Shown: piece after piece, positions 1 through 60,266 of the stretch
How positions within the stretch are numbered: position 1 is the first letter of the stretch
Layout of the letters: each line of letters opens with the position of its first letter
DNA from: Burkholderiaceae bacterium
GTDB taxonomy: Bacteria > Pseudomonadota > Gammaproteobacteria > Burkholderiales > Rhodocyclaceae
Assembly (NCBI GenBank): GCA_021738065.1
Contig: JAIPCT010000011.1
Location: forward strand, 1 to 60,266
Reading direction: 5' to 3'
DNA length: 60,266 nt
Notes under the pieces: generated by a model
Database searches by the model: none
Told to the model about the DNA's origin: nothing
The model's input: the letters and a program-made list of their open reading frames with translations, nothing else
Program-made: the position numbers and the translations under genes

Positions 1-353
1 TGGTGGCCATCGATCCGCACGTCGAAGCGGCCCCAGGCCGGGTTTGTGCCGACGGCCGCCAGTACGGTGCGGGCCGCGTTGTCCGGCAGCGCCGTGTCGG
101 CATGCAGGAACAGCAGGACACGCCCTCGGCTGGCGGCGGCACCCGAGTTCATTTGCGCCGCGCGGCCGCGCGGCGCAGTGACCACGCGGTCGGCCAGTGC
201 GGCGGCGAGACGCGTCGTGTCGTCGCTGCTGCCGCCATCCACCACGATCAGCTCGACGCCCTCACGGCGCATGGTCTGCAGGGCCTGCAGGCGATCAACG
301 ATATGCGTGGCTTCGTCGAGCACCGGCATGACGATGGAAAGCTCGGGCGTCAC
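1..353 (-). CDS. Glycosyltransferase family 2, TIGR04283-like (3' part outside the window)
   Basis: Only the N-terminal 117 codons are present; the gene runs off the left edge. The visible protein is a GT-A fold start: SIVMPVLDEA near residues 6-15, DGGSSDDT at 39-46 and the nucleotide/metal-binding HADT at 84-87. This matches the family often called rSAM/selenodomain-associated transferase 2. I chose the GTG start at 353 because GAGG lies 5 nt upstream of it; the first ATG would cut into the conserved first strand. It lies 49 nt behind the DUF3179 gene and is probably the last visible gene of the msrB-msrA-DUF3179 transcript. The sugar donor and acceptor cannot be told from sequence. Confidence 0.8.
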   Translation of the reverse strand, partial: MTPELSIVMPVLDEATHIVDRLQALQTMRREGVELIVVDGGSSDDTTRLAAALADRVVTAPRGRAAQMNSGAAASRGRVLLFLHADTALPDNAARTVLAAVGTNPAWGRFDVRIDGH

Positions 354-402
354 TCCATCCTCGCTGCTGAAAGCGGCGCACCCGCTTGGCTCGGGCTGGC
401 GT

Positions 403-1398
403 TCATTGTTTCGGCAAGTATGGGTCGGCGTGGAACACGGCGGTTGCGGGATTGAAGGCGTACCAGGCAAACCAGTAGCCGACCACCGCCGCCAATTGTC
501 TGCCGTCGCTGTCATGGGCCGTGGCGCGTGCCGCGTCGCGATCGAAGCGAATATTCACCACCGCATCGCCGATGCGATCGCTGAAGTCGCCGCTGGTCTT
601 GCCCAGTTCGACAAATGGATAGGCTTTCGCCTGTTTGCGGATCTTGACGCCCAGCACGCGTTCCTTCGGATGAAAGCCGGCGGCACGAAACTCCACCGGA
701 AACATCAACTCCTCCGTCTGCTCGTAGCCGGCGTAGGGATCGCGCAGGTAGGGCCGCGCCTGCCCGGTATTGGTCGATAGCACCTGTGTCGCCGGATGCG
801 CCTTGCGCCAGTCGGCCCAGGAGGTCTGGGTCAGCGCCAGCATGCTCAGGCGGCGCCCCTTGAGCGGGCCGCTGATGGCCTGCCCCAGCAGTTGCGACCA
901 GAGGGATTGCGTCTGCCGGTCATAGAGCAGCACGTCGCTGTTGTAGAGCAGGCCGGAGACGCCAAAGCTCAGCGCGCGCCCATCGATTCGGGCGTCGAAG
1001 GCGACGCCGGTGCCGCACAAGGGGCAGAAGCTGATCACTACCGGGTCCTTGCCATAGTGGTCGTTGACCACTTCGTGCCAGTTCAGTATGCGTAGCGGAT
1101 AGGCGCGGGAAATCCCTGCACGCGTCATGCCGAGCACCGTGTCGTCGTTGCGCAGGAAGGCGGCAAAGCCCGCGCTGAGGAAATCCGGCTTGTCGATGGC
1201 CGGAATGCCGTCCTTCGGCGGGCCGCCGGAATGAATCTGCTCGATCGGAATCAGGGAGCCCTTCAAATCGAAGCCATTCATTTCCTGCGCCTGGGCGGTG
1301 AAGGGCAGCATGGCGGTTGCCACGGCCAGGCAACGGATAAGACCCGCCAGTCCGCCGTTGCCGCCGGCTGGCGCACTGCCCATCGGGATTTTCCTCAC
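403..1398 (-). CDS. DUF3179 domain-containing exported protein
   Basis: 331 residues. An N-terminal hydrophobic stretch ending in AQA looks like a Sec signal peptide (about residues 14-38), so the protein is probably periplasmic. The body carries DUF3179 hallmarks: the FCPLCGTG segment, SFGVSGLLYNSDVLLYDR and SLWSQLLGQAISG. The two cysteines of CPLC could bind metal or be redox active, but the family function is not established. Its start overlaps the end of msrA by 4 nt (ATGA type), so it is translationally coupled to the periplasmic methionine sulfoxide reductases. That suggests a role in envelope oxidative stress, which is inference from context only. Confidence 0.85.
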   Translation of the reverse strand: MRKIPMGSAPAGGNGGLAGLIRCLAVATAMLPFTAQAQEMNGFDLKGSLIPIEQIHSGGPPKDGIPAIDKPDFLSAGFAAFLRNDDTVLGMTRAGISRAYPLRILNWHEVVNDHYGKDPVVISFCPLCGTGVAFDARIDGRALSFGVSGLLYNSDVLLYDRQTQSLWSQLLGQAISGPLKGRRLSMLALTQTSWADWRKAHPATQVLSTNTGQARPYLRDPYAGYEQTEELMFPVEFRAAGFHPKERVLGVKIRKQAKAYPFVELGKTSGDFSDRIGDAVVNIRFDRDAARATAHDSDGRQLAAVVGYWFAWYAFNPATAVFHADPYLPKQ

Positions 1399-2036
1399 TT
1401 GCTGCCCCAGAGCCTCTCCAGTCGCGAGTCGCGGCCGCAGGAGGCGCGATAGTAGTGGTAACGCACCGGATTTTTCTTGTAGTAATCCTGATGATAGGTT
1501 TCCGCAAGCCAGAAGGTCGAGGCCGGCGCAAGTTCGGTGTGTATGGTCTTGAATCTTCCGCTCTTGGCCAGTGCCTCGCGGCTGGCCTCGGCCACCTTGC
1601 GCTCGGCTTCATTCTGCCAGTAGATGCCGCTGCGATACTGCGAACCGTGATCGCAGAACTGACTGTCCTTGACCGTAGGATCAATGGTTCGCCAGAAGTA
1701 TTCGACCAGTTGCGGGTAGCTGACCTTCTGCGGATCGTAGGTCACCCGCACCGCCTCGGTATGCCCGGTCGCACCGGAACTCACTTCCTCATAGGTGGGG
1801 CGTTCCTGCTTGCCGGCGGTATAGCCTGAGTCGACTGCGATGACGCCGGCAACTTTTTCGAAATCGCTTTCGCTGCACCAGAAGCAGCCGCCGGCGAAAA
1901 TGGCGGTCGCGCTTTTCGCGTCGGCGACTTTGGTGGCAGGCGCGTCGGCGGTCGGCGCCGCCGAGATCGCGATCTGAGTGGCACCGGCAGCGAGGACGCC
2001 GAGCGCGAGGATCTTGATCAGCTTGGGTAGTTTCAT
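1395..2036 (-). CDS. msrA: Exported peptide-methionine (S)-S-oxide reductase MsrA
   Basis: 213 residues. MsrA reduces the S-epimer of methionine sulfoxide in proteins. The catalytic motif GCFWC is at residues 50-54 (nucleophile Cys51), followed by the family block SGYTAGKQERPTYEEVSSG and the DHGSQYRSGIYW segment. The first 30 or so residues form a signal peptide, so this copy acts outside the cytoplasm and must receive electrons from a periplasmic thiol donor, which is not seen here. It overlaps msrB by 4 nt upstream and the DUF3179 gene by 4 nt downstream, a tight operon. Separate exported MsrA and MsrB polypeptides differ from the fused PilB-type enzyme of Neisseria. Confidence 0.95.
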   Translation of the reverse strand: MKLPKLIKILALGVLAAGATQIAISAAPTADAPATKVADAKSATAIFAGGCFWCSESDFEKVAGVIAVDSGYTAGKQERPTYEEVSSGATGHTEAVRVTYDPQKVSYPQLVEYFWRTIDPTVKDSQFCDHGSQYRSGIYWQNEAERKVAEASREALAKSGRFKTIHTELAPASTFWLAETYHQDYYKKNPVRYHYYRASCGRDSRLERLWGSK

Positions 2037-2530
2037 GTCCGCAACTCCGGCAGGGGGGCGCCTTTGGCGACGAATTTCAGTGCCACGCCATTATTGCAGT
2101 AGCGCTTCCCGGTGGGCTGCGGGCCGTCGTCGAATATGTGGCCCTGATGGCCACCGCAACGCGAACAATGGTACTCGGTGCGCGGCAAGATGAGCTTGAA
2201 GTCGGTGGATGTGCCCACCGCGCCGGCCAGCGGCTGCCAGAAGCTGGGCCAGCCGGTGCCGCTTTCGTATTTGTGGGCGCTGTCGAACAGGGCTTGCTCG
2301 CAGGCGGCGCAGACGAAGGTGCCGGCACGCTTTTCCGCATTGAGCGGGCTGCTGCCAGGAGCTTCGGTGCCTTCCTCGAACAACACGCGATAGGCCGCCG
2401 GCGCCAGCAGCCGCTTCCATTCCTGCCGGGTCTTGTTCAAGGGAAAGCCGGATTTGGCGCCGGTGGCGGCAAAGGGAAGCGCCACGGCCATCAGGCCGGA
2501 AACGCTGAAGATCCAGTTGCGACGGTTCAT
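2033..2530 (-). CDS. msrB: Exported peptide-methionine (R)-S-oxide reductase MsrB
   Basis: 165 residues. MsrB reduces the R-epimer of methionine sulfoxide. Zinc-site cysteines are at 74/77 (CAAC) and 122/125 (CSRC); the catalytic Cys145 is in RYCNNG and the GHIFDDGP block is present. The N-terminus MNRRNWIF followed by a hydrophobic stretch ending near ATGA is a signal peptide with a partial twin-arginine look, so Tat export is possible. It is the first gene of msrB-msrA-DUF3179, preceded by AAAGGAGA, and diverges from the ECF sigma factor gene across 349 nt. Control by that sigma factor is plausible given the msr and sigma-E link known in Neisseria meningitidis. Confidence 0.95.
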   Translation of the reverse strand: MNRRNWIFSVSGLMAVALPFAATGAKSGFPLNKTRQEWKRLLAPAAYRVLFEEGTEAPGSSPLNAEKRAGTFVCAACEQALFDSAHKYESGTGWPSFWQPLAGAVGTSTDFKLILPRTEYHCSRCGGHQGHIFDDGPQPTGKRYCNNGVALKFVAKGAPLPELRT

Positions 2531-2879
2531 GCGTGTCTCCTTTCAGGTGTGCAAGAGAGTCGGTGCTTCTTGTGCGCTGCTGTCAGCACCCATGGCGCTG
2601 TGCCTGGCATGACTCCTTGCGGTTTGCGTGAAACAACTCGTTCGCGGCGACGGCGGAGCGTTGAGCAAAGCGAGCAAATCGATGACCTCCCCGCGAGGGA
2701 AGGGATGGCGGGAGGCGGGCCCTCTTGCGGCGTTGGCCTTGTTCCAGGGCCTGGGGCGTTTTCTTCTGCCATGAATTTTGAGTCGGCCGGCGTGCCGGAT
2801 TCCTTACACTTCAATCGCGTATGGCGGTAATTGTCATCATGAGTGAAAATGCACACTGTCTGAATATCAAGCGAGCCCC
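2531..2879. other. Divergent intergenic region msrB / ECF sigma gene
   Basis: 349 nt without a supported gene. It must hold promoters for the msr operon (leftward) and the sigma gene (rightward). I could not identify a -35/-10 pair shared by both directions that would show autoregulation by the ECF factor. The middle (about 2635-2723) carries one copy of an approximately 85-nt repeat whose other copy is at 7732-7814. Confidence 0.6.
2635..2723. repeat. ~85-nt dispersed intergenic repeat, copy A
   Basis: Shares the order (G)CGACGG - GAGC(A/G)AAGCGA - ATCGAT/GATCAG - pyrimidine-rich CCTCCCC - GAGGG - GATGG - GGCGGGCC with positions 7732-7814. The CCTCCC...GGGAGG arms can pair. Both copies sit in regions between divergent genes. 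No ORF or target-site duplication was recognised. Confidence 0.6.
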
Positions 2880-3455
2880 ATGGATCTGGACCGTCAAGCC
2901 GAACTGAGCGCACTGCGCCCCGATTTGTTGCGTTTCGCCCGACTCCAGCTGCGCGATGCCGGCGCAGCGGAAGACGCGGTGCAGGAGACCATGCTGGCGG
3001 CTCTGGTGGGCAGCGATCGCTTCCAGAGCCGGTCGTCCTACAAGACATGGCTGATCTCGATCCTGCGCAACAAGATCATCGACATCATTCGCAGCCAGAG
3101 CCGCGAAATTTCCGCGAGCGGCCTGTCCGACGACGATGCCGGCGACGACCTCACCGATGCACTCTTCGATCGGCGCGGGCACTGGCAGGAAACGGCGCGA
3201 CCGGGACGCTGGGCCGATCCCGAGGCGTCCTTCGAACAGCAGCAGTTCTGGGCCGTGTTCGAAGCCTGCCTCGATCTGTTGCCTGAAAGGACCGCGCGCG
3301 TCTTCATGATGCGTGAATTTCTCGGCCTGGAGACCGACGAGATCTGTAAGGAAGCCAGCATCAGCTCGTCTAACTGCTGGGTGGTGCTGCACCGTGCTCG
3401 AATGAGCCTGCGCACTTGTCTTGAAACCAAATGGTTTGCCGGAGAGGGAGCTTGA
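2880..3455 (+). CDS. ECF-type RNA polymerase sigma-70 factor
   Basis: 191 residues. Sigma region 2 covers about residues 8-75 (LLRFARLQLRDAGAAEDAVQETM, then a YKTWLISILRNKIIDIIR-like core helix), and region 4 covers about 125-180 with TARVFMMREFLGLETDEICKEA and an HTH recognition helix. No region 1.1 or 3 is present, so this is an ECF factor of the 190-residue sub-family that usually travels with a zf-HC2 protein. The zinc-finger gene starts 2 nt after the stop, so the two are coupled. By analogy with N. meningitidis sigma-E/MseR, it may switch on the divergent msrB-msrA operon under oxidative stress; that is inference from arrangement. Confidence 0.92.
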   Translation: MDLDRQAELSALRPDLLRFARLQLRDAGAAEDAVQETMLAALVGSDRFQSRSSYKTWLISILRNKIIDIIRSQSREISASGLSDDDAGDDLTDALFDRRGHWQETARPGRWADPEASFEQQQFWAVFEACLDLLPERTARVFMMREFLGLETDEICKEASISSSNCWVVLHRARMSLRTCLETKWFAGEGA

Positions 3456-3456
3456 G

Positions 3457-3636
3457 ATGCTGAGCTGCAGACAAGCGACGGAATTGATGTCGCAAGAGCA
3501 GGATCGCGCGCTGTCCTTCTCCGAGCGTATCGGCTTGCGCCTGCATGTCTGGATCTGCGCCGGCTGCAACAGCTATCGCCGCCAGATGAGTGTATTGCGT
3601 GCGGCGTGCCGGCGGTTTGGTGGTGGTACGTCTTGA
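3457..3636 (+). CDS. Small zinc-finger (zf-HC2) anti-sigma-like protein
   Basis: 59 residues. The start ATG at 3457 follows the sigma stop by one base and is preceded by GGAGAGGGAG; an in-frame upstream ATG at 3433 lies inside the sigma gene and is less likely. The protein has CRQATELMSQEQD at the N-terminus and HVWICAGC near residues 29-36, the His-x3-Cys-x2-Cys pattern of zinc-containing anti-sigma factors. It is far shorter than a membrane anti-sigma factor and has no membrane segment, resembling the MseR type. It probably binds and silences the preceding sigma factor until its zinc-thiol site is oxidised. Confidence 0.8.
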   Translation: MLSCRQATELMSQEQDRALSFSERIGLRLHVWICAGCNSYRRQMSVLRAACRRFGGGTS

Positions 3637-3880
3637 ATTGATTGCAGCGGCGACGGACGAGAGACCGACCAGTAGCTGCTCGCTCTGCGGTGCGCAGTTT
3701 CGCTGTGGCATGGAAGCCGGCGATACCGAGTGCTGGTGCGCGCAATTGCCGCCGCTGATGCCGCTGCCAGCGAGTATCGAATTCGCATCCTCGGCGACAA
3801 CCAGTTGCCTTTGCCCGGCCTGTCTGAAGGAAAGCCTGGGTTTGTCAGCGGAACAGGCGCCCCCGCAAAAATTACCATAA
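3620..3880 (+). CDS. Cysteine-rich CWC family protein
   Basis: About 86 residues from the GTG at 3620; an in-frame GTG at 3590 would add ten. The start is uncertain and both overlap the end of the zinc-finger gene. The conserved core is CSLCGAQFRCGMEAGDTECW followed by CAQLPPLMPLP and, near the C-terminus, CLCPACLKESL. This is the arrangement of the CWC family, probably a small structural zinc protein of unknown role. It is co-directional with the sigma/anti-sigma pair and may belong to the same transcript. Confidence 0.7.
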   Translation: MVVRLELIAAATDERPTSSCSLCGAQFRCGMEAGDTECWCAQLPPLMPLPASIEFASSATTSCLCPACLKESLGLSAEQAPPQKLP

Positions 3881-3885
3881 TTAGA

Positions 3886-3915
3886 TTGTGGCAATTTGTC
3901 GTATGCAAGTATTAT
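3886..3915 (+). promoter_or_regulatory. Candidate promoter for the diguanylate cyclase gene
   Basis: TTGTGG at 3886-3891 and TATTAT at 3910-3915 are separated by 18 nt in a short AT-rich patch just before the cyclase start at 3958. Pattern match only. Confidence 0.4.
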
Positions 3916-3931
3916 TACGTTAGGCATACGA
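3899..3931. promoter_or_regulatory. Inverted repeat TCGTATGC-N17-GCATACGA
   Basis: Perfect 8-nt arms at 3899-3906 and 3924-3931 flank the candidate -10 element of the diguanylate cyclase gene. The position fits a repressor operator or a dimeric activator site. No adjacent regulator gene names the protein that would bind. Confidence 0.5.
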
Positions 3932-3957
3932 ATCGCAAGGGCAACAGCCCTATCCGC

Positions 3958-5814
3958 ATGAAACTCACCACCAAATTCGTGATGTACTTCGTCAGCATCC
4001 TGGCTGTTCTGGTCGTGGTGCTGACGGGGCTTTCCGCCTTGAGTTTTTACTATTTCTCGGTCTATACCACCGAGCGCCATGCCCGGTCGGTGGCCGAGAC
4101 GGTCAAGGTGGGCCTGACCGAGAGCATGATCAATGGCACGATAGACAAGCGCCAGCAGTTTCTGGCACGGCTTGCTTCGGTGCCCGGCGTAAAAAACCTG
4201 CAGATCGTGCGCGGGCCGGAAGTGATCAAACAATACGGACCGGGTCTGGCCAGCGAAACACGCGTGATCAAAAGCGTCGAATCCGCCTTGGCGAGCGGCA
4301 AGGAAAGCTTCGAAGTCATCGATGCTGATGGTGACCTGACGCTCCACGCGGTGATTCCCTATGTCGCCAACGGTCAGGGCACACCCAATTGCCTGGAGTG
4401 CCACGCAGTGAGTTCCGGCACCGTGCTGGGTGCCGTCAGCATCGACATCTCCATGGTCGAAATGCGCCGCCAGGCCATTGTCGCGATCTTCGCGGTGAGC
4501 CTGGCGGTGCTTGCTGCCGCGCTGGCTTCTTTGGCGCTGGTGCGGCGCATGATGAATCCGCTGTCGGAAACCGCGAAAGCCGTTCAGCAAGTTACTTCGC
4601 AGGCGGTCGGCGGCAATTTCTCGGGCCGCATCAGCCAGCATGGATCGGATGAAGTGGGCGACATTGCGATCAACATCAATCGTCTGATGGAGTTTCTCGA
4701 GCGCGAGATGACCACCATCCGCACCCGGGTTGCCCAGTTGATGGGGCACCAGGTGACTGAAAGCGGAAACCAGCTGGTGCATACCACCGAGATGGTCGAA
4801 AGTCTGGTCGAGGTCTCGCAATTCAAGCAGGCCATCGAAGAAGACCAGACCAAGATCGAAATCTACCAGCGCCTGGCCGATATCCTGCGCGTCAAATACG
4901 ACTTCAAGCGTTTCACCATCTACGAAATTGCCTCCAGCAAGAACCGCATGACACCGATTCTGGTCGATGGCGAGATCGATGCGCCTTGCCGCTACTGCGA
5001 CTTGCAAGCAACGCTCGATGCGAGTTTCTGCCGTGCGAAACGTACGACCCGTGAAGTGAACGCCGTGGACTTCCCCGGCCTGTGCACCATGTTCCGTCCC
5101 GAGGCGAAGGGCGACACCCACATCTGTTTGCCGATCACGCAGTCGGGTTCGGCGGGCTGCGTGGTGCAGATTGTCATCGCCGAGGACGAGGCCTCGCTGG
5201 CGCGCCTGATGGTGCCGTTTGTCGCCGTCTATCTGCGCGAGGCGGGCCCGGTGCTGGAAGCCAAGCGCCTGATGGAACACCTGCGCGAGAATGCCTTGCG
5301 CGATCCTATGACCGGCATGCACAACCGCCGCTTCCTCGAGGAGTACGTCAGCACCCTGGTGAGCGGCAGCCAGCGACGCAAAAGCGTGTTCTCCGTACTG
5401 ATGCTCGACCTCGATTTCTTCAAGCAGGTGAACGATACCCACGGTCACGAGGCGGGCGACAAGGTGCTCAAGACCCTGGCCGACCTCCTGATGCGCAATG
5501 TGCGCAGTTCGGATCTGGCGGTGCGCTATGGCGGCGAGGAGTTTTTGCTGGTGCTGTCGGATACCGGCGCCGACGTCGCGATGGAGGTGGCCGAGAAAAT
5601 TCGCGTCGAAGTCGAGGCGACCAAGGTTCCCCTGGCCGGCGGCGTGCTGCAAAAAACCATCTCGATCGGCGTCGCCGAGTTTCCGAGTGACTCCGACACC
5701 TTCTGGCAGGTGGTCAAGTTTGCCGATGTGGCGCTGTATCAGGCCAAGTCGCGGGGCCGCAACCAGGTGTTGCGCTTCGCGCCCGACATGTGGGACAGCA
5801 ACGAACGTTATTGA
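3958..5814 (+). CDS. Membrane diguanylate cyclase with periplasmic c-type heme sensor, HAMP and GGDEF domains
   Basis: 618 residues from ATG 3958 (MKLTTKFVMYF). TM helices are near residues 8-33 and 172-195; the loop between them is periplasmic and carries CLECH at 145-149, a covalent heme-c site. HAMP follows at about 196-250. A GAF-like linker at about 290-440 contains a cysteine cluster (CRYCDLQ...FCRAK...LCTMF...ICLP) that might bind metal or disulfide. GGDEF ends the protein: GGEEF at 525-529 with an RxxD inhibitory site at 516-519, so it should make c-di-GMP and be product-inhibited. The input is probably gas or redox sensed by the heme. It is preceded by a palindrome. Confidence 0.9.
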   Translation: MKLTTKFVMYFVSILAVLVVVLTGLSALSFYYFSVYTTERHARSVAETVKVGLTESMINGTIDKRQQFLARLASVPGVKNLQIVRGPEVIKQYGPGLASETRVIKSVESALASGKESFEVIDADGDLTLHAVIPYVANGQGTPNCLECHAVSSGTVLGAVSIDISMVEMRRQAIVAIFAVSLAVLAAALASLALVRRMMNPLSETAKAVQQVTSQAVGGNFSGRISQHGSDEVGDIAININRLMEFLEREMTTIRTRVAQLMGHQVTESGNQLVHTTEMVESLVEVSQFKQAIEEDQTKIEIYQRLADILRVKYDFKRFTIYEIASSKNRMTPILVDGEIDAPCRYCDLQATLDASFCRAKRTTREVNAVDFPGLCTMFRPEAKGDTHICLPITQSGSAGCVVQIVIAEDEASLARLMVPFVAVYLREAGPVLEAKRLMEHLRENALRDPMTGMHNRRFLEEYVSTLVSGSQRRKSVFSVLMLDLDFFKQVNDTHGHEAGDKVLKTLADLLMRNVRSSDLAVRYGGEEFLLVLSDTGADVAMEVAEKIRVEVEATKVPLAGGVLQKTISIGVAEFPSDSDTFWQVVKFADVALYQAKSRGRNQVLRFAPDMWDSNERY

Positions 5815-5877
5815 TAGCCGCGAACAATCCACGGCAAGGGCGGCAGGAAACGCGCCGCCAGCTTGCGCCGGCCGTGG

Positions 5878-6564
5878 CTATTGCGTGAGCAATCCCGGAA
5901 GTTCGGAAAGATCGAGAATCTCGCCATCCGGCGTCGCCGGAATCCGTTCCGGCGCCTGGCCAAAGCGGTTGCACCAGAGCGTCTGAAAGCCGAAGGCCTT
6001 GGCCGAGAAGGCATCCCAACCGTTGGACGAGAGAAAACAGATGCGCGCGGGTTCGAGGTTCAGGCTCTTGGCGGCCAGCGCATACACCGAGGGATGCGGC
6101 TTGTACACGCCAACCGCTTCGACCGAGAACACGCCATCGAAAACGCTTTCGAGCGCGGAGTTTTTTACCACGGCTTCGAGCATGGACGGCGAGCCGTTGG
6201 ACAATATGGCGAGCTTGAAGCCGCGTGCCTTCAGGGTCTGCAGCATGGCCGGGACTTCGGGATAGGTCTTGAGTTCGAGATAGAGTTGCATCAGGCGCTC
6301 GCGCAAGCCCGGCCGCTCGATTTTCAGCGTCGCCAGCGCAAAATCCAGCGCATCGCCGGTGACTTGCCAGAAATCCGCATGGTGTTGCGCCAAACCGCGC
6401 AGCCAGGTGTATTGCAGCTGTTTCAGTCGCCACAACTCCGAGAGGCGCTGCCAGTCGTCACCCAATTCATCGCGGGCCGCTATCGCCGCACTGTTGAAGT
6501 CGAACAAGGTGCCGTAGGCGTCGAAGACGCAGGCATCGACGTTGCGAAGTTGAAGATCTGCCAT
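5878..6564 (-). CDS. Haloacid dehalogenase, type II (HAD superfamily)
   Basis: 228 residues. The HAD motif I FDAYGTLFD contains the nucleophile Asp15; motif II is LSNGSPSM near residues 120-127; motif III Lys is in VYKPHPSVY; and the SSNGWDAFSAKAFG block is typical of (S)-2-haloacid dehalogenases. Such enzymes hydrolyse 2-halo acids to 2-hydroxy acids, though many chromosomal members have other or unknown small-molecule substrates. The gene is convergent with the diguanylate cyclase and monocistronic by spacing. GGAGCAG precedes the ATG. Confidence 0.9.
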   Translation of the reverse strand: MADLQLRNVDACVFDAYGTLFDFNSAAIAARDELGDDWQRLSELWRLKQLQYTWLRGLAQHHADFWQVTGDALDFALATLKIERPGLRERLMQLYLELKTYPEVPAMLQTLKARGFKLAILSNGSPSMLEAVVKNSALESVFDGVFSVEAVGVYKPHPSVYALAAKSLNLEPARICFLSSNGWDAFSAKAFGFQTLWCNRFGQAPERIPATPDGEILDLSELPGLLTQ

Positions 6565-6656
6565 GGTCTGCTCCTGTCGGAATCCGTGGGCCTAGCCTAG
6601 CGGAGTTCGCGCCTTTCGGGGCCTAATTGAAGCCTGCCGGCGCGTGGCGCGTGTGA

Positions 6657-7655
6657 TCAGAGGCCGCAAGTCGGTGCCGCCGCCGCATCGGCGCCGAGCG
6701 CGCCGCCACAGCTCGAGCCCTGGCCGGCGGTACAGCCGTAGCAATGATCGGCAACGCGGATCGGCAGTTCGTCGAGCTGTTCGGTGCTGGCTGCGGTGAT
6801 GTGCAGGCGGGCGCCGGCCCGGTCCGTCAGGCTCAGGCCGAGTTGCTGGTTGAAGTCGCAGTCATACAGATAGCCCTGCCAATCGACGCTGATCAGGCTG
6901 CGGCACATGACCTCGGACAGGTTGTCGTCGCTGTGCGCCGCGCGCAGCGTGTTCATGTAGGCGTTGAATTGCCCTTTCGAGATCAGCATGCTGCCAAAGC
7001 GCTTGATCGGCATGTTGGCGAGGGTGAACAATTGATTGAACTCGATACCGAAGTTCTTGCCGAGGTGCTGCTTGTAGGCCGCTTCCAGTGCGCCCTGCGG
7101 CGGCGGCAGGCTGGGGCCCTGGGGGTTGTAGACCAGGTTCAGATTGAGGCCGCTGCCCGCGCGACCATAGCCCAGCCGGTTCAACTGACCGAGGCCGCGC
7201 AGACTTTTCTCGAACACGCCGGAGCCGCGCTGCTGGTCTACGTTTTCCTCGAGATAACAGGGCAGCGAGGCGACGATCTCGACCCGGTGCCCGGCGAGGA
7301 AGGCGGCCATGTCCTCGAATCCCGGCTCTTCCAGAATCGTCAGGTTGCAGCGGTCGATGACGCGCAGGCCGCGCGCGCGCGCGGCGATCACCAGGCGGCG
7401 AAATTCCGGGTTGAGTTCCGGCGCGCCGCCCGTCAGGTCGACTGTGGTGATGTCCGGGCTGGAGGAAAGGAACTCGATCACCGCATCGACGGTTTCCGCC
7501 GTCATTTCTTCGCTGCGATTCGGCCCGGCATTGACGTGGCAATGCACGCAGCTTTGGTTGCAGCGGTAGCCGAGGTTCAGTTGCAGGGTTTCAATGCTGC
7601 GTCGTCGCAGGGCGGGAAAATTGGTTTGCTTCAGCAGGTGCAGGGTGGCGTGCAT
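6657..7655 (-). CDS. arsS: Arsenosugar biosynthesis radical SAM protein ArsS
   Basis: 332 residues from the ATG at 7655, preceded by GGAG at good spacing; an in-frame ATG at 7718 lacks a ribosome site. The radical SAM cluster motif CNQSCVHC is at residues 32-39. The DUF3641 C-terminus is present, with NQLFTLANMPIKRFG, CRSLISVDWQGYLYDCDFNQQ and a terminal HCYGCTAGQGSSCGG cysteine patch. Members are linked to conversion of dimethylarsinoyl compounds to arsenosugars and usually neighbour arsM and TIGR04282/04283 transferases. Here no arsM is visible, and the TIGR04283-like gene is 6 kb away. The annotation follows the family; the true substrate is open. Confidence 0.88.
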   Translation of the reverse strand: MHATLHLLKQTNFPALRRRSIETLQLNLGYRCNQSCVHCHVNAGPNRSEEMTAETVDAVIEFLSSSPDITTVDLTGGAPELNPEFRRLVIAARARGLRVIDRCNLTILEEPGFEDMAAFLAGHRVEIVASLPCYLEENVDQQRGSGVFEKSLRGLGQLNRLGYGRAGSGLNLNLVYNPQGPSLPPPQGALEAAYKQHLGKNFGIEFNQLFTLANMPIKRFGSMLISKGQFNAYMNTLRAAHSDDNLSEVMCRSLISVDWQGYLYDCDFNQQLGLSLTDRAGARLHITAASTEQLDELPIRVADHCYGCTAGQGSSCGGALGADAAAAPTCGL

Positions 7656-7731
7656 GCGTGTCTCCGGTGGCTTCTCGCTTGGTCGGGCCAGCCCTCCAAT
7701 GCTTACAGTGTGCCGCAATTTAGCGTGACAT

Positions 7732-7814
7732 AACGTGTTCGGAGCGACGGGTGTTAGTCGAGCGAAGCGACCCGATCAGTAGCCCCCCCCGTGAGGGGGG
7801 ATGGGGGGCGGGCC
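7732..7814. repeat. ~85-nt dispersed intergenic repeat, copy B
   Basis: Homologous to 2635-2723 (see copy A). The C8/G6 blocks CCCCCCCC-GTGAG-GGGG can form a hairpin. Like copy A it lies in the gap between a leftward and a rightward gene. Confidence 0.6.
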
Positions 7815-8020
7815 TTCAATTGTTTTTTGCGTGTTTCATATACTGCGGATGGAGCTTGCCGCCGTGAGCGCTAGGTGTGCGTTCGTGTTTGCGTCGTTCG
7901 CAGGAGACGAGGCATGCGGGTGGATTCGCAGTCTCCAACTGCCACGATTCGGAGTCCCGCCGGGACCTCGGCGACGGACCCGGATTGACGCCGCCGCGAT
8001 GGCAGCAAGGCGTGCCGGCC

Positions 8021-8048
8021 TTGAGGTATTCCGCTCAGGGGCTATAGT
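8021..8048 (+). promoter_or_regulatory. Candidate sigma-70 promoter for the DUF4126 gene
   Basis: TTGAGG at 8021-8026, 16-nt spacer, TATAGT at 8043-8048; the ATG is 39 nt downstream of the -10. Pattern match only. Confidence 0.5.
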
Positions 8049-8086
8049 GGAGCCGTGTGACGTTTCCCGAACCCGGAGCATCGATC

Positions 8087-8710
8087 ATGGATACCGCCCA
8101 ATTGCCGCTGGACCTCGCCGGATTGCTGGCCCTTGCCGCCGGCCTCGGCTGGGCATCGGGACTGCGGCTCTATGCGACGCTGTTTGTCATCGGCATGGCC
8201 GGGCAGCTCGGCTGGATTGTGCTGCCCGAGGGCTTGCGCCTGTTGCAAGACCCCTGGGTGCTGGGCGCCGCCGGCCTGATGCTGAGCGTCGAGTTTTTCG
8301 CCGACAAGATTCCCTTGCTCGATTCGCTGTGGGACACCGTGCATACCTTTATCCGCATACCTGCCGGCGCGGCGCTGGCGGCGATGGTGTTCGGCGGGCA
8401 AGGCGTCGAATGGCAGACCGCGATCGCGATTCTCGGCGGCACGCTGGCAGCCAGCAGCCATTTCACCAAGGCCGGCGCGCGCGCCATCATCAATGCCTCG
8501 CCCGAGCCTTTCAGCAATGTCGGCGCGTCGCTGGGCGAGGATGCCCTGGCCCTGGTCTGGCTGTGGCTGGTGATCGCGCATCCCTGGCTGATGCTGGGCA
8601 TGTTGTTGCTGCTGCTGGCTCTCAGCGTCTGGCTCTTGCCGATACTCTGGCGCGGCCTTGTCGGCGTGATTCGCGGCTTGTCGCTGCCGACCCCCAAGCT
8701 GCATTCCTGA
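8087..8710 (+). CDS. DUF4126 integral membrane protein
   Basis: 207 residues from ATG 8087, with GGAG 8 nt before it. The protein starts with an alternating hydrophobic helix and the conserved GLGWASGLRLYATLFVIG motif. It continues with VEFFADKIPLLDSLWDTVHTFIRIPAGA and TKAGARAIINASPEPFSNV, both DUF4126 signatures. About five membrane helices are expected, including the long C-terminal one rich in leucine. Function is unknown. It is convergent with the sodium-pump decarboxylase operon, 13 nt away, with no obvious terminator between them. Confidence 0.85.
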   Translation: MDTAQLPLDLAGLLALAAGLGWASGLRLYATLFVIGMAGQLGWIVLPEGLRLLQDPWVLGAAGLMLSVEFFADKIPLLDSLWDTVHTFIRIPAGAALAAMVFGGQGVEWQTAIAILGGTLAASSHFTKAGARAIINASPEPFSNVGASLGEDALALVWLWLVIAHPWLMLGMLLLLLALSVWLLPILWRGLVGVIRGLSLPTPKLHS

Positions 8711-8723
8711 AAAACTCGCGCGG

Positions 8724-9929
8724 CTAGCGCAGCAGCGAGATGAACACGGCGGCGATGATGGCCGAGGTGATCACGCCGCTGATGCTCGCGCCCAACGCCT
8801 GAGGCAGGATGATCGCTCCCGGGTTGGCCTCGGAGGCGATCTTCTGCACGATCTTGGCGGTGGTCGGCACGCAACTGACACCGGCGATGCCGATGATCGG
8901 GTTGAACTTGCCGCCGGACCAGAAGTACAGCAGGTAGCCGCCGAGCAGGCCGCCCAGGGCCGAGACCAGCAGGGCCAGCATGCCCAGCAGCAGGAGCTTC
9001 AACACCGTCGGCTCGAGCAGGGTGTTGGCCTCGCACAGCACGCCCAGCGTCAGGCCGAGGAAAAAGGTCGCCCCATAGAGAATGGTCTCGCCCAGCAGCT
9101 TGCTGAAGGATTCGATGCCGCTTTCGCGCACGGCGACACCGACGAACAGCGAGAAGAACAGGGGCGCCGCAACCGGGAACAGCAGGCACAGCAAGGTGCA
9201 GGCCACCACCGCGAAAATCAGTTTCTGCGAGCGGCTGATCGGCGGCCCGCGGTCGTCGGCCATGCTGATGCCGCGAATGTGTTTCGGCACCAGCCACTTG
9301 ATCAGGTAGGGATAGGCGCCGTAAGTCAGGCCGAGATAGAGATAGCCGACCACCGTGATCGAGACGAAGAGGTGCTTGGCCAGCACCAGCGAGGTGAACA
9401 GCACCATGGGCCCGTCGGCGCCGCCGATGGTGGCCACCGAGGCGGCCTCGCGTTCGGTGAGGCCGAGGCCGATGGCCAGCGGGAAGACGACGAAGGTGCC
9501 CATTTCCGCGAAGAGGGCGATGAAGATGCTCTGGAAGGGCCGCGCCATCACGTAGCCGACATCGAGCAGCACGCCGATGCCCATGAACACCAGGCAGGCG
9601 ATCAGGCCGTTGCTGAAGGTCAGGGTATACACCGGCTGCAGCCAGTTCACCTGCATCATGTTGATCAACTGGGAGGGATCGGTCAGCAGCGGGTCGACGA
9701 ACAGGGTGCCGGCCTTGCCGCTGTCGAGGAACATCACCGCGGCATTGACCGAGGACATGCCCAGCCCCATGGGAATCATCAGCAGGGGTTCGAGGATGTT
9801 GCGCGAGCCCAGATAGATCAGCGTAAAGCCCAGCAGCATGAGGAAGATGCGGCCGAACATGATTTTCGGCTCGGCCGCCGTCAGCGTGGCGATGCCCTGG
9901 AACAGGTCGAGAAAATTGATGCCGTCCAT
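8724..9929 (-). CDS. mmdB: Sodium-translocating decarboxylase beta subunit (MmdB/OadB)
   Basis: 401 residues starting at ATG 9929 (MDGINFLDLFQGIATL). It is a polytopic membrane protein that decarboxylates carboxybiotin and pumps sodium outward. The highly conserved blocks are present: AAVMFLDSGKAGTLFVDP, GATIGGADGPMVLFTS-type helix IV residues, and the GKFNPIIGIAGVSCVPTTAK C-terminal segment. It is the last gene of mmdA-mmdD-mmdC-mmdB on the minus strand, the gene order known for methylmalonyl-CoA decarboxylase of Propionigenium modestum. The substrate is set by the alpha subunit, so OadB would be an equally valid family name. Confidence 0.93.
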   Translation of the reverse strand: MDGINFLDLFQGIATLTAAEPKIMFGRIFLMLLGFTLIYLGSRNILEPLLMIPMGLGMSSVNAAVMFLDSGKAGTLFVDPLLTDPSQLINMMQVNWLQPVYTLTFSNGLIACLVFMGIGVLLDVGYVMARPFQSIFIALFAEMGTFVVFPLAIGLGLTEREAASVATIGGADGPMVLFTSLVLAKHLFVSITVVGYLYLGLTYGAYPYLIKWLVPKHIRGISMADDRGPPISRSQKLIFAVVACTLLCLLFPVAAPLFFSLFVGVAVRESGIESFSKLLGETILYGATFFLGLTLGVLCEANTLLEPTVLKLLLLGMLALLVSALGGLLGGYLLYFWSGGKFNPIIGIAGVSCVPTTAKIVQKIASEANPGAIILPQALGASISGVITSAIIAAVFISLLR

Positions 9930-9990
9930 GCCCGTCAGCCGGCCGCGGCCCGCGCCGGGCACTGCGCCAGCGGCGATGCGCGCATGCGCT

Positions 9991-10362
9991 TCAAGCGATG
10001 GTCACCAGCACCTGGCCGCCGACGACGGCGTCGCGCGGAGCGACCAGCACGCGGCTGATCCTGCCGGCCTGCGTGGCAACCACCGGCGCTTTCATCTTCA
10101 TGGCTTCCAGCACCAGCAGGCGATCGCCCGCCTGCACCGTCTGGCCGACGCTGACATGGACTTCGATCACCACGCCGCCCATCCCGGCGAGGATGTCGCC
10201 GGCACCGGCGGCAGGCATCGCAGCCGCAGCGGTGGGCGCCGCAGGCGCAGTTGCCACAGCGCCTGCCGCTTGCGGCGCCGTGGCAGCCGGTGGCGAAGTG
10301 ATTTCCAGCACGCTGACCTCGTACTCGCGGCCATTGACCGTTACCTTGAATTGTCTTGGCAT
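9991..10362 (-). CDS. mmdC: Biotin carrier subunit of the sodium-pump decarboxylase
   Basis: 123 residues. The N-terminal MPRQFKVTVNGREYEVSV is the usual lead of these carriers, followed by an Ala/Pro-rich swinging linker (about residues 25-55). The biotinyl domain carries LEAMKMKAPV near residues 88-97, where the second Lys-flanked Met pair marks the biotinylated lysine. It shuttles the carboxyl group from the MmdA carboxyltransferase to MmdB. It lies 15 nt downstream of mmdD and 61 nt upstream of mmdB. A free carrier subunit, rather than one fused to the alpha chain as in OadA, supports the Mmd-type assignment. Confidence 0.92.
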   Translation of the reverse strand: MPRQFKVTVNGREYEVSVLEITSPPAATAPQAAGAVATAPAAPTAAAAMPAAGAGDILAGMGGVVIEVHVSVGQTVQAGDRLLVLEAMKMKAPVVATQAGRISRVLVAPRDAVVGGQVLVTIA

Positions 10363-10377
10363 ATCTGCTCCTGTGGG

Positions 10378-10692
10378 CTATCTGGCTCGCGGCGGATGGG
10401 AATGCTGGGCGGCGCGCGCACCGCTGGCCCAGCCATGACGGGTGGGCGAGATGTGCAGGATGCGATGCGGCCCGAGGGCGACGAAAATCCCCGCCGACAG
10501 TGCGGCGACGTCGTCCTCGGGAATGCCGTAGCCGACCGGGCAGACCGTTCCCGTCGGCACGTCGCTCAGCGCGGCGCGTTCGAGGCGCGCGGTGGCCGCC
10601 ACCAGCACCTTGATCAGCAGCGCGACGAGCAGCGAGATGACGATGGTGATGCCGTAGATCTGCAGCGCCTTGACGATGGCCGCGGTCAGCAT
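10378..10692 (-). CDS. mmdD: Small membrane subunit OadG/MmdD
   Basis: 104 residues. One N-terminal membrane helix (about residues 8-32, IVKALQIYGITIVISLLVALLIKVL) is followed by a hydrophilic tail, the OadG family plan. In characterised pumps this subunit anchors and stabilises the complex. The tail ends in a His/Arg-rich segment; in oxaloacetate decarboxylase a C-terminal part of OadG binds zinc, but no clear equivalent motif can be claimed here. It sits between mmdA (22 nt) and mmdC (15 nt). Confidence 0.85.
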   Translation of the reverse strand: MLTAAIVKALQIYGITIVISLLVALLIKVLVAATARLERAALSDVPTGTVCPVGYGIPEDDVAALSAGIFVALGPHRILHISPTRHGWASGARAAQHSHPPRAR

Positions 10693-10714
10693 GGGTGGGG
10701 GCTCGCGGCAGTCA

Positions 10715-12268
10715 TCACAGGGGAATGTTGCCGTGCTTCTTGGCCGGCCTCAGTTCGCGCTTGTCCAGGGTCTTGCGCAGCGCCAGGGCGAGCATCCAGC
10801 GCGTGTCGCGTGGTTCGATCACGTCGGTGATGTAGAAGCTGGCGGCCGACACGTAGGGCGAGGCGAATTCGTCGCGATACTGCTGAGCCAGTTCCGCGGC
10901 CTTCTCCGGGCCGTCGTCGGCCTGGGCGATCTCCTTGCGGTAGAGAATGCGCACGGCGGCCTCGGCACCCATCACGGCGATCTCCGCCGTCGGCCAGGCA
11001 AACACCATGTCGGCGCCGAGCTCCTGGCTGCACATCGCGAGATAGGAGCCGCCATAGGCCTTGCGCAGGATCACGGTGATCTTCGGCACGGTGCACGAAC
11101 CGTAGGCCGAGAGCATTTTCGCGCCATGGCGAATGATGCCGCCGCGCTCCTGCTCGACACCCGGCAGGAAGCCGGGCACATCGACCAGGGTCACCAGCGG
11201 TACGTTGAAGGTGTTGCAGGTGCGCACGAAGCGCGCCACCTTGTCGGCGGCGTCGAGGTCCAGCGCGCCGGCCAGCACCATCGGCTGGTTGGCCACCAGG
11301 CCGACCACCACGCCGCCGATACGGGCAAAGCCGACGATCACGTTGCGCGCGAAGCCGGCATGGACTTCCAGCAGGTCGCCGCCGTCCACCAGGCGGCGGA
11401 TCACCGCCTGCATGTCGAGCGGTTCGGACGGGCTGTCCGGGATGCAGGCATCGATTTCCGTGTCCGCGCTTTGCTCGATCGCCTGGTCCAGGCGATGTGG
11501 CGGGTCTTCGGTGTTGTTCGGCGGCAGGTAGCTGAGCAGTTGCCGCACCAGGCTGATCGCATGGCGATCGTCCTCGGCAATGAAATGCGCGTTGCCGCTG
11601 ACCGTGGCGTGCATCTCGGCGCTGCCCACCTCGGCCATGGTGGTCGCCCGCCCGGTGACCGCCTTGATCACTTCCGGCCCGGTGAGGAACATGTGGGCGT
11701 GATGCCGCGTCATGATGACGAAGTCCATCAGCGCCGGCGAGTAGGCCGCGCCGCCGGCGCAGGGGCCGCAGATCACCGCGATCTGCGGCACGACGCCGGA
11801 GAGCAGCACATTCGCGTAGAACACCTCGCCATAGCCGGAAAGCGCGTCCACGCCCTCCTGGATGCGCGCGCCGCCGGAATCCTTGAAGGCCACCACCGGC
11901 ACGCCGATGCGCAGCGCGTGGTGCATCAGACGCGTGATCTTGTTGGCGTGCATCTTGCCGAGCGTGCCGGCGACGACGCTGAAATCCTGGCTGAAGGCCG
12001 CCACCTGTACATCGCCGGCATAGCCCGTGCCGGCGATCACGCCGTCGGCCGGCAGCGCCCGCCCGGACATGCCGAAATGCGTGGCCTGGTGGGCGGCATG
12101 GAGGCCGAATTCCTGAAAGCTGCCCTCGACGAACAGCGTGGCGAGACGCTCGCGCGCCGAGAGCAGGCCCTTGGCGTGCAGCGCCGCCAGCTTTTCCTCG
12201 CTGGGGCCCTGCCTGAGTGCGGCGCGCCTGGCGCGTAATTTCTCGGTCAACTCCGGTCGTATCGTCAT
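10715..12268 (-). CDS. mmdA: Acyl-CoA carboxyltransferase subunit, methylmalonyl-CoA decarboxylase alpha-like
   Basis: 517 residues, the usual length for PccB/MmdA proteins. The tandem crotonase-fold carboxyltransferase domains are clear: KDSGGARIQEGVDALSGYG and CGPCAGGAAYSPALMDF in the N-half; GFLPGVEQERGGIIRHGAK and ITVILRKAYGGSYLAM in the C-half. Alone it could be a propionyl-CoA carboxylase beta subunit, but the following carrier, OadG and OadB genes show it transfers CO2 from an acyl-CoA to biotin for sodium pumping. Methylmalonyl-CoA is the likeliest substrate; malonyl-CoA or glutaconyl-CoA cannot be excluded. In a proteobacterium this could conserve energy from succinate/propionate metabolism. 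Confidence 0.88.
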   Translation of the reverse strand: MTIRPELTEKLRARRAALRQGPSEEKLAALHAKGLLSARERLATLFVEGSFQEFGLHAAHQATHFGMSGRALPADGVIAGTGYAGDVQVAAFSQDFSVVAGTLGKMHANKITRLMHHALRIGVPVVAFKDSGGARIQEGVDALSGYGEVFYANVLLSGVVPQIAVICGPCAGGAAYSPALMDFVIMTRHHAHMFLTGPEVIKAVTGRATTMAEVGSAEMHATVSGNAHFIAEDDRHAISLVRQLLSYLPPNNTEDPPHRLDQAIEQSADTEIDACIPDSPSEPLDMQAVIRRLVDGGDLLEVHAGFARNVIVGFARIGGVVVGLVANQPMVLAGALDLDAADKVARFVRTCNTFNVPLVTLVDVPGFLPGVEQERGGIIRHGAKMLSAYGSCTVPKITVILRKAYGGSYLAMCSQELGADMVFAWPTAEIAVMGAEAAVRILYRKEIAQADDGPEKAAELAQQYRDEFASPYVSAASFYITDVIEPRDTRWMLALALRKTLDKRELRPAKKHGNIPL

Positions 12269-12447
12269 TGGGATTCCTGGCGGGAGGCGGGGTGGAACGA
12301 TGCCGACCGTGGCGGCGGCGCGGCGGATGAAACCTTGACTCTAGTATGCATAGTTTCGCAAAAGCTTGCCAGTTGGCGGCGGTGCGCACGGAAATCCGCT
12401 GCACAGGCGCCCCAGACGCTATCATCGCCTCCTGCTCAACCCCGCAG

Positions 12448-12472
12448 CGCCGTATCGCCAGCGCCGACTTTT
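12448..12472 (-). repeat. Dispersed repeat, copy 1 (exact consensus)
   Basis: Minus strand reads AAAAGTCGGCGCTGGCG then ATACGGCG. It forms the left arm of an imperfect hairpin with 12489-12513: TTTGCCGCC pairs with GGCGGCAAA, and outer CGCCAG with CTGGCG. Confidence 0.8.
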
Positions 12473-12513
12473 TTGCCGCCCGACAAAAGGCGGCAAAGTG
12501 CCGGTGCCTGGCG
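12456..12513. repeat. Imperfect hairpin (REP-like) containing the dispersed repeat
   Basis: Inner perfect 9-nt stem 12472-12480/12489-12497 with loop 12481-12488, and outer 6-nt stem 12456-12461/12508-12513. It resembles a REP or BIME unit rather than a terminator: no T-run follows on either strand. Confidence 0.6.
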
Positions 12514-12560
12514 GCCCGGATGCACAGACCCAAGGAATTCCGATCGAGACCGATGCTTCA

Positions 12561-12577
12561 TTCCGGCGAGTGCCGGA
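12561..12577. repeat. ATTCCGG-N3-CCGGAAT palindromic repeat
   Basis: The segment ATTCCGGCGAGTGCCGGAAT with a following CCAG is the widespread short palindrome (ATTCCGGCnnnnGCCGGAAT type) seen as a dispersed element in many beta- and gammaproteobacteria. One copy only in this window. Confidence 0.55.
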
Positions 12578-12810
12578 ATCCAGTGCGTACAAGGCCCCGG
12601 GCACCCACGTTGGTGGGTGTCACGGACTCGCACGGCACCTCCAGAAGTTTCGTGCGGCGGATCGCGGCACCCCGGCGATGAACCTGGGCAAACGCCGCAC
12701 AATGACCTGCCCGACCCGGCCGCAAGCGCACGGGGTTGGCGGCGCATCGGCGCGTTGTGCGCGACACTCGGCCGTCACGCCGAAGCGGGTTCACCCTGAT
12801 CGCCCAAGCC

Positions 12811-13767
12811 ATGCTTGAACATCGCCTGAAAACCATCCGGCGCCTCGCGCTGTTGCTGACCTTGCTCACATTTCTGGTGGTGCTGGTCAGCGCCTACCTG
12901 CGTCTCAGCGGTGCCGGTCTGGGCTGCGCCGACTGGCCCGGGTGCTACGGCCAGGTGCTCGCCGGCGAATCGCATGCGCGCAGCGACCTGGTTCGCATCC
13001 TGCACCGCTTCGTCGCCACGCTGGCGCTGCTGCTGGGTTTCTATCTCGCCTGGCAGTGCCAGCGGCCGACGCCGCTGCGGCCGCTGGCCGCGTATGCCGG
13101 CGGACTGGTGGCGCTGATGATTCTGCTCACGCTGGTCGGCGTCTGGAGCGCCAATCCGCATCGGGCCTGGGCCAGCTTCGTCAATATCCTCGGCGGGCTG
13201 GGTCTGGTGGCGCTGTCCTGGCGTATTTATCTGGCGGCGCATTCGCCGCGCTCGTCGTCAGCATCGGCGGCATCGCCCTGGCGCGCGGAACTCCCCGCCG
13301 CATCGTCGTGGCCCTTGAACGCCGGACTGCTCGCGCTGTTGCTGGCGCTCGCGCTGGGCGCCTTGATCAGCGCCCGCTGGGCCATTGCCGCCTGCACCAC
13401 CACCCCGGCATGCGACGGCATCTGGTGGCCGGCACGGGCAGGCTGGGCGGCGCTCGATCCCTTCGTCGACATCGCGACGGCGGCCCCGTGGGGCGATGCC
13501 GGCGGGGTCGCGCTGCATCTGCTGCATCGCTACAGCGCCGTGGCGGCCATGCTGCTGCTGGGGATTGCCGGGCTGCAAGCGGCGCTGGCGGACGCGACGC
13601 GGCGCATCGCCGGCGCGATGCTGATCCTGCTCTCCATCGAGTTTGCCCTGGGCAGCCTGACGGTGCTCAGCGGTTTCAGCCTCTGGCTGGCGATAGGCCA
13701 TGTCGCAGCGGCGGCGATGCTGGTGGCGGTCGCCATGCAGATGCGCCTGCAACTCAAAGCCGGCTAG
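12811..13767 (+). CDS. ctaA: CtaA/Cox15-family heme A synthase-like membrane protein
   Basis: 318 residues from ATG 12811. The start has no strong ribosome site but coincides with the conserved beginning. The N-half contains VVLVSAYLRLSGAGLGCADWPGCYG and ILHRFVATLALLLGF, the family's cysteine pair and heme-ligand histidine in a membrane-helix context. The C-half repeats the four-helix bundle with LLHRYSAVAAMLLL. Heme A synthase converts heme O to heme A for cytochrome oxidase. It stands alone here, 28 kb from the heme O synthase gene, and the low-similarity middle means a general CtaA-like role is safer than proven heme A synthesis. Confidence 0.85.
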   Translation: MLEHRLKTIRRLALLLTLLTFLVVLVSAYLRLSGAGLGCADWPGCYGQVLAGESHARSDLVRILHRFVATLALLLGFYLAWQCQRPTPLRPLAAYAGGLVALMILLTLVGVWSANPHRAWASFVNILGGLGLVALSWRIYLAAHSPRSSSASAASPWRAELPAASSWPLNAGLLALLLALALGALISARWAIAACTTTPACDGIWWPARAGWAALDPFVDIATAAPWGDAGGVALHLLHRYSAVAAMLLLGIAGLQAALADATRRIAGAMLILLSIEFALGSLTVLSGFSLWLAIGHVAAAAMLVAVAMQMRLQLKAG

Positions 13768-13801
13768 AAGTCGTACCCGGGGCCGCTTGCGCCCGCTGCA
13801 G

Positions 13802-13826
13802 CGCCGTAGCGCCAGCGCCGAGTTTC
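13802..13826 (-). repeat. Dispersed repeat, copy 2
   Basis: Minus strand reads GAAACTCGGCGCTGGCG then CTACGGCG; on the plus strand AGCGCC is repeated three times. Located between the ctaA-like gene and the HigBA promoter. Confidence 0.75.
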
Positions 13827-13860
13827 ATGGACGTCGCCTCCCCATTGCGGGCTCGCCGCA

Positions 13861-13892
13861 TTGACAAGTGTCAATAGACTATTTACAGTCTG
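13861..13892 (+). promoter_or_regulatory. higBA promoter with overlapping inverted repeats
   Basis: -35 TTGACA at 13861-13866 and -10 TACAGT at 13884-13889 with a 17-nt spacer. TTGACA-AG-TGTCAA (13861-13874) overlaps the -35 and AGACT-N6-AGTCT (13877-13892) overlaps the -10, the expected layout for autorepression by the HigA antitoxin. The -10 lies 7 nt before the higB ATG, so the message may be nearly leaderless. Confidence 0.65.
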
Positions 13893-13895
13893 TCC

Positions 13896-14165
13896 ATGAT
13901 CCGCGGCTTTCGGCACAAGAGACTGGAACAGTTCTTCAAGACAGGCAGCAAGGCCGGCATACAGCCGTCGCATGCAGCGCGCTTGCGCTTGCAACTCGCT
14001 CGGCTTGATGGCGCCAAATCGCCCGCCGACATGGGTTTGCCGGCCTGGAGATTGCATCCATTGAGCACCGGGCACTGGTCGGTCTGGGTCAATGGCAACT
14101 GGCGCCTCACTTTCGATTTCGAAGGTGAAGATGCCGTGCTGGTGGACTATCGGGACTATCACTAG
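13896..14165 (+). CDS. higB: HigB-type toxin (RelE/ParE superfamily)
   Basis: 89 residues. It matches the HigB/plasmid maintenance killer family: FRHKRLEQFF at the start, a central PSHAARLRLQLARLDGAKSPADM segment, LPAWRLHPLSTGHWSVWVNGNWRLTFDF and the final DYH. These toxins are ribosome-dependent mRNA endonucleases. Toxin-first order and an antitoxin 10 nt downstream are typical of higBA. The intact length, matching antitoxin and clean promoter suggest a working pair, located in the repeat-rich accessory stretch. Confidence 0.92.
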   Translation: MIRGFRHKRLEQFFKTGSKAGIQPSHAARLRLQLARLDGAKSPADMGLPAWRLHPLSTGHWSVWVNGNWRLTFDFEGEDAVLVDYRDYH

Positions 14166-14175
14166 GAGCTTGAAA

Positions 14176-14484
14176 ATGACGCGCATGCACAACCCGCCCC
14201 ATCCCGGCGAAGTATTGAGGGATGGCGTATTCACCGGCACCGGCATCACGGTGACGGACTTCGCCCGGCGCATAGGCGTCACTCGGGTGACGCTGTCGAA
14301 TGTTCTCAACGGCAGGAATGGCGTCAGCGCCGACATGGCGGTGCGCCTTGCCGCCGCACTGGGCGGCAGCGCGGAATCCTGGCTGAGCATGCAGGCCCAG
14401 TACGATCTCGCCGCCTCGGAAAAGGCCCTGAAAAAGATAATCGCGAAAATCGAACCGCTGGAAATGATCGAATCGGTCGATTGA
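14176..14484 (+). CDS. higA: HigA-type antitoxin (XRE-family HTH)
   Basis: 102 residues from ATG 14176, preceded by AGGAGCTTG. The HigA signature MHNPPHPGEVLRDGVF is followed by the helix-turn-helix VTDFARRIGVTRVTLSNVLNGRNGVSADMAVRLAAALGGSAESWLSMQAQYDL. It should neutralise HigB and repress the operon at the palindromes in 13861-13892. A copy of the dispersed repeat starts 2 nt after its stop. Confidence 0.93.
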   Translation: MTRMHNPPHPGEVLRDGVFTGTGITVTDFARRIGVTRVTLSNVLNGRNGVSADMAVRLAAALGGSAESWLSMQAQYDLAASEKALKKIIAKIEPLEMIESVD

Positions 14485-14485
14485 T

Positions 14486-14510
14486 CGCCGTAGCGCCAGC
14501 GCCGAGTTTT
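14486..14510 (-). repeat. Dispersed repeat, copy 3
   Basis: Minus strand AAAACTCGGCGCTGGCG then CTACGGCG, immediately behind higA. With copy 2 it brackets the higBA module (13802-14510) in direct orientation. Confidence 0.75.
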
Positions 14511-14555
14511 GCGGCGGGGATGGGCATCCGCGCCCATCGCGCGATGCGGACGATG

Positions 14556-14783
14556 CTATGGCTTGCCCGCCGCCTTGCGCGCAAGCGCGAACTTGAGGCC
14601 GAGCAGCAAGGCGGGCAGCAGATGCCAGAACACGTCGAAGATATCCAGCGGCCGCGTCAGGCGGCCTTCCATCAGCATGCGCGCCTTTTCCAGCAGGTGC
14701 GGTTCCGGCGCGTAAGGCGCGCCGAGCATGAACAGCGCGACAAACATCAGCAGGGGATAGGGAATTCGTTGCAGCCAGCGCAT
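14556..14783 (-). CDS. Small two-helix membrane protein, unknown function
   Basis: 75 residues from the ATG at 14783 (MRWLQRIPYPLLMFVALFML), which has GGAG 8 nt upstream; the ATG at 14789 would be too close to it. Two hydrophobic segments (about residues 8-22 and 52-68) flank a loop with APEPHLLEKARMLMEGRLTRPLDIFD. The pattern is like short proteins often labelled 'RND transporter' in databases, a label the size does not justify. It is monocistronic as far as I can see. Confidence 0.7.
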   Translation of the reverse strand: MRWLQRIPYPLLMFVALFMLGAPYAPEPHLLEKARMLMEGRLTRPLDIFDVFWHLLPALLLGLKFALARKAAGKP

Positions 14784-14867
14784 TGACATGTCTCCGTGGC
14801 TCGCTCGGCAAGGCTGTTTCGAAATGTGAGTCACAGCGCTCCAGCCCTGGCCTCATTACCGCGACAA

Positions 14868-14892
14868 CCTCCGTACCACCGGCGCCGACTTT
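14868..14892 (-). repeat. Dispersed repeat, copy 4 (diverged, hairpin form)
   Basis: Minus strand GAAAGTCGGCGCCGG then TGGTACGGAGG. CACCGGCG (14877-14884) pairs perfectly with CGCCGGTG (14894-14901), so this copy forms a hairpin with CGACTTT in its loop. Confidence 0.65.
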
Positions 14893-14955
14893 CCGCCGGT
14901 GCCCGGCCCGCCAAACTCGAAGCGGCTCAGGCCGCGTCTCTCCAGCCGGGTGGCT

Positions 14956-15231
14956 TCAGGCGTGGAGCGGGGATGACGGGTTCGTCGCCAGGAAGCCCAG
15001 CGGGCATTCCGGTGTTTGCGAATTGCAAGCGACGTTGCCGGTGGTGCGGCAAAGATGACAGGCCAGCACTTTCAGCGATTTGTCGCCCGCCAGATCCGGC
15101 GCCGTACTGTGGCTCATGTGGCTGGCCATCTGGTGCAGTGTCCGCGCCGCGTTGCGATGACTGGTCTCAAGGTCCGGCTGGCTGGCCCACTCGGCAACCG
15201 TCCGGGAAATCAAATCAAGACTACGTTCCAT
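14956..15231 (-). CDS. Hypothetical small protein with C-terminal cysteines
   Basis: 91 residues starting MERSLDLISRTVAEWASQ. The C-terminal half has CHLCRTTGNVACNSQTPECP, four cysteines and a histidine spaced like a possible metal site. I do not recognise a family. Codon use is like the neighbours and there is no overlapping better candidate, but the GGGAG upstream of the ATG is about 13 nt away, so translation is uncertain. The product could be spurious. Confidence 0.4.
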   Translation of the reverse strand: MERSLDLISRTVAEWASQPDLETSHRNAARTLHQMASHMSHSTAPDLAGDKSLKVLACHLCRTTGNVACNSQTPECPLGFLATNPSSPLHA

Positions 15232-15876
15232 GGCGACTCAAGTACTCCCAAAGGCATAGGCGCACACGCTAGTCATCCAGCCGCCGATCGTCAAGTCATT
15301 GCTTCTGATCGTGGCATTTCCGCGCTTTATTGTGCAGGAAAACCACAGTCGGGCAGGTGAGGAAGGCCGATGGGGACTGAAATCGGCCAATCGCCGGCTG
15401 CGCCCCGTGGAGCGCGGGCGACTGCCTAGTTTGCCGGGCTACCGTGACGCGACCTGGCGGTATCCGCCGGTATTCCGCGCACCAGCCGCCGTTTCGCCAT
15501 CCGCTACGGCGAGGAGAGCGTCTTTTGCTCGACCGCCTTGTAGCGCAGTTGCTTCATCAGCGTCGAGTTTTGTGGGTCGCAAACAAACGCAATTCAACCC
15601 ACCGTTCCCTATCGATCGCCGCCGGAAAAGTCGGCTCTGGCGAGACGGCGGCTGGGTGATGCTCACGGCTGTTCTTCGGCCAGAACGGATGCTCTCCGCT
15701 GAATTCATTTGTGGCGGTTACGGTAGCGACAAGAGTCACTCGGCTCCGAAACCCCACCGAGCAGCGCCCGCCACCTGCTCTCCCGGATGGACATTCGAGG
15801 GGCTGGCTCGCTTCAAACTTGCCGGATGACAAGCTACCCAAGCAAATAGGCGTGTCCGTAGTTGCACTAACAACGT
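15232..15876. other. Long intergenic region, no supported gene
   Basis: 645 nt. Open frames here look random and none has a recognisable domain. Copy 5 of the dispersed repeat lies at 15626-15650 in the opposite orientation to copies 1-4. A TGGGTCGCAAAC...GTTTGC-like stretch near 15571-15595 and the general AT/GC mix hint at decayed sequence, but I cannot name a source. Confidence 0.5.
15626..15650 (+). repeat. Dispersed repeat, copy 5 (inverted orientation)
   Basis: Plus strand AAAAGTCGGCTCTGGCG then AGACGGCG; two mismatches to consensus. Confidence 0.7.
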
Positions 15877-16986
15877 TCAACAGCCAGGCAACACCAGGTC
15901 AGCGGTTCCCGGACAGATCCAGCGCGGCCCCTCACGCGTCGTGTCGATGCAGCCGCCGTTCCCGCACGCTCCCTTCGGATCACGCCAACGAATCATCTGA
16001 TTCAATATCCGGTCGACTTCGCTCGGACTGCCAAGGGTATCTGCCACGCGGCTTTCAACAACCGTTTCGTCCATCGCCAGTTCGCCGGCAGAATTTTTGT
16101 AGGTGCCGTGCCGCCAGTGATAGATCTCGAGGCATTTGTCCGCCAGCGTGTAAGGGCTATTGTGTTTCCAGAAATTGGTAAAGAGTCCGCCGCCCAGATA
16201 ATGCACCCATGACCCCTCGAAGCCGGTCACATCCGAGGAGGATTCGTCGGGATTGCGAAACCAGACCCGGTCACCCGGAACATAGTAGTGGGTGGGAAGC
16301 GGCAATTCCTGGGAACCATACTCGTGCAGGAACGCATCATGAAACTGCCCGGAACGGATGACCCGCCTTTCGCATTGGGCCTGCAATTGCTCCAGCAAAA
16401 GGGGGTTGCATACGGCTAGTTCCTCGGCAATCGCCAGCAGGATGAGGTATTCCGTTGCCCGGTAACAAGAAAAAGAGTAGCGGTGTCCCGAAAGCTCCGG
16501 CTGGGTTGCTTTCTTCAAGGAATGAATCAGCGAGCACCCGGGCCTGACGGTAAAACCTCGCTCTTCGTCATAACTCCAACAGTCATCGGGCCGTTCGGCG
16601 GCGGACGTGTCGAAGTTGAGCTCGGTTTTTCTGCCAAAAACCACAATGTTGCGACGCATATGGACGTGCGCAATCAACTCTTCAACACTGGGGAATTCCA
16701 TGGGTATGGGACTGGCCAGCAGGGCGATCAGGATTTCCTTTTCGAGGTCGCCCGGAGTTCGATGGGTGTCGAGGCTCAGCAGCCCGGTGAGGCTCAGCGT
16801 GTCATGGTTGGGCAGCCAGTGCGCTGCGATGACTGGTTGCAAGACGAAGCGGGATGCCAACTCATCGTCGACGACTTCCACTGCTTCATGCAGCGCGTGT
16901 TGTTGCAAGATTGCGACAACCATTTCACGCGTGCGAAACGAGTCGCCATGCACCCTTACGCCGCACAGTGCTGCCCCGTTGCCCAT
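15877..16986 (-). CDS. Tgl-like protein-glutamine gamma-glutamyltransferase homologue
   Basis: 369 residues from ATG 16986, chosen because AAGGAGG lies 6 nt before it. The middle resembles Bacillus spore transglutaminase Tgl in order and spacing: IPMEFPSVEELIAHVHMRRNI (95-115) like the Tgl helix before the active site, YSFSCYRATEYL (170-181) with candidate nucleophile Cys174, and PGDRVWFRNPD...GFEGSWVHYLGGGLF (237-269). As I recall Tgl, a Glu precedes the catalytic Cys and another lies in the GEN segment; here those positions are Ser173 and Ser259, so the active site is altered or differently built. Extra N- and C-terminal parts (cysteines near the end) are not in Tgl. Divergent from an acyltransferase gene 141 nt away. 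Confidence 0.6.
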   Translation of the reverse strand: MGNGAALCGVRVHGDSFRTREMVVAILQQHALHEAVEVVDDELASRFVLQPVIAAHWLPNHDTLSLTGLLSLDTHRTPGDLEKEILIALLASPIPMEFPSVEELIAHVHMRRNIVVFGRKTELNFDTSAAERPDDCWSYDEERGFTVRPGCSLIHSLKKATQPELSGHRYSFSCYRATEYLILLAIAEELAVCNPLLLEQLQAQCERRVIRSGQFHDAFLHEYGSQELPLPTHYYVPGDRVWFRNPDESSSDVTGFEGSWVHYLGGGLFTNFWKHNSPYTLADKCLEIYHWRHGTYKNSAGELAMDETVVESRVADTLGSPSEVDRILNQMIRWRDPKGACGNGGCIDTTREGPRWICPGTADLVLPGC

Positions 16987-17127
16987 CCCCTCCCTCCTTG
17001 TGTTCCACCAGGTGCAACTCGTCGGTTGCATCCCGGTCTGCCGTTTCGCATGGCGAGAGGCTAACATAGGCCGTATCGCAAATCGACCGTGAGAGATCAA
17101 AATCCGCCCCAAACCCCGCACTGCAAC

Positions 17128-18177
17128 ATGAAACCTGCTCCGACATCACTTTGGGTCGTTGATGTCATCAAGGCAGTGGCATCACAACTTATCGTCTGGC
17201 ATCACTTCGTCTCCTATGGCCCGCTGGCACGGACGCTTCGCCCCCAGGCGATCGGTCTGTTCGACTGGCTGTACCACGATGGGCGCATGGCGGTGCAGGC
17301 ATTTCTGGTTGCGGCAGGATTTCTGGCGGCCCGCTCCGTCGCCCCATGTCCGGAAGGGCTGACTTTTGTTCCGTCAGGCTCTGTACTTGTCAGACTTGCC
17401 TGGCGCAGATATGTACGCCTGCTGCGCCCCTATCTGGTTGGGTTACTGCTGGCCATCGTGTTTGCGGCATGCGCACGCGCCTTGATGCCGGACCCTGACA
17501 CGCCGGCCGCAGCGTCGCTCAAACAGGTGCTGTTTCATGTATTGCTGATTCACGACATTGCCGGAGTCGACGCCTTGTCTGCAGGCGTCTGGTATGTTGC
17601 CATCGATTTGCAACTGTATTGCCTGCTGCTGTTCGTGCTCTGGCTGTCGCAACACCTGTCCATTGCCCTCAGGCTGAAAATGCGAATCCTCAGCCTGCTT
17701 CTCCTTGTCGGGCTGGCCGCCTGCTCCCTGCTCTGGTTCAACCGTGTCGACGCGCTGGAAATCTGGGCCATCTACTTTTTTGGTGCCTATGGCTTGGGCG
17801 TGCTTGTGCAATGGTCTGCTGCCGAGAAGTCGAAATCTCCATGGCTTGCGATACTGCTGCTGATTTATGTGCTGGCGCTGGCGCTCGAGTGGCGGGAGCG
17901 TCTCGTTGTTTCCCTTGTGACAGCGGCGCTCCTTGGTCTGGGGCTGCATACGAGCTACCAGCCCGGCCACCATGTCAACAGGATCGCCGACTGGCTGAGC
18001 CGCATTTCCTATTCGGTATTCCTGATTCATTACCCGATCGTATTGCTCGTCGGGACAGTCATTACCCGGCTTTGGCCCGAGAGTGTTCCCATGGCTGCAA
18101 TTGCCTATCTGGCGGCATGGTTGCTGACGTTGGGCCTTGCGCACATGCTCCATCACCACGTCGAACGGAGATCATGA
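17128..18177 (+). CDS. Acyltransferase family 3 membrane protein
   Basis: 349 residues from ATG 17128. The start has the family plan: VVDVIKAVASQLIVWHHFVSYGPL with the conserved His pair near residues 24-25, then GRMAVQAFLVAAGFLAARS. About ten hydrophobic segments follow, ending with SRISYSVFLIHYPIVLLVG, the typical C-terminal motif. Such enzymes transfer acetyl or other acyl groups to extracellular sugars or glycans. Neighbouring divergent Tgl-like gene suggests a shared envelope or matrix modification role, which is inference. The last 10 codons overlap nothing and an extended repeat-bearing gap follows. Confidence 0.85.
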   Translation: MKPAPTSLWVVDVIKAVASQLIVWHHFVSYGPLARTLRPQAIGLFDWLYHDGRMAVQAFLVAAGFLAARSVAPCPEGLTFVPSGSVLVRLAWRRYVRLLRPYLVGLLLAIVFAACARALMPDPDTPAAASLKQVLFHVLLIHDIAGVDALSAGVWYVAIDLQLYCLLLFVLWLSQHLSIALRLKMRILSLLLLVGLAACSLLWFNRVDALEIWAIYFFGAYGLGVLVQWSAAEKSKSPWLAILLLIYVLALALEWRERLVVSLVTAALLGLGLHTSYQPGHHVNRIADWLSRISYSVFLIHYPIVLLVGTVITRLWPESVPMAAIAYLAAWLLTLGLAHMLHHHVERRS

Positions 18178-18498
18178 AATTGCCCGGTCCTTCTGCCGTG
18201 ATTGAATGGTTCGATCTTCGTGACGTGTGAAGCCGGCCATTGACGACAGGCTGGCACCGTCATCCGCCGCTGCAGCCAAGTTGCCGAGAATGACGGGAAA
18301 GGTTCTGGGATGGTCGGTCACCCATGACATCTTGAGTGGCAACAACCAGTCATAAGAATGTAAGTGTCCTACTGAATGCTGCTGAACGACCGTTCTTACC
18401 CCGAATAGTCGCCGTGTCGCCGGCGCCGACTTTGCCACTGGACATGACCAGCCTTGTAACCGGTGAGCAGATACTTGGGAAGATTGCAGTAAAGCGAA
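18178..18498. other. Intergenic region with dispersed repeat
   Basis: 321 nt. The only open frame (minus strand, about 88 codons) begins inside repeat copy 6 and has no recognisable domain, so I did not call it. No terminator was clear. Confidence 0.5.
18410..18433 (-). repeat. Dispersed repeat, copy 6
   Basis: Minus strand AAAGTCGGCGCCGGCG then ACACGGCG. GTCG...CGAC arms make this copy nearly palindromic. Confidence 0.7.
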
Positions 18499-19401
18499 TC
18501 AGCCCTGATTCGCCACGCCGCTCACCACATGCCCCGTCGGCACCCGTCGTGACGCCGGCTCGCAGTGCTGGGTCTGGTCGTCGAAGAAGAAGTCGGGTTC
18601 GAATTCGCCGAGGAAGGCGGTCTTTTCCAGACCGCCTAGGAACAGGGCTTCGTCGACTTCGACCTGCCATTCCATCAGGGTGCGGATCGCGCGTTCGTGG
18701 GCGGGGGCGCTGCGCGCGGTGACCAGCGCGGTGCGGACTTTCATTTCGCACTCGGCGCTGTCGGCGCGCAGGCGGTGCAGGGCGGCCAGCAGCGGCAGGA
18801 AGGGGCCGGGCGGCAGCGGTTGCAGCGCCTGGCGGGCTTCGTGGTCCTGGAAGGCGGCGAGGCCGTGCTCCTTGAACACGCGCTCGGCCTCGTCGGAGAA
18901 CAGCACGGCGTCGCCGTCGAAGGCGATGCGAACTTCCTGCGGATGCTTCTCGGCCTCGGTGAGCGAGGTCGAATACACACGCGCGGCGGGGACGCCGGCC
19001 TTGAGCGCTTCGCGCACGTCGGTTTCGTTGGCGGAGAGGAAGAGGTGGGCGCCCAGCGGCTTGAGGTAGTGCCAGGGCGCCCGGCCGCGGGTGAATACGC
19101 CGCGCTCAAGCGCCAGCCCGGCGGCATTGGCGGATTTGAAAATGCGCAAGCCCGAGACCGGGTCGTTGCGTGAGAGGATGACCACGGCGACGCGCTGGCG
19201 TTCGGGCGTGTTGAAGGCCAGCAGTTTTTGCACCAGCGGAAAGGCGACGCCGGGTTTCGCCGGCTGCTCCATGCGCTCGAGTTGCAGGCGCATGTAGGCG
19301 GAATCGTCCTCGTCCTCGAAGACGCGGTTTTCTTCTTCGAAATCGAACAGCGCGCGCGAGGAAAGCGCGACGACAAGCTGGCCGTCGAGGCTGGCGGGCA
19401 T
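18499..19401 (-). CDS. 5'-nucleotidase (cytosolic, PF06189 family)
   Basis: 300 residues. The family features are a LVVALSSRALFDFEEENRVFE opening, AVVILSRNDPVSGLRIFKSAN, the FLSANETDVREALKAGVPAA segment and VRIAFDGDAVLFSDEAERVF with aspartates expected to bind magnesium. The C-terminal LGGLEKTAFLGEFEPDFFFDDQTQHCE is also diagnostic. It should dephosphorylate nucleoside 5'-monophosphates. Its start overlaps the stop of the WYL regulator by one base, so the two are probably cotranscribed with rsgA upstream. Confidence 0.88.
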   Translation of the reverse strand: MPASLDGQLVVALSSRALFDFEEENRVFEDEDDSAYMRLQLERMEQPAKPGVAFPLVQKLLAFNTPERQRVAVVILSRNDPVSGLRIFKSANAAGLALERGVFTRGRAPWHYLKPLGAHLFLSANETDVREALKAGVPAARVYSTSLTEAEKHPQEVRIAFDGDAVLFSDEAERVFKEHGLAAFQDHEARQALQPLPPGPFLPLLAALHRLRADSAECEMKVRTALVTARSAPAHERAIRTLMEWQVEVDEALFLGGLEKTAFLGEFEPDFFFDDQTQHCEPASRRVPTGHVVSGVANQG

Positions 19402-20429
19402 CAGCTTTTCCCCGGCCTGACCGTTTTGCCGGGCTTCGGCGCGGCGGCATACAGCAGCGTCAGGCGCGCGCCTTCGTCGGCGAGGCGCTGGCGCAAATCG
19501 GGCGGGGCCAGCACTTCGACATCGGCGCCGAATTTGAGGATGTCCATGATCAGCTCGCGGTGGTCGGCGTAGGGAAATTCAAGCCGCCAGGAACCGTCGG
19601 CATCGAAGCTGCCCTTCTGTTTCGGGTGCCAGGTTTCCTGCGCCACCCAGCGCGCGCGCTGCGGCGTGAAGCGCAGTTTGGCGTGCTGCAGTTTGCGCCC
19701 GGAAAAAATGCCGTAGCCGGGGCCGAGCACTTCGTCCATGCTGCGGCGCGAGACTTCGCGCGCCTTGGTTTCGATCACTTCGGCATGGCGGATGGAATCG
19801 AGGGCGAAGTTGCGGATGTCGTTGCGCAGGTGGCACCAGGCATCGAGATACCAGTTCTCGCGGTAGTACACCAGGCGCTGCGGCGAGACTTCGCGCTCGG
19901 TGGTTTCGCCGCTGCCGCGGGCGAAGTAGGTGATGGCCAGGCGCTTGCGGCGCAGCAGCGCGGCGCCGACTTTTTCGAAATGCGCGAGCTTGAGGTCGCG
20001 CTTGCCGAGGCCGACGATCAGCACGCGGCGGCGGATTTCGTCGGCGGTGTTTTCGGCGCTGCCAAGCAGGCTGTTGAGCCGCGCGATCAGGGGCTGGATG
20101 TGCGGTGTGAGGATGCCGCCGGGATCGAGGTCGGTGAGCAGGTGCTGCATGGTCAACAGCGCATGCACTTCGCCCGAGTTGAACCACAGGCCGGGCAGTT
20201 CGTACTGCCCGCCGCCGTCGGCGTGCGGCGTGTCGAAGCGGTAGCCGCCGCCAGTTCCACCATCGCGGTCCCAGACGATGGGCGCGTTGAGCCGGTTGCG
20301 CATGTATTCGAGATCGCGCTTGAGCGTGGCGCGCGAAACTTCCAGTGCCGCCATCAGATCGGCAAAAGGTACCAGCTTGCGATCGTGGATCATCTGGTCG
20401 ATCTTGTAGAAGCGCTCAGTGCGATCCAT
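19401..20429 (-). CDS. WYL-domain transcriptional regulator (YafY type)
   Basis: 342 residues from ATG 20429 (MDRTERFYKIDQMIHDRK). N-terminal HTH_11 domain at about 1-60 with FADLMAALEVSRATLKRDLEYM, then a WYL domain around residues 140-230 where RLVYYRENWYLDAWCH carries the W-Y-L-equivalent core, and a C-terminal WCX segment. WYL regulators sense nucleic-acid or nucleotide ligands in several DNA-damage and defence systems, so pairing with a 5'-nucleotidase is suggestive. Its first 14 nt overlap the end of rsgA, which implies translational coupling. No phage-defence genes are nearby. Confidence 0.9.
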   Translation of the reverse strand: MDRTERFYKIDQMIHDRKLVPFADLMAALEVSRATLKRDLEYMRNRLNAPIVWDRDGGTGGGYRFDTPHADGGGQYELPGLWFNSGEVHALLTMQHLLTDLDPGGILTPHIQPLIARLNSLLGSAENTADEIRRRVLIVGLGKRDLKLAHFEKVGAALLRRKRLAITYFARGSGETTEREVSPQRLVYYRENWYLDAWCHLRNDIRNFALDSIRHAEVIETKAREVSRRSMDEVLGPGYGIFSGRKLQHAKLRFTPQRARWVAQETWHPKQKGSFDADGSWRLEFPYADHRELIMDILKFGADVEVLAPPDLRQRLADEGARLTLLYAAAPKPGKTVRPGKS

Positions 20430-21312
20430 GACGGCTTTCCGAGATGAATTGATGGAAGTGGTCGAGGCGACGCGCATGGATCACGCCGCTGGCGACGCCG
20501 GCCTTGATCGCGCAGTCCGGTTCGGCGTCATGGCTGCAATCGCGGAAGCGGCACTGGCCAAGGAAAGGGCGAAACTCGGCGAAGCCGTATTCGATTTCCT
20601 GCGGGGTCAGGTGCTTGAGGCCGAATTCCTGCAGGCCGGGGCTGTCGATCAGGGTGCCGCCCGGCGCCTTGTCGTCCGGCAGGCGGTAGAGGCGGGCGTA
20701 GGTGGTGGTGTGCTTGCCGGTGTCCAGCGCGGTGGAAATCTCGCGCGTGGGCGCGGCGGCGCCGGGCACCAGGGCGTTGATCAGGGTCGATTTGCCCATG
20801 CCCGACTGGCCCACCATCACCGAGCTTTCGCCGGCCAGCAGCGGCAGCAGGGGCGAGGCATCCGTCGTTGCCGAGAGTTCGACGACGCGGCAACCGAGCG
20901 CGGCGTAGGGCGCGAGCAGGGCGCGTGCGCTGGCCAGCAGCTCGGGGTGGGCGGCAGCGAGATCGCATTTGTTGAGCACGATCACCGGCTGCAGGCCCTG
21001 GTGTTCGGCGGCGACCAACGCGCGGCTGAGCAGCATGTCGGAAAACGAAGGATCGGTGGCGACCACCAGCAGCAACTGCGTGGCATTGGCGGCGATCAGT
21101 TTCTGGCGGTAGGCATCGCTGCGGTAGAGCAGGCTGCGGCGCTCGCCGTGGCCGGTGATCTGGCCGTCGGGCGTAAGTTCGACTTCATCGCCGACGGCGA
21201 AGGGGCTTTTCTTGCCGCGCGGATAACCGGTGGCGAGCGCACCGTCGGCGAGTTCGATCTCGTAATGCCGGCCGAAGGCGGCGACGATGGTGCCGTGCCT
21301 GTTCAAGGGCAA
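20416..21312 (-). CDS. rsgA: Ribosome small subunit-dependent GTPase RsgA
   Basis: 298 residues. OB-fold N-terminus (HGTIVAAFGRHYEIEL), then circularly permuted GTPase motifs in the order G4 (NKCD near 115), G1 (GQSGMGKSTLINAL near 168) and G3 (DSPGLQEFGL near 215). The C-terminal zinc site is CRFRDCSH with DCAI. It acts late in 30S subunit maturation. It is preceded closely by the pterin dehydratase gene whose stop is a base away, forming a minus-strand run with M48 protease upstream. Confidence 0.96.
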   Translation of the reverse strand: MPLNRHGTIVAAFGRHYEIELADGALATGYPRGKKSPFAVGDEVELTPDGQITGHGERRSLLYRSDAYRQKLIAANATQLLLVVATDPSFSDMLLSRALVAAEHQGLQPVIVLNKCDLAAAHPELLASARALLAPYAALGCRVVELSATTDASPLLPLLAGESSVMVGQSGMGKSTLINALVPGAAAPTREISTALDTGKHTTTYARLYRLPDDKAPGGTLIDSPGLQEFGLKHLTPQEIEYGFAEFRPFLGQCRFRDCSHDAEPDCAIKAGVASGVIHARRLDHFHQFISESRHGSH

Positions 21313-21651
21313 TTACAGGGCAAGCAGGGCATCGATCTTCGCCGCGCAGATGAAGTCGTTTTCGGACAGACCGCCGATGGCGTGCGTGGTGTAGCTGACC
21401 GTGCACTGGCCCCAGGCCACGGCGAGATCCGGGTGGTGGTCTTCGCGATGCGAGATCCAGGCGCTGGCATTCACGAAGGCCATGGTTTCGTAGTAGTTCT
21501 TGAACTTGAAGGTCTTGCTGATGATGTTGCCTTCGCGCTGCCAGCCGTCGAGCGTAGCGAGCATGGCGGCCGCTTCGCTATCGGAGAGCGGCGGCACGCC
21601 GCCCTCGCAGGGTTTACATTTGCCTTTGGACAAGTCGCAGACCTGGTTCAT
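21313..21651 (-). CDS. phhB: 4a-hydroxytetrahydrobiopterin dehydratase (PCD/DCoH)
   Basis: 112 residues. Contains the family core WQREGNIISKTFKFKNYYETMAFVNASAWISHREDHHPDLAVAWGQC, where the HREDHHPD histidines are the active site, and TVSYTTHAIGGLSENDF. It dehydrates 4a-hydroxytetrahydropterin formed by pterin-dependent hydroxylases. No phenylalanine hydroxylase gene lies in the window; in many proteobacteria PCD serves pterin recycling or molybdopterin-related functions. The N-terminus has CKPCEGG with two extra cysteines, common in betaproteobacterial members. Confidence 0.94.
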   Translation of the reverse strand: MNQVCDLSKGKCKPCEGGVPPLSDSEAAAMLATLDGWQREGNIISKTFKFKNYYETMAFVNASAWISHREDHHPDLAVAWGQCTVSYTTHAIGGLSENDFICAAKIDALLAL

Positions 21652-21661
21652 GGGGTTTCCT

Positions 21662-22906
21662 TCACAGTGAGTGCAGCCGCGCGATGCGCTGGCTGGCGGG
21701 TGGGTGGGAATCGTGGAACAGCGAATGCAGCGGGTCCGGCGTCAGGGTCGCGGCATTGTCGCGATAGAGCTTGACCAGGGCGGAGACCAGATCGGTCGCG
21801 GCGGTCTGCTTCGCGGCGTAGGCATCGGCCTCGTATTCGTGCCTGCGCGAAAGTCCCGAGGTCAGCGGTGCCAGCGGAAAGAGGAAAACCGGCAGCACCA
21901 AGGAGAACAACAGCAGGCCCATCGCCGTACCGCCATCGCCGACTTTCAAGCCGGCATAAAACCAGGGCTGGTCGATCAGTTGCCCGAGCAGCCAGAGGAA
22001 GGCCAGGCTCAGGGCGGCGGATAGCGCGATGCGCTTGATCACATGGCGATGGCGAAAATGCCCGAGCTCATGCGCCAGCACGGCTTCGATTTCCTGCGGC
22101 GCGAGTTTTTCCAGCAGGGTGTCGAAGAACACGATGCGCTTGGAACGGCCAAAGCCGGTGAAGTAGGCGTTGCCGTGGGCCGAGCGTTTCGAGCCGTCCA
22201 TGACAAACAGGCCGGAACTGGAAAAGCCGCAGCGTTTGAGCAGGGCTTCGATGCGTTGCTTGAGCGATTCGTCCTCCAGCGGTGTGAACTTGTTGAACAG
22301 CGGCGCGATCACGGTGGGATAGAGGAAGAGCACCAGCAGGTTGGTGCCCAGCCACAGCAGCCAGACGTAGAGCCACCAGGTGCTGCCCATGACTTCCATC
22401 AGCCACAGCACGGCGAACAGCAGGGGGCCGCCGATCAGCACGGCCAGCGCCGCACCCTTGGCCAGATCGGCAAACCACAGCGGCCAGGTGAGCTTGTTGA
22501 AACCGAAGCGCGCTTCGATGCGAAACGTGCGATACAGACTGGTCGGCAGGCCGATGAGGAAGCCGATCAGGCCGACGCTGGCGAACAGGGCCAGGCCGTG
22601 CAGGTAGCCGGCGCCCAGCCACGTGCGCAACGCCTGATCGATCAAGCCGAGAGCGCCGCCCAGGGTCATGGCCAGCAGGAGCAGCGTATCGACGCCGAGT
22701 TCGATCAGGCCGACGCGCTTCTTGGCCACCGTGTAATCGGCGGCCTTGCGATGCTCGTCGAGCTCGATGCGGCCGAAAAAGTCCGCCGGCACGCGGTCGC
22801 GACGGGCGACGACATGCCGCATCTGGCGGATGTCGAGCCAGAGGCGCAAGGCCGTCGATGCGGCAAGCGCCGCGAGAAAAAGTATCGTGAATTGGTATGG
22901 GGTCAT
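21662..22906 (-). CDS. M48 family (Ste24-like) zinc metallopeptidase
   Basis: 414 residues, the usual length of CaaX protease 1 homologues. Zinc motif HELGH in [15 protein letters not shown] near residues 275-290, with downstream EYEADAYAA supplying the third ligand. Multiple membrane helices surround it. A family motif [32 protein letters not shown] is intact. It probably trims membrane proteins. The segment encoding [11 protein letters not shown] carries a copy of the dispersed repeat (21923-21947) in frame. The start is 56 nt from the divergent orn gene. Confidence 0.92.
21923..21947 (-). repeat. Dispersed repeat, copy 7, inside the M48 peptidase gene
   Basis: Minus (coding) strand GAAAGTCGGCGATGGCG then GTACGGCG, read in frame as KVGDGGTA in a loop between two membrane helices. 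Confidence 0.65.
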
Positions 22907-22962
22907 GGGATGGATGCCGCTGTGCCAGAATACCGACTCGACACGACAGACTTTGGAAAATT

Positions 22963-23508
22963 ATGGCACAGGATCAGAACGCGCTCGTCTGGCTGGATAT
23001 GGAAATGACCGGGCTCAGTCCGGACAATGATCGCATCATCGAGCTGGCGCTGGTTGTCACCAACTCGAACCTCGAAATCACGGCCGAGGCGCCGACCTGG
23101 GTGGTGCATCAGTCCGATGCGGTGCTCGACGCGATGGACGCATGGAACACCAATACTCACGGTCGTTCCGGGCTGACGCAGCGGGTCAAGGATTCCATCC
23201 TCGACGAAGCTGCGGTGGAAGCGCAGGCGCTGGAATTCCTGCGCCACCATGTGCCGCGCGCCACCACGCCGATGTGCGGCAACTCGATCTGCCAGGACCG
23301 GCGCTTCATGGCGCGCTACATGCCGAAACTCGAGGACTGGTTTCATTACCGCAATCTCGATGTGTCGACGCTCAAGGAGTTGTGCAAACGCTGGAAGCCG
23401 GAAGTGGCGAAAGGTTTGAAGAAGCACGGCAAGCATGAGGCGCTGGCGGATATTCTCGAGTCCATCGACGAACTCAAGTACTACCGCGAGCATTTTCTCA
23501 AGCTGTAA
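22963..23508 (+). CDS. orn: Oligoribonuclease
   Basis: 181 residues from ATG 22963. DEDDh exonuclease signatures: WLDMEMTGL (Asp/Glu pair), the DRIIELA block, [15 protein letters not shown], and [22 protein letters not shown] with the catalytic His/Asp. Orn degrades 2-5 nt RNAs and the pGpG made from c-di-GMP, so it also completes signalling by the diguanylate cyclase found earlier in the window. Placement divergent from the M48 peptidase gene is usual in betaproteobacteria. Confidence 0.97.
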
Positions 23509-23536
23509 TCGATGGCGGCCGGGCGGCGGCTGGCAA

Positions 23537-25144
23537 TCAGTCTGCCCGCCGATACAGCCGCAGCCGTTCGTTCTTGTCGCCGGGGCGCGAGCTTTCACGG
23601 ACCAGGGTCCAGCCGGGAAGCGCTTTGTCGGCGCGGGGCGAGGTCTGCATGATCAGGTGCCGGCAGTCCTTGGCGCGATTGGCGCTTACCGTGCGGATGC
23701 CGTCGAAATAGTCCAGCGAGGTGCGTTGCGCGAGTCCCAGGCCGCGTCGTGCGATGCATCCGGGGTTGGCGCCCAGTGCGTGATGAATCTCGGCGCTGGC
23801 GCGACGGTAGGATTTGCCGTAGTCGATCCAGGGTAGCCAGAGCGCCATCAGCAATACCCAGATCATGCTCAGGCCGATGCTCCAGCGCGCCGCGGCGCGC
23901 CACGGCGAGCGTGGCGTGCGCAGCATCACGGCGATCCAGGCGACGCTGACGGCGATCGCGATCAGGATGGCGAAGAACGAAACTTCGGCGATAAAGCCGG
24001 GCGCGGGTTTGCTGAAGTTCTTGGCCACGCGCGCCGGCTCCCCGGTCAATATGGCGATGCCGCCCAGCCAGATCAGCCCGGCGGTCAGCGTGAACGTCAT
24101 CATGCCGAACCAGTCGAAGGCATTCGCCGCGCCGCGCCGCAAGCGGTCAGCGCCCTTTGCCGCCAGCAGGCTCAGCGGGACCAGTGCCGGCATCAGCGCC
24201 GTCGGCCGCGACACGTCGGCGAAAAAGGCCAGCATTGCCGGTGCGGTGGCGGCGAGCAGCAGCAGGGTGGGCGGCTGGAACAAGCGCCGACGTTCCAGCC
24301 ACACGCTCCACATCGCCAGCGGCAGCACGGGCCAGCTGGCCCAGGCGAGCAATTCAATGTGATCGAGGCTGAAGCCGCCGCGCAGTTCCAGACTGAGCTT
24401 TTCCGCGGTCCACCAGACTTCGAACAGGGCCGGCGCCTGCGCTTTCAGCAGCAGTGGCCAGGGCAGGATCAGCACCAGTGCCGCGGCGATCGCGACCAGC
24501 CAGGCGGCAAGGCTGCCGCGCTGGCGCCAGGCCGGGTGCAAGGCCAGAATCAGGCCGCTGGCGCCCTGGATGATGACGCTGTCGAGGCCGGCGCCGAGGA
24601 AACTGACGCCGAGACCGACGCCGAATAGCAGCCCGCCGCGCATCGGCTGATCGCGCCAGGTCGCCAGTCCCCAGAGGGAAATGCCGAATCCCAGCAGCGC
24701 CACGATGGCCGGCTGCGCCTCGTGCATCGGCACCAGCAGGCCGAGAGTGCCAATCGCAAGCAAGGGCGCCGCCAGGGCGGCGCGGCTGCCCTGCATCTGT
24801 CGCGCGGTGCCTGACAGGATGGCGAGAAAGCCGGCGCCGAACAGCAGCGAGGCGAGACGCGCGGCATCGTGCCAGGGCAGGATGCCGCCAAACAGCTTGC
24901 CGCTCAGGGCCGCTACCCAGTGATACAGCGGCGGCGTGACCAGCCATGGATCGCCTGCCAGGCGCGGCACCAGCCAGTCGCCGGCCGACATGCCGAAGGC
25001 GACGCCCAGGTGCAGGATGTCGTCGGTTTTCCAGGGGTCGTGCCCGACCACGCCGGCCAGGAGCCAGATGGCGCACAGAAGCAGCGCCCCGTAGCGTGCC
25101 AGGGCTGGCGCGGGGCCAGGGTTGCTTTCAGTCAGATCGGGCAC
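23537..25144 (-). CDS. ArnT/PMT-like glycosyltransferase family 39 membrane protein
   Basis: 535 residues with about a dozen hydrophobic segments. The catalytic first periplasmic loop is visible: GHDPWKTDDILHLGVAFGM followed by the WLVPRLAGDPWLVTPPLYHWVAAL motif, with the acidic pair typical of ArnT/PMT enzymes. They move a sugar from a polyprenyl-phosphate donor to lipid A or protein. The C-terminal soluble domain (from about 425) has RTSLDYFDGIRTVSANRAKDC. Substrate is unknown; no arn operon genes are nearby. Confidence 0.85.
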   Translation of the reverse strand: MPDLTESNPGPAPALARYGALLLCAIWLLAGVVGHDPWKTDDILHLGVAFGMSAGDWLVPRLAGDPWLVTPPLYHWVAALSGKLFGGILPWHDAARLASLLFGAGFLAILSGTARQMQGSRAALAAPLLAIGTLGLLVPMHEAQPAIVALLGFGISLWGLATWRDQPMRGGLLFGVGLGVSFLGAGLDSVIIQGASGLILALHPAWRQRGSLAAWLVAIAAALVLILPWPLLLKAQAPALFEVWWTAEKLSLELRGGFSLDHIELLAWASWPVLPLAMWSVWLERRRLFQPPTLLLLAATAPAMLAFFADVSRPTALMPALVPLSLLAAKGADRLRRGAANAFDWFGMMTFTLTAGLIWLGGIAILTGEPARVAKNFSKPAPGFIAEVSFFAILIAIAVSVAWIAVMLRTPRSPWRAAARWSIGLSMIWVLLMALWLPWIDYGKSYRRASAEIHHALGANPGCIARRGLGLAQRTSLDYFDGIRTVSANRAKDCRHLIMQTSPRADKALPGWTLVRESSRPGDKNERLRLYRRAD

Positions 25145-25233
25145 GTTGTGAATTCCATTCCCCAGGAATAAGAGGTGTCAGCGAGGGCTATTGTCAGCCG
25201 TATCTTCGGCAAACAAGGCGAAGCAACAAAAAA

Positions 25234-25251
25234 GGCAGCCCGAGGGCTGCC
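25234..25251 (-). terminator. Rho-independent terminator after rpmE
   Basis: GGCAGCCC-GA-GGGCTGCC is a perfect 8-bp stem; on the minus strand it is followed directly by a run of six T (complement of A at 25228-25233). Confidence 0.85.
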
Positions 25252-25283
25252 CATTTGGTGCCGCTAACGGCGCTGGCGTGGGC

Positions 25284-25493
25284 TCAGGCCGCCTTTTTGC
25301 TGTATTTCTGGCGGAAGCGCTCAACACGTCCGGCGGTGTCGACGATCTTCTGCTTGCCGGTGTAGAACGGATGGCAGGCGGAGCAGACCTCGATATGCAG
25401 CGGTTTGCCGCTGGTCGACTGGGTCTTGAAGGTATTGCCGCAGCTACAGGTCACTTCGATTTCGGCGTAGGCCGGGTGAATTCCGTCTTTCAT
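25284..25493 (-). CDS. rpmE: 50S ribosomal protein L31 (zinc-binding type)
   Basis: 69 residues. [51 protein letters not shown]: the cysteines of CSCG and CSAC show this is the zinc-containing form rather than the zinc-independent paralogue. AAAGGACGATGAA provides a good ribosome site. The gene has its own terminator at 25234-25251 and follows rho on the same strand, a common betaproteobacterial arrangement. Confidence 0.97.
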
Positions 25494-25582
25494 TTCATCG
25501 TCCTTTCGGGTGCAAGCGCGGCGCGTGGATTTGGCGAGCCGACAGAGCCGGGCATTATCCGCTAAATCCCGGCCGTGTGCAA

Positions 25583-26842
25583 TCAGCGTTGACGCATGGC
25601 GTCAAAGAATTCTCCGTTGTTTTTGGTGGCCTTGACCTTGTCGAGCAGGAACTCCATGGCTTCCATGTCGTCCATGTTGTACAGCAGCTTGCGCAGGATC
25701 CACATTTTCTGCAGCACAGTCGGTACCAGCAGCAGTTCTTCGCGGCGGGTGCCCGAGCGATTGACGTTGATCGCCGGATAGACGCGTTTTTCCGCCATCT
25801 TCCGGTCGAGATGGATTTCCATGTTGCCGGTGCCCTTGAATTCCTCGTAGATCACGTCGTCCATGCGCGAACCGGTTTCGATCAGGGCCGTGGCGATGAT
25901 GGTCAGCGAGCCGCCTTCTTCGATATTGCGCGCGGCGCCGAAGAAGCGCTTGGGCTTTTGCAGGGCATTGGCATCGACGCCGCCGGTGAGCACTTTGCCC
26001 GAGGCGGGTTGCACCGTGTTGTAGGCGCGCGCCAGGCGGGTGATCGAATCGAGCAGGATCACCACGTCGCGCTTGTGTTCGACCAGACGCTTGGCTTTTT
26101 CGATGACCATTTCCGCCACCTGCACGTGGCGTGTGGCTGGTTCGTCGAAGGTCGAGGCCACGACTTCGCCCTTGACGGTGCGGGTCATTTCGGTGACTTC
26201 TTCCGGGCGTTCGTCGATCAGCAGAACGATCAGGGTGACGTCGGGATGGTTGGCGGTAATGGCCTTGGCAATGTGCTGCATCAGCACCGTCTTGCCCGCC
26301 TTGGGCGGCGATACGATCAAGCCGCGCTGACCCTTGCCGATTGGCGCGATCATGTCGATCACGCGGCTGGTGATGTTCTCCTCGCTCTTGATGTCGCGTT
26401 CGAGCAGCATGTGCTCGGTCGGGTGCAGCGGCGTCAGGTTTTCGAACAGGATCTTGTGCTTGGCGGCTTCCGGTGATTCGCCATTGACGCGATCGACCTT
26501 GACCAGCGCGAAATAGCGTTCGCCTTCCTTGGGCGAGCGGATCTCGCCTTCCACGGTGTCGCCGGAGCGCAGGTTGAAGCGGCGCACCTGGCTCGGGCTG
26601 ATATAGACGTCGTCGGTGCTGGAGAGGTAGGACGCTTCGGGTGAGCGCAGGAAGCCGAAGCCGTCGGGCAGGATTTCAAGAACGCCGTCGCCAAAAATGG
26701 TTTCGCCCTTTTTCGCCTGATTCTTCAGCAGGGCATACATCAACTCCTGCTTGCGTAGCCGGTTGGCGTTTTCGATGTTTTCGGCGGCCGCCATCTCCAG
26801 CAGTTGGCTGACGTGATGGGCTTTGAGCTCGGATAAGTGCAT
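25583..26842 (-). CDS. rho: Transcription termination factor Rho
   Basis: 419 residues, full length. N-terminal Rho domain and RNA-binding cold-shock fold ([40 protein letters not shown]), Walker [12 protein letters not shown] near residues 180-190, Walker [18 protein letters not shown], and the Q-loop/R-loop region [27 protein letters not shown]. Essential hexameric RNA helicase. Preceded by trxA on the same strand with a 171-nt leader that contains the hairpin at 26976-27000. Confidence 0.98.
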
Positions 26843-26975
26843 GGACTACCTGCGCAGAATTCCCGGCGGCGAGCGCCGGAATGGGAAAAAACGGGGGTGA
26901 ATTCAGGAGTGAATTCGATCAGGAAGGGAACTGATTCGGTGCCACCAGGGCATGGGCACCTGTCTTGCTAGACAA

Positions 26976-27000
26976 CGGCCCAGAACCAGACTCTGGGCCG
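26976..27000 (-). terminator. Hairpin between trxA and rho (terminator or attenuator)
   Basis: CGGCCCAGA (26976-26984) pairs perfectly with TCTGGGCCG (26992-27000) around a 7-nt loop. Downstream on the minus strand is TTGTCTAGC, not a clean T-run, so termination may be partial and could set the level of rho readthrough from trxA. Confidence 0.6.
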
Positions 27001-27013
27001 AAATGTAACGGGA

Positions 27014-27340
27014 TCAGAGATTGCTGTCAATGAATGCGGTAAGTTGCGATTTCGACAGGGCGCCGACTTTTTGCGCCTCGACGGCACCGCCCTTGAACAG
27101 AAGCAGTGTCGGAATGCCGCGGATGCCGAATTCGCCGGGGACTTTCGGATTGTCGTCGATGTTCAGTTTGGCCACGCGCAGTTTGCCGGAATAGTCCTTG
27201 GCCACTTCATCGAGAATTGGTGCAATCATCTTGCACGGGCCGCACCATTCGGCCCAGAAGTCGACCAGGGTCGGCGTGGCGGAGTCGAGCACTTCGGCTT
27301 TGAAAGTGCTGTCGGTGACGTGGTGAATATGTTCGCTCAT
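27014..27340 (-). CDS. trxA: Thioredoxin 1
   Basis: 108 residues with the catalytic WCGPCK in [25 protein letters not shown], the cis-proline segment GIPTLLLF and the C-terminal [10 protein letters not shown] typical of TrxA. Cytosolic disulfide reductase; it also feeds reducing power to Msr enzymes, though the Msr proteins in this window are exported and need a periplasmic relay. The trxA-rho order is conserved in beta- and gammaproteobacteria. Confidence 0.97.
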
Positions 27341-27522
27341 GGATTCCTCGGGGAGTTTTGCGTCCAGATTGTCGCAACTGCGGCAGGAGACGCCAGGATT
27401 TGCAGTGGCTCAAGCCACCCGCATGGGTGAATGCTAGCAAAAAAAACCGGCCAAGGCGAACCCTGCCTTGTGCCAATCGCGCACGACGATGTTACATTGT
27501 CTCCAATAATTGGAGCGTGACC

Positions 27523-27846
27523 ATGACCTATGTAGTGACCGAATCCTGCATCAAATGCAAATATACGGATTGCGTGGATGTTTGTCCGGTGGATTGTTTC
27601 CACGAAGGGCCGAACTTTCTGGTGATCGACCCCGAAGAGTGCATCGATTGCACGCTGTGCGTTGCCGAGTGTCCGGTGGAGGCGATTTTTGCCGAGGACG
27701 ACGTGCCCGAGGGGCAGCAACACTTTACCGCGCTGAACGCCGAACTGACCAAACTTTGGCCGGTCATCATCGAGCGCAAGGACGCGCTGCCCGATGCCGA
27801 CGATTGGGCGAAGAAGACTGAAAAGCTGGATCAGCTGGAGCGCTGA
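27523..27846 (+). CDS. fdxA: 7Fe-type ferredoxin FdxA
   Basis: 107 residues from ATG 27523. Motif order [21 protein letters not shown] then [17 protein letters not shown] is the pattern of a [3Fe-4S]/[4Fe-4S] ferredoxin, with the C-terminal extension [19 protein letters not shown] of the Azotobacter FdxA group. It is divergent from trxA. It could serve as an electron carrier for many reactions; adjacency to the formate dehydrogenase genes alone does not prove a link. Confidence 0.93.
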
Positions 27847-27903
27847 GTCGGTCGGGCGCGAGAAGTCATTCGCGTTTATTCCGCCACGGACAGGTAGCGC
27901 CGG

Positions 27904-28806
27904 ATGATCTCCCGCAAGTATCTCTACCTGATCGCGCTGGCACGCGAAAAGCATTTCGGCCGCGCCGCGGCCGCCTGCCACGTTTCACCCTCGACCCTCT
28001 CGGCGGCCATCCGCGACCTGGAAACGGAGCTGGGCGTGGCCGTGGTCGAGCGCGGCAAGCAGTTCAATGGACTGACTCCGGAAGGACGCAGCGTGGTCGA
28101 GTACGCGCAGCGCATGGCGGCCAGCGCCGAAGGCCTGAAGCAGGAACTGGACAGTTTGCGTGACGGGCTCACCGGGCGTTTGCGTCTCGGCGTGATCCCG
28201 ACCGCGCTCACCGTGGTTGCTTCCCTGACGGCCTCGTTTGCCCGGCGCCATGCGCAGGTCACGGCGGAAGTGATCTCGCTGGCCACCGACGAGATTCTTG
28301 CCCGCCTGCGCCGCTTCGAACTCGACGCCGGCATTGTCTATGTCGAATCAGCGCAGGGCGCGGGCCTGGATATCGTTCCGGTCTGGCGCGAGCGCCATGT
28401 GCTGCTCACCGGCGCCGACGGCCGCTTCGCCGGGCGCGAGACGGTGCGCTGGTCCGAGGCTGCCAGCGTGCCGCTGTGCCTGTTGACGCCGGACATGCAG
28501 AATCGCAAGACCATCGATGCCGTGTTCGCAAAAGTCGGCGCTGGCGTGACGCCGATGCTGGAGACCAATTCCATCATCAGCATCCTCGCCCACGTCGGTT
28601 CCGGGCACTGGTCGTCCATCGTGCCGCGCAGCGTGCTCGAACAGGTCGGCATTCCGCCTCATGTGATCGCCATCGAGCTGGTCGAGCCATCGGTCGATTG
28701 GGCCACCGGCCTCGTCACCCTGGCGCGCGAACCGCAGGCACCCATGGTGGCCGCGCTGATCGTGGAGGCCACGGCGCTGGCGGAATCGTTCGAGAAATCC
28801 GCATAG
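27904..28806 (+). CDS. LysR-family regulator next to formate dehydrogenase genes
   Basis: 300 residues. N-terminal winged HTH (SRKYLYLIALAREKHFGRAAAACHVSPSTLSAAIRDLETELG) at residues 3-60, effector domain afterwards with TPMLETNSIISILAHVGSGHWSSIVP. Orthologues precede fds operons in other betaproteobacteria and probably regulate them in response to formate. It reads in the same direction as fdsG, 54 nt ahead, and might be part of one transcript or control a promoter within that gap. Its codons at 28530-28546 contain an exact copy of the dispersed-repeat core. Confidence 0.9.
   Translation: MISRKYLYLIALAREKHFGRAAAACHVSPSTLSAAIRDLETELGVAVVERGKQFNGLTPEGRSVVEYAQRMAASAEGLKQELDSLRDGLTGRLRLGVIPTALTVVASLTASFARRHAQVTAEVISLATDEILARLRRFELDAGIVYVESAQGAGLDIVPVWRERHVLLTGADGRFAGRETVRWSEAASVPLCLLTPDMQNRKTIDAVFAKVGAGVTPMLETNSIISILAHVGSGHWSSIVPRSVLEQVGIPPHVIAIELVEPSVDWATGLVTLAREPQAPMVAALIVEATALAESFEKSA
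28530..28546 (+). repeat. Exact 17-nt core of the dispersed repeat, in frame in the LysR gene
   Basis: AAAAGTCGGCGCTGGCG, then TGACGCCG; translated AKVGAGV. Homologous LysR proteins tolerate this position, so the match may be selection on DNA rather than insertion. Confidence 0.6.
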
Positions 28807-28860
28807 GCCTTCGGGTTTTCCCGCTTTCCCTTTTGCCGCAACAGGTTTAAAAAGGACGGC

Positions 28861-29316
28861 ATGGAAAAACTGCCTGCCGTCGAGGATGCCGTCGAGTCGG
28901 TGCTGGCCGCGAACTCGACCCTGCCCGGGGCGCTGCTGCCCATCCTGCACGAGGTTCAGGAAACGCTCGGCTACATTCCGCCCGAGTCCGTGCCGCGGAT
29001 CGCCAAGGCGCTCAATCTCTCGCGCGCCGAGGTCCACGGCGTCATCACCTATTACCAGCATTTTCGCCAAACGCCACCCGGCCGGCATGTGGTTCGCGTC
29101 TGCTGCGCCGAAGCCTGTCAGGCGGTCGGTGGCGAGGCCCTGGCGGAACACGCGCGAACACGGCTCGAAGCCGGCGAGTTGAGTTTCGAACCGGTGTACT
29201 GCCTCGGCCTGTGCGCCTGCGGCCCGGCAATTCAGATCGATGAAACGAGCTTGCATGCGCGGGTGACGCCCAAGTCCTTCGACGCGCTGATCGACGCGCT
29301 GGAGGCCGCACGATGA
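28861..29316 (+). CDS. fdsG: NAD-dependent formate dehydrogenase gamma subunit (NuoE-like)
   Basis: 151 residues. The [2Fe-2S] thioredoxin-fold domain shows CCAEACQAVGG around 81-91 and CLGLCACGP around 117-125 with correct spacing for four cluster cysteines. It shuttles electrons within the FdsGBA diaphorase unit. Start ATG 28861 follows AAAAAGGACGGC. The stop overlaps fdsB by 4 nt. Confidence 0.95.
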   Translation: MEKLPAVEDAVESVLAANSTLPGALLPILHEVQETLGYIPPESVPRIAKALNLSRAEVHGVITYYQHFRQTPPGRHVVRVCCAEACQAVGGEALAEHARTRLEAGELSFEPVYCLGLCACGPAIQIDETSLHARVTPKSFDALIDALEAAR

Positions 29317-30806
29317 GCGTCACGGTCTATGTACCGAGCGATGCCGCCGCGCTGGCCTTGGGTGCGGATGCGGTGGCGCTGGCGATTGCCGGCGAGGCCA
29401 GGCGCCGCGGCATCGCCATCAAACTGGTACGCAACGGTTCGCGCGGATTGTTCTGGTTGGAGCCGCTGGTGGAAGTCGCCGGTTCGCGCGATCGGCTGGC
29501 CTTCGGTCCGGTAACCGTCGCCGATGTCGCGAGCCTGTTCGATGCCGATTTCCTGAACGGTGGCGCACACCCGCTGAGCCTGGGGCCGACCGCGGCGATT
29601 CCCTATCTTTTCATGCAACGGCGCATCACCACGCGACGTGTCGGCCTCGTCGATCCGGCCTCGCTCGCCGATTATCTGGCCCAGGGCGGGGGCGTCGGCT
29701 TGCAGGCCGCGCGCGGCCTGGCAGCGGCCGAAATCGTGCAACGCATAACCGATTCCGGATTGCGCGGACGCGGCGGCGCGGCCTTTCCGACCGGCATCAA
29801 ATGGAAGACGGTGCTGGATGCGGTGGCCGATCGCAAGTACATCGTGTGCAACGCCGACGAGGGCGATTCGGGCACTTTCTCCGATCGCATGCTGATGGAG
29901 GGCGACCCCTTCCAGTTGCTCGAGGGCATGGCCATTGCCGGCCTGGCCGTCGGCGCGAGGCAGGGGTTCATTTATGTGCGCTCCGAATACCCGCATGCGG
30001 TCGCGGCCTTGAAGGCGGCGCTCGACAGTGCGCAGGACTGGCTCGGCGATTTCCGCATCGACGTTCGCAAGGGGGCGGGTTCCTACGTTTGCGGTGAAGA
30101 AACCGCGATGCTGGAAAGCCTCGAAGGCAAACGCGGCATCGTCCGCGCCAAGCCGCCCTTGCCGGCGATCAGCGGGCTGTTTGGCCAGCCGACGGTGATC
30201 AACAACGTGATCACCTTCGGCAGCGTGCCCGACATTCTTGGCCAGGGCGTCGACGCCTATCGCGACCTGGGCTGCGGTCGTTCGCGCGGCACCCTGCCTT
30301 TCCAGTTGGCCGGCAACATCCGCTTCGGCGGCCTGGTCGAGGTGCCGTTCGGTTTGAAACTGCGCGACCTGCTCTACGACTTCGGCGGTGGTTCGCGCTC
30401 GGGTCGACCCTTGCGTGCGGTGCAGGTCGGCGGTCCGCTGGGCGCCTATCTGCCCGAATCGCAGTTCGATACCCTGCTCGACTACGAGTCCTTCGCCGCC
30501 ATCGGCGCGGGGCTCGGCCACGGCGGCATCGTCGCCTTCGACGATACGGTGGACCTGGCGAAACAGGCGCGTTATGCGATGAAATTTTGCGCCATCGAAT
30601 CCTGCGGCAAGTGCACGCCCTGCCGCATCGGCTCGACGCGCGGCGTTGAAGTGATCGACCGCATTCGCGCCGGACAGGTGGAACAGATCACACTTTTGCG
30701 CGAGCTGTGCGACACCATGATTCACGGTTCGTTGTGTGCCATGGGCAGCATGACGCCCTACCCGGTGCTCTCCGCGCTGAACCATTTCCCTGAGGATTTC
30801 GCATGA
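29313..30806 (+). CDS. fdsB: NAD-dependent formate dehydrogenase beta subunit (NuoF-like)
   Basis: 497 residues. Contains the FMN/NAD site GLRGRGGAAFPTGIKWKTV and CNADEGDSGTFSDR, and the [4Fe-4S] ligands ESCGKCTPCRIGSTRG. An N-terminal thioredoxin-like region (about 1-110) fused to the NuoF core is normal for FdsB. It reduces NAD+ with electrons from FdsA. It overlaps fdsG by 4 nt upstream and fdsA by 4 nt downstream. Confidence 0.96.
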   Translation: MSVTVYVPSDAAALALGADAVALAIAGEARRRGIAIKLVRNGSRGLFWLEPLVEVAGSRDRLAFGPVTVADVASLFDADFLNGGAHPLSLGPTAAIPYLFMQRRITTRRVGLVDPASLADYLAQGGGVGLQAARGLAAAEIVQRITDSGLRGRGGAAFPTGIKWKTVLDAVADRKYIVCNADEGDSGTFSDRMLMEGDPFQLLEGMAIAGLAVGARQGFIYVRSEYPHAVAALKAALDSAQDWLGDFRIDVRKGAGSYVCGEETAMLESLEGKRGIVRAKPPLPAISGLFGQPTVINNVITFGSVPDILGQGVDAYRDLGCGRSRGTLPFQLAGNIRFGGLVEVPFGLKLRDLLYDFGGGSRSGRPLRAVQVGGPLGAYLPESQFDTLLDYESFAAIGAGLGHGGIVAFDDTVDLAKQARYAMKFCAIESCGKCTPCRIGSTRGVEVIDRIRAGQVEQITLLRELCDTMIHGSLCAMGSMTPYPVLSALNHFPEDFA

Positions 30807-33628
30807 ATGCTTGCGCTGAAATCGACTACGGCACTCCTGAGGTAAAAGTCGGCGCTGGCGGGCTCTGCATGCCTGGGACGCCGCTTCGCGGGCAGGCAAC
30901 GGCGATCCTGGAGATCGACGGCATGTCCGTCACTGTCCCGGCCGGCACTTCGCTGATGCGCGCGGCCGCCGAGGCCGGGGTAATGATTCCAAAACTTTGC
31001 GCCACCGACTGCCTCGAAGCCTTCGGCTCCTGTCGCTTGTGTCTGGTGGAAATCGAGGGTCGCCGCGGCTATCCGGCCTCGTGCACCACGCCCGCCGAAG
31101 CCGGCATGAAGGTGCGCACGCAATCGCCGAAGCTCGCCGAGCTGCGCCGCAACGTGATGGAGCTCTACATCTCCGACCATCCGCTGGATTGCCTGACCTG
31201 TTCGGCCAACGGCAACTGCGAGTTGCAGACCATGGCCGGCGTCGTCGGCTTGCGCGAAGTGCGCTACGGCATGACCGGAGAAAATCACTTCACCGAATCG
31301 ACGACCGATGATTCGAATCCCTATTTCAGCTTCGATCCGGGCAAGTGCATCGTTTGCAATCGTTGCGTGCGCGCCTGCGAGGAGCAGCAAGGCACGTTCG
31401 CCCTGACCATCAGCGGTCGCGGCTTCGCATCGCGCGTGGCGGCGGGGCAGGACGAGCGCTTCATGGACTCCGAATGCGTTTCCTGCGGCGCCTGCGTCAA
31501 TGCCTGCCCGACCGCGACGCTGACGGAAAAGACCGTGATCGAGAAGGGCCAGGCCGAACACGGCGTGACCACCACCTGCGCCTATTGCGGTGTCGGTTGC
31601 GGCTTCCGCGCCGAGATGCAGGGTACGGAGGTGGTGCGCATGGTGCCGTGGAAAGACGGTCGCGCCAACGAGGGCCACGCCTGCGTCAAGGGCCGCTTCG
31701 CTTGGGGCTACGCGACGCATCCGGATCGCATCACCCGGCCCATGATCCGCGCCAGGATCAGCGATCCCTGGCGCGAAGTTTCGTGGGACGAAGCCCTGCA
31801 ACACACAGCCAGCGAGTTCCGCCGCATCCAGGCCAGGCACGGGCGCAACTCCGTCGGCGCGATCGTCTCCAGTCGCTGCACCAACGAAGAGGATTATCTG
31901 GTGCAGAAGCTGGTGCGCGCCGCCTTCGGCAACAACAACGTCGATACCTGTGCGCGCGTCTGCCATTCGCCGACCGGCTACGGGCTCAAGCAGACCCTGG
32001 GCGAATCGGCCGGTACGCAGACCTTCAAGTCGGTGGAGAAGGCCGACGTGATCGTGATCATCGGCGCCAATCCGAGCGATGGTCATCCGGTGTTCGCGTC
32101 GCGCCTCAAGCGCCGCGTGCGCGAGGGCGCCCAGCTGATCGTGATCGATCCACGCGAGATCGACCTGGTCAGCTCGCCGCACATCAAGGCCGCCCATCAT
32201 CTGAAGCTCAAGCCGGGTACCAATGTCGCCGTGCTCTCGGCGCTGGCCCATGTGATCGTGACCGAGCAACTGGTCGATCCGGCCTTCGTCGCCGAACGTT
32301 GCGAAGCCAGGGCATTTGCCGAATGGTCGGAATTCGTCGCCCGTCCGGCCAATTCGCCCGAGGCGCTGCAAGCGGCCAGCGGCGTGCCGGCGGCGGAAGT
32401 TCGCGCCGCCGCGCGGTTGTATGCCGCCGCCGGCAACGGCGCGATCTACTACGGTCTCGGTGTCACCGAACATTCGCAGGGTTCGACCGCGGTGATCGCG
32501 ATTGCCAATCTGGCGATGGCCACCGGCAATCTCGGCCGCGAAGGCGTCGGCGTCAATCCCTTGCGCGGTCAGAACAATGTCCAGGGTTCCTGCGACATGG
32601 GCAGTTTCCCGCATGAACTGCCGGGCTACCGGCATGTTTCGGACACGCCGACGCGCGAGCTGTTCGAGCGCGACTGGGGCGTGCCGATCCAGGCCGAACC
32701 GGGCTTGCGCATTCCCAACATGCTCGATGCCGCGCTCGACGGCTCCTTCCTCGGTCTCTATTGTCAGGGCGAGGACCCGGTGCAGTCCGATCCGGACACC
32801 CATCATGTCGTCGCCGCGATGTCGGCCATGGAATGCGTGGTGGTGCAGGATCTGTTCCTCAACGAGACTGCAAAGTATGCCCATGTCTTTCTGCCCGGCG
32901 CCTCCTTTCTCGAAAAGGACGGCACCTTCACCAATGCCGAGCGGCGCATCTCACGCGTGCGTCGGGTGATGTCGCCGCTGGCCGGCATGGCTGATTGGGA
33001 AGTGACCATGGCGCTGGCCAATGCGCTGGGCTACCCGATGCACTACGCTCATCCGAGCCAGATCATGGACGAGATCGCGCGCCTGACGCCGACCTTTGCC
33101 GGCGTCAGCTACGAAAAACTCGACGCGGCTGGCAGCCTGCAGTGGCCCTGCAACGACGCGGCGCCGGACGGCACGCAGACCATGCACGTCGATGAATTCG
33201 CCGGTTTACGCGGGGGCAAGGGACGCTTCATCATCACCCAGTACGTGCCGACCGATGAAAAGGTGACGCGACGCTTCCCGCTGCTGCTCACCACCGGCCG
33301 CGTGCTCTCGCAATACAACGTCGGCGCGCAGACTCGCCGTACCGCCAACACCGACTTTTACGGCGCCGACCTGCTGGAGATCCATCCGCACGACGCCGAA
33401 GAGCGCGGCATCCGCAACGGCGACCGCGTCGGCATCGAGTCGCGTGCCGGCACCACCACGCTGCCGGCCACCGTCACCGAGCGGGTGCAGCCGGGCGTGG
33501 TCTACACCACCTTCCATTTCCCCGAGTCCGGCGCCAACGTGATCACCACGGACAACTCCGACTGGGCCACCAACTGCCCCGAGTACAAGGTGACGGCAGT
33601 GCAGGTTTCGCGGCTGGCGGGCGCATGA
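30803..33628 (+). CDS. fdsA: NAD-dependent formate dehydrogenase alpha subunit, molybdenum, cysteine type
   Basis: 941 residues. N-terminal [2Fe-2S] domain (KLCATDCLEAFGSCRLC, then a later Cys), [4Fe-4S] clusters in CIVCNRCVRACEEQQG and CVSCGACVNACPTATLTEK, then the MPT domain with TTCAYCGVGCGF. The active-site VCHSPTGYG uses TGC cysteine, not selenocysteine. It oxidises formate to CO2. Near residues 14-31 there is a segment, VKVGAGGLCMPGTPLRGQ, without clear counterpart in other FdsA N-termini; its DNA starts with the exact 17-nt repeat core (30844-30860). Ends overlap fdhD by 4 nt. Confidence 0.96.
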   Translation: MNACAEIDYGTPEVKVGAGGLCMPGTPLRGQATAILEIDGMSVTVPAGTSLMRAAAEAGVMIPKLCATDCLEAFGSCRLCLVEIEGRRGYPASCTTPAEAGMKVRTQSPKLAELRRNVMELYISDHPLDCLTCSANGNCELQTMAGVVGLREVRYGMTGENHFTESTTDDSNPYFSFDPGKCIVCNRCVRACEEQQGTFALTISGRGFASRVAAGQDERFMDSECVSCGACVNACPTATLTEKTVIEKGQAEHGVTTTCAYCGVGCGFRAEMQGTEVVRMVPWKDGRANEGHACVKGRFAWGYATHPDRITRPMIRARISDPWREVSWDEALQHTASEFRRIQARHGRNSVGAIVSSRCTNEEDYLVQKLVRAAFGNNNVDTCARVCHSPTGYGLKQTLGESAGTQTFKSVEKADVIVIIGANPSDGHPVFASRLKRRVREGAQLIVIDPREIDLVSSPHIKAAHHLKLKPGTNVAVLSALAHVIVTEQLVDPAFVAERCEARAFAEWSEFVARPANSPEALQAASGVPAAEVRAAARLYAAAGNGAIYYGLGVTEHSQGSTAVIAIANLAMATGNLGREGVGVNPLRGQNNVQGSCDMGSFPHELPGYRHVSDTPTRELFERDWGVPIQAEPGLRIPNMLDAALDGSFLGLYCQGEDPVQSDPDTHHVVAAMSAMECVVVQDLFLNETAKYAHVFLPGASFLEKDGTFTNAERRISRVRRVMSPLAGMADWEVTMALANALGYPMHYAHPSQIMDEIARLTPTFAGVSYEKLDAAGSLQWPCNDAAPDGTQTMHVDEFAGLRGGKGRFIITQYVPTDEKVTRRFPLLLTTGRVLSQYNVGAQTRRTANTDFYGADLLEIHPHDAEERGIRNGDRVGIESRAGTTTLPATVTERVQPGVVYTTFHFPESGANVITTDNSDWATNCPEYKVTAVQVSRLAGA
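30844..30860 (+). repeat. Exact 17-nt core of the dispersed repeat, in frame in fdsA
   Basis: AAAAGTCGGCGCTGGCG followed by GGCTCTGC; translated VKVGAGG within a non-conserved N-terminal loop. Here insertion looks more likely than in the LysR and leuC cases. Confidence 0.6.
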
Positions 33629-34416
33629 AGTCGATAGTCACGCGGCCGGTATGGCGGGACGGTGCGAGCGGGGCCGACGATCTGGCGGAGGAAATTGCTG
33701 TTGCGCTCGAATACAACGGCATCAGCCATGCGGTCATGTTGGCCAGTCCCGCGGACCTGGAAGACTTCGCGGTCGGATTCAGTCTGTCGGAAGGCATCGT
33801 GGCGCGGCCTCGGGACATTTTCGACATCGCCAGCGTCGAGTCGGAACTCGGCATTACGCTGCGCCTGGAAATCGCCAGCGAGGATTTTGTCCGGCTCAAG
33901 GCGCATCGCCGCAGCCTGGCCGGGCGCACGGGTTGCGGCCTGTGTGGCGCCGAAAGCCTGAGCCAGGTGATGCGCGAACTGAAACCGCTGGCGGCAGTGG
34001 AGGCCTTTCCCTCGGCGGCCTTGTATGAAGGCATGCGGCGCCTGCCGGAAAAGCAATTGCTGCAAAAGGTCACCGGTGCCGCGCATGCGGCCTGCCGTGT
34101 CGATCGCGAAGGCAGGATCAGCCACGTGCGCGAAGATATCGGCCGTCACAACGCGCTCGACAAGACGCTGGGCGCCATGGCTCGCGAGGGCGTCGGCGTC
34201 GCCGATTGCGCGCTGATCATCACCAGTCGCGCCAGTTTCGAAATGGTGCAAAAAGCCGCCGCGTTGCGGGTCGGCGTTCTCGCCGCAGTCTCCGCACCGA
34301 CCGCTGCGGCGGTGCGTCTGGCGGAGCGTTTGGGCGTCACTCTGATCGGATTTTTGCGGCAAAAGGCCTGTGTGGTCTACAGCAAAGGCAGCCCGGTGGC
34401 GGAGTCTGTGGAATGA
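33625..34416 (+). CDS. fdhD: Formate dehydrogenase accessory sulfurtransferase FdhD
   Basis: 263 residues. Sulfur-relay cysteines CGLC at 104-107 in LAGRTGCGLCGAESL; also VTGAAHAACRVDREGRISHVREDIGRHNALDK and RASFEMVQKAAALRVG, all FdhD hallmarks. It transfers sulfur to the bis-MGD cofactor of FdsA. Its start overlaps fdsA and its stop overlaps fdsD (ATGA), fixing a five-gene coupled operon. Confidence 0.96.
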   Translation: MKSIVTRPVWRDGASGADDLAEEIAVALEYNGISHAVMLASPADLEDFAVGFSLSEGIVARPRDIFDIASVESELGITLRLEIASEDFVRLKAHRRSLAGRTGCGLCGAESLSQVMRELKPLAAVEAFPSAALYEGMRRLPEKQLLQKVTGAAHAACRVDREGRISHVREDIGRHNALDKTLGAMAREGVGVADCALIITSRASFEMVQKAAALRVGVLAAVSAPTAAAVRLAERLGVTLIGFLRQKACVVYSKGSPVAESVE

Positions 34417-34664
34417 ATCTCGACAAACTGATCAAGATGGCCAACCAGATCGGCGATTTTTTTGAAGCCATGCCGGATCGCCAGCAGGCTGTCATTGATG
34501 TTGCCGGACATCTGCAACGCACTTGGGAACCGCGCATGCGCGAGCAGCTTTGCGCGGCAATGGATGGTTCCGCCGCGGCCCGGCTCAAACCCCTGGTGCG
34601 CGATGCGTTAATCTCGCTGAATAAACCGGCCGCCCCGGTTGGAAAATCAACGTCAGGCGGCTAG
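34413..34664 (+). CDS. fdsD: Formate dehydrogenase delta subunit
   Basis: 83 residues starting MNLDKLIKMANQIGDFFEAMPDR, the FdsD family opening, with HLQRTWEPRMREQL in the middle. FdsD is needed for a stable active enzyme in related bacteria. The start ATG 34413 overlaps the fdhD stop by 4 nt. Last gene of the operon; convergent with the DUF938 gene, whose last base pairs overlap its stop. Confidence 0.93.
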   Translation: MNLDKLIKMANQIGDFFEAMPDRQQAVIDVAGHLQRTWEPRMREQLCAAMDGSAAARLKPLVRDALISLNKPAAPVGKSTSGG

Positions 34665-35251
34665 CGGGCCCAGACCAGCAAGCGGTTGTTCGAGGGCATG
34701 GCGTGGTCGCCAGCCAGCTTCAGTCCGGCTTTTTCGGCCAGGGCATCGACGGCTTCGAAATCACGAATGCCCTGATGGGCGCCCTGCGCCTTAAGCCAGC
34801 CGTCAAAGGCGGCGTTGCTTTCGCTGGTGAACTTGCCGCCGTAGTTGAACGGCCCATACACAGCCAGCTTCGCGTTTTCGGCAAGGACTTCGGGCAGGCT
34901 GGCAAACAGTCGCTCGACCTCGCGCCAGCTCATGATATGCAAGGTGTTTGAGCTGAAGATCGCATCGAAACGCTGCGTCGGCCACGCGCCGTCGACTGGC
35001 AGTTCGATCGGCGGTGGCGTATTGGGCAATTCGGCATCATCGAGCCAGGCCTGGATTCCCGGCATGTTTTCGTGTTGCTCCGAAGTCTGCCAGATCAGAT
35101 CGGGCAGGGCGGCGGCGAAAAAGACCGCGTGTTGTCCGGTGCCGCTACCGATTTCGAGCACGTGGCGTCGATCGGCGAAGCAGCCGCGCAGCACGGCAAG
35201 TATCGGCTCACGATTGCGCGCGCAGGAAGGCGAATCGGGTTTGGCGACCAT
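34661..35251 (-). CDS. DUF938 SAM-dependent methyltransferase-like protein
   Basis: 196 residues from ATG 35251 (MVAKPDSPSCARNREPILAVL). Class I methyltransferase motif I is HVLEIGSGTGQHAVFF near residues 32-47; later TLHIMSWREVERLF and YGPFNYGGKFTSESNAAFD are DUF938 blocks. Substrate unknown. Its start lies 4 nt past the stop of the MauG-like peroxidase gene, so it is probably the last gene of the mtoX operon and could act on a methylated sulfur compound; that is speculation. Confidence 0.85.
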   Translation of the reverse strand: MVAKPDSPSCARNREPILAVLRGCFADRRHVLEIGSGTGQHAVFFAAALPDLIWQTSEQHENMPGIQAWLDDAELPNTPPPIELPVDGAWPTQRFDAIFSSNTLHIMSWREVERLFASLPEVLAENAKLAVYGPFNYGGKFTSESNAAFDGWLKAQGAHQGIRDFEAVDALAEKAGLKLAGDHAMPSNNRLLVWAR

Positions 35252-35255
35252 GCGT

Positions 35256-36449
35256 CTAGTAGCTGCGCCGAAAAGTGCTTGCCGGGTCATGGGCCGGAGG
35301 CCTGTCGCCGGGTTGCGTCGCCCGCGCCTCGGCGACCTGTTGCGCCACATTGTCGCCGGTCAGACTGCCGAGGAAGGCAAGCAGTGCCCTTTTTTCCTGC
35401 GTCGTGAGGCCGAGCGGCCGCAGCAAGGGGTCTTTCTGCGGATTGTCGATGCCGCCGCCATCGTAGAACTCGATCACGTCGTCCAGCGTGGCCAGCGATC
35501 CGTCATGCATGTAGGGAGATGTGAGCGCCACGTTACGCAGAATCGGCGTGCGATAAGCCCAGGAGTCGGCGGGATCGAGCGTTACCTCGTAGCGTCCGAC
35601 GTCGGGCAGGGGCTGCTCGAACGCGTTCAGCGCCTTGTCTTCTACATCCACAAAAACACCGGGCGCGAGCTGCACCCTATGTTTTTTTGCCGGGCCCATG
35701 CTGCGTGCGTAGCCGATTCCGCTGTTGTGAAATCGGTTGTCCGAAAACAAAGCCTGCTTGTCGCCAACAAGATGGCAACTGCTGCATCCGGCCTTGCCGC
35801 TGAAAAGTTCGAAACCGGCTTTTTCTTCCGCCGTCAGCGCGCCTTGTTCCTTGCCGAAGTGCCAGCGATCGAAGCGGGAATTGGCGGAGACCAGCGTTCG
35901 CTGGTAGCTGGCGAGTGCCTGGCCGACAGTCTGCATGTCCGGACCGCGCCCGTTGAACGCTTTTTCGAAGCGCCCGGCATATTCCGGCAGGACCTTGATT
36001 TTTTCGATCACATAGCCGATCGAGGGGTTGGCCATTTCATTGCCGGCAAGCAGAGGGCCCCAGGCCTGATTCTCCAGACTGAACTCGCGGCCATCATGGA
36101 ACAGCTGCTCGACGTAGGCCACGTTGTATATCGTCGGCGAGTTGCGGCGAATGCTTTGGCCTTCCAGGCCGATTGCCGTACCCAGCTCGTGCGAAGTAAA
36201 GCCCTGCTCAGGCACATGACACATCGCGCACGACAGGGTGTTGTTGTGCGAAAGACGGCGATCCATGAACAGCGTTCGGCCCAGGTCGATACGGGCCCGG
36301 GTCAGGGGGCTGTCGGGCGGAATGGGCAAAGCGGGCAGGCCCAATGGCGGCGCGATGAGCAGCGCTTCGGCGGCGGGAGCGAAGGCTTGCTCACAGGCGG
36401 GCAAGGTCAATGCACAGAGAACCAGCAGAGCGCTGGTCAGCTGTTTCAT
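35256..36449 (-). CDS. MauG-like di-heme cytochrome c peroxidase lipoprotein
   Basis: 397 residues. N-terminal lipobox ALTLPAC (Cys19) predicts a lipoprotein facing the periplasm. Two heme-c sites: CAMCH at 74-78 and CSSCH at 222-226, the spacing of the CcpA/MauG family. The protein begins with the typical ARIDLGRTLFMDRRLSHNNTLSC. In methanethiol-degrading Hyphomicrobium a MauG-domain gene accompanies mtoX. It could mature the MtoX active site or remove the hydrogen peroxide that MtoX produces. It overlaps the SCO gene by 4 nt. Confidence 0.9.
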   Translation of the reverse strand: MKQLTSALLVLCALTLPACEQAFAPAAEALLIAPPLGLPALPIPPDSPLTRARIDLGRTLFMDRRLSHNNTLSCAMCHVPEQGFTSHELGTAIGLEGQSIRRNSPTIYNVAYVEQLFHDGREFSLENQAWGPLLAGNEMANPSIGYVIEKIKVLPEYAGRFEKAFNGRGPDMQTVGQALASYQRTLVSANSRFDRWHFGKEQGALTAEEKAGFELFSGKAGCSSCHLVGDKQALFSDNRFHNSGIGYARSMGPAKKHRVQLAPGVFVDVEDKALNAFEQPLPDVGRYEVTLDPADSWAYRTPILRNVALTSPYMHDGSLATLDDVIEFYDGGGIDNPQKDPLLRPLGLTTQEKRALLAFLGSLTGDNVAQQVAEARATQPGDRPPAHDPASTFRRSY

Positions 36450-37141
36450 TTCAATTGGGTCCCGTCTTCAATCAGCAGGGTCTTGATGTCGTTCAGCACC
36501 ATGGCGGGCAACAGGTAGTCGGTTGTGTAGATCTCGCGAACTTTACTCTGCCGGTCGATCAGGAACACCTTCAGCACATGGCTGTAGCTGCCTATCGGTT
36601 TTCCCGTTTGCTTGTCCACATCGACGCCGACATCCTGGCCGAAGCCATTCAGAATCGGCACCAATTCACGTCGCGAGCGCGTCGTCAGAAAATCCCAGTC
36701 GAGATGTTGCGCCGTGTCAGCGTGGCCATTTCCGTACAGTGCGAGTACCTGCGGCGTGTCGCGCACCGGGTCGAAGGAGAGGCTGACGAAGCGAACCTTG
36801 CCTTTTGTCTGGGGCAGTTTCTCGAGTTCGGATTTGACCAGATGCATGACGGTGAGGGCGTAGGGGCAGCCGTTCGGGTCGGCGCACGATGAGTACATGA
36901 AGGCAAGCAGGGTGACTTTACCCTGGGTGTATCGCGAGAGTTTCCGGCGCTTGCCGCTGGCGTCGAGAACCCAGCCTTCGCTTGCCGGCTGAATCCGATG
37001 GAGCTTGTAGGTGCCGGCTGCGGGCGGTTCGAAATCCATCACCGGCGCCGCATGGCTGCCGGTGCACAGCAGGAAGACAAGAAAAAAACACCCGCCTCCG
37101 TTGAGGAAGCGGGTGATGCGCCACAGTGAGGAGAAACGCAT
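36446..37141 (-). CDS. SCO1/SenC-like thioredoxin-fold protein with CX5C motif
   Basis: 231 residues with a signal sequence (about 14-31). SCO fold elements are recognisable: KVTLLAFMYSSC, RFVSLSFDPVRDTPQVL and SYSHVLKVFLIDRQSKV with the metal histidine. The metal cysteines are Cys86 and Cys92 in CADPNGC, spacing CX5C rather than the usual CX3C of the second SCO gene in this window (46577-47164). It sits between mtoX (4 nt gap) and the MauG gene, exactly the order reported around mtoX in Hyphomicrobium, so it probably delivers copper to MtoX. Confidence 0.88.
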   Translation of the reverse strand: MRFSSLWRITRFLNGGGCFFLVFLLCTGSHAAPVMDFEPPAAGTYKLHRIQPASEGWVLDASGKRRKLSRYTQGKVTLLAFMYSSCADPNGCPYALTVMHLVKSELEKLPQTKGKVRFVSLSFDPVRDTPQVLALYGNGHADTAQHLDWDFLTTRSRRELVPILNGFGQDVGVDVDKQTGKPIGSYSHVLKVFLIDRQSKVREIYTTDYLLPAMVLNDIKTLLIEDGTQLK

Positions 37142-37144
37142 GCG

Positions 37145-38488
37145 CTATTGTTTCCTGGCGAGCAGGGCCGGGAGGTTCTGCGCCACGTCCAGTGGCTGAA
37201 GCGTGGACAAATCCCGGGCCTGGAACTTCATGTGATGGGCGCGGCCGAGTTTCTCTTTGTAAAAATCGATCTCGAACGCCAGCTTGAGATCCTTGCCGTC
37301 CCAGTTGTACAGCTTGAGATATTGCTCATCGTCCTTGGCTTTCTTGTCCCAGTTGCCCAGCAGTGACGAAGTGAAATACACCCGCTTGCCATCGTAGCTC
37401 TGCGACACCATGTTGACCTGCGATCCGATCTTCTTGGTAAAGACTTCCTTCGGCGCCATCGGGTCGGACATGTCCCAGTACCGGGCCGTGCCGTCCATGA
37501 AGGTATTTATCCACATGCCTTTGGCGTCGGCCGTGATGCTGATATCCACGGGCAGCGGAATCTTGGCCGGATCGCCGATGGTGGCGACGTCCCTGGCTTG
37601 CCATTCGCCCTTGGCATCCTGTTTGTAGACCCATATCTTCGACGTCAGCGCCGTCGTGGTCACGGCCCAGTTGTCACCCTTGTTCCAGGACCAGCGCACT
37701 TCCAGCGGCGCTCCCGGAGTCTGGAAGACTTTCAGCGGTTTCATGGTCTTCATGTCCCACATGACCGAAGTGTTGCCGAAACGCTTCATCGCTTCCGGAT
37801 CCTTGACCATCTTGCCGAGATCCATCATGTAGTTGTTCCATCCGGTGAAGGACGAAGTCAGGAACACGTTTTTCTGCGGATTGATGCCGACATCGTAGCC
37901 ATAGCCGTCGCCACCGTTGGTCTTGGGCATTTGCTCATGGGAAACATACTCACCCTTGTTGTTGTAGACCACAACGCCGGTTTCACCGCCATGGTCCTTC
38001 TTGTTGGAAAGCGGGGTGATCAGCATGCGGCCGGGCATGGCGATGAACGAGTGCGGCCCGACAAAGCCGGTCTTCTCGACAAAGTCAGTGATGGTCCTGG
38101 TCAGCTTCGGTTTGGCCGGGTTGGTGCCGATGTCGAAAACAAAAATCTTGTTCGAGTCCAGCGCACCGCCCCAGAGAAAGCGGCGGTCATCCGACAGGCC
38201 GACGTGGTGCACTTCGCCGCGGCCGCCGAGCGAGAGCTTGTGGATGACCTTGCCGTAGGTCTTGGATTTTGGATTGACATCCACCGTCACGAGTTTGTCC
38301 GAGCCATCGCCGATGCCTTTGACACCCAGCGTCCAGACATAGACCAGGTCTTCCTGCCCCTTGATCAGCGGTGTGAAGGGCGAACAACTGGTTTCGTCGG
38401 CGAATGCGGGCGCAGCAGCCAGGACCGCCGACAGCGCCAGCGTCAAGGCCACATTGCGGGCCAGGTTCGTCGTTTTGATCATCTTCAT
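37145..38488 (-). CDS. mtoX: Methanethiol oxidase MtoX (SBP56/selenium-binding protein family), exported
   Basis: 447 residues with a signal peptide ending AFADE near residue 32. SBP56 features: Cys35 in TSCSPF, GEVHHVGLSDDRRFLWGGALDSNKIFVFDIG, FVGPHSF, GWNNYMMDLGKMVKDP and the C-terminal LGRAHHMKFQARDL. The clustered histidines are expected to bind copper. The family oxidises methanethiol to formaldehyde, hydrogen sulfide and hydrogen peroxide. First gene of mtoX-sco-mauG(-DUF938), leftward, and divergent from a histidine kinase. It sits inside a block with formaldehyde and formate oxidation genes, which supports the enzymatic call over a generic selenium-binding label. Confidence 0.88.
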   Translation of the reverse strand: MKMIKTTNLARNVALTLALSAVLAAAPAFADETSCSPFTPLIKGQEDLVYVWTLGVKGIGDGSDKLVTVDVNPKSKTYGKVIHKLSLGGRGEVHHVGLSDDRRFLWGGALDSNKIFVFDIGTNPAKPKLTRTITDFVEKTGFVGPHSFIAMPGRMLITPLSNKKDHGGETGVVVYNNKGEYVSHEQMPKTNGGDGYGYDVGINPQKNVFLTSSFTGWNNYMMDLGKMVKDPEAMKRFGNTSVMWDMKTMKPLKVFQTPGAPLEVRWSWNKGDNWAVTTTALTSKIWVYKQDAKGEWQARDVATIGDPAKIPLPVDISITADAKGMWINTFMDGTARYWDMSDPMAPKEVFTKKIGSQVNMVSQSYDGKRVYFTSSLLGNWDKKAKDDEQYLKLYNWDGKDLKLAFEIDFYKEKLGRAHHMKFQARDLSTLQPLDVAQNLPALLARKQ

Positions 38489-38707
38489 GTGGGTTCTCTC
38501 CTGATAGGTTGGTGGTATTGTTGCGGGCCCGTCTTCGGCAGTGCGGGTTCGGAGTTCGTGGCTGTGGTGAATTGCTGCACTTCCGGTCTCAACTTATTAT
38601 TCTTCAAGCAATTTAGCAGAGCTGGCGGCGGCGGCAATTGGGGTGATTACCTATACGCACGCTGATTGATCCTGATTGACCCTGAGGTTTCCCCTGCTAG
38701 AGTTGCG
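38489..38707. promoter_or_regulatory. Divergent control region mtoX / sensor kinase
   Basis: 219 nt holding promoters for both directions. The shared 19-bp site is at 38635-38653. The AT-rich stretch AACTTATTATTCTTCAAGCAATTTAG (split here by reading 38591-38616) is a plausible promoter core toward mtoX, but I cannot assign exact -35/-10 hexamers. Confidence 0.55.
38635..38653 (+). promoter_or_regulatory. Shared operator site 1 (mtoX / kinase intergenic)
   Basis: CAATTGGGGTGATTACCTA preceded by GG. It lies 147 nt before mtoX and 55 nt before the kinase start. Matches sites 2 (41671-41689, minus) and 3 (50251-50269). Confidence 0.7.
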
Positions 38708-40036
38708 ATGCACAATGAATGGAGCGACGCGGGCCAAATGTTTCCCGGCAACGACTTGATGTGGCTGGCACTGGTGATCCTCGGCGGGACGTTGACCGCC
38801 GCGCTGATCGCATTGGTGGTGGTGCTGGCGCGCTTGCAGGAGGCCGAAAGGAAAATCAGCGAGAAAGAATCCAACCACGAGAGCATTCTCGACCGGCTGC
38901 AGGAAAACGAATACCGCCTGCGCACGATCATCGAATCCGAGCCGGAGTGCGTGAAACTTCAGGCCGAGGATGGCACGGTTCTGGAAATCAACCCGGCCGG
39001 CCTGCGGCTGGTCGACGCCAATCAGCCGGCCGACATCATCGGCAGGAAGATCTACACCGTCGTCGCTCCCGAGTACATCGATATCTACCGCGAGAACATG
39101 CGCCGCGTCTTTGCCGGCGAGGCCATGGTCTACGAGTTCCGCGCAATCACCCTGAAGAACCGCATTGCCTGGATGGAAACCCATGCCGCGCCGCTGCGCG
39201 ATGCGCGAGGCAATATCTACGCCCTGCTCGGCATCACCCGCGACATCACCGAACACAAGCAGTCGGAAGAGCAGGCGCGGCGGCACCAGACCGAACTGGC
39301 GCGGGTGGCACGCCTGTCGACCATGGGCGAGATGGCGACCGGCATTGCACATGAACTGAACCAACCGCTGTCGGCGATCGCCAATTTTGCCCGCGGCTGC
39401 ATTCGTCGTCTGCGTTCCGGCGACATGAGTCCCGAGGACCTGGCCGAGCCGCTTGAAGAGGTGTGCGAACAGGCCGAGCGCGCCGGTGAGATCCTTCGTC
39501 ACGTGCGCGACTTCGTGCGCAAAAGCGAGTTGCAGTTGAGGCCGGTTGATGTGAACCAGATCGTGCGGTCCGTCGTCAAATTTACCGACCACGAAGCGCG
39601 GCAGCACCGGACGATGGTCCGACTGCATCTCGGCGCGGATTTGCCGAAAGTCCAGGCGGATTCAATCATGATCGAACAGGTCATCTGCAACCTGGTGCGA
39701 AATGCCTGCGAGGCAATGGTCGAAGCCGATTCGCCGCGACGCGAGGTCAGCATTCACACACGCGGCTTCGGCAACGACGAAGTCGAGATCGAGATCGGCG
39801 ATACCGGTCCCGGCATTGACGGGACAGTCATCGATCAGGTATTCGACCAGTTCTTCACCACCAAACCGGATGGAGTGGGCATGGGCCTGTCGATCAGCCG
39901 CTCGATCGTGGAATCGCACGGTGGCCGGGTGCGGGCGGAGTCGGGCGGCAGCGGCGGCACCGTGGTGCGCTTCACCCTGAAAACGGGCGGACAGCCGGAA
40001 AGAAACCGTGAACGAGCCGACAGTATTCATAGTTGA
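38708..40036 (+). CDS. PAS-domain sensor histidine kinase
   Basis: 442 residues from ATG 38708; MFPGND (ATG at 38738) is an alternative start. One membrane helix (about 17-42), a short coiled coil, a PAS domain (about 65-185) ending in the PAC-like YALLGITRDITEHKQ, HisKA with phospho-acceptor His215 in GIAHELNQPLSAI, and an HATPase domain with NLVRNACEAM, GDTGPGI and GVGMGLSISRSIVESHGG. The regulator gene starts 29 nt before its stop. FixL/TodS-like organisation with a cytoplasmic PAS suggests sensing of a small molecule, oxygen or redox state. Divergent from mtoX, so its signal may be a methanethiol-pathway compound. Confidence 0.9.
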   Translation: MHNEWSDAGQMFPGNDLMWLALVILGGTLTAALIALVVVLARLQEAERKISEKESNHESILDRLQENEYRLRTIIESEPECVKLQAEDGTVLEINPAGLRLVDANQPADIIGRKIYTVVAPEYIDIYRENMRRVFAGEAMVYEFRAITLKNRIAWMETHAAPLRDARGNIYALLGITRDITEHKQSEEQARRHQTELARVARLSTMGEMATGIAHELNQPLSAIANFARGCIRRLRSGDMSPEDLAEPLEEVCEQAERAGEILRHVRDFVRKSELQLRPVDVNQIVRSVVKFTDHEARQHRTMVRLHLGADLPKVQADSIMIEQVICNLVRNACEAMVEADSPRREVSIHTRGFGNDEVEIEIGDTGPGIDGTVIDQVFDQFFTTKPDGVGMGLSISRSIVESHGGRVRAESGGSGGTVVRFTLKTGGQPERNRERADSIHS

Positions 40037-40616
40037 CGACGACCAGGCAGTCGCCCGCAGCCTGCGCTGGTTGATCGAATCCGTTCGTCTCAAGGTGGAA
40101 ACCTTTTCCTCGGCCCAGGCCTTCATCGACGGCTACGACGCTGGAAAGCCCGGTTGTCTGGTGCTCGACGTGCGCATGCCGGGAATGAGCGGCCTCGATC
40201 TGCAGGAGCGCCTGGCAGCGCAGCGCATCCATGTGCCGATCATTTTCATCACCGGCCACGGCGATGTTCAGATGGCGGTACGCGCGGTCCAGGCCGGCGC
40301 CTTTGATTTTGTCGAAAAGCCGTTCAACGATCAGGATCTGCTCGACCGTATTCAGAAGGCGATTGCGCTGGATGCCGACCAGCGCGGCAAGGAGGCATTG
40401 CGCGTCCAGTTGCGAAGCCTGTTTGCCGGCTTGACGCCGCGTGAGCGGGAAGTGCTGGATCTGGTAGTCGAGGGATTGTCCAACAAGGCGATCGCCAATT
40501 CGCTCGGCTTGAGTGCGAAAACGGTGGAAGTCCATCGGGCCAAGGTGATGGACAAGATGCAGGCGCGCTCAGTCTCGGACCTGGTGAAACTGTCCATTCA
40601 GAACCAGGCCGGATAA
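40008..40616 (+). CDS. FixJ/NarL-type response regulator
   Basis: 202 residues from GTG 40008, preceded by GGAAAG. Receiver domain with phospho-acceptor Asp54 in CLVLDVRMPGMSG, Thr and Lys switch residues in FITGHGDVQMAV and FVEKPFND, and a C-terminal LuxR-type HTH (LTPREREVLDLVVEGLSNKAIANSLGLSAKTVEVHRAKVMDKM). Translationally coupled to the kinase. It is the best local candidate to bind the shared 19-bp sites, since LuxR-type HTH domains bind dyads with half-sites of this size. Confidence 0.92.
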   Translation: MNEPTVFIVDDDQAVARSLRWLIESVRLKVETFSSAQAFIDGYDAGKPGCLVLDVRMPGMSGLDLQERLAAQRIHVPIIFITGHGDVQMAVRAVQAGAFDFVEKPFNDQDLLDRIQKAIALDADQRGKEALRVQLRSLFAGLTPREREVLDLVVEGLSNKAIANSLGLSAKTVEVHRAKVMDKMQARSVSDLVKLSIQNQAG

Positions 40617-40659
40617 TAGCGTCGCGGACCGCGCCGGCACATCTGCTTGCGCCTGGATT

Positions 40660-40678
40660 CCGGCCTAGCCTCGGCCGG
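40660..40678. terminator. Weak hairpin between convergent regulator and ctaB genes
   Basis: CCGGCC-N7-GGCCGG between the two stop codons; no T-run on either side, so a terminator role is uncertain. Confidence 0.3.
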
Positions 40679-40681
40679 TGG

Positions 40682-41578
40682 CTATGGAAGCAGGTAGTGA
40701 TCGACCAGCAGCGCGGAGAACAGCAGTGACAGGTAGAGGATAGAGAAGCGAAAGGTTTTCTGTGCGACAAGGTCGCTGTAGTTGCGCCAAATCTGCCAGG
40801 CGTGGCTGATGAACAATGCATTGAGCACTGCTGCCGCTGCAAGATAGAAACCGCCGCTCATGCCGATGAAGAACGGCATCAAGGTCACGGCGGCAAGGCC
40901 CAGCGTATAGACAAAGATGCATCGCTGGGTGTATTCGCGGCCATGCACGACCGGCAACATCGGCAGGTTCGCGGCCGCATATTCGTCGGCCCGGTAGAGC
41001 GCCAGCGACCAGAAATGCGGCGGCGTCCAGACGAAGATGATGAGGAACAGCAGCCAGGCCTGCTCCGGCGTCTGTCCGGTCACCGCCGCCCAGCCAAGCA
41101 CCGGCGGCATCGCACCCGAAGCGCCGCCGATGACGATGTTTTGCGGTGTCAGCGGTTTCAGGATAACTGTGTAGATCACCGCATAGCCGATGAAGGTCGC
41201 CAGCGTCAGCCACATCGTCAGGGGATTCACGAAGACATGCAGCAAGGCGAGCCCGCTGCCGCCGATGATTCCGGAGACGAAAAAAGTCTCGATTGTGTTG
41301 ACCTCGCCGCGCGGCAGTGGTCGGCCCTGGGTACGCGCCATGATGGCGTCGATTTTTTGTTCAATCAGGCAGTTCACCGCAGCAGCCGCACCGGCAACCA
41401 GGGCAATGCCGAGCGTGGCGGCGACGAGTATTTGCATCGGTACCGCGCCAGGAGTCGCCAGTAGCATGCCGATCACGGCGCAGAACACGATCAGGGAGAT
41501 GACGCGAGGCTTGGTCAGGCGCAGATAGCGCTGCATGCGTTCGCCCATGTCGGGTCGGGCGAGAATCGTATCGCTCAT
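40682..41578 (-). CDS. ctaB: Heme O synthase (protoheme IX farnesyltransferase)
   Basis: 298 residues from ATG 41578 with AGAGGG upstream. UbiA-family membrane enzyme with the prenyl-diphosphate motif [21 protein letters not shown] near residues 75-95 and the second, YKRPLTPQN-like [16 protein letters not shown] and [13 protein letters not shown] elements. It converts heme B to heme O. It is divergent from the CuA/heme-copper subunit genes, suggesting that that enzyme uses heme O or A. The region between them holds operator site 2. Confidence 0.93.
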
Positions 41579-41645
41579 GGCATTCCCTCTGCTGGAAGTC
41601 GTCTTTGATGGGTGGTGCCAGTCTGCTTTTCCCGAGCGCATCGAT

Positions 41646-41689
41646 CAATTGGGAATAACCTTTGTGATACTAGGTAATTATCCTAATTG
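41646..41689. promoter_or_regulatory. Imperfect palindrome enclosing operator site 2
   Basis: Left arm CAATTGGGAATAACC (41646-41660) pairs with right arm GGTAATTATCCTAATTG (41673-41689). The right arm read on the minus strand is the full 19-bp site; the left arm is a degenerate second copy in the other direction, giving two facing sites. Confidence 0.65.
41671..41689 (-). promoter_or_regulatory. Shared operator site 2 (ctaB / CuA subunit intergenic)
   Basis: Minus strand CAATTAGGATAATTACCTA, preceded by GG. It is 93 nt before ctaB and about 140 nt before the CuA subunit gene. Confidence 0.7.
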
Positions 41690-41828
41690 CCAAGCGCGGT
41701 CCTGCCGCCTATCTTTCGTCCATAACAAATGAGTGGGTATCGGCAAAGCGGCGTTAGCCGCCCGGACCGACCCGTTTGCGCGACAAGACTGACCGGTCGC
41801 GTCACTAGAAACTTTAGGAGGTGGACAC

Positions 41829-42392
41829 ATGCTTGATTTTCTTTTCAGCGGCTGGGGCGCATTCTGGATGACGCTCTTCATGCTGGTGCCGTTCGCGGCG
41901 ATATTCTTTTACGTTGTGCATAGGAAATCCGTCACCGATTCCGGCCCGAGCACAACTGCCGGGGCAAAAATGTCCCGGCTGGAAGGTATCTGGCTGACCG
42001 TGGTGTTCGTAATTTTCGTGGGTGTCAACCTCGGCAGCCTGAAGTACATGCCGACGATGAAGGCCGCGCATGCCGCAACCAGCAATCAGCAGTTGCATGA
42101 AATCGACTTCTCGGCAACTTCCTGGGCCTACGATATCTCGAACCGGCAGATCGAGGCCGGCAGCACCGTGCGCTTTTCCGGCAAGAGTAAGGACACCATG
42201 CACGGATTCGCCGTGTATCACCCCGATGGCAGGATGCTATTCACCATGATGCTGATGCCGGGGCTGAAGAATCCCACCACGCTGGTCCATACGTTCAATG
42301 AGCCGGGCACGTACAAGGTGCGCTGCCTGGAATACTGCGGCATTGCGCATCACGCCATGCAGGACGAGTTGGTCGTTGTTAAGCGCAGCTGA
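41829..42392 (+). CDS. CuA-containing subunit II of a heme-copper oxidase/NO reductase
   Basis: 187 residues, short for a subunit II. Two N-terminal membrane segments (about 8-28 and 55-74), then a cupredoxin domain with a complete CuA site: DTMHGFAVY provides the first His and CLEYCGIAHHAM the two Cys, Glu, His and Met. Electrons therefore come from cytochrome c or another periplasmic donor. It is followed by subunit I after 28 nt. In Nitrosomonas the comparable pair is called norSY and sits with senC; this cluster has the same neighbours. Confidence 0.88.
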   Translation: MLDFLFSGWGAFWMTLFMLVPFAAIFFYVVHRKSVTDSGPSTTAGAKMSRLEGIWLTVVFVIFVGVNLGSLKYMPTMKAAHAATSNQQLHEIDFSATSWAYDISNRQIEAGSTVRFSGKSKDTMHGFAVYHPDGRMLFTMMLMPGLKNPTTLVHTFNEPGTYKVRCLEYCGIAHHAMQDELVVVKRS

Positions 42393-42420
42393 CCGCAACC
42401 GATACGGAGGAATGCCCATC

Positions 42421-43953
42421 ATGAGTATCGCCAGCACAATCGTTCAAAACACACCCATATTCGGCAAAATGTTCAGTGTCGACAAGAGCACCGGTCTGGA
42501 AGAAATCAACGCCTGGCCGGCGCTGATGATCATGGCCTCTTTCGTCTGGCTGGCGATCGCCGGCCTGCTCGGTTTCGTTATGCCGGTCACCCAGCTATTC
42601 GACATGGATACCGGCCTGTTCTACACCACCTTGACCTTGCATGGCGCGGCACTGGCTTTCCCCTTCTCCTTTCAACTAATGATGGGCGTCGGCTTGCATC
42701 GCTCGGGCGGCTGCGTCGGAAAGCCGGTCACCGGCTGGTTGCCGGCACTGGCTTTCATCACCATGAATGTGGGGGCCGGGCTGCTCACGGTCGCGGTGTT
42801 GATGGGCCTGAAGGTCAGCCTGATGGTGATGTACCCGCTACCGCTGGTCGGCGCGCAGATGGGCATCTGGAGCATGAATTCGGTGGTGCTTGGATTTACC
42901 GGCATTTACCTGGTTCTGGCCTGCATGATCCTGTGCTATCCAATTCTGATGCTGAAGATGACGTTCTTCGGCAAGAAGCGCCCCGATCTTGTGCTGGCGG
43001 AACGCTCGCTCAACGATCCGGGCATGCTGGGCATGATTCTGTCGGCCATGACGCTACTGGTCGCAGGCACGCCACTGGTCATTGTCGGCACCACGGTGAT
43101 GGCTGCGCTCTACGGCATCATTCCGATGTCGATGGCGGCCTGGGCGACGGAGCCGGTGGTATTTCAGTACGCCTTCTTCATCTTCGCCCATAACCTGATG
43201 GAAGCCATGGCGCTGATGGTGATGAGCGCGATGTATGCGACGCTGCCGCTGTACCTGGCCGACGGCACGCGCAAGCTTTTCAGCAACAAACTGGCCAATC
43301 TGGCGCTGTGGATCCTGTTGCTGACATCGGTCACTTCCTTCCTGCACCACTTCATCACGCTGTACCCCAACCAGCCAGCCGGTCTTTCCTACTGGGGCAA
43401 CATCATGAGCTGGGGCACCGGCATCGGCGCCGCGATCAGCATCTTCACCGTGCTCGCCACGATCTGGCAGCATGGCTTGCGCGCCGAGCCCGGCATCATG
43501 GCGGTACTGGTGGGCTGGGTGCTGTACATCCTCGACGGAGCCAGCGCCATGGTCACGTCGAACATCGCCTGGTCGTATCAGTTGCACGGCACCATGTGGC
43601 AAAGCGGCCATACCATGACGGTGATCCTGTCGATGTCCATCATGTGGATGGGCGTCCTCTATCATCACTATCCGGTGCTTACCGGGCGCAAACTCGATCC
43701 GATGCTGGGTAGCTGGTTTGTCCGCCTCTTCGTTGTCGGCGGTCTGGGTGCGGCGATTTCGATGCTGGCCGGAGGTGCCGCCGGCATGCCGCGGCGCTTC
43801 GCCGCCTGGAACCAGGAGGGCTGGATGGTGTATGGCAATCTCACCTTTTTCTTCGGCGCGATTCTGGGTGCGTCCTTTTTGGTCTATGCCTATAGCCTGC
43901 TGAAATCCCGCGAGATCAGTTCCCCGCTGGGCCAGCAGGTGGCAGCGGCCTAG
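42421..43953 (+). CDS. Heme-copper subunit I, nitric-oxide-reductase-like (sNOR candidate)
   Basis: 510 residues, about 12 helices; ATG 42421 has GGAGG 10 nt upstream, ATG 42412 would be too close. Heme/copper residues: His74 in LTLHGAAL (low-spin heme), His257 with Glu261 in FAHNLMEA (copper/iron B site), the His309-His310 pair in FLHHF, His389 and His397 in LHGTMWQSGH. Helix VI has H-x3-E like NO reductase where oxidases have H-x3-Y, and the helix VII tyrosine of cbb3 oxidases is a serine. Two residues after His397, where bis-His enzymes have the low-spin ligand, this protein has Met399. Reaction is probably 2 NO to N2O, with oxygen reduction possible. Confidence 0.75.
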   Translation: MSIASTIVQNTPIFGKMFSVDKSTGLEEINAWPALMIMASFVWLAIAGLLGFVMPVTQLFDMDTGLFYTTLTLHGAALAFPFSFQLMMGVGLHRSGGCVGKPVTGWLPALAFITMNVGAGLLTVAVLMGLKVSLMVMYPLPLVGAQMGIWSMNSVVLGFTGIYLVLACMILCYPILMLKMTFFGKKRPDLVLAERSLNDPGMLGMILSAMTLLVAGTPLVIVGTTVMAALYGIIPMSMAAWATEPVVFQYAFFIFAHNLMEAMALMVMSAMYATLPLYLADGTRKLFSNKLANLALWILLLTSVTSFLHHFITLYPNQPAGLSYWGNIMSWGTGIGAAISIFTVLATIWQHGLRAEPGIMAVLVGWVLYILDGASAMVTSNIAWSYQLHGTMWQSGHTMTVILSMSIMWMGVLYHHYPVLTGRKLDPMLGSWFVRLFVVGGLGAAISMLAGGAAGMPRRFAAWNQEGWMVYGNLTFFFGAILGASFLVYAYSLLKSREISSPLGQQVAAA

Positions 43954-43967
43954 TCGTCCGCTGGCGC

Positions 43968-44000
43968 AACGGGGCGTCCACCAGCGGTGGACGCCCCGTT
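43968..44000 (+). terminator. Long perfect hairpin after subunit I
   Basis: AACGGGGCGTCCACC (43968-43982) pairs perfectly with 43986-44000 around AGC. The following GTCTTTC is only weakly T-rich, so this may act as a 3'-end stabiliser or partial terminator before the copper ATPase gene. Confidence 0.65.
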
Positions 44001-44076
44001 GTCTTTCGGGCAACCTGAAGGCAGGGTCGGCAAGGAGTTGGAGCGCCGATACGGACTGGACTGAAGAAGGGTCGTC

Positions 44077-46452
44077 ATGATTTGCAAGCTTTGTGGCCTG
44101 CCCACGCCCATGCCGCCCTTGCAGGCCGATGGCCACGACTTTTGCTGCCACGGCTGCCGCGAGGTCTATAGAAGCTTCGGCGAAGCGGTGTTCGCCACCG
44201 AGCGCGAAGCGACGCCCGAAGCCGCCGCGCCTCTCAATGGCAAGGAAGCCTATCTCTGGATCGACGGGATGCATTGTGCCTCCTGCGAGTTTCTGATCAC
44301 GAAGATTGCTGCCAGAACCCACGGCATTTTCACTGCGGTATCGAGCTACGCCACTTCGACGGCGAAGATCATCTATGACCCGGCGCTGATTCGTGAGTCG
44401 GAACTGCCGGCGGTCTTCGCCCAGTCCGGCTATCGGGCGAGACTGCGCGGCGAGGCAGCGCCGGATTATGACGAACGTCAGGATTTGCTTCGGTTGCTGA
44501 CGGGCGGCAGTCTGGCTGCAACCGTGATGATGCTGTCCATGCTTTTCATCTATCCGATCCATGCCGGCCTCGCCGTTCCCGGCGATTTCGATGCCATCCG
44601 CTGGGTGGCCTTCGATGTGACGCCCAAGGCCTTGTTCGTACTGTGCACGATTCTGGTTTTCTATGTCGGCTTGCCGATACTGCGTGGCGCCTGGACGGGC
44701 ATCCGGGTCGGCATGCTGAACATGGACAGCCTGCTCGCCCTGTCGATACTCTCGACCTACGGCTACAGCGTCATTCAGTTGTTCCGCGATCCGCTGGATC
44801 TGTATTTCGAAGTGGCGGGCACTTTGGTCGCGGTGATTACCATAGGCCGCTTTCTCGAGCGGGACGCGAAACTGAGCGCCACCCGCGAGCTCAACAGCAT
44901 CATGCAGGCGTGGTCGCCGCAAGCCTGCGTGCAGCGAGACGGCACCTACCTGATGTGCGCGATCGACGAAGTTCTGCCCGGCGATCGCATATTCGTTCGT
45001 TCCGGGGAAACGGTTCCGGTCGATGGCGATGTCGTCGACGGTGAAGGCGCGGTCGACGAGTCGCTGTTGACCGGGGAGCCCTACCCGGTGTCTCGCGGCG
45101 TCGGGGAAAAAGTGCTTGGAGGCAGCGTTCTGCTCGAAGGCAAGCTGGAAATCGAAACCGGTCCGGTGGTCGAGAGCCGGATGGCGAACCTGGCGCAGAT
45201 ACTGTGGAATACGCAAAGCGCCACCGCCGGCATGCAGAGTCGGGTGGACCGTATTTCGCGAAAATTTGTTCCGGCCGTTCTCCTGCTTGCAAGCCTGGTC
45301 GGCTTCGGCTTTCTGATCAGTGGTGCATCTTTCGAAAAGGCATTGCTGGCAAGCCTGGCGACCCTGATCGTTTCCTGTCCCTGCACCTTCGGTCTGGCGA
45401 TCCCGCTGACCACTGCCGCAGCCATCGCATCGGCGCTGCGTCGCGGCATCATCGTCACCAGTGCCGATCTTTTCGAGAGAGCACCGCGCATCGACATTGT
45501 CGCGATCGACAAGACCGGCACCTTGTCGACCGGCAACATGGCCGTCGTCAAGGTCATCGGCCCGCCCGAAGTCATCTCTCGCGCAGCCGCGGTCGAGCGT
45601 GCTTCGAACCACCCTGTAGCGCGGGCGATCGCCCGATTGGATAAGCAGCGGACTGCCAGCGATACCGAGATCCATCCAGGGCGCGGTGCGCTGGCCAATG
45701 TAGGTGGCAGACGCGTGGCCGTCGGTAGCCGGGCACTGTTTGCCACGCTGGGCTGGTCAATTCCGGGACCGCTGGCGATGCAGGCCGCAAACGGCGCAGC
45801 CGGCGACAGCGTGATTTCCTATGTTGGTTGGGAGGGCAGCGCTCAGGGCGCCATTGTTAGCCGCGACCAGTCGCGGCCCGAATGGGAACGGGTGGTCGAA
45901 CGCCTGCGGCGCGACAGTCGTGTCGTGTTGCTGACCGGTGCGGAGCATCCGAACGGGTACGAGGCGCTGGTCGATGAAGTCCATGCCGGAGTTCCTCCCG
46001 AGGCAAAGGCGGCAGTCATCCGACGCCTGAAGGCTGGCGGCCGGGTGGCCATGATCGGTGACGGCAGCAATGATGCACCGGCACTTGCCGCAGCCGATCT
46101 GGGCATTGCCTTCGGCGCTCCCACGTCCCTTGCGGCCGAGGCTGCCGACATGGTGATTCCGGGTGAAAGACTGGAGAGCGTGTTCGACGCCTTCGAATTG
46201 ATCGACACCACCCGCCGTCGCATTCGCCAGAACCTTGGCTGGGCGCTGGCATACAACCTCGTGGCGATTCCGCTGGCAATGAGCGGACTGCTCAACCCAT
46301 TGTTTGCCGCGCTGGCGATGGCGGCGAGCAGCCTGTTGGTGGTGGTGAATGCGACGCGGCCGATCCTGCGCGACGAACCGGGCCGCCCAGCAAGGCGGGT
46401 GATGCTTCAGCCGCCAGCGGGGGATGCGCTGCGCCAGCCGCTTAAGGGATAA
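44077..46452 (+). CDS. Copper-transporting P1B-type ATPase (CtpA/FixI/CcoI-like)
   Basis: 791 residues. N-terminal FixI-type cysteine domain (CKLCGLPTPMPP, FCCHGCREVY), an HMA domain with CASC at 67-70 in GMHCASCEF, eight membrane helices, the ion-path CPC at 434-436, phosphorylation Asp478 in DKTGT, and the hinge GDGSNDAPALAAADLGIAFG. FixI/CcoI/CtpA pumps export copper for assembly of oxidase metal centres rather than for resistance. Position right after the heme-copper subunits and before SenC fits delivery of copper to the CuA and binuclear sites. Confidence 0.9.
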   Translation: MICKLCGLPTPMPPLQADGHDFCCHGCREVYRSFGEAVFATEREATPEAAAPLNGKEAYLWIDGMHCASCEFLITKIAARTHGIFTAVSSYATSTAKIIYDPALIRESELPAVFAQSGYRARLRGEAAPDYDERQDLLRLLTGGSLAATVMMLSMLFIYPIHAGLAVPGDFDAIRWVAFDVTPKALFVLCTILVFYVGLPILRGAWTGIRVGMLNMDSLLALSILSTYGYSVIQLFRDPLDLYFEVAGTLVAVITIGRFLERDAKLSATRELNSIMQAWSPQACVQRDGTYLMCAIDEVLPGDRIFVRSGETVPVDGDVVDGEGAVDESLLTGEPYPVSRGVGEKVLGGSVLLEGKLEIETGPVVESRMANLAQILWNTQSATAGMQSRVDRISRKFVPAVLLLASLVGFGFLISGASFEKALLASLATLIVSCPCTFGLAIPLTTAAAIASALRRGIIVTSADLFERAPRIDIVAIDKTGTLSTGNMAVVKVIGPPEVISRAAAVERASNHPVARAIARLDKQRTASDTEIHPGRGALANVGGRRVAVGSRALFATLGWSIPGPLAMQAANGAAGDSVISYVGWEGSAQGAIVSRDQSRPEWERVVERLRRDSRVVLLTGAEHPNGYEALVDEVHAGVPPEAKAAVIRRLKAGGRVAMIGDGSNDAPALAAADLGIAFGAPTSLAAEAADMVIPGERLESVFDAFELIDTTRRRIRQNLGWALAYNLVAIPLAMSGLLNPLFAALAMAASSLLVVVNATRPILRDEPGRPARRVMLQPPAGDALRQPLKG

Positions 46453-46459
46453 CCCTTAA
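46442..46459. promoter_or_regulatory. Inverted repeat TTAAGGG-ATAA-CCCTTAA
   Basis: Perfect 7-nt arms overlapping the ATPase stop codon. AATGATCCCGATT about 11 nt downstream resembles part of operator site 3 read in reverse. Role unknown; could be a terminator stem without T-run or an internal operator before senC. Confidence 0.4.
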
Positions 46460-46576
46460 CAGGCACTGGAATGATCCCGATTCCGAGGTGTCGCACGACT
46501 GCGTATATTCGGGCCGTGCCTGCGGAATGTGGGGCTGCGTCGACAACGCTAATGAAAAGCGGAGGGATTTGACTTA

Positions 46577-47164
46577 ATGCGGGCCTTGAAGCAGAAGGTA
46601 ATCCTGTGCTGTGCGCTGCTGGCCCTGGTGGCGCCTGCGCATGCGTCCTCCGCCACCCTGACCAAGGGCGGGCAGAAGGCTGCTCTCGGCGGCGAGATAG
46701 CACTGATGGAGACGAATGGCAAAGCGTTTCGATTGAGTTCTCAACGCGGCAAGGTGGTCCTGATCTACTTCGGCTACACCAGTTGCCCCGATGTCTGTCC
46801 GACGGACATGCTGCAGTTCCGGGACGTGCTTTCCCTGCTCGGCGAACGGGCGAAGCGGGTGCTGCCGGTCTTCATTTCCCTGGATCCGGAACGAGATACA
46901 CCACAGCATCTGGCTGACTATGCCGCAGCGTTCAGCCCGGCGATTCTGCCGCTGACCGGCAGCGAAGCCCAGTTGCGCCGCGTCGCAAAAGCCTATGGCA
47001 CGCAGTTTCACTACAACGGGCGAACCGGCGGCTCGGCAAGTTACACCGTCGATCACACGGCAAATCTTTATGTTGTCGACGCTGCCGGGAAACTGGTGCG
47101 GATCATTCCCTACGGTACGCCGACAGTCGATCTGGTAAGAGCGATTGCGCCGCTGATCAGATAA
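46577..47164 (+). CDS. senC: SCO1/SenC copper chaperone
   Basis: 195 residues with a signal peptide ending near HASS (residues 22-25). Copper motif CPDVCP with Cys70 and Cys74 (CX3C) in FGYTSCPDVCPTDML, SLDPERDTPQHL and the metal His in YTVDHTANLYVVD. It loads the CuA site of subunit II. SenC beside a NorS/NorY-like pair repeats the norSY-senC layout of ammonia oxidisers. 124 nt separate it from the ATPase; 62 nt from frmA. Confidence 0.93.
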   Translation: MRALKQKVILCCALLALVAPAHASSATLTKGGQKAALGGEIALMETNGKAFRLSSQRGKVVLIYFGYTSCPDVCPTDMLQFRDVLSLLGERAKRVLPVFISLDPERDTPQHLADYAAAFSPAILPLTGSEAQLRRVAKAYGTQFHYNGRTGGSASYTVDHTANLYVVDAAGKLVRIIPYGTPTVDLVRAIAPLIR

Positions 47165-47226
47165 GTCGAAGCGAGTTCTGCCGTTTTCAGCCATAAAAAC
47201 ATAACCACAACCTACAGGAGCAAGAG

Positions 47227-48336
47227 ATGGACGTACGCGCAGCAGTGGCCCACAAGGCCGGAGCCCCCCTGACGATAGAAACGGTGCAGCTCGATGGCCC
47301 ACGCGCCGGAGAGGTCTTGGTCGAGATCAAGGCCAGTGGCGTTTGCCATACCGATGCATTTACTCTGTCCGGTGACGATCCCGAGGGCATCTTTCCCGCC
47401 ATTCTCGGTCACGAGGGCGCCGGCATCGTGGTGGAGGTGGGTGCCGGTGTGACCAGCGTCAAGCCCGGTGATCACGTCATCCCGTTGTATACCCCCGAGT
47501 GCCGGCAGTGTGAATACTGCCTGTCGCAAAAGACCAATTTATGCCAGGCGATTCGCTCGACTCAGGGTCAGGGACTCATGCCGGACGGAACCAGCCGCTT
47601 CAGCCTCGGCGGCAAGCAGGTTTTCCATTACATGGGCACGTCGACTTTCGCCAACTACTCCGTCATGCCCGAAATTTCCGTCGCCAAGATCCGGGAGGAT
47701 GCTCCCTTCGACAAGGTTTGCTACATCGGTTGCGGCGTTACCACGGGTATCGGCGCCGTCATCAATACTGCGAAAGTACAGGCGGGCGACAACGTGGTGA
47801 TCTTCGGCCTTGGCGGAATCGGTCTGAATGTCATTCAGGGTGCGCGCATGGTTGGCGCCGGCATGATCATCGGTGTCGATATCAATCCGGGGCGCAAGGC
47901 GCTGGCGGAAAAATTCGGCATGACCCACTTCGTCAATCCCAAGGAAGTCGAAGGTGACCTCGTGGCCTATCTCGTCAATCTGACCAAAGGCGGCGCCGAC
48001 CATACATTCGAGTGTGTCGGCAACGTCAAGCTCATGCGCCAGGCCCTGGAATGCTGTCACAAGGGCTGGGGCACCAGTACCATTGTCGGCGTGGCCGGTG
48101 CCGGCCAGGAGATTTCGACAAGGCCGTTCCAGTTGGTGACAGGGCGCGTCTGGAAAGGCTCCGCATTCGGCGGCGCCAGGGGGCGTACCGACGTGCCGAA
48201 GATCGTCGACTGGTATATGGAAGGCAAGATCAACATCGACGACCTGATCACGCATGTCATGCCGCTGGAGAAGATCAATGAAGCCTTTGACCTGATGCAC
48301 GAAGGCAAGTCGATCCGATCCGTCGTAACGTTCTAG
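47227..48336 (+). CDS. frmA: S-(hydroxymethyl)glutathione dehydrogenase (class III alcohol dehydrogenase)
   Basis: 369 residues. Catalytic zinc Cys40 in [10 protein letters not shown] and GHEGAGIV, structural zinc in [17 protein letters not shown], and the NAD-binding [38 protein letters not shown] is typical of the glutathione-dependent class. It oxidises hydroxymethylglutathione (formaldehyde adduct) to S-formylglutathione with NAD. CTACAGGAGCAAGAG is a strong ribosome site. Followed by fghA; with Gfa it forms the full formaldehyde route in the same block as mtoX. Confidence 0.97.
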
Positions 48337-48419
48337 GAACCAGGCCGGGCCCAATTCCGTGGCCGCTATCAAGGAGATTCGGCTGCCCCCGCAATTGACA
48401 CGGGTGGCCGAACTGAAAC

Positions 48420-49319
48420 ATGACTATCAATAAAATTTCGCAGAACAAGTGCTTTGGGGGTAGTCAGGGCGTGTATAGCCATTCCTCGCCCGAAATCGGG
48501 TGCACCATGCGCTTTGGCGTATTCATGCCGCCGCAGTCGGGCAACGGAGCGCCTCCGGTTCCGGTCCTCTATTGGCTTTCGGGCTTGACATGCACCGAGG
48601 AAAATTTTGTCCTCAAGGCAGGCGCACAACGGGTTGCCGCCGAACTGGGAATTGCGATTGTGACTCCCGACACCAGTCCGCGAGGTCTCGGCCTGCCAGG
48701 CGAAGCGGACAATTACGATTTCGGTCTGGGTGCCGGCTTCTATGTCGATGCCACCGAAGCCCCTTGGTCGCGGAACTACCGCATGTATTCCTATATCACG
48801 CAGGAACTGCCCTGGCTGATCGCCGCGAACTTTTCCGTTGATCCTTCTCGCGCGGGTATTTTTGGGCATTCAATGGGCGGCCATGGCGCGCTTACCCTGG
48901 CTTTGAGAAATCCCCAAGTTTACAAATCCGTGTCGGCATTTGCGCCAATTTGTTCACCGATGCGCTGTCCCTGGGGCGAAAAGGCGCTGAGCGGATACCT
49001 GGGCTCGAATCGAGACAAGTGGCGCGACCATGATGCGACCGCGCTGCTGGAAGCCCGAGGCTGGAAGGGACCGCCGCTTCTGGTTGACCAGGGTTCCAGG
49101 GATCAGTTTCTCGAGAGCCAGCTCATGCCGCAGTTATTGGTCGAAGCCTGCGAGCGCGCCGGAGTCGCGCTCGATCTGCGCATGCGAGAGGGCTACGATC
49201 ACAGCTATTTCTTCATCGCCAGCTTTATTGAGGATCACCTGCGGTTTCATGCACGCAATCTGCGCGGATTTGGAGCGCAGGCACCCGAGCCCACTTTGGC
49301 GGTCGGTGGTGCAGACTAG
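48420..49319 (+). CDS. fghA: S-formylglutathione hydrolase
   Basis: 299 residues. Esterase D family with LYWLSGLTCTEENF, catalytic Ser151 in GHSMGGHGAL, acid in LVDQGSRDQFL and His in MREGYDHSYFF. It releases formate and glutathione from S-formylglutathione. Formate then feeds FdsGBA encoded 20 kb upstream. The terminal 20 residues extend slightly beyond the usual family end. Convergent with gfa with a shared hairpin between. Confidence 0.95.
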   Translation: MTINKISQNKCFGGSQGVYSHSSPEIGCTMRFGVFMPPQSGNGAPPVPVLYWLSGLTCTEENFVLKAGAQRVAAELGIAIVTPDTSPRGLGLPGEADNYDFGLGAGFYVDATEAPWSRNYRMYSYITQELPWLIAANFSVDPSRAGIFGHSMGGHGALTLALRNPQVYKSVSAFAPICSPMRCPWGEKALSGYLGSNRDKWRDHDATALLEARGWKGPPLLVDQGSRDQFLESQLMPQLLVEACERAGVALDLRMREGYDHSYFFIASFIEDHLRFHARNLRGFGAQAPEPTLAVGGAD

Positions 49320-49420
49320 GTCATCGCGGGGTTCGGTCGATATCCGAGATCAATCGCTGCAATTCCGGTTTGGCTACAAATACCGGATCTCGCCATAAGC
49401 TGAAGACCTGAAAAAAACAG

Positions 49421-49455
49421 ATGACCCATCGTGCGCCTGGCGCACGATGGGTCAT
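49421..49455 (-). terminator. Terminator between fghA and gfa
   Basis: ATGACCCATCGTGCG (49421-49435) and 49441-49455 form a perfect 15-bp stem with loop CCTGG. On the minus strand it is followed by CTG and seven T, so it terminates gfa strongly; for fghA it lacks a T-run. Confidence 0.85.
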
Positions 49456-49479
49456 TGTTACGACCGTTTGCGACTTGAC

Positions 49480-50049
49480 TTATGCCGCTTTGCTTTTGGC
49501 GACGTGGGTCGCTATCGCATCCATCAGCGGTGGCGACAGGCAGTCATACGGTTCCAGTCCCAGGGATTTCAAACGTGCCCGGATGGCGGGCATTTGAGCC
49601 GGATCAGTACCTGTTTCGATGATGGACGAAACGAAGGCGGCAAACTCGGGCGGCGACCAGCCTCGAATCTCAGAGAGTTCGGTATGAACGAAATCCAGGC
49701 CATAGAAGGGGTGGGCCTTGTTTTCGATCCGGCCGAACATGTGCACACCGCAACCGGTGCAGGCATGGCGCTGGATCGCCGCGCTGGGGTCGACGATTTT
49801 CAGCTTCTCCGGATGGGCGGTGACCTTGACTTTGTCGCGGGAAACCACGGCGACCTGCGAGAACAGCGCGCCTTTCGGCTTCCAGCATTTGCTGCAACCA
49901 CAGGCATGGTTGTGCGCTGTCTGCGCGGTGATCGTCACTTCGACACGATCCGCAGGACACTTGCAGCGCAGAACTCCGCCTTCAAAACCCGGCAGCGCCG
50001 GCATTGTTCCGGTATCTATCGATGGGTGAATCGTTACATTATTGCTCAT
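49480..50049 (-). CDS. gfa: S-(hydroxymethyl)glutathione synthase (Gfa)
   Basis: 189 residues. GFA-family zinc cysteines: [29 protein letters not shown] and [13 protein letters not shown]. It is proposed to speed or channel the condensation of formaldehyde with glutathione, feeding FrmA. The start ATG 50049 has GGAGGAAACAATTC upstream. Divergent from aroC across 347 nt that hold operator site 3. Confidence 0.95.
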
Positions 50050-50396
50050 GAATTGTTTCCTCCTCCCTTATAGGGATGCGGTAGCCAAAGGACGTTTCGC
50101 CCCAGGACATTCGTATGCCATCAAGCGGGAACATAAAACCGCGCTCCCTCCTCAAGTTGCAGCGCCGACAAGGGTTCGCTCCGGTCGCGACAAGCGAATT
50201 TTTCTGCCTCCGCTTGCTTAACGGAAAATAAACCGGGGGAACTGCCCGGGCAATCGGGATGAATACCTAGTCGGATGCAGGTTGTCCCTGACGGCGGCTG
50301 TCATGGACTCCGATGGGGCGCGATGGAATATGCACGGCGAGCAACATGGTAAGCTCTTCCATTCCCTTCATTCGGCGCTTGTTTGAGTTCGCGATC
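50050..50396. promoter_or_regulatory. Divergent region gfa / aroC
   Basis: 347 nt without a supported gene. Operator site 3 is at 50251-50269, next to a CCGGG-N8-CCCGG inverted repeat (about 50232-50249). The 200 nt between the site and gfa show no recognised RNA element. Confidence 0.55.
50251..50269 (+). promoter_or_regulatory. Shared operator site 3 (gfa / aroC intergenic)
   Basis: CAATCGGGATGAATACCTA preceded by GG. It is 202 nt before gfa and 128 nt before aroC. Confidence 0.65.
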
Positions 50397-51500
50397 ATGT
50401 CCGGCAACACTTTCGGCTCGCTTTTTTGTGTCACTTCGTTCGGCGAATCCCATGGGCCTGCCATAGGCTGCGTCGTCGACGGCTGTCCGCCGGGGCTGGA
50501 AATTTCGGCGGCCGATATTCAGGCCGAACTCGACCGGCGCAAGCCGGGAACATCGCGCCATGTCACCCAAAGGCGCGAATCCGATACGGTCGAGATTCTC
50601 TCCGGGGTGTTTGAAGGTCGCACCACGGGGACACCGATAGGGCTGCTGATTCGCAACGAGGATCAGCGCAGCAAGGATTACGGCAATATCGCCGAAACCT
50701 TCCGCCCGGGGCATGCGGACTACACCTACTGGCAAAAATACGGAATTCGCGATCATCGTGGCGGCGGTCGTTCGTCGGCGCGCGAGACGGCCGTGCGTGT
50801 TGCCGCGGGTGCCATCGCCAGAAAGTGGCTGCAGCAACACTACGGTGTGACGACGCGAGGCTGGATGAGCCAGCTCGGCAGCATCGAGATTCCATGGCAA
50901 GACGAAGCGGCGATCGACACGAACCCCTTCTTTGTCGCCAACGCCGGGATTGTTCCCCAACTTGAGGAGTACATGGACGCCTTGCGCAAATCGGGCGATT
51001 CCGTTGGCGCCGAAATCACGGTGGTCGCGCGTGGTGTTCCGGTGGGTTGGGGCGATCCGGTCTACGGCCGCCTCGACGCCGATATCGCCTACGCCATGAT
51101 GGGCATCAATGCGGTCAAGGGTGTGGAAATCGGAGCGGGCTTCGACTCGGTGACCCAAAAAGGCAGCGAGCATGGTGATGAACTGACGCCGCAAGGATTT
51201 CTTGGCAACAATGCGGGCGGAATTCTTGGCGGCATCTCGACCGGCCAGGATGTGGTGGTGCGCATGGCGGTCAAGCCGACCTCGAGCATTCGCCTTCCGC
51301 GCCGAACCATCAACCTCGCAGGCGAGCCCGCAGTAATAGAAACCCACGGCCGGCACGATCCCTGTGTCGGCATTCGTGCCACGCCGATTGCCGAAGCCAT
51401 GTTGGCGCTGGTGTTGATCGATGCCGCGTTGCATCATCGCGCCCAGTGCGCCGATGTGGTGTGTCCGACACCGAAAATTCCGGCCCGGCCAAAAGAGTAA
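50397..51500 (+). CDS. aroC: Chorismate synthase
   Basis: 367 residues from ATG 50397 ([10 protein letters not shown]). Signatures [50 protein letters not shown] and [29 protein letters not shown]. Last step of the shikimate pathway using reduced FMN. The short [10 protein letters not shown] end is normal. A YdcH-type small gene follows after 41 nt. Confidence 0.97.
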
Positions 51501-51541
51501 TAGGCCGGCGCCACAATCATTCATACCTACCAGGAAAAGCA

Positions 51542-51787
51542 ATGAACGTTGAACATCATGATTTGCATCACGAATTTCCCGAGCATGCCGAGGCCATTCA
51601 CGCGCTGAAGGTCGGCAACAACCATTTTTCCAAGCTTTTTTCGGAGTACCACACGCTGACTTCGCAAATCGAGGCGTTTGAGGCGAATGACTCCCCCGTT
51701 GCCGATGCCACACTTGAAGAAATGAAAAAGCAGCGCTTGAAACTCAAGGACGAGCTGTACGCCATGCTGTTGGTCCAGCAGACCTGA
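51542..51787 (+). CDS. YdcH family (DUF465) small helical protein
   Basis: 81 residues starting MNVEHHDLHHEFPEHAEAIHALKVGNNHFSKLFSEYHTLTSQIEAFEAN. The high-helix DUF465 pattern with LKKQRLKLKDELYAML at the end suggests a small coiled-coil dimer; function unknown. GGAAAAGCA precedes the start. Confidence 0.9.
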   Translation: MNVEHHDLHHEFPEHAEAIHALKVGNNHFSKLFSEYHTLTSQIEAFEANDSPVADATLEEMKKQRLKLKDELYAMLLVQQT

Positions 51788-51842
51788 ACGGCAAACTGTC
51801 AGCTTCTGATTGAGCCACCGGCAACGGTTGGCGGTATTTGTC

Positions 51843-52994
51843 ATGGCGCAGAACGGACGCCTGTCCGCATGGTATTTCTGGTATTTCGCCTTCATCGGCG
51901 CCTTCCTGCCTTATTTCGCGCTGTATCTGCAATCGATCGGCTTCACTGCCGGGCGCATCGCGATACTCATGTCGCTCGGGCAACTCATGCGCTTGATTGC
52001 GCCGCTGCTGTGGAGTTGGCTGGCCGATAGCGGAGGCAGGCGTGTTCGAATCGTGGCCATATCCACCGCCGCGTCGCTGGCCAGCTTCTCGGTGGTTTTT
52101 CTGACGCATGATTTTGTCGGCCTGCTGATCGGCATGGCGGTGCTTCACTTTTTCTGGAGCGCGTCACTGCCGCTGGTTGAAGCGCTGACCTTGGGACATC
52201 TTGCGGCCCATCCGGAACGCTATGGCCGCATCCGGGTCTGGGGCTCGGTCGGATTCATCCTCACGGTAATGGGCGTCGGTTTCCTGCTCGATCTGGCGCC
52301 GATTGGCTCCCAGCTCTGGGTATGCTGGGGCTTGCTGTTGGGTACTTGGATCAGCGCGCTGACGCTGACCGAGGTGGCCGGACATGCAGATCAGGTTGTC
52401 GGTCCGATTCGCGAGGTATTGCGTCAGCGCAAAGTCGGCTTTCTGCTGGCGGCGGGACTGTTCATGATTGCAGCCCACGGCGCGCTCTATGTGTTCTATT
52501 CGATTTTTCTGGTGGAGCATGGCTACAGCAAGACCGTGATTGGCTTGTTGTGGACCTTGGGCGTGGTCGCCGAGATTGTCGTGTTTCTGCTCATGCCGCG
52601 CCTTTCACGGTGGATTTCCCTGCGCCAGATCCTGCTCATCTGCTTTGCGCTGGCGGTGCTGCGCTTCCTGATGATCGGCTGGGCTGTCGAGTTCATCCTC
52701 GTGCTGGTAATCGCACAGTTGTTGCATGGGGTCAGCTTCGGCGCGCATCACGCGGCAACCATGGCGGCGCTCCAGCAATGGTTCGCCGCGCGCCAGCAAG
52801 CGCGCGCGCAAGCGCTGTATGGCAGCGTCGCCTACGGAGCCGGTGGTTTGGGTGGTGCGCTGCTGGCCGGCGCCCTGTGGGATACCGCGGGTCCGGAAAT
52901 CACATTCAGCGCTGCGTCGTCGCTTGCGCTGATCGGCCTGCTGCTTGTCTGGCGCGGGGTTCCGGGTGATTCGGCGCACGCAGCTGTGCGATAA
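51843..52994 (+). CDS. MFS transporter, 3-phenylpropionate transporter (HcaT) type
   Basis: 383 residues from ATG 51843. Twelve expected helices; opening AWYFWYFAFIGAFLPYFALYLQSIGFTAGRIAILMSLGQLMRLIAPLLWSWLAD is the MFS_1-like/HcaT family signature. LAAHPERYGRIRVWGSVGFI is the conserved loop after helix 4. Substrate is unknown; the family name does not prove aromatic acid transport. A TTG 33 nt upstream is a possible alternative start but has no better ribosome site. Confidence 0.87.
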   Translation: MAQNGRLSAWYFWYFAFIGAFLPYFALYLQSIGFTAGRIAILMSLGQLMRLIAPLLWSWLADSGGRRVRIVAISTAASLASFSVVFLTHDFVGLLIGMAVLHFFWSASLPLVEALTLGHLAAHPERYGRIRVWGSVGFILTVMGVGFLLDLAPIGSQLWVCWGLLLGTWISALTLTEVAGHADQVVGPIREVLRQRKVGFLLAAGLFMIAAHGALYVFYSIFLVEHGYSKTVIGLLWTLGVVAEIVVFLLMPRLSRWISLRQILLICFALAVLRFLMIGWAVEFILVLVIAQLLHGVSFGAHHAATMAALQQWFAARQQARAQALYGSVAYGAGGLGGALLAGALWDTAGPEITFSAASSLALIGLLLVWRGVPGDSAHAAVR

Positions 52995-53024
52995 TCCACG
53001 ACCCACGCCGAGGCAGCTGCGATC

Positions 53025-54431
53025 ATGTCAAAAACGCTTTACGAGAAACTCTGGGATAGTCACGTCGTCCATGTCGAAGACGACGGCACCGCTTTGCTTT
53101 ACATCGATCGCCACCTGGTGCACGAAGTCACCAGTCCGCAGGCTTTCGAAGGCCTGAAACTGGCGCAACGCAAGCCGTGGCGGGTTTCTTCCATTGTCGC
53201 CACGGCCGATCACAATACGCCCACCACACATTGGGAGCGCGGCATTCAAGATCCGATATCGCGGCAGCAGGTCGAAACCCTCGACGCCAATATCAGAGAG
53301 GTTGGCGCGCTGGCCTACTTTCCGTTCAAGGACCGGCGCCAGGGCATCGTGCATGTGGTCGGTCCCGAGAACGGCGCGACCCTGCCCGGCATGACCGTGG
53401 TATGCGGCGACTCACATACCTCGACCCACGGCGCCTTTGCCTGCCTGGCACACGGCATCGGCACCTCGGAAGTCGAGCACGTGCTGGCGACGCAATGCCT
53501 GCTGCAAAAGAAGTCAAAGACGATGCTGGTCAGGATGGACGGAAAAGTCGGCGCTGGCGTGACGGCGAAAGATCTCGTACTGGCGCTGATCGGACGTATC
53601 GGCACCGCCGGCGGCAACGGTTACGCCATTGAGTTCGGCGGTTCGGCGATCCGGGCGCTGTCGATGGAAGGCCGGATGACCGTATGCAACATGGCAATCG
53701 AGGCCGGCGCCCGGGTCGGCTTTGTCGCGGCCGACGAGACGACAATTGCCTACCTGAAAGGTCGCAACTTTGCGCCCAAGGGTGAGGATTGGGACAAGGC
53801 GGTGGCCTACTGGCGCGCGCTGGTATCGGATGCGGATGCTCGTTTCGACACCGTGATCGAGATGGATGCGCGCCAAATCGTACCGCAGGTGACCTGGGGC
53901 ACATCGCCGGAAATGGTGACCGGGATCGACGGCCAGGTGCCGGCACCTGAAGATTTCAAGGACCCCGTCAAGAGCGAAGGCGTGGCGCGAGCGCTTCAGT
54001 ACATGGGTCTGACGCCGCGCATGCGGATTGACCAGATTCCGATCGACAAGGTCTTTATCGGCTCCTGCACCAATTCGCGGATCGAGGATCTGCGCGCGGC
54101 GGCGGCGGTAGCGCGGGGACGCCAGGTTGCGCCCGGCGTCAAATTGGCCTTGGTGGTTCCCGGCTCGGGGCTGATCAAGGAACAGGCCGAAGCCGAAGGA
54201 CTGGACAAGATTTTCATCGCCGCCGGATTCGAGTGGCGGCAGCCGGGTTGTTCCATGTGCCTGGCGATGAATGACGACCGGCTCAATCCGGGCGAGCGTT
54301 GTGCCTCGACGTCGAACCGAAACTTCGAAGGGCGGCAGGGCGCGGGCGGCCGAACTCATCTCGTCAGCCCGGCGATGGCGGCGGCGGCGGCGATTGCCGG
54401 ACGCTTTGCCGATGTTCGTGACTTACTGTGA
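53025..54431 (+). CDS. leuC: 3-isopropylmalate dehydratase large subunit
   Basis: 468 residues. Aconitase-family motifs: [46 protein letters not shown] with the first cluster Cys, [11 protein letters not shown] with the other two. Isomerises 2- to 3-isopropylmalate with LeuD. Codons at 53543-53559 (GKVGAGVTA) contain the exact dispersed-repeat core, at a place where LeuC proteins usually read GK-x-GPGVTAKD. First gene of leuC-ecn-leuD-leuB-asd. Confidence 0.97.
53543..53559 (+). repeat. Exact 17-nt core of the dispersed repeat, in frame in leuC
   Basis: AAAAGTCGGCGCTGGCG followed by TGACGGCG, translated KVGAGVTA. Residues fit the family, so the DNA word rather than an insertion is what recurs. 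Confidence 0.6.
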
Positions 54432-54442
54432 GGAGTAAATAC

Positions 54443-54562
54443 ATGTTCCGCGTACTGATTGCTTCCATGCTTGTGTTTGTGCTGGCGGCTTGCAATACCG
54501 TGCAAGGTATCGGCAAGGACGTCAAAAAAGGTGGCGAAGCCATCGAGAAGTCGGCCAGGTAA
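54443..54562 (+). CDS. ecnB: Entericidin-like small lipoprotein
   Basis: 39 residues: a signal sequence with lipobox VLAAC (Cys16), then [21 protein letters not shown], the entericidin A/B pattern. AGGAG lies 8 nt before the ATG. It sits between leuC and leuD and its TAA overlaps the leuD ATG (TAATG), so it is translated within the leucine operon. Entericidins are envelope lipoproteins linked to stress-induced lysis in E. coli; the role here is unknown. Confidence 0.88.
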
Positions 54563-55200
54563 TGGAAAAGTTCGTCAAGCTTGATGGTCTCGTGGCGCCG
54601 CTCGATCGCGCCAATGTGGATACCGACGCCATTATTCCGAAACAGTTCCTCAAGTCGATCAAGCGCTCCGGATTCGGACCGAACGCCTTTGACGAGTGGC
54701 GCTATCTCGACCATGGCGAGCCGGGCCAGGACTGTTCGCAGCGAACCCTCAATCCCGAGTTCGTGCTCAATCAGGAGCGCTATCGGGGCGCTTCGATTCT
54801 GCTTGCGCGCAGCAATTTCGGTTGCGGCTCCTCGCGTGAGCATGCGCCTTGGGCCTTGCACGACTTCGGCTTTCGAGCGATTGTCGGCGAGTCGTTTGCG
54901 GATATATTTTTCAACAATTGTTTTAAGAACGGCCTGTTGCCCATCGTCTTGCCAAAGGCAGAAATCGATGCCCTGTTTGGATTGACCGAGCATTCGCCCG
55001 GGTATCGTCTGACCGTTGATCTGCTGGCGCAGCAGCTTGTGCGCCCCGATGGACATGCCTGCCATTTTGAGATCGACGCCTTCCGCAAGGAATGCCTTCT
55101 CAACGGTTGGGATGACATCGGATTGACCCTGAAGCACGCCGAGAAGATTCGTGAGTTCGAAGCGCGCCGTCGTGCCGAGCAACCCTGGCTGTTTGCATAG
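54562..55200 (+). CDS. leuD: 3-isopropylmalate dehydratase small subunit
   Basis: 212 residues. [25 protein letters not shown] near the start and [24 protein letters not shown] in the middle are LeuD hallmarks. Partner of LeuC. Start overlaps the entericidin stop by one base; leuB starts 11 nt after its stop. Confidence 0.97.
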
Positions 55201-55211
55201 AGGATGAGTTG

Positions 55212-56276
55212 ATGAAGATTTGCGTTCTTCCCGGTGATGGCATCGGGCCGGAAATCATGGCCGAAGCAGTTCGCGTGCTGCAGGCGCTGGATCTCAAGTT
55301 CGAGATGGAAGAGGCGCTGCTCGGCGGATGTGCCGTGGATGCCACGGGTGACCCCTATCCGGAGGCGACCCGCAAGCTGGCGCAAGCCGCGGATGCGGTG
55401 TTGCTCGGTGCGGTTGGCGGTCCCAAGTGGGACAACAACCCTCGCGAACAGCGCCCCGAACGCGGACTGCTGGGGATACGCAAGCACCTTGGTCTGTTCG
55501 CCAATCTGCGCCCTGCCATCCTCTATCCGGAACTGGCCAATGCCTCGACGCTCAAGCCGGAAATAGTGGCGGGCCTCGACATTCTGATCGTGCGCGAGTT
55601 GACCGGAGATATTTACTTCGGCCAACCGCGCGGCATCGAAGTGCGCGAAATCGATGGCCAAAAGCAGCGTTTCGGATTCAATACCATGCACTACAGTGAG
55701 AGCGAGATTCGCCGGATTCTGCGAGTGGCCTTCGACGCGGCGCGGAAACGCAACCGCAAGGTGTGCTCGGTGGACAAAATGAATGTGCTCGAGTGTACCC
55801 AGCTGTGGCGCGATGTCGCCACGGAAACGGCTCTCGAATATCCGGATATCGAGCTTTCGCACATGCTGGTCGACAATGCCGCAATGCAACTGGTGAAAAA
55901 CCCGAAGCAGTTCGATGTCATGGTGACGGGCAATATGTTCGGCGACATCCTGTCGGACGAGGCTTCGATGCTGACGGGTTCGATCGGCATGCTGCCGTCG
56001 GCATCTCTCGACGAGAAGCACAAAGGACTGTATGAGCCTTCGCATGGATCGGCGCCGGACATCGCCGGAAAGGGTGTTGCCAATCCACTGGCAACGGTAC
56101 TTTCAGTGGCGATGATGCTACGCTACACTTTTGCCAACGAGGCTGCGGCCATACGTATTGAGGATGCCGTGAAAAAGGTCCTGGCGAAAGGCTTTCGAAC
56201 CGGCGACATTTACGAAGCCGGGATGCAGAGAGTGGGTACCCGGGAAATGGGCGACGCGATACTTGCGGCACTGTAA
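55212..56276 (+). CDS. leuB: 3-isopropylmalate dehydrogenase
   Basis: 354 residues from ATG 55212; a TTG at 55209 directly before it is less likely. [43 protein letters not shown] and [39 protein letters not shown] identify LeuB. Oxidative decarboxylation of 3-isopropylmalate with NAD. Confidence 0.97.
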
Positions 56277-56290
56277 TTTGATTAAAGAGA

Positions 56291-57406
56291 ATGATCATGA
56301 AGCGTGTTGGTCTGGTAGGTTGGCGAGGAATGGTGGGTTCGGTACTGATGCAGCGCATGCGCGAGGAGGGCGACTTCGCCTTCATCGAGCCGGTTTTTTT
56401 CACGACATCGAATCCTGGCGGCAAGCCACCTGAGTTTGCGGACGGTGCGCCGCCGCTCGTCGACGCACGGAATATCGACCAACTCAAGGCGATGGATATC
56501 GTCATCAGTTGTCAGGGTGGCGACTACACCAGCGAGATTTTTCCGAAGTTGCGGGGCGCCGGCTGGGATGGCCACTGGATTGACGCGGCGTCGACTCTGC
56601 GCATGACGAATGACGCGGTGATTATTCTCGATCCGGTAAACCTTGATGTCATCAAGCGCAGCCTGGGCGACGGCGGGCGCAACTGGATTGGCGGCAATTG
56701 CACGGTGAGCCTGATGCTGATGGCTTTGGGTGGCCTGTTCAAGGCCGGCTTGGTGGAATGGATGACGTCGATGACCTATCAGGCGGCCTCCGGCGCCGGT
56801 GCGCAGAACATGCGTGAACTGCTGACGCAAATGGGCGAGACCCATCGCGTGGTGAAGACCCTGCTCGATGATCCGGCATCCGCGATTCTCGACATTGATC
56901 GTGAAGTTGCCGGTATCCTGCGCGACGAGCGCTTTCCCACGGCGAATTTCGGCGTCCCTCTGGCCGGTTCATTGATTCCGTGGATTGACAAGGATCTTGG
57001 AAACGGTCAGAGCAAGGAGGAGTGGAAGGGCCAGGCCGAAACCAACAAGATTCTCGGCCGTGATGCCAATCCGATTCCGGTCGATGGATTGTGCGTGCGG
57101 ATCGGCGCCATGCGCTGCCATTCACAGGCATTTACCATAAAGCTCACGAAAGATGTGCCGCTGGATGAAGTATCCGGCATATTGGCGGCGCACAATGATT
57201 GGGTTAAGGTGGTGCCGAACCAGCGCGAGCTGACGATGAAGGAACTGACGCCGACAGCGGTGACAGGCACCTTGGGCGTTCCCGTCGGACGTCTGCGCAA
57301 GCTCGGCATGGGTCCCGAGTACCTTTCGGCGTTTGCGGTTGGCGATCAGCTGCTTTGGGGAGCGGCAGAGCCATTGCGGCGTATGCTTCGCATCTTGTTG
57401 CATTGA
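56291..57406 (+). CDS. asd: Aspartate-semialdehyde dehydrogenase
   Basis: 371 residues from ATG 56291; ATG 56297 is nearly equal. [21 protein letters not shown] motif, catalytic Cys in [17 protein letters not shown], and [22 protein letters not shown]. Makes aspartate semialdehyde for lysine, threonine, methionine and peptidoglycan. The leuB-asd-fimV order is typical of betaproteobacteria. Confidence 0.97.
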
Positions 57407-57450
57407 GGTCGCGCGCAGGATGCAAGGCACATGTGATACGAAGGTTGAGC

Positions 57451-57479
57451 TTGCATCGCTAACACCATGATGTTATTTT
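57451..57479 (+). promoter_or_regulatory. Candidate promoter for fimV
   Basis: TTGCAT at 57451-57456, 17-nt spacer, TATTTT at 57474-57479, 37 nt before the fimV start. Pattern match only. Confidence 0.45.
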
Positions 57480-57515
57480 GATAACCTGATAAAAAGTCCG
57501 TCGGGAGTTACCATA

Positions 57516-60221
57516 GTGCGCAATACTCACCAGCGATTTCAATTCAAGGTCGCCGCCTTAGCGGTGGCATTAGCTGTCTTGCCCTTGGCGACGCATGCAG
57601 CCGGGTTGGGACGTATCACCGTGCTTTCGGCATTGGGGCAGCCGCTCAAAGCCGAGCTGGAAGTTACCGCGACCCGCGATGAAGCGCCTTCATTGGCTGC
57701 CAAAGTCGCCGCCGCCGAGGCTTTTCGTCAGGCCGGAATTGAATATTCGCCGGCGTTGGCGACACTGAAGTTCTCCCGTGATATCAAGGAACGCGGTGGT
57801 CGTCGCTACCTGGAAATCAGCACCGACCGGCCCCTCAATGAGCCGTTCATCGACATGCTGGTCGAATTGACCTGGGCTTCCGGGCGTCTGGTTCGGGAAT
57901 ACACGTTCTTGCTGGATCCGCCTGATTTGGTTCAAAGAGCCGCGCCGGCAGCGGTGGCCGCGCCCGAGATCAGGCAATCTCCAATGGCGAAGCCCGCCGA
58001 GCAGGCTGCGGTTCCCGCCCCTGTTCAAATGCAGCCCGCCATTGAAAGCCGGGCACCCAGCACGATGAAAGCAAGCGAGAAGCCTGCATCGCGTTCGGCG
58101 TCAGGAAGCTTGCGCACGGTTGCCGCGGGTGACACCCTGAACAAGATTGCGGCGCAGACCAAGCCCGAGGGTGTCAGCCTTGATCAGATGCTGGTGGCGC
58201 TGTTCCGCACCAACCGGGACGTTTTTGACGGCGGCAACATGAATCGCGTCCAGGCCGGAAAGATCCTGTCGATTCCCGATGCCGAGGAGGCAGGGAAAGT
58301 TTCCGCAGCGGAAGCGCGAAAGGAAATTGTTGCTCAGGCGATAGATTTCAACGCCTATCGCAAGCGACTTGCCGCCGCTGCGGCGGCCGAGCCTGGCGGT
58401 GATCAGGGCGCGAAGCAGGCGGCAAGCGGCCGGATCGCACCCAAGGTGGAAGACAAGGCACCCATGGCGACCGGCACGGACAAGCTGGAAGTTTCCCGCA
58501 CCGAGGCGGCCAGGGATGCCAAGGGAAAGCCGCTTCAAGGGCGTATTGCTGCGCTCGAAGAAGATCTGGTGGCGCGGGATCGGGCGCTCAAGGAAGCAGG
58601 GAGCCGGATTGCCGATCTGGAAAAGAATCTCAACGATCTGCAAAAACTTGCCGAACTGAAGAGCCAGTCGGGAGCAGATTTGCAAAAGCAGGCGCAGGAT
58701 GCCAAATCCGCTCCAGCCATAGTTGTGACAGCGAGCCCCGAGGCTTCGACTCCGGCGCCGGCAATGGGCGCTGCGGTGGCGGAAAAACCACCCGAGGCAG
58801 CCAAGGCAGAGCCGGCTGCCAAGCCAGACGAAGCACCCAAGGCGCCGCCACCCAAGAAAAAGCCCGCGCCACCGCCGCCGCCGCCCGAGCCCGAACCCGA
58901 CTTCATCGAAGAAAACGCGGCGCTTGTGTTTGGCGGCGGTGCGGTGCTGGCGGTGCTATTTGGATGGTTGGGGATTTCCGCCTTCCGTAAAAAACGCGCG
59001 GCAGCGGCGGCAGACGATGCATCAATTGTTGAATCGGATTTTTCGACGCACTCGGTATTCAGTTCCACCAGTGTTGCGCCACCGCCAGGTGAGCAGGAGG
59101 AAAGCCAGTTCAGTTCCACCAGTATCGGGATGAATGCCCATCAGGAATCCGAGGCGGTTGATCCGGTTGTCGAGGCAGACACATTCCTTGCTTTCGGGCG
59201 AGATTCCCAGGCGGAAGAGATTCTTCTGGACGCCCTCAATGTGGATTCACAGCGACCGGCGATTCATCTCAAGCTGCTCGACATCTACTTTGCACGCAAG
59301 AATGCGGCCTTGTTCGAATCGGTGGCGAAGGAATTGCATTCGCTGACTTCGGGTACGGGGGCCGAGTGGGAAAAAGCGGCGCTCATGGGGGCTGCCATCG
59401 ACCCGGAGAATTCGCTTTACGGAACCGCAGAACCCGAGACTTCGGCGCAGGCTGCAGCCGCCGAGCCCGATGTGGCTGCCACCCAGATTCTTCGTTCCTC
59501 ACCGATGGCCGAGGCAAATGTCGATGTGGCCGAGGCAGCCGAAAAGGCCGAGCCGGCCGCCGGTCTGGATTTTGATCTGGATATCGGCACTAGCGAAGCA
59601 ATACCTGCCGCGCCCGCATCTTCGCCGTCCGAGCCGGATTCCGCAGGGCTGGATTTTGATCTCGATCTAGGCTCGCCGGAGACGGCTTCATCTCCCGAGG
59701 CGGCGCCGAAGGGCGACGCCGGAAACAGCGGGGCGGGTCTCGATATCGATTTCGACATGCCCGCGAGCGAACCGGAGGCGTCGTCTTCCGCGACGCCGCC
59801 ACCGGCGCCGGATGGTGGATTGGAAACACCGGCGGCCGCGATCGATACGAACAGCGTTGATTTCGACTTTGATTTGGACACTCCAGACGAAGCCAAACCG
59901 GCTCCCCTCGGCGACGTCGCCCTTGATCTTCCCGCATCGACAGCAACGCCGGCATCAGAGGCGCCTGCGCTTGATCTGAACAGCATCAGTCTGGAACTCG
60001 ATACCCCGTCGGTCGATACGCCGCCTGCTCCGGCCAACGTTGAAGCTGCTGGCGCAGACCTGGATGACAATCCTGAAGTAGCCACCAAGATCGAGCTGGC
60101 GATGGCTTACGAGGAAATGGGCGATCACGATGGCGCTCGGGAACTCTTCCAGGAGGCGCTGGCTGAAGGGAGTCCGGCGCAGCAGAAGGTGGCGCAAGCC
60201 AAACTTGACAGCCTCGGCTGA
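57516..60221 (+). CDS. fimV: FimV-type pilus/polarity hub protein
   Basis: 901 residues from GTG 57516 with GGGAG upstream. Signal peptide (to about 29), conserved N-terminal LGRITVLSALGQPLKAELEV domain, a LysM peptidoglycan-binding domain near 195-260 (LRTVAAGDTLNKIA), a coiled coil, an Ala/Pro/Lys-rich stretch, one membrane helix near 470-490 (LVFGGGAVLAVLFGWLGISAF), a long acidic low-complexity cytoplasmic part with repeated GLDFDLD-like motifs and a C-terminal TPR-like FimV domain (KIELAMAYEEMGDHDGARELFQEAL). FimV organises type IV pili and cell-pole signalling, including c-di-GMP effects. Confidence 0.93.
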   Translation: MRNTHQRFQFKVAALAVALAVLPLATHAAGLGRITVLSALGQPLKAELEVTATRDEAPSLAAKVAAAEAFRQAGIEYSPALATLKFSRDIKERGGRRYLEISTDRPLNEPFIDMLVELTWASGRLVREYTFLLDPPDLVQRAAPAAVAAPEIRQSPMAKPAEQAAVPAPVQMQPAIESRAPSTMKASEKPASRSASGSLRTVAAGDTLNKIAAQTKPEGVSLDQMLVALFRTNRDVFDGGNMNRVQAGKILSIPDAEEAGKVSAAEARKEIVAQAIDFNAYRKRLAAAAAAEPGGDQGAKQAASGRIAPKVEDKAPMATGTDKLEVSRTEAARDAKGKPLQGRIAALEEDLVARDRALKEAGSRIADLEKNLNDLQKLAELKSQSGADLQKQAQDAKSAPAIVVTASPEASTPAPAMGAAVAEKPPEAAKAEPAAKPDEAPKAPPPKKKPAPPPPPPEPEPDFIEENAALVFGGGAVLAVLFGWLGISAFRKKRAAAAADDASIVESDFSTHSVFSSTSVAPPPGEQEESQFSSTSIGMNAHQESEAVDPVVEADTFLAFGRDSQAEEILLDALNVDSQRPAIHLKLLDIYFARKNAALFESVAKELHSLTSGTGAEWEKAALMGAAIDPENSLYGTAEPETSAQAAAAEPDVAATQILRSSPMAEANVDVAEAAEKAEPAAGLDFDLDIGTSEAIPAAPASSPSEPDSAGLDFDLDLGSPETASSPEAAPKGDAGNSGAGLDIDFDMPASEPEASSSATPPPAPDGGLETPAAAIDTNSVDFDFDLDTPDEAKPAPLGDVALDLPASTATPASEAPALDLNSISLELDTPSVDTPPAPANVEAAGADLDDNPEVATKIELAMAYEEMGDHDGARELFQEALAEGSPAQQKVAQAKLDSLG

Positions 60222-60231
60222 TCGACAGGAG

Positions 60232-60255
60232 CTCCCGACGCCATGGCGTCGGGAG
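60232..60255 (+). terminator. Palindromic hairpin after fimV
   Basis: CTCCCGACGCC and GGCGTCGGGAG form an 11-bp stem with loop AT, 10 nt after the stop. No T-run is visible before the window ends, so it is a likely but unproven terminator. Confidence 0.65.
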
Positions 60256-60266
60256 GCAGTGTTCCA

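Follow-up and report, generated by a model that had tools for sequence, protein, structure and literature searches.

A two-box operator predicted to link methanethiol oxidation, formaldehyde removal, and a CuA/NOR-like oxidase in Sulfuritalea-like bacteria

The genes for a methanethiol oxidase (mtoX), a NOR-like oxidase with a CuA subunit, and glutathione-dependent formaldehyde removal lie together in the window, the whole stretch of 60,266 nucleotides analyzed here (contig JAIPCT010000011.1 of assembly GCA_021738065.1). Are they controlled together? A preliminary description of this DNA had proposed one regulon marked by three 19-bp sites, with the adjacent FixJ-type regulator as the predicted binder. 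Promoter position, conservation, and co-occurrence favored this proposal, and the predicted regulon of these Sulfuritalea-like bacteria is supported and enlarged by the results below.

The 19-bp sites and the two-box operators

The three sites were present at 38635 (+), 41689 to 41671 (−), and 50251 (+), each with the described GG directly upstream, and are real beyond chance. Up to three mismatches to site 1 were allowed, and the window contained no match beyond the three sites, with a mean of 0.00 matches in 100 dinucleotide shuffles. The own genome (3.4 Mb, 148 contigs) had one extra three-mismatch match to the 19-mer, on contig C142. A motif-free test found 122 21-mers of the window with at least two partners within three mismatches, compared to 0 to 3 in five first-order resamplings, a result that is less striking because the window contains other repeats, too. 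Recurrence alone is no proof of the sites; promoter position and conservation across genomes are. Weak matches at L043, L048, L049, L050 (the site on C142), L051 (C75 of the same genome), and L052 were judged from their neighbors to be due to chance. Further weak matches to the 19-mer were seen on contigs C52 and C64 of genome G021 and in other families (L005 to L009).

Judged by its sequence surroundings, each 19-bp site makes up the stronger of the two halves of a predicted, longer two-box operator (Table 1). Along mtoX, cuA, and gfa, box A (CAATCAGGGACAACCT-like) was followed after about 9 bp by box B (TAGGTAATYAYCCYAATTGYC, which is the 19-bp site reversed) and, about 18 bp further on, by a −10-like hexamer; the two boxes were mutually inverted. 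The −10-like elements were also present on the opposite side, toward the kinase gene and ctaB. The hexamer was searched for in 41 sites at distances of 36 to 42 bases, counted from where box B starts, and the best one was 38 to 39 bases away in 37 of them.

The preliminary description had overlooked box A and the −10-like elements as well as a probable fourth operator upstream of sco2-adhC-fghA. The earlier claim that the sites occur only in three intergenic regions held for matches with up to three mismatches in the window but missed this degenerate operator at 46442 to 46509, through which sco2-adhC-fghA is a probable further target. Operator-like boxes were located upstream of sco2 or adhC in nine genomes, and the operator model R1, which was built from 41 sites, detected none of the adhC boxes. 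Two further promoters differed from this pattern.

Table 1. Predicted operator elements and genes of the window
Feature	Position	Strand	Remark
Box B, mtoX/kinase operator (19-bp site 1)	38633..38653	−	along mtoX TAGGTAATCACCCCAATTGCC
Box A, mtoX/kinase operator	38663..38678	−	
−10-like TAAATT toward mtoX	38610..38615	−	from sequence and spacing
−10-like TAGAGT toward kinase	38698..38703	+	conserved across most kinase promoters (16 compared)
Box A, ctaB/cuA operator	41646..41661	+	
Box B, ctaB/cuA operator (19-bp site 2)	41671..41691	+	
−10-like TATCTT toward cuA	41710..41715	+	
−10-like CAGACT toward ctaB	41620..41625	−	similar on most ctaB sides (19 compared)
Box B, gfa operator (19-bp site 3)	50249..50269	−	
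Box A, gfa operator	50279..50294	−	
−10-like TATTTT toward gfa	50225..50230	−	
Box A-like, probable fourth operator	46442..46459	+	TTAAGGGATAACCCTTAA
Box B-like, probable fourth operator	46467..46484	+	TGGAATGATCCCGATTCC; missed by model R1
−10-like TATATT toward sco2-adhC-fghA	46504..46509	+	offset equals that of the other promoters
DUF938 putative methyltransferase	34661..35350	−	end of mtoX operon
MauG/MbnH-like di-heme protein	35256..36449	−	mtoX operon; PF03150, under TIGR04039 cutoff
SCO1/SenC protein	36446..37141	−	mtoX operon
mtoX, methanethiol oxidase	37145..38488	−	NF052453, 735 bits, above curated cutoff of 650
PAS sensor histidine kinase	38738..40036	+	hydrophobic N-terminal stretch, presumed membrane anchor
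FixJ/StyR-type response regulator	40008..40616	+	receiver and GerE/LuxR helix-turn-helix; proposed binder
ctaB, heme o synthase	40682..41641	−	TIGR01473
CuA-domain subunit II (cuA)	41829..42392	+	CoxB 55.9 bits, under cutoff; C-x3-C...H...M motif read by eye
Heme-copper subunit I, NOR-like type	42385..43953	+	HNLME, Glu at 2yev Tyr position
P-type metal ATPase	44077..46452	+	CcoI/FixI-like, presumed subtype
Second SCO1/SenC protein (sco2)	46577..47164	+	
adhC, S-(hydroxymethyl)glutathione dehydrogenase	47227..48336	+	TIGR02818
fghA, S-formylglutathione hydrolase-like esterase	48420..49319	+	PF00756 and gene context
gfa, S-(hydroxymethyl)glutathione synthase	49480..50049	−	TIGR02820

Distribution of the operator and its target genes

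In 31 genomes of the genus, R1 yielded 37 strong matches (E ≤ 1.3e-7), 32 of which were training sites; the next best match had an E value of 0.02. All but one, which was located at a contig edge, were at the promoters of mtoX, DUF938/kinase, cuA, or gfa (36/37). Eleven further regulator-bearing genomes contributed 19 matches (E ≤ 3.3e-7), eight at cuA, seven at the kinase gene, and four at gfa, with no strong match away from these promoters (0/19). The model had been trained with 41 of these 56 strong matches, and of the 15 others (5 from the genus, 10 from outside), 14 were positioned at gfa, kinase, or DUF938. No match with E ≤ 0.001 occurred in a further 398 genomes of the order, evenly drawn under strict filters and irrespective of their regulator content. 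Before counting, we removed second copies of one genome (e.g., L053 and G001), the weak match L219, and those kinase starts that were truncated at the end of a contig.

Two objections to a regulon had been formulated beforehand. Many matches in unrelated genes were not seen among the strong ones, 55 of 56 being at the same few promoters and one at a contig edge. Lack of conservation upstream of mtoX was not seen either: the operator preceded seven of the nine mtoX genes of the genus, and both exceptions were in genomes without a regulator orthologue, a conservation that is qualified by the shared ancestry of orthologous promoters. Weaker R1 matches had E values of 0.02 to 0.46, and those on G022:C87 and G010:C196 were inspected; the cuA operator of G022 was weak (E = 0.225). 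A three-site matrix scored the kinase-side site low in L065, L071, and L073, and R1 found this site only in the genome of L065.

The operator occurred in all 12 genus genomes with a regulator orthologue and in 2 of 19 without (Fisher, 6e-7), as did gfa in 11/12 versus 1/19, oxidase subunit I in 10/12 versus 0/19, and adhC in 9/12 versus 0/19. Part of this co-occurrence is linkage, since the regulator gene often has the oxidase genes, adhC, and gfa in its physical neighborhood. Among genomes without a regulator orthologue, G026 (90% complete, 570 contigs) had gfa with the operator, G024 (74% complete) had a site at a contig edge, and G016 had one two-mismatch match with a looser 19-mer. Wherever gfa was found in the genus, it had the operator (12/12). 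mtoX is an accessory member of the regulon (7 of 12 regulator-positive genomes); it was located away from the kinase gene in G025 and G022, with the operator at both loci, and DUF938 adjoined the operator in genomes without mtoX there. In L121, mtoX adjoined a regulator fragment, and the operator was not found. The third site had been assigned to the gfa/aroC region. Here, gfa stood as a target, but aroC was rejected: among the annotated gfa loci, it was detected next to the operator in no more than three (the window, L039, and L199), with only about 0.5 kb available on that side in L038.

Eight relatives, assigned to Burkholderiales, Burkholderiaceae, Ideonella, or (L075) Betaproteobacteria, had an altered form of the operator upstream of cuA, and the oxidase operon was the only target found with it. 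The presumed recognition helix read TVEF in 7 aligned regulators of this type, compared to TVEV without exception in the Rhodocyclales set (22 of 22), so that the predicted operator and the helix both changed in these relatives. The helix change represents one event, and L094 has TVEV yet a different box. With two mismatches, the changed pattern gave nine matches, eight of them at cuA, versus 15 for the reversed control, and only the cuA position supports this pattern because the control gave more.

The kinase-regulator pair and the proposed circuit

The kinase and regulator genes overlap at positions 40008 to 40036. The listed kinase start, TTG at 38666, was rejected: box A is inside that stretch, the conserved ATG at 38738 is the more likely start, and distances counted from the TTG are artifacts of the listed start. 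With 111 bits for PF00072 and 72 bits for PF00196, the regulator belongs to the FixJ/NarL type. It remained under the cutoff for FixJ sensu stricto (NF006900, 233 of 255 bits), and so did the kinase for FixL sensu stricto (NF041777, 234.6 of 850 bits). The best structure matches of the regulator were 1yio, which we take to be StyR, and FixJ (5xso), and those of the kinase transmitter were FixL chimeras. No hint at the signal came from the genes next to more distant regulator homologues (L083, L105, and L092).

From boxes, spacing, conservation, co-occurrence, and specificity, all read from sequence, we infer binding, activation, transcription starts, and signal as follows. Most likely, the kinase-regulator pair activates mtoX, the CuA/NOR-like oxidase, gfa, itself, and ctaB, and probably also sco2-adhC-fghA, via the shared operators. 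The PAS kinase would phosphorylate the regulator, and regulator dimers would bind to box A, centered near −68, and to box B, centered near −41, where the −35 motif is missing. The bound regulator would bring RNA polymerase to the −10-like hexamer and turn on the operons mtoX-sco-mauG-DUF938, CuA/NOR-like oxidase, and gfa, as well as, probably, sco2-adhC-fghA. Given the inverted boxes and another −10-like element on the far side, the same DNA may also drive ctaB and the kinase-regulator operon, which would be autoregulated through this bidirectional operator. Such a circuit would couple formaldehyde production from methanethiol to formaldehyde removal and to copper and heme supply for the oxidase; its signal would most likely be methanethiol, formaldehyde, or a product of them. 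FixJ activates fixK from two boxes near −41 and −68, which resembles this layout.

The regulon may be real but respond to nitric oxide or nitrosative stress, with the NOR-like enzyme reducing NO, AdhC serving as S-nitrosoglutathione reductase, and mtoX as a late recruit. We regard this as rather unlikely. The oxidase operon is indeed a very constant target and the sole one with the changed operator in the eight Burkholderiales-type genomes, class III alcohol dehydrogenases reduce S-nitrosoglutathione, and subunit I carries a glutamate at the oxidase tyrosine position: the 25 sequences compared, with no reference NorY among them, all read H-N-x-M-E, a motif that lines up with H-x3-Y of 2yev. 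(A PDB search with subunit I gave a single weak relative.) By definition, sNOR (NorSY) has CuA in subunit II and a subunit I with Glu instead of the oxidase His-Tyr pair. On the other hand, gfa acts on formaldehyde and had the operator wherever it was found in the genus, and the adhC-gfa-fghA cluster of L078 is about 1 kb from the kinase gene. Moreover, formaldehyde is the product of mtoX (PMC5739008), and sNOR-type enzymes may be oxygen reductases (PMC6967387).

A regulator that binds but represses, either everywhere or only toward the kinase gene and ctaB with activation at the other promoters, is improbable. The operators sit between divergent promoters, and RfdRS of Rhodobacter sphaeroides is a presumed repressor of adhI (PMC4776306), but box B at the place of −35 and its near-fixed distance to the −10-like element in nonhomologous promoters suggest the usual activator geometry. 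That another DNA-binding protein uses the operators is very unlikely: FixJ-type homologues with 44 to 57% identity exist in these genomes, but co-occurrence was 12 of 12, an operator is at the kinase-regulator genes themselves, and operator and recognition helix changed in parallel. A dispersed repeat or chance similarity without a regulatory role has next to no probability. Although the genome carries an abundant dispersed 21-mer and the window other repeats, this explanation is contradicted by the genome-wide scans, by promoter location, −10-like spacing, and conservation across genera, and by the lack of strong matches in the further 398 genomes of the order, drawn irrespective of their regulator content.

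Comparison to known systems

For the preferred reading of a circuit responding to methanethiol or formaldehyde, the closest systems by role are FlhRS, AfdRS, and RfdRS of Paracoccus and Rhodobacter, in which a kinase and a response regulator serve formaldehyde metabolism; FlhRS controls formaldehyde-producing and -consuming enzymes, including homologues of adhC and fghA (PMC4776306, PMC8879981). There, an open reading frame separates the regulator and kinase genes (PMC4776306), whereas they overlap here; the formaldehyde producer here is a methanethiol oxidase, and the predicted regulon also takes in an oxidase operon. The predicted operator and targets also differ from those of FixL-FixJ and StyS-StyR.

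In Ruegeria pomeroyi, mtoX also occurs with SCO1 and mauG genes, and its transcription is induced by methanethiol, but the gene directly upstream encodes a putative one-component regulator of the IclR family; in the available part of this account, neither a two-component system nor an operator like this one is described (PMC5739008). A search of open-access literature likewise yielded no two-component regulator of mtoX and no site of this form, in agreement with the earlier statement that none was known for methanethiol or NO metabolism. The data suggest that mtoX can be under two-component control, in addition to the IclR-linked case of Ruegeria.

The norSY-senC genes (sNOR) of ammonia oxidizers also combine a CuA subunit, a NOR-like subunit I, and SCO/SenC but differ in setting and regulation. 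It is still debated whether such CuA enzymes reduce NO or act as high-affinity oxidases (PMC6967387). A NOR-like CuA enzyme under the same predicted operator as methanethiol oxidase and formaldehyde removal provides a testable setting and candidate inducers. Tentatively, and with somewhat less than even confidence, a dedicated two-component system may join methanethiol oxidation, glutathione-dependent formaldehyde oxidation, and this enzyme via bidirectional two-box operators, the enzyme serving C1/methyl-sulfur metabolism (where it might be a terminal electron acceptor, for example, or protect copper enzymes) rather than or besides denitrification, and operator and regulator having coevolved between Rhodocyclales and Burkholderiales. 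R1 may serve as the sequence signature that predicts which relatives have the circuit.

Conservation and specificity of the operator

The preliminary description had placed three near-identical 19-mers, each directly preceded by GG, in three divergent intergenic regions, and all three were found with this GG at the positions and on the strands listed in the table. Up to 3 mismatches to the first site allowed exactly these three matches in the window and none in 100 dinucleotide shuffles; one extra match with 3 mismatches was located on a different contig of the own genome, the assembly that holds the window. Other 21-mers are also repeated in the window, 122 of them with at least 2 partners versus 0 to 3 in five resamplings in a motif-free recurrence test, so that the recurrence of the three sites is by itself insufficient evidence.

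A degenerate 19-mer with up to 2 mismatches matched in 21 of 61 genomes (the own genome plus 60 relatives), 15 of them within the genus, and the reversed control gave 3 matches in total with none in the genus, which places the six matching genomes from outside the genus at background level. A matrix built from the three window sites only was run on loci that had been annotated with the window's proteins. It indicated sites upstream of cuA, the gene for the CuA-domain subunit II of the NOR-like oxidase, upstream of gfa, and between the kinase gene and mtoX, the DUF938 gene, or another gene, with scores of mostly 19 to 35 compared to a best null score of 12.4 and a 99th percentile of 10.8 (about 1,900 random 350-bp window pieces, being 2,000 draws minus those close to the sites). 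The orientation of the site was constant along mtoX, cuA, and gfa and opposite to that initially written down.

R1, a sequence-only operator profile from 41 training sites, yielded 37 matches at E ≤ 1.3e-7 in the 31 genomes of the genus, followed by a gap up to 0.02; 32 of these 37 were training sites. They were positioned at gfa (12), cuA (10), mtoX/kinase (5), DUF938/kinase (6, one cut by a contig end), mtoX alone (2), the kinase gene alone (1), and a contig edge in genome G022 (1), where the target was not assignable. The assumption of one regulon was supported genome-wide, with 36 of 37 strong matches at regulon promoters and not in unrelated genes, and conservation upstream of mtoX was visible in the five mtoX/kinase and two mtoX-alone sites. 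Eleven further regulator-bearing genomes, reached via other loci, contained 19 strong matches at cuA (8), the kinase gene (7), and gfa (4) and none away from these genes; 9 were training sites, while 4 gfa and 6 kinase sites were not. When 399 genomes sampled evenly from the order were scanned with stricter filters and 12 candidates scored per genome, only the own genome matched at E ≤ 0.001.

Coordinates of sites, genes, and repeats
Feature	Sequence	Coordinates	Strand
Site between mtoX and kinase gene	window	38635	+
Site between ctaB and cuA	window	41689 to 41671	-
Site between gfa and aroC	window	50251	+
FixJ/StyR-type regulator	window	40008–40616	
DUF938 putative methyltransferase	window	34661–35350	
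Copies of AGTCGGCGCTGGCGMTACGGC	window	12449, 13803, 14487, 15629, 18411, 21924, 28533, 33336, 53546 (inside leuC)	
Second kinase and FixJ-type regulator	L034 (genome G005)	2311–5111	
adhC-gfa-fghA cluster	L078	42–4981	

The dispersed 21-mer AGTCGGCGCTGGCGMTACGGC occurs in 9 window copies within 3 mismatches versus 0.04 expected, and within 2 mismatches in 427 copies in the own 3.4-Mb genome versus none for the reversed pattern. In four loci (L033, L038, L069, and L139), similar stretches could be seen to precede adhC or mtoX.

Architecture and divergence of the promoters

Stacking of 46 sites along their targets revealed, about 9 bases upstream of the site (box B), a second conserved, CAATCAGGGACAACCT-like block (box A) that repeats box B in diverged and inverted form, and, downstream, a −10-like hexamer. 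Counted from the first T in box B, the best hexamer within a search range of 36 to 42 bases started at 38 to 39 in 37 of 41 aligned sites (raw count). If this hexamer is a −10 element, box B should be centered around −41 and box A around −68, which would be the geometry of an activator substituting for the −35 contact. On the side opposite the target, TGYTARAGT was common to most of 16 kinase promoters and a weaker CAGACT or TAGACT was present on most of 19 ctaB sides. In the window, these kinase- and ctaB-side hexamers are 27 to 29 bases from the center of box A, like the target-side hexamers from box B, which gives two of the operators a bidirectional appearance. The kinase gene probably starts with the ATG at 38738 and not with the listed TTG at 38666.

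Upstream of sco2-adhC-fghA in the window, TTAAGGGATAACCCTTAA is followed by TGGAATGATCCCGATTCC and by TATATT at the same 39-base offset, an arrangement common to nine genomes upstream of sco2 or adhC; the sco2 promoters of L034 and L045 resemble it loosely only. The A-box core AGGGAYAACCY was found here and at gfa, two window matches that are not above chance by themselves. The B box differs from box B of the other operators, and the R1 search did not detect the boxes of this promoter. Membership of sco2-adhC-fghA in the regulon is probable, not certain.

Regulators of 71 to 78% identity occur in eight relatives with the titles Burkholderiales, Burkholderiaceae, Ideonella, or, for L075, Betaproteobacteria. 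The cuA promoter of these relatives has a CTAGGAANNANYCTAGTTG-like box and then a −10-like element whose offset, read by eye, is unchanged. With 2 mismatches, this pattern gave 9 matches in the eight genomes, 8 at cuA, versus 15 for the reversed control, so that the evidence for a changed operator is the position of the matches and not their number. The recognition helix was TVEFHRA in 7 aligned regulators of this set and TVEVHRA in 22 of 22 regulators of the Rhodocyclales set. Co-divergence of operator and helix is suggestive only because it concerns one event and L094 has a TVEV helix yet a different box. In L087 and L094, both from other Rhodocyclales, a regulator of 60 to 63% identity and its kinase adjoin mtoX; box-B-like sequences were seen by eye, but their three-site matrix scores (6.2 and 4.0) were within the null.

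Co-occurrence with the regulator and proposed function

A regulator orthologue with at least 80% identity was present in 12 of the 31 genus genomes. All 12 contained the operator as scored by R1, versus 2 of the 19 regulator-negative genomes (Fisher 6e-7, a test weakened by the physical linkage of several regulon genes), both of the latter being fragmented assemblies. The corresponding numbers were 11 and 1 for gfa, 10 and 0 for oxidase subunit I (E ≤ 1e-100; a fragment in an eleventh), 9 and 0 for adhC (E ≤ 1e-180; a contig-edge fragment in a tenth), and 7 and 2 for mtoX. No operator was found at mtoX in the two regulator-negative genomes with this gene, G012 and G019, nor in L121, where the regulator is reduced to a fragment. 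When mtoX was apart from the kinase gene (G025 and G022), each had a separate operator; in G022, the contig end and the beginning of the kinase contig overlap.

MtoX, AdhC, Gfa, and CtaB scored above curated cut-offs. The regulator most closely resembled a StyR-type protein (1yio) and FixJ, and the kinase transmitter FixL chimeras, but both fell short of the curated FixJ and FixL cut-offs. Subunit I carries Glu at the place of Tyr in the H-x3-Y of the solved oxidase 2yev in 25 of 25 sequences compared. NO reductases possess Glu at that position. A regulon serving NO metabolism would account for the oxidase and AdhC but leave gfa and mtoX unexplained. Most likely, the regulator acts as an activator when the cell encounters methanethiol or formaldehyde: this would increase MtoX, making formaldehyde from methanethiol, the glutathione pathway clearing formaldehyde, and the copper oxidase plus copper and heme supply, with feedback on the sensor as part of the circuit.

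FlhRS of Paracoccus controls formaldehyde producers as well as consumers (PMC8879981, PMC4776306), and the circuit proposed here likewise covers a formaldehyde maker and removers. An IclR-family gene is directly upstream of mtoX in Ruegeria pomeroyi, where transcription is induced by methanethiol (PMC5739008), and mtoX is among the thiosulfate-responsive genes of Hyphomicrobium denitrificans (PMC12423496). The literature searched contained no two-component regulator of mtoX and, in agreement with the preliminary description, no site of the present form. Systems of this kind are familiar; what is new, as far as could be seen, is the regulon, its operator, and the gene company of the NOR-like enzyme.

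The DUF938 gene is the last gene of the mtoX operon and adjoins the operator in genomes without mtoX there; these positions suggest a role of its product in methyl-sulfur metabolism. In L058, L059, L072, and L081, the position facing the kinase gene on the other side of the operator seems to be taken by a DUF3617-type gene (family checked in L072 only). In genome G005, a second kinase and FixJ-type regulator (44 to 47% identity) directly follow gfa. In L078, from a Burkholderiales genome, an adhC-gfa-fghA cluster (55 to 63% identity) and the same kinase-regulator pair are divergently oriented at a distance of about 1 kb, a second link to formaldehyde.
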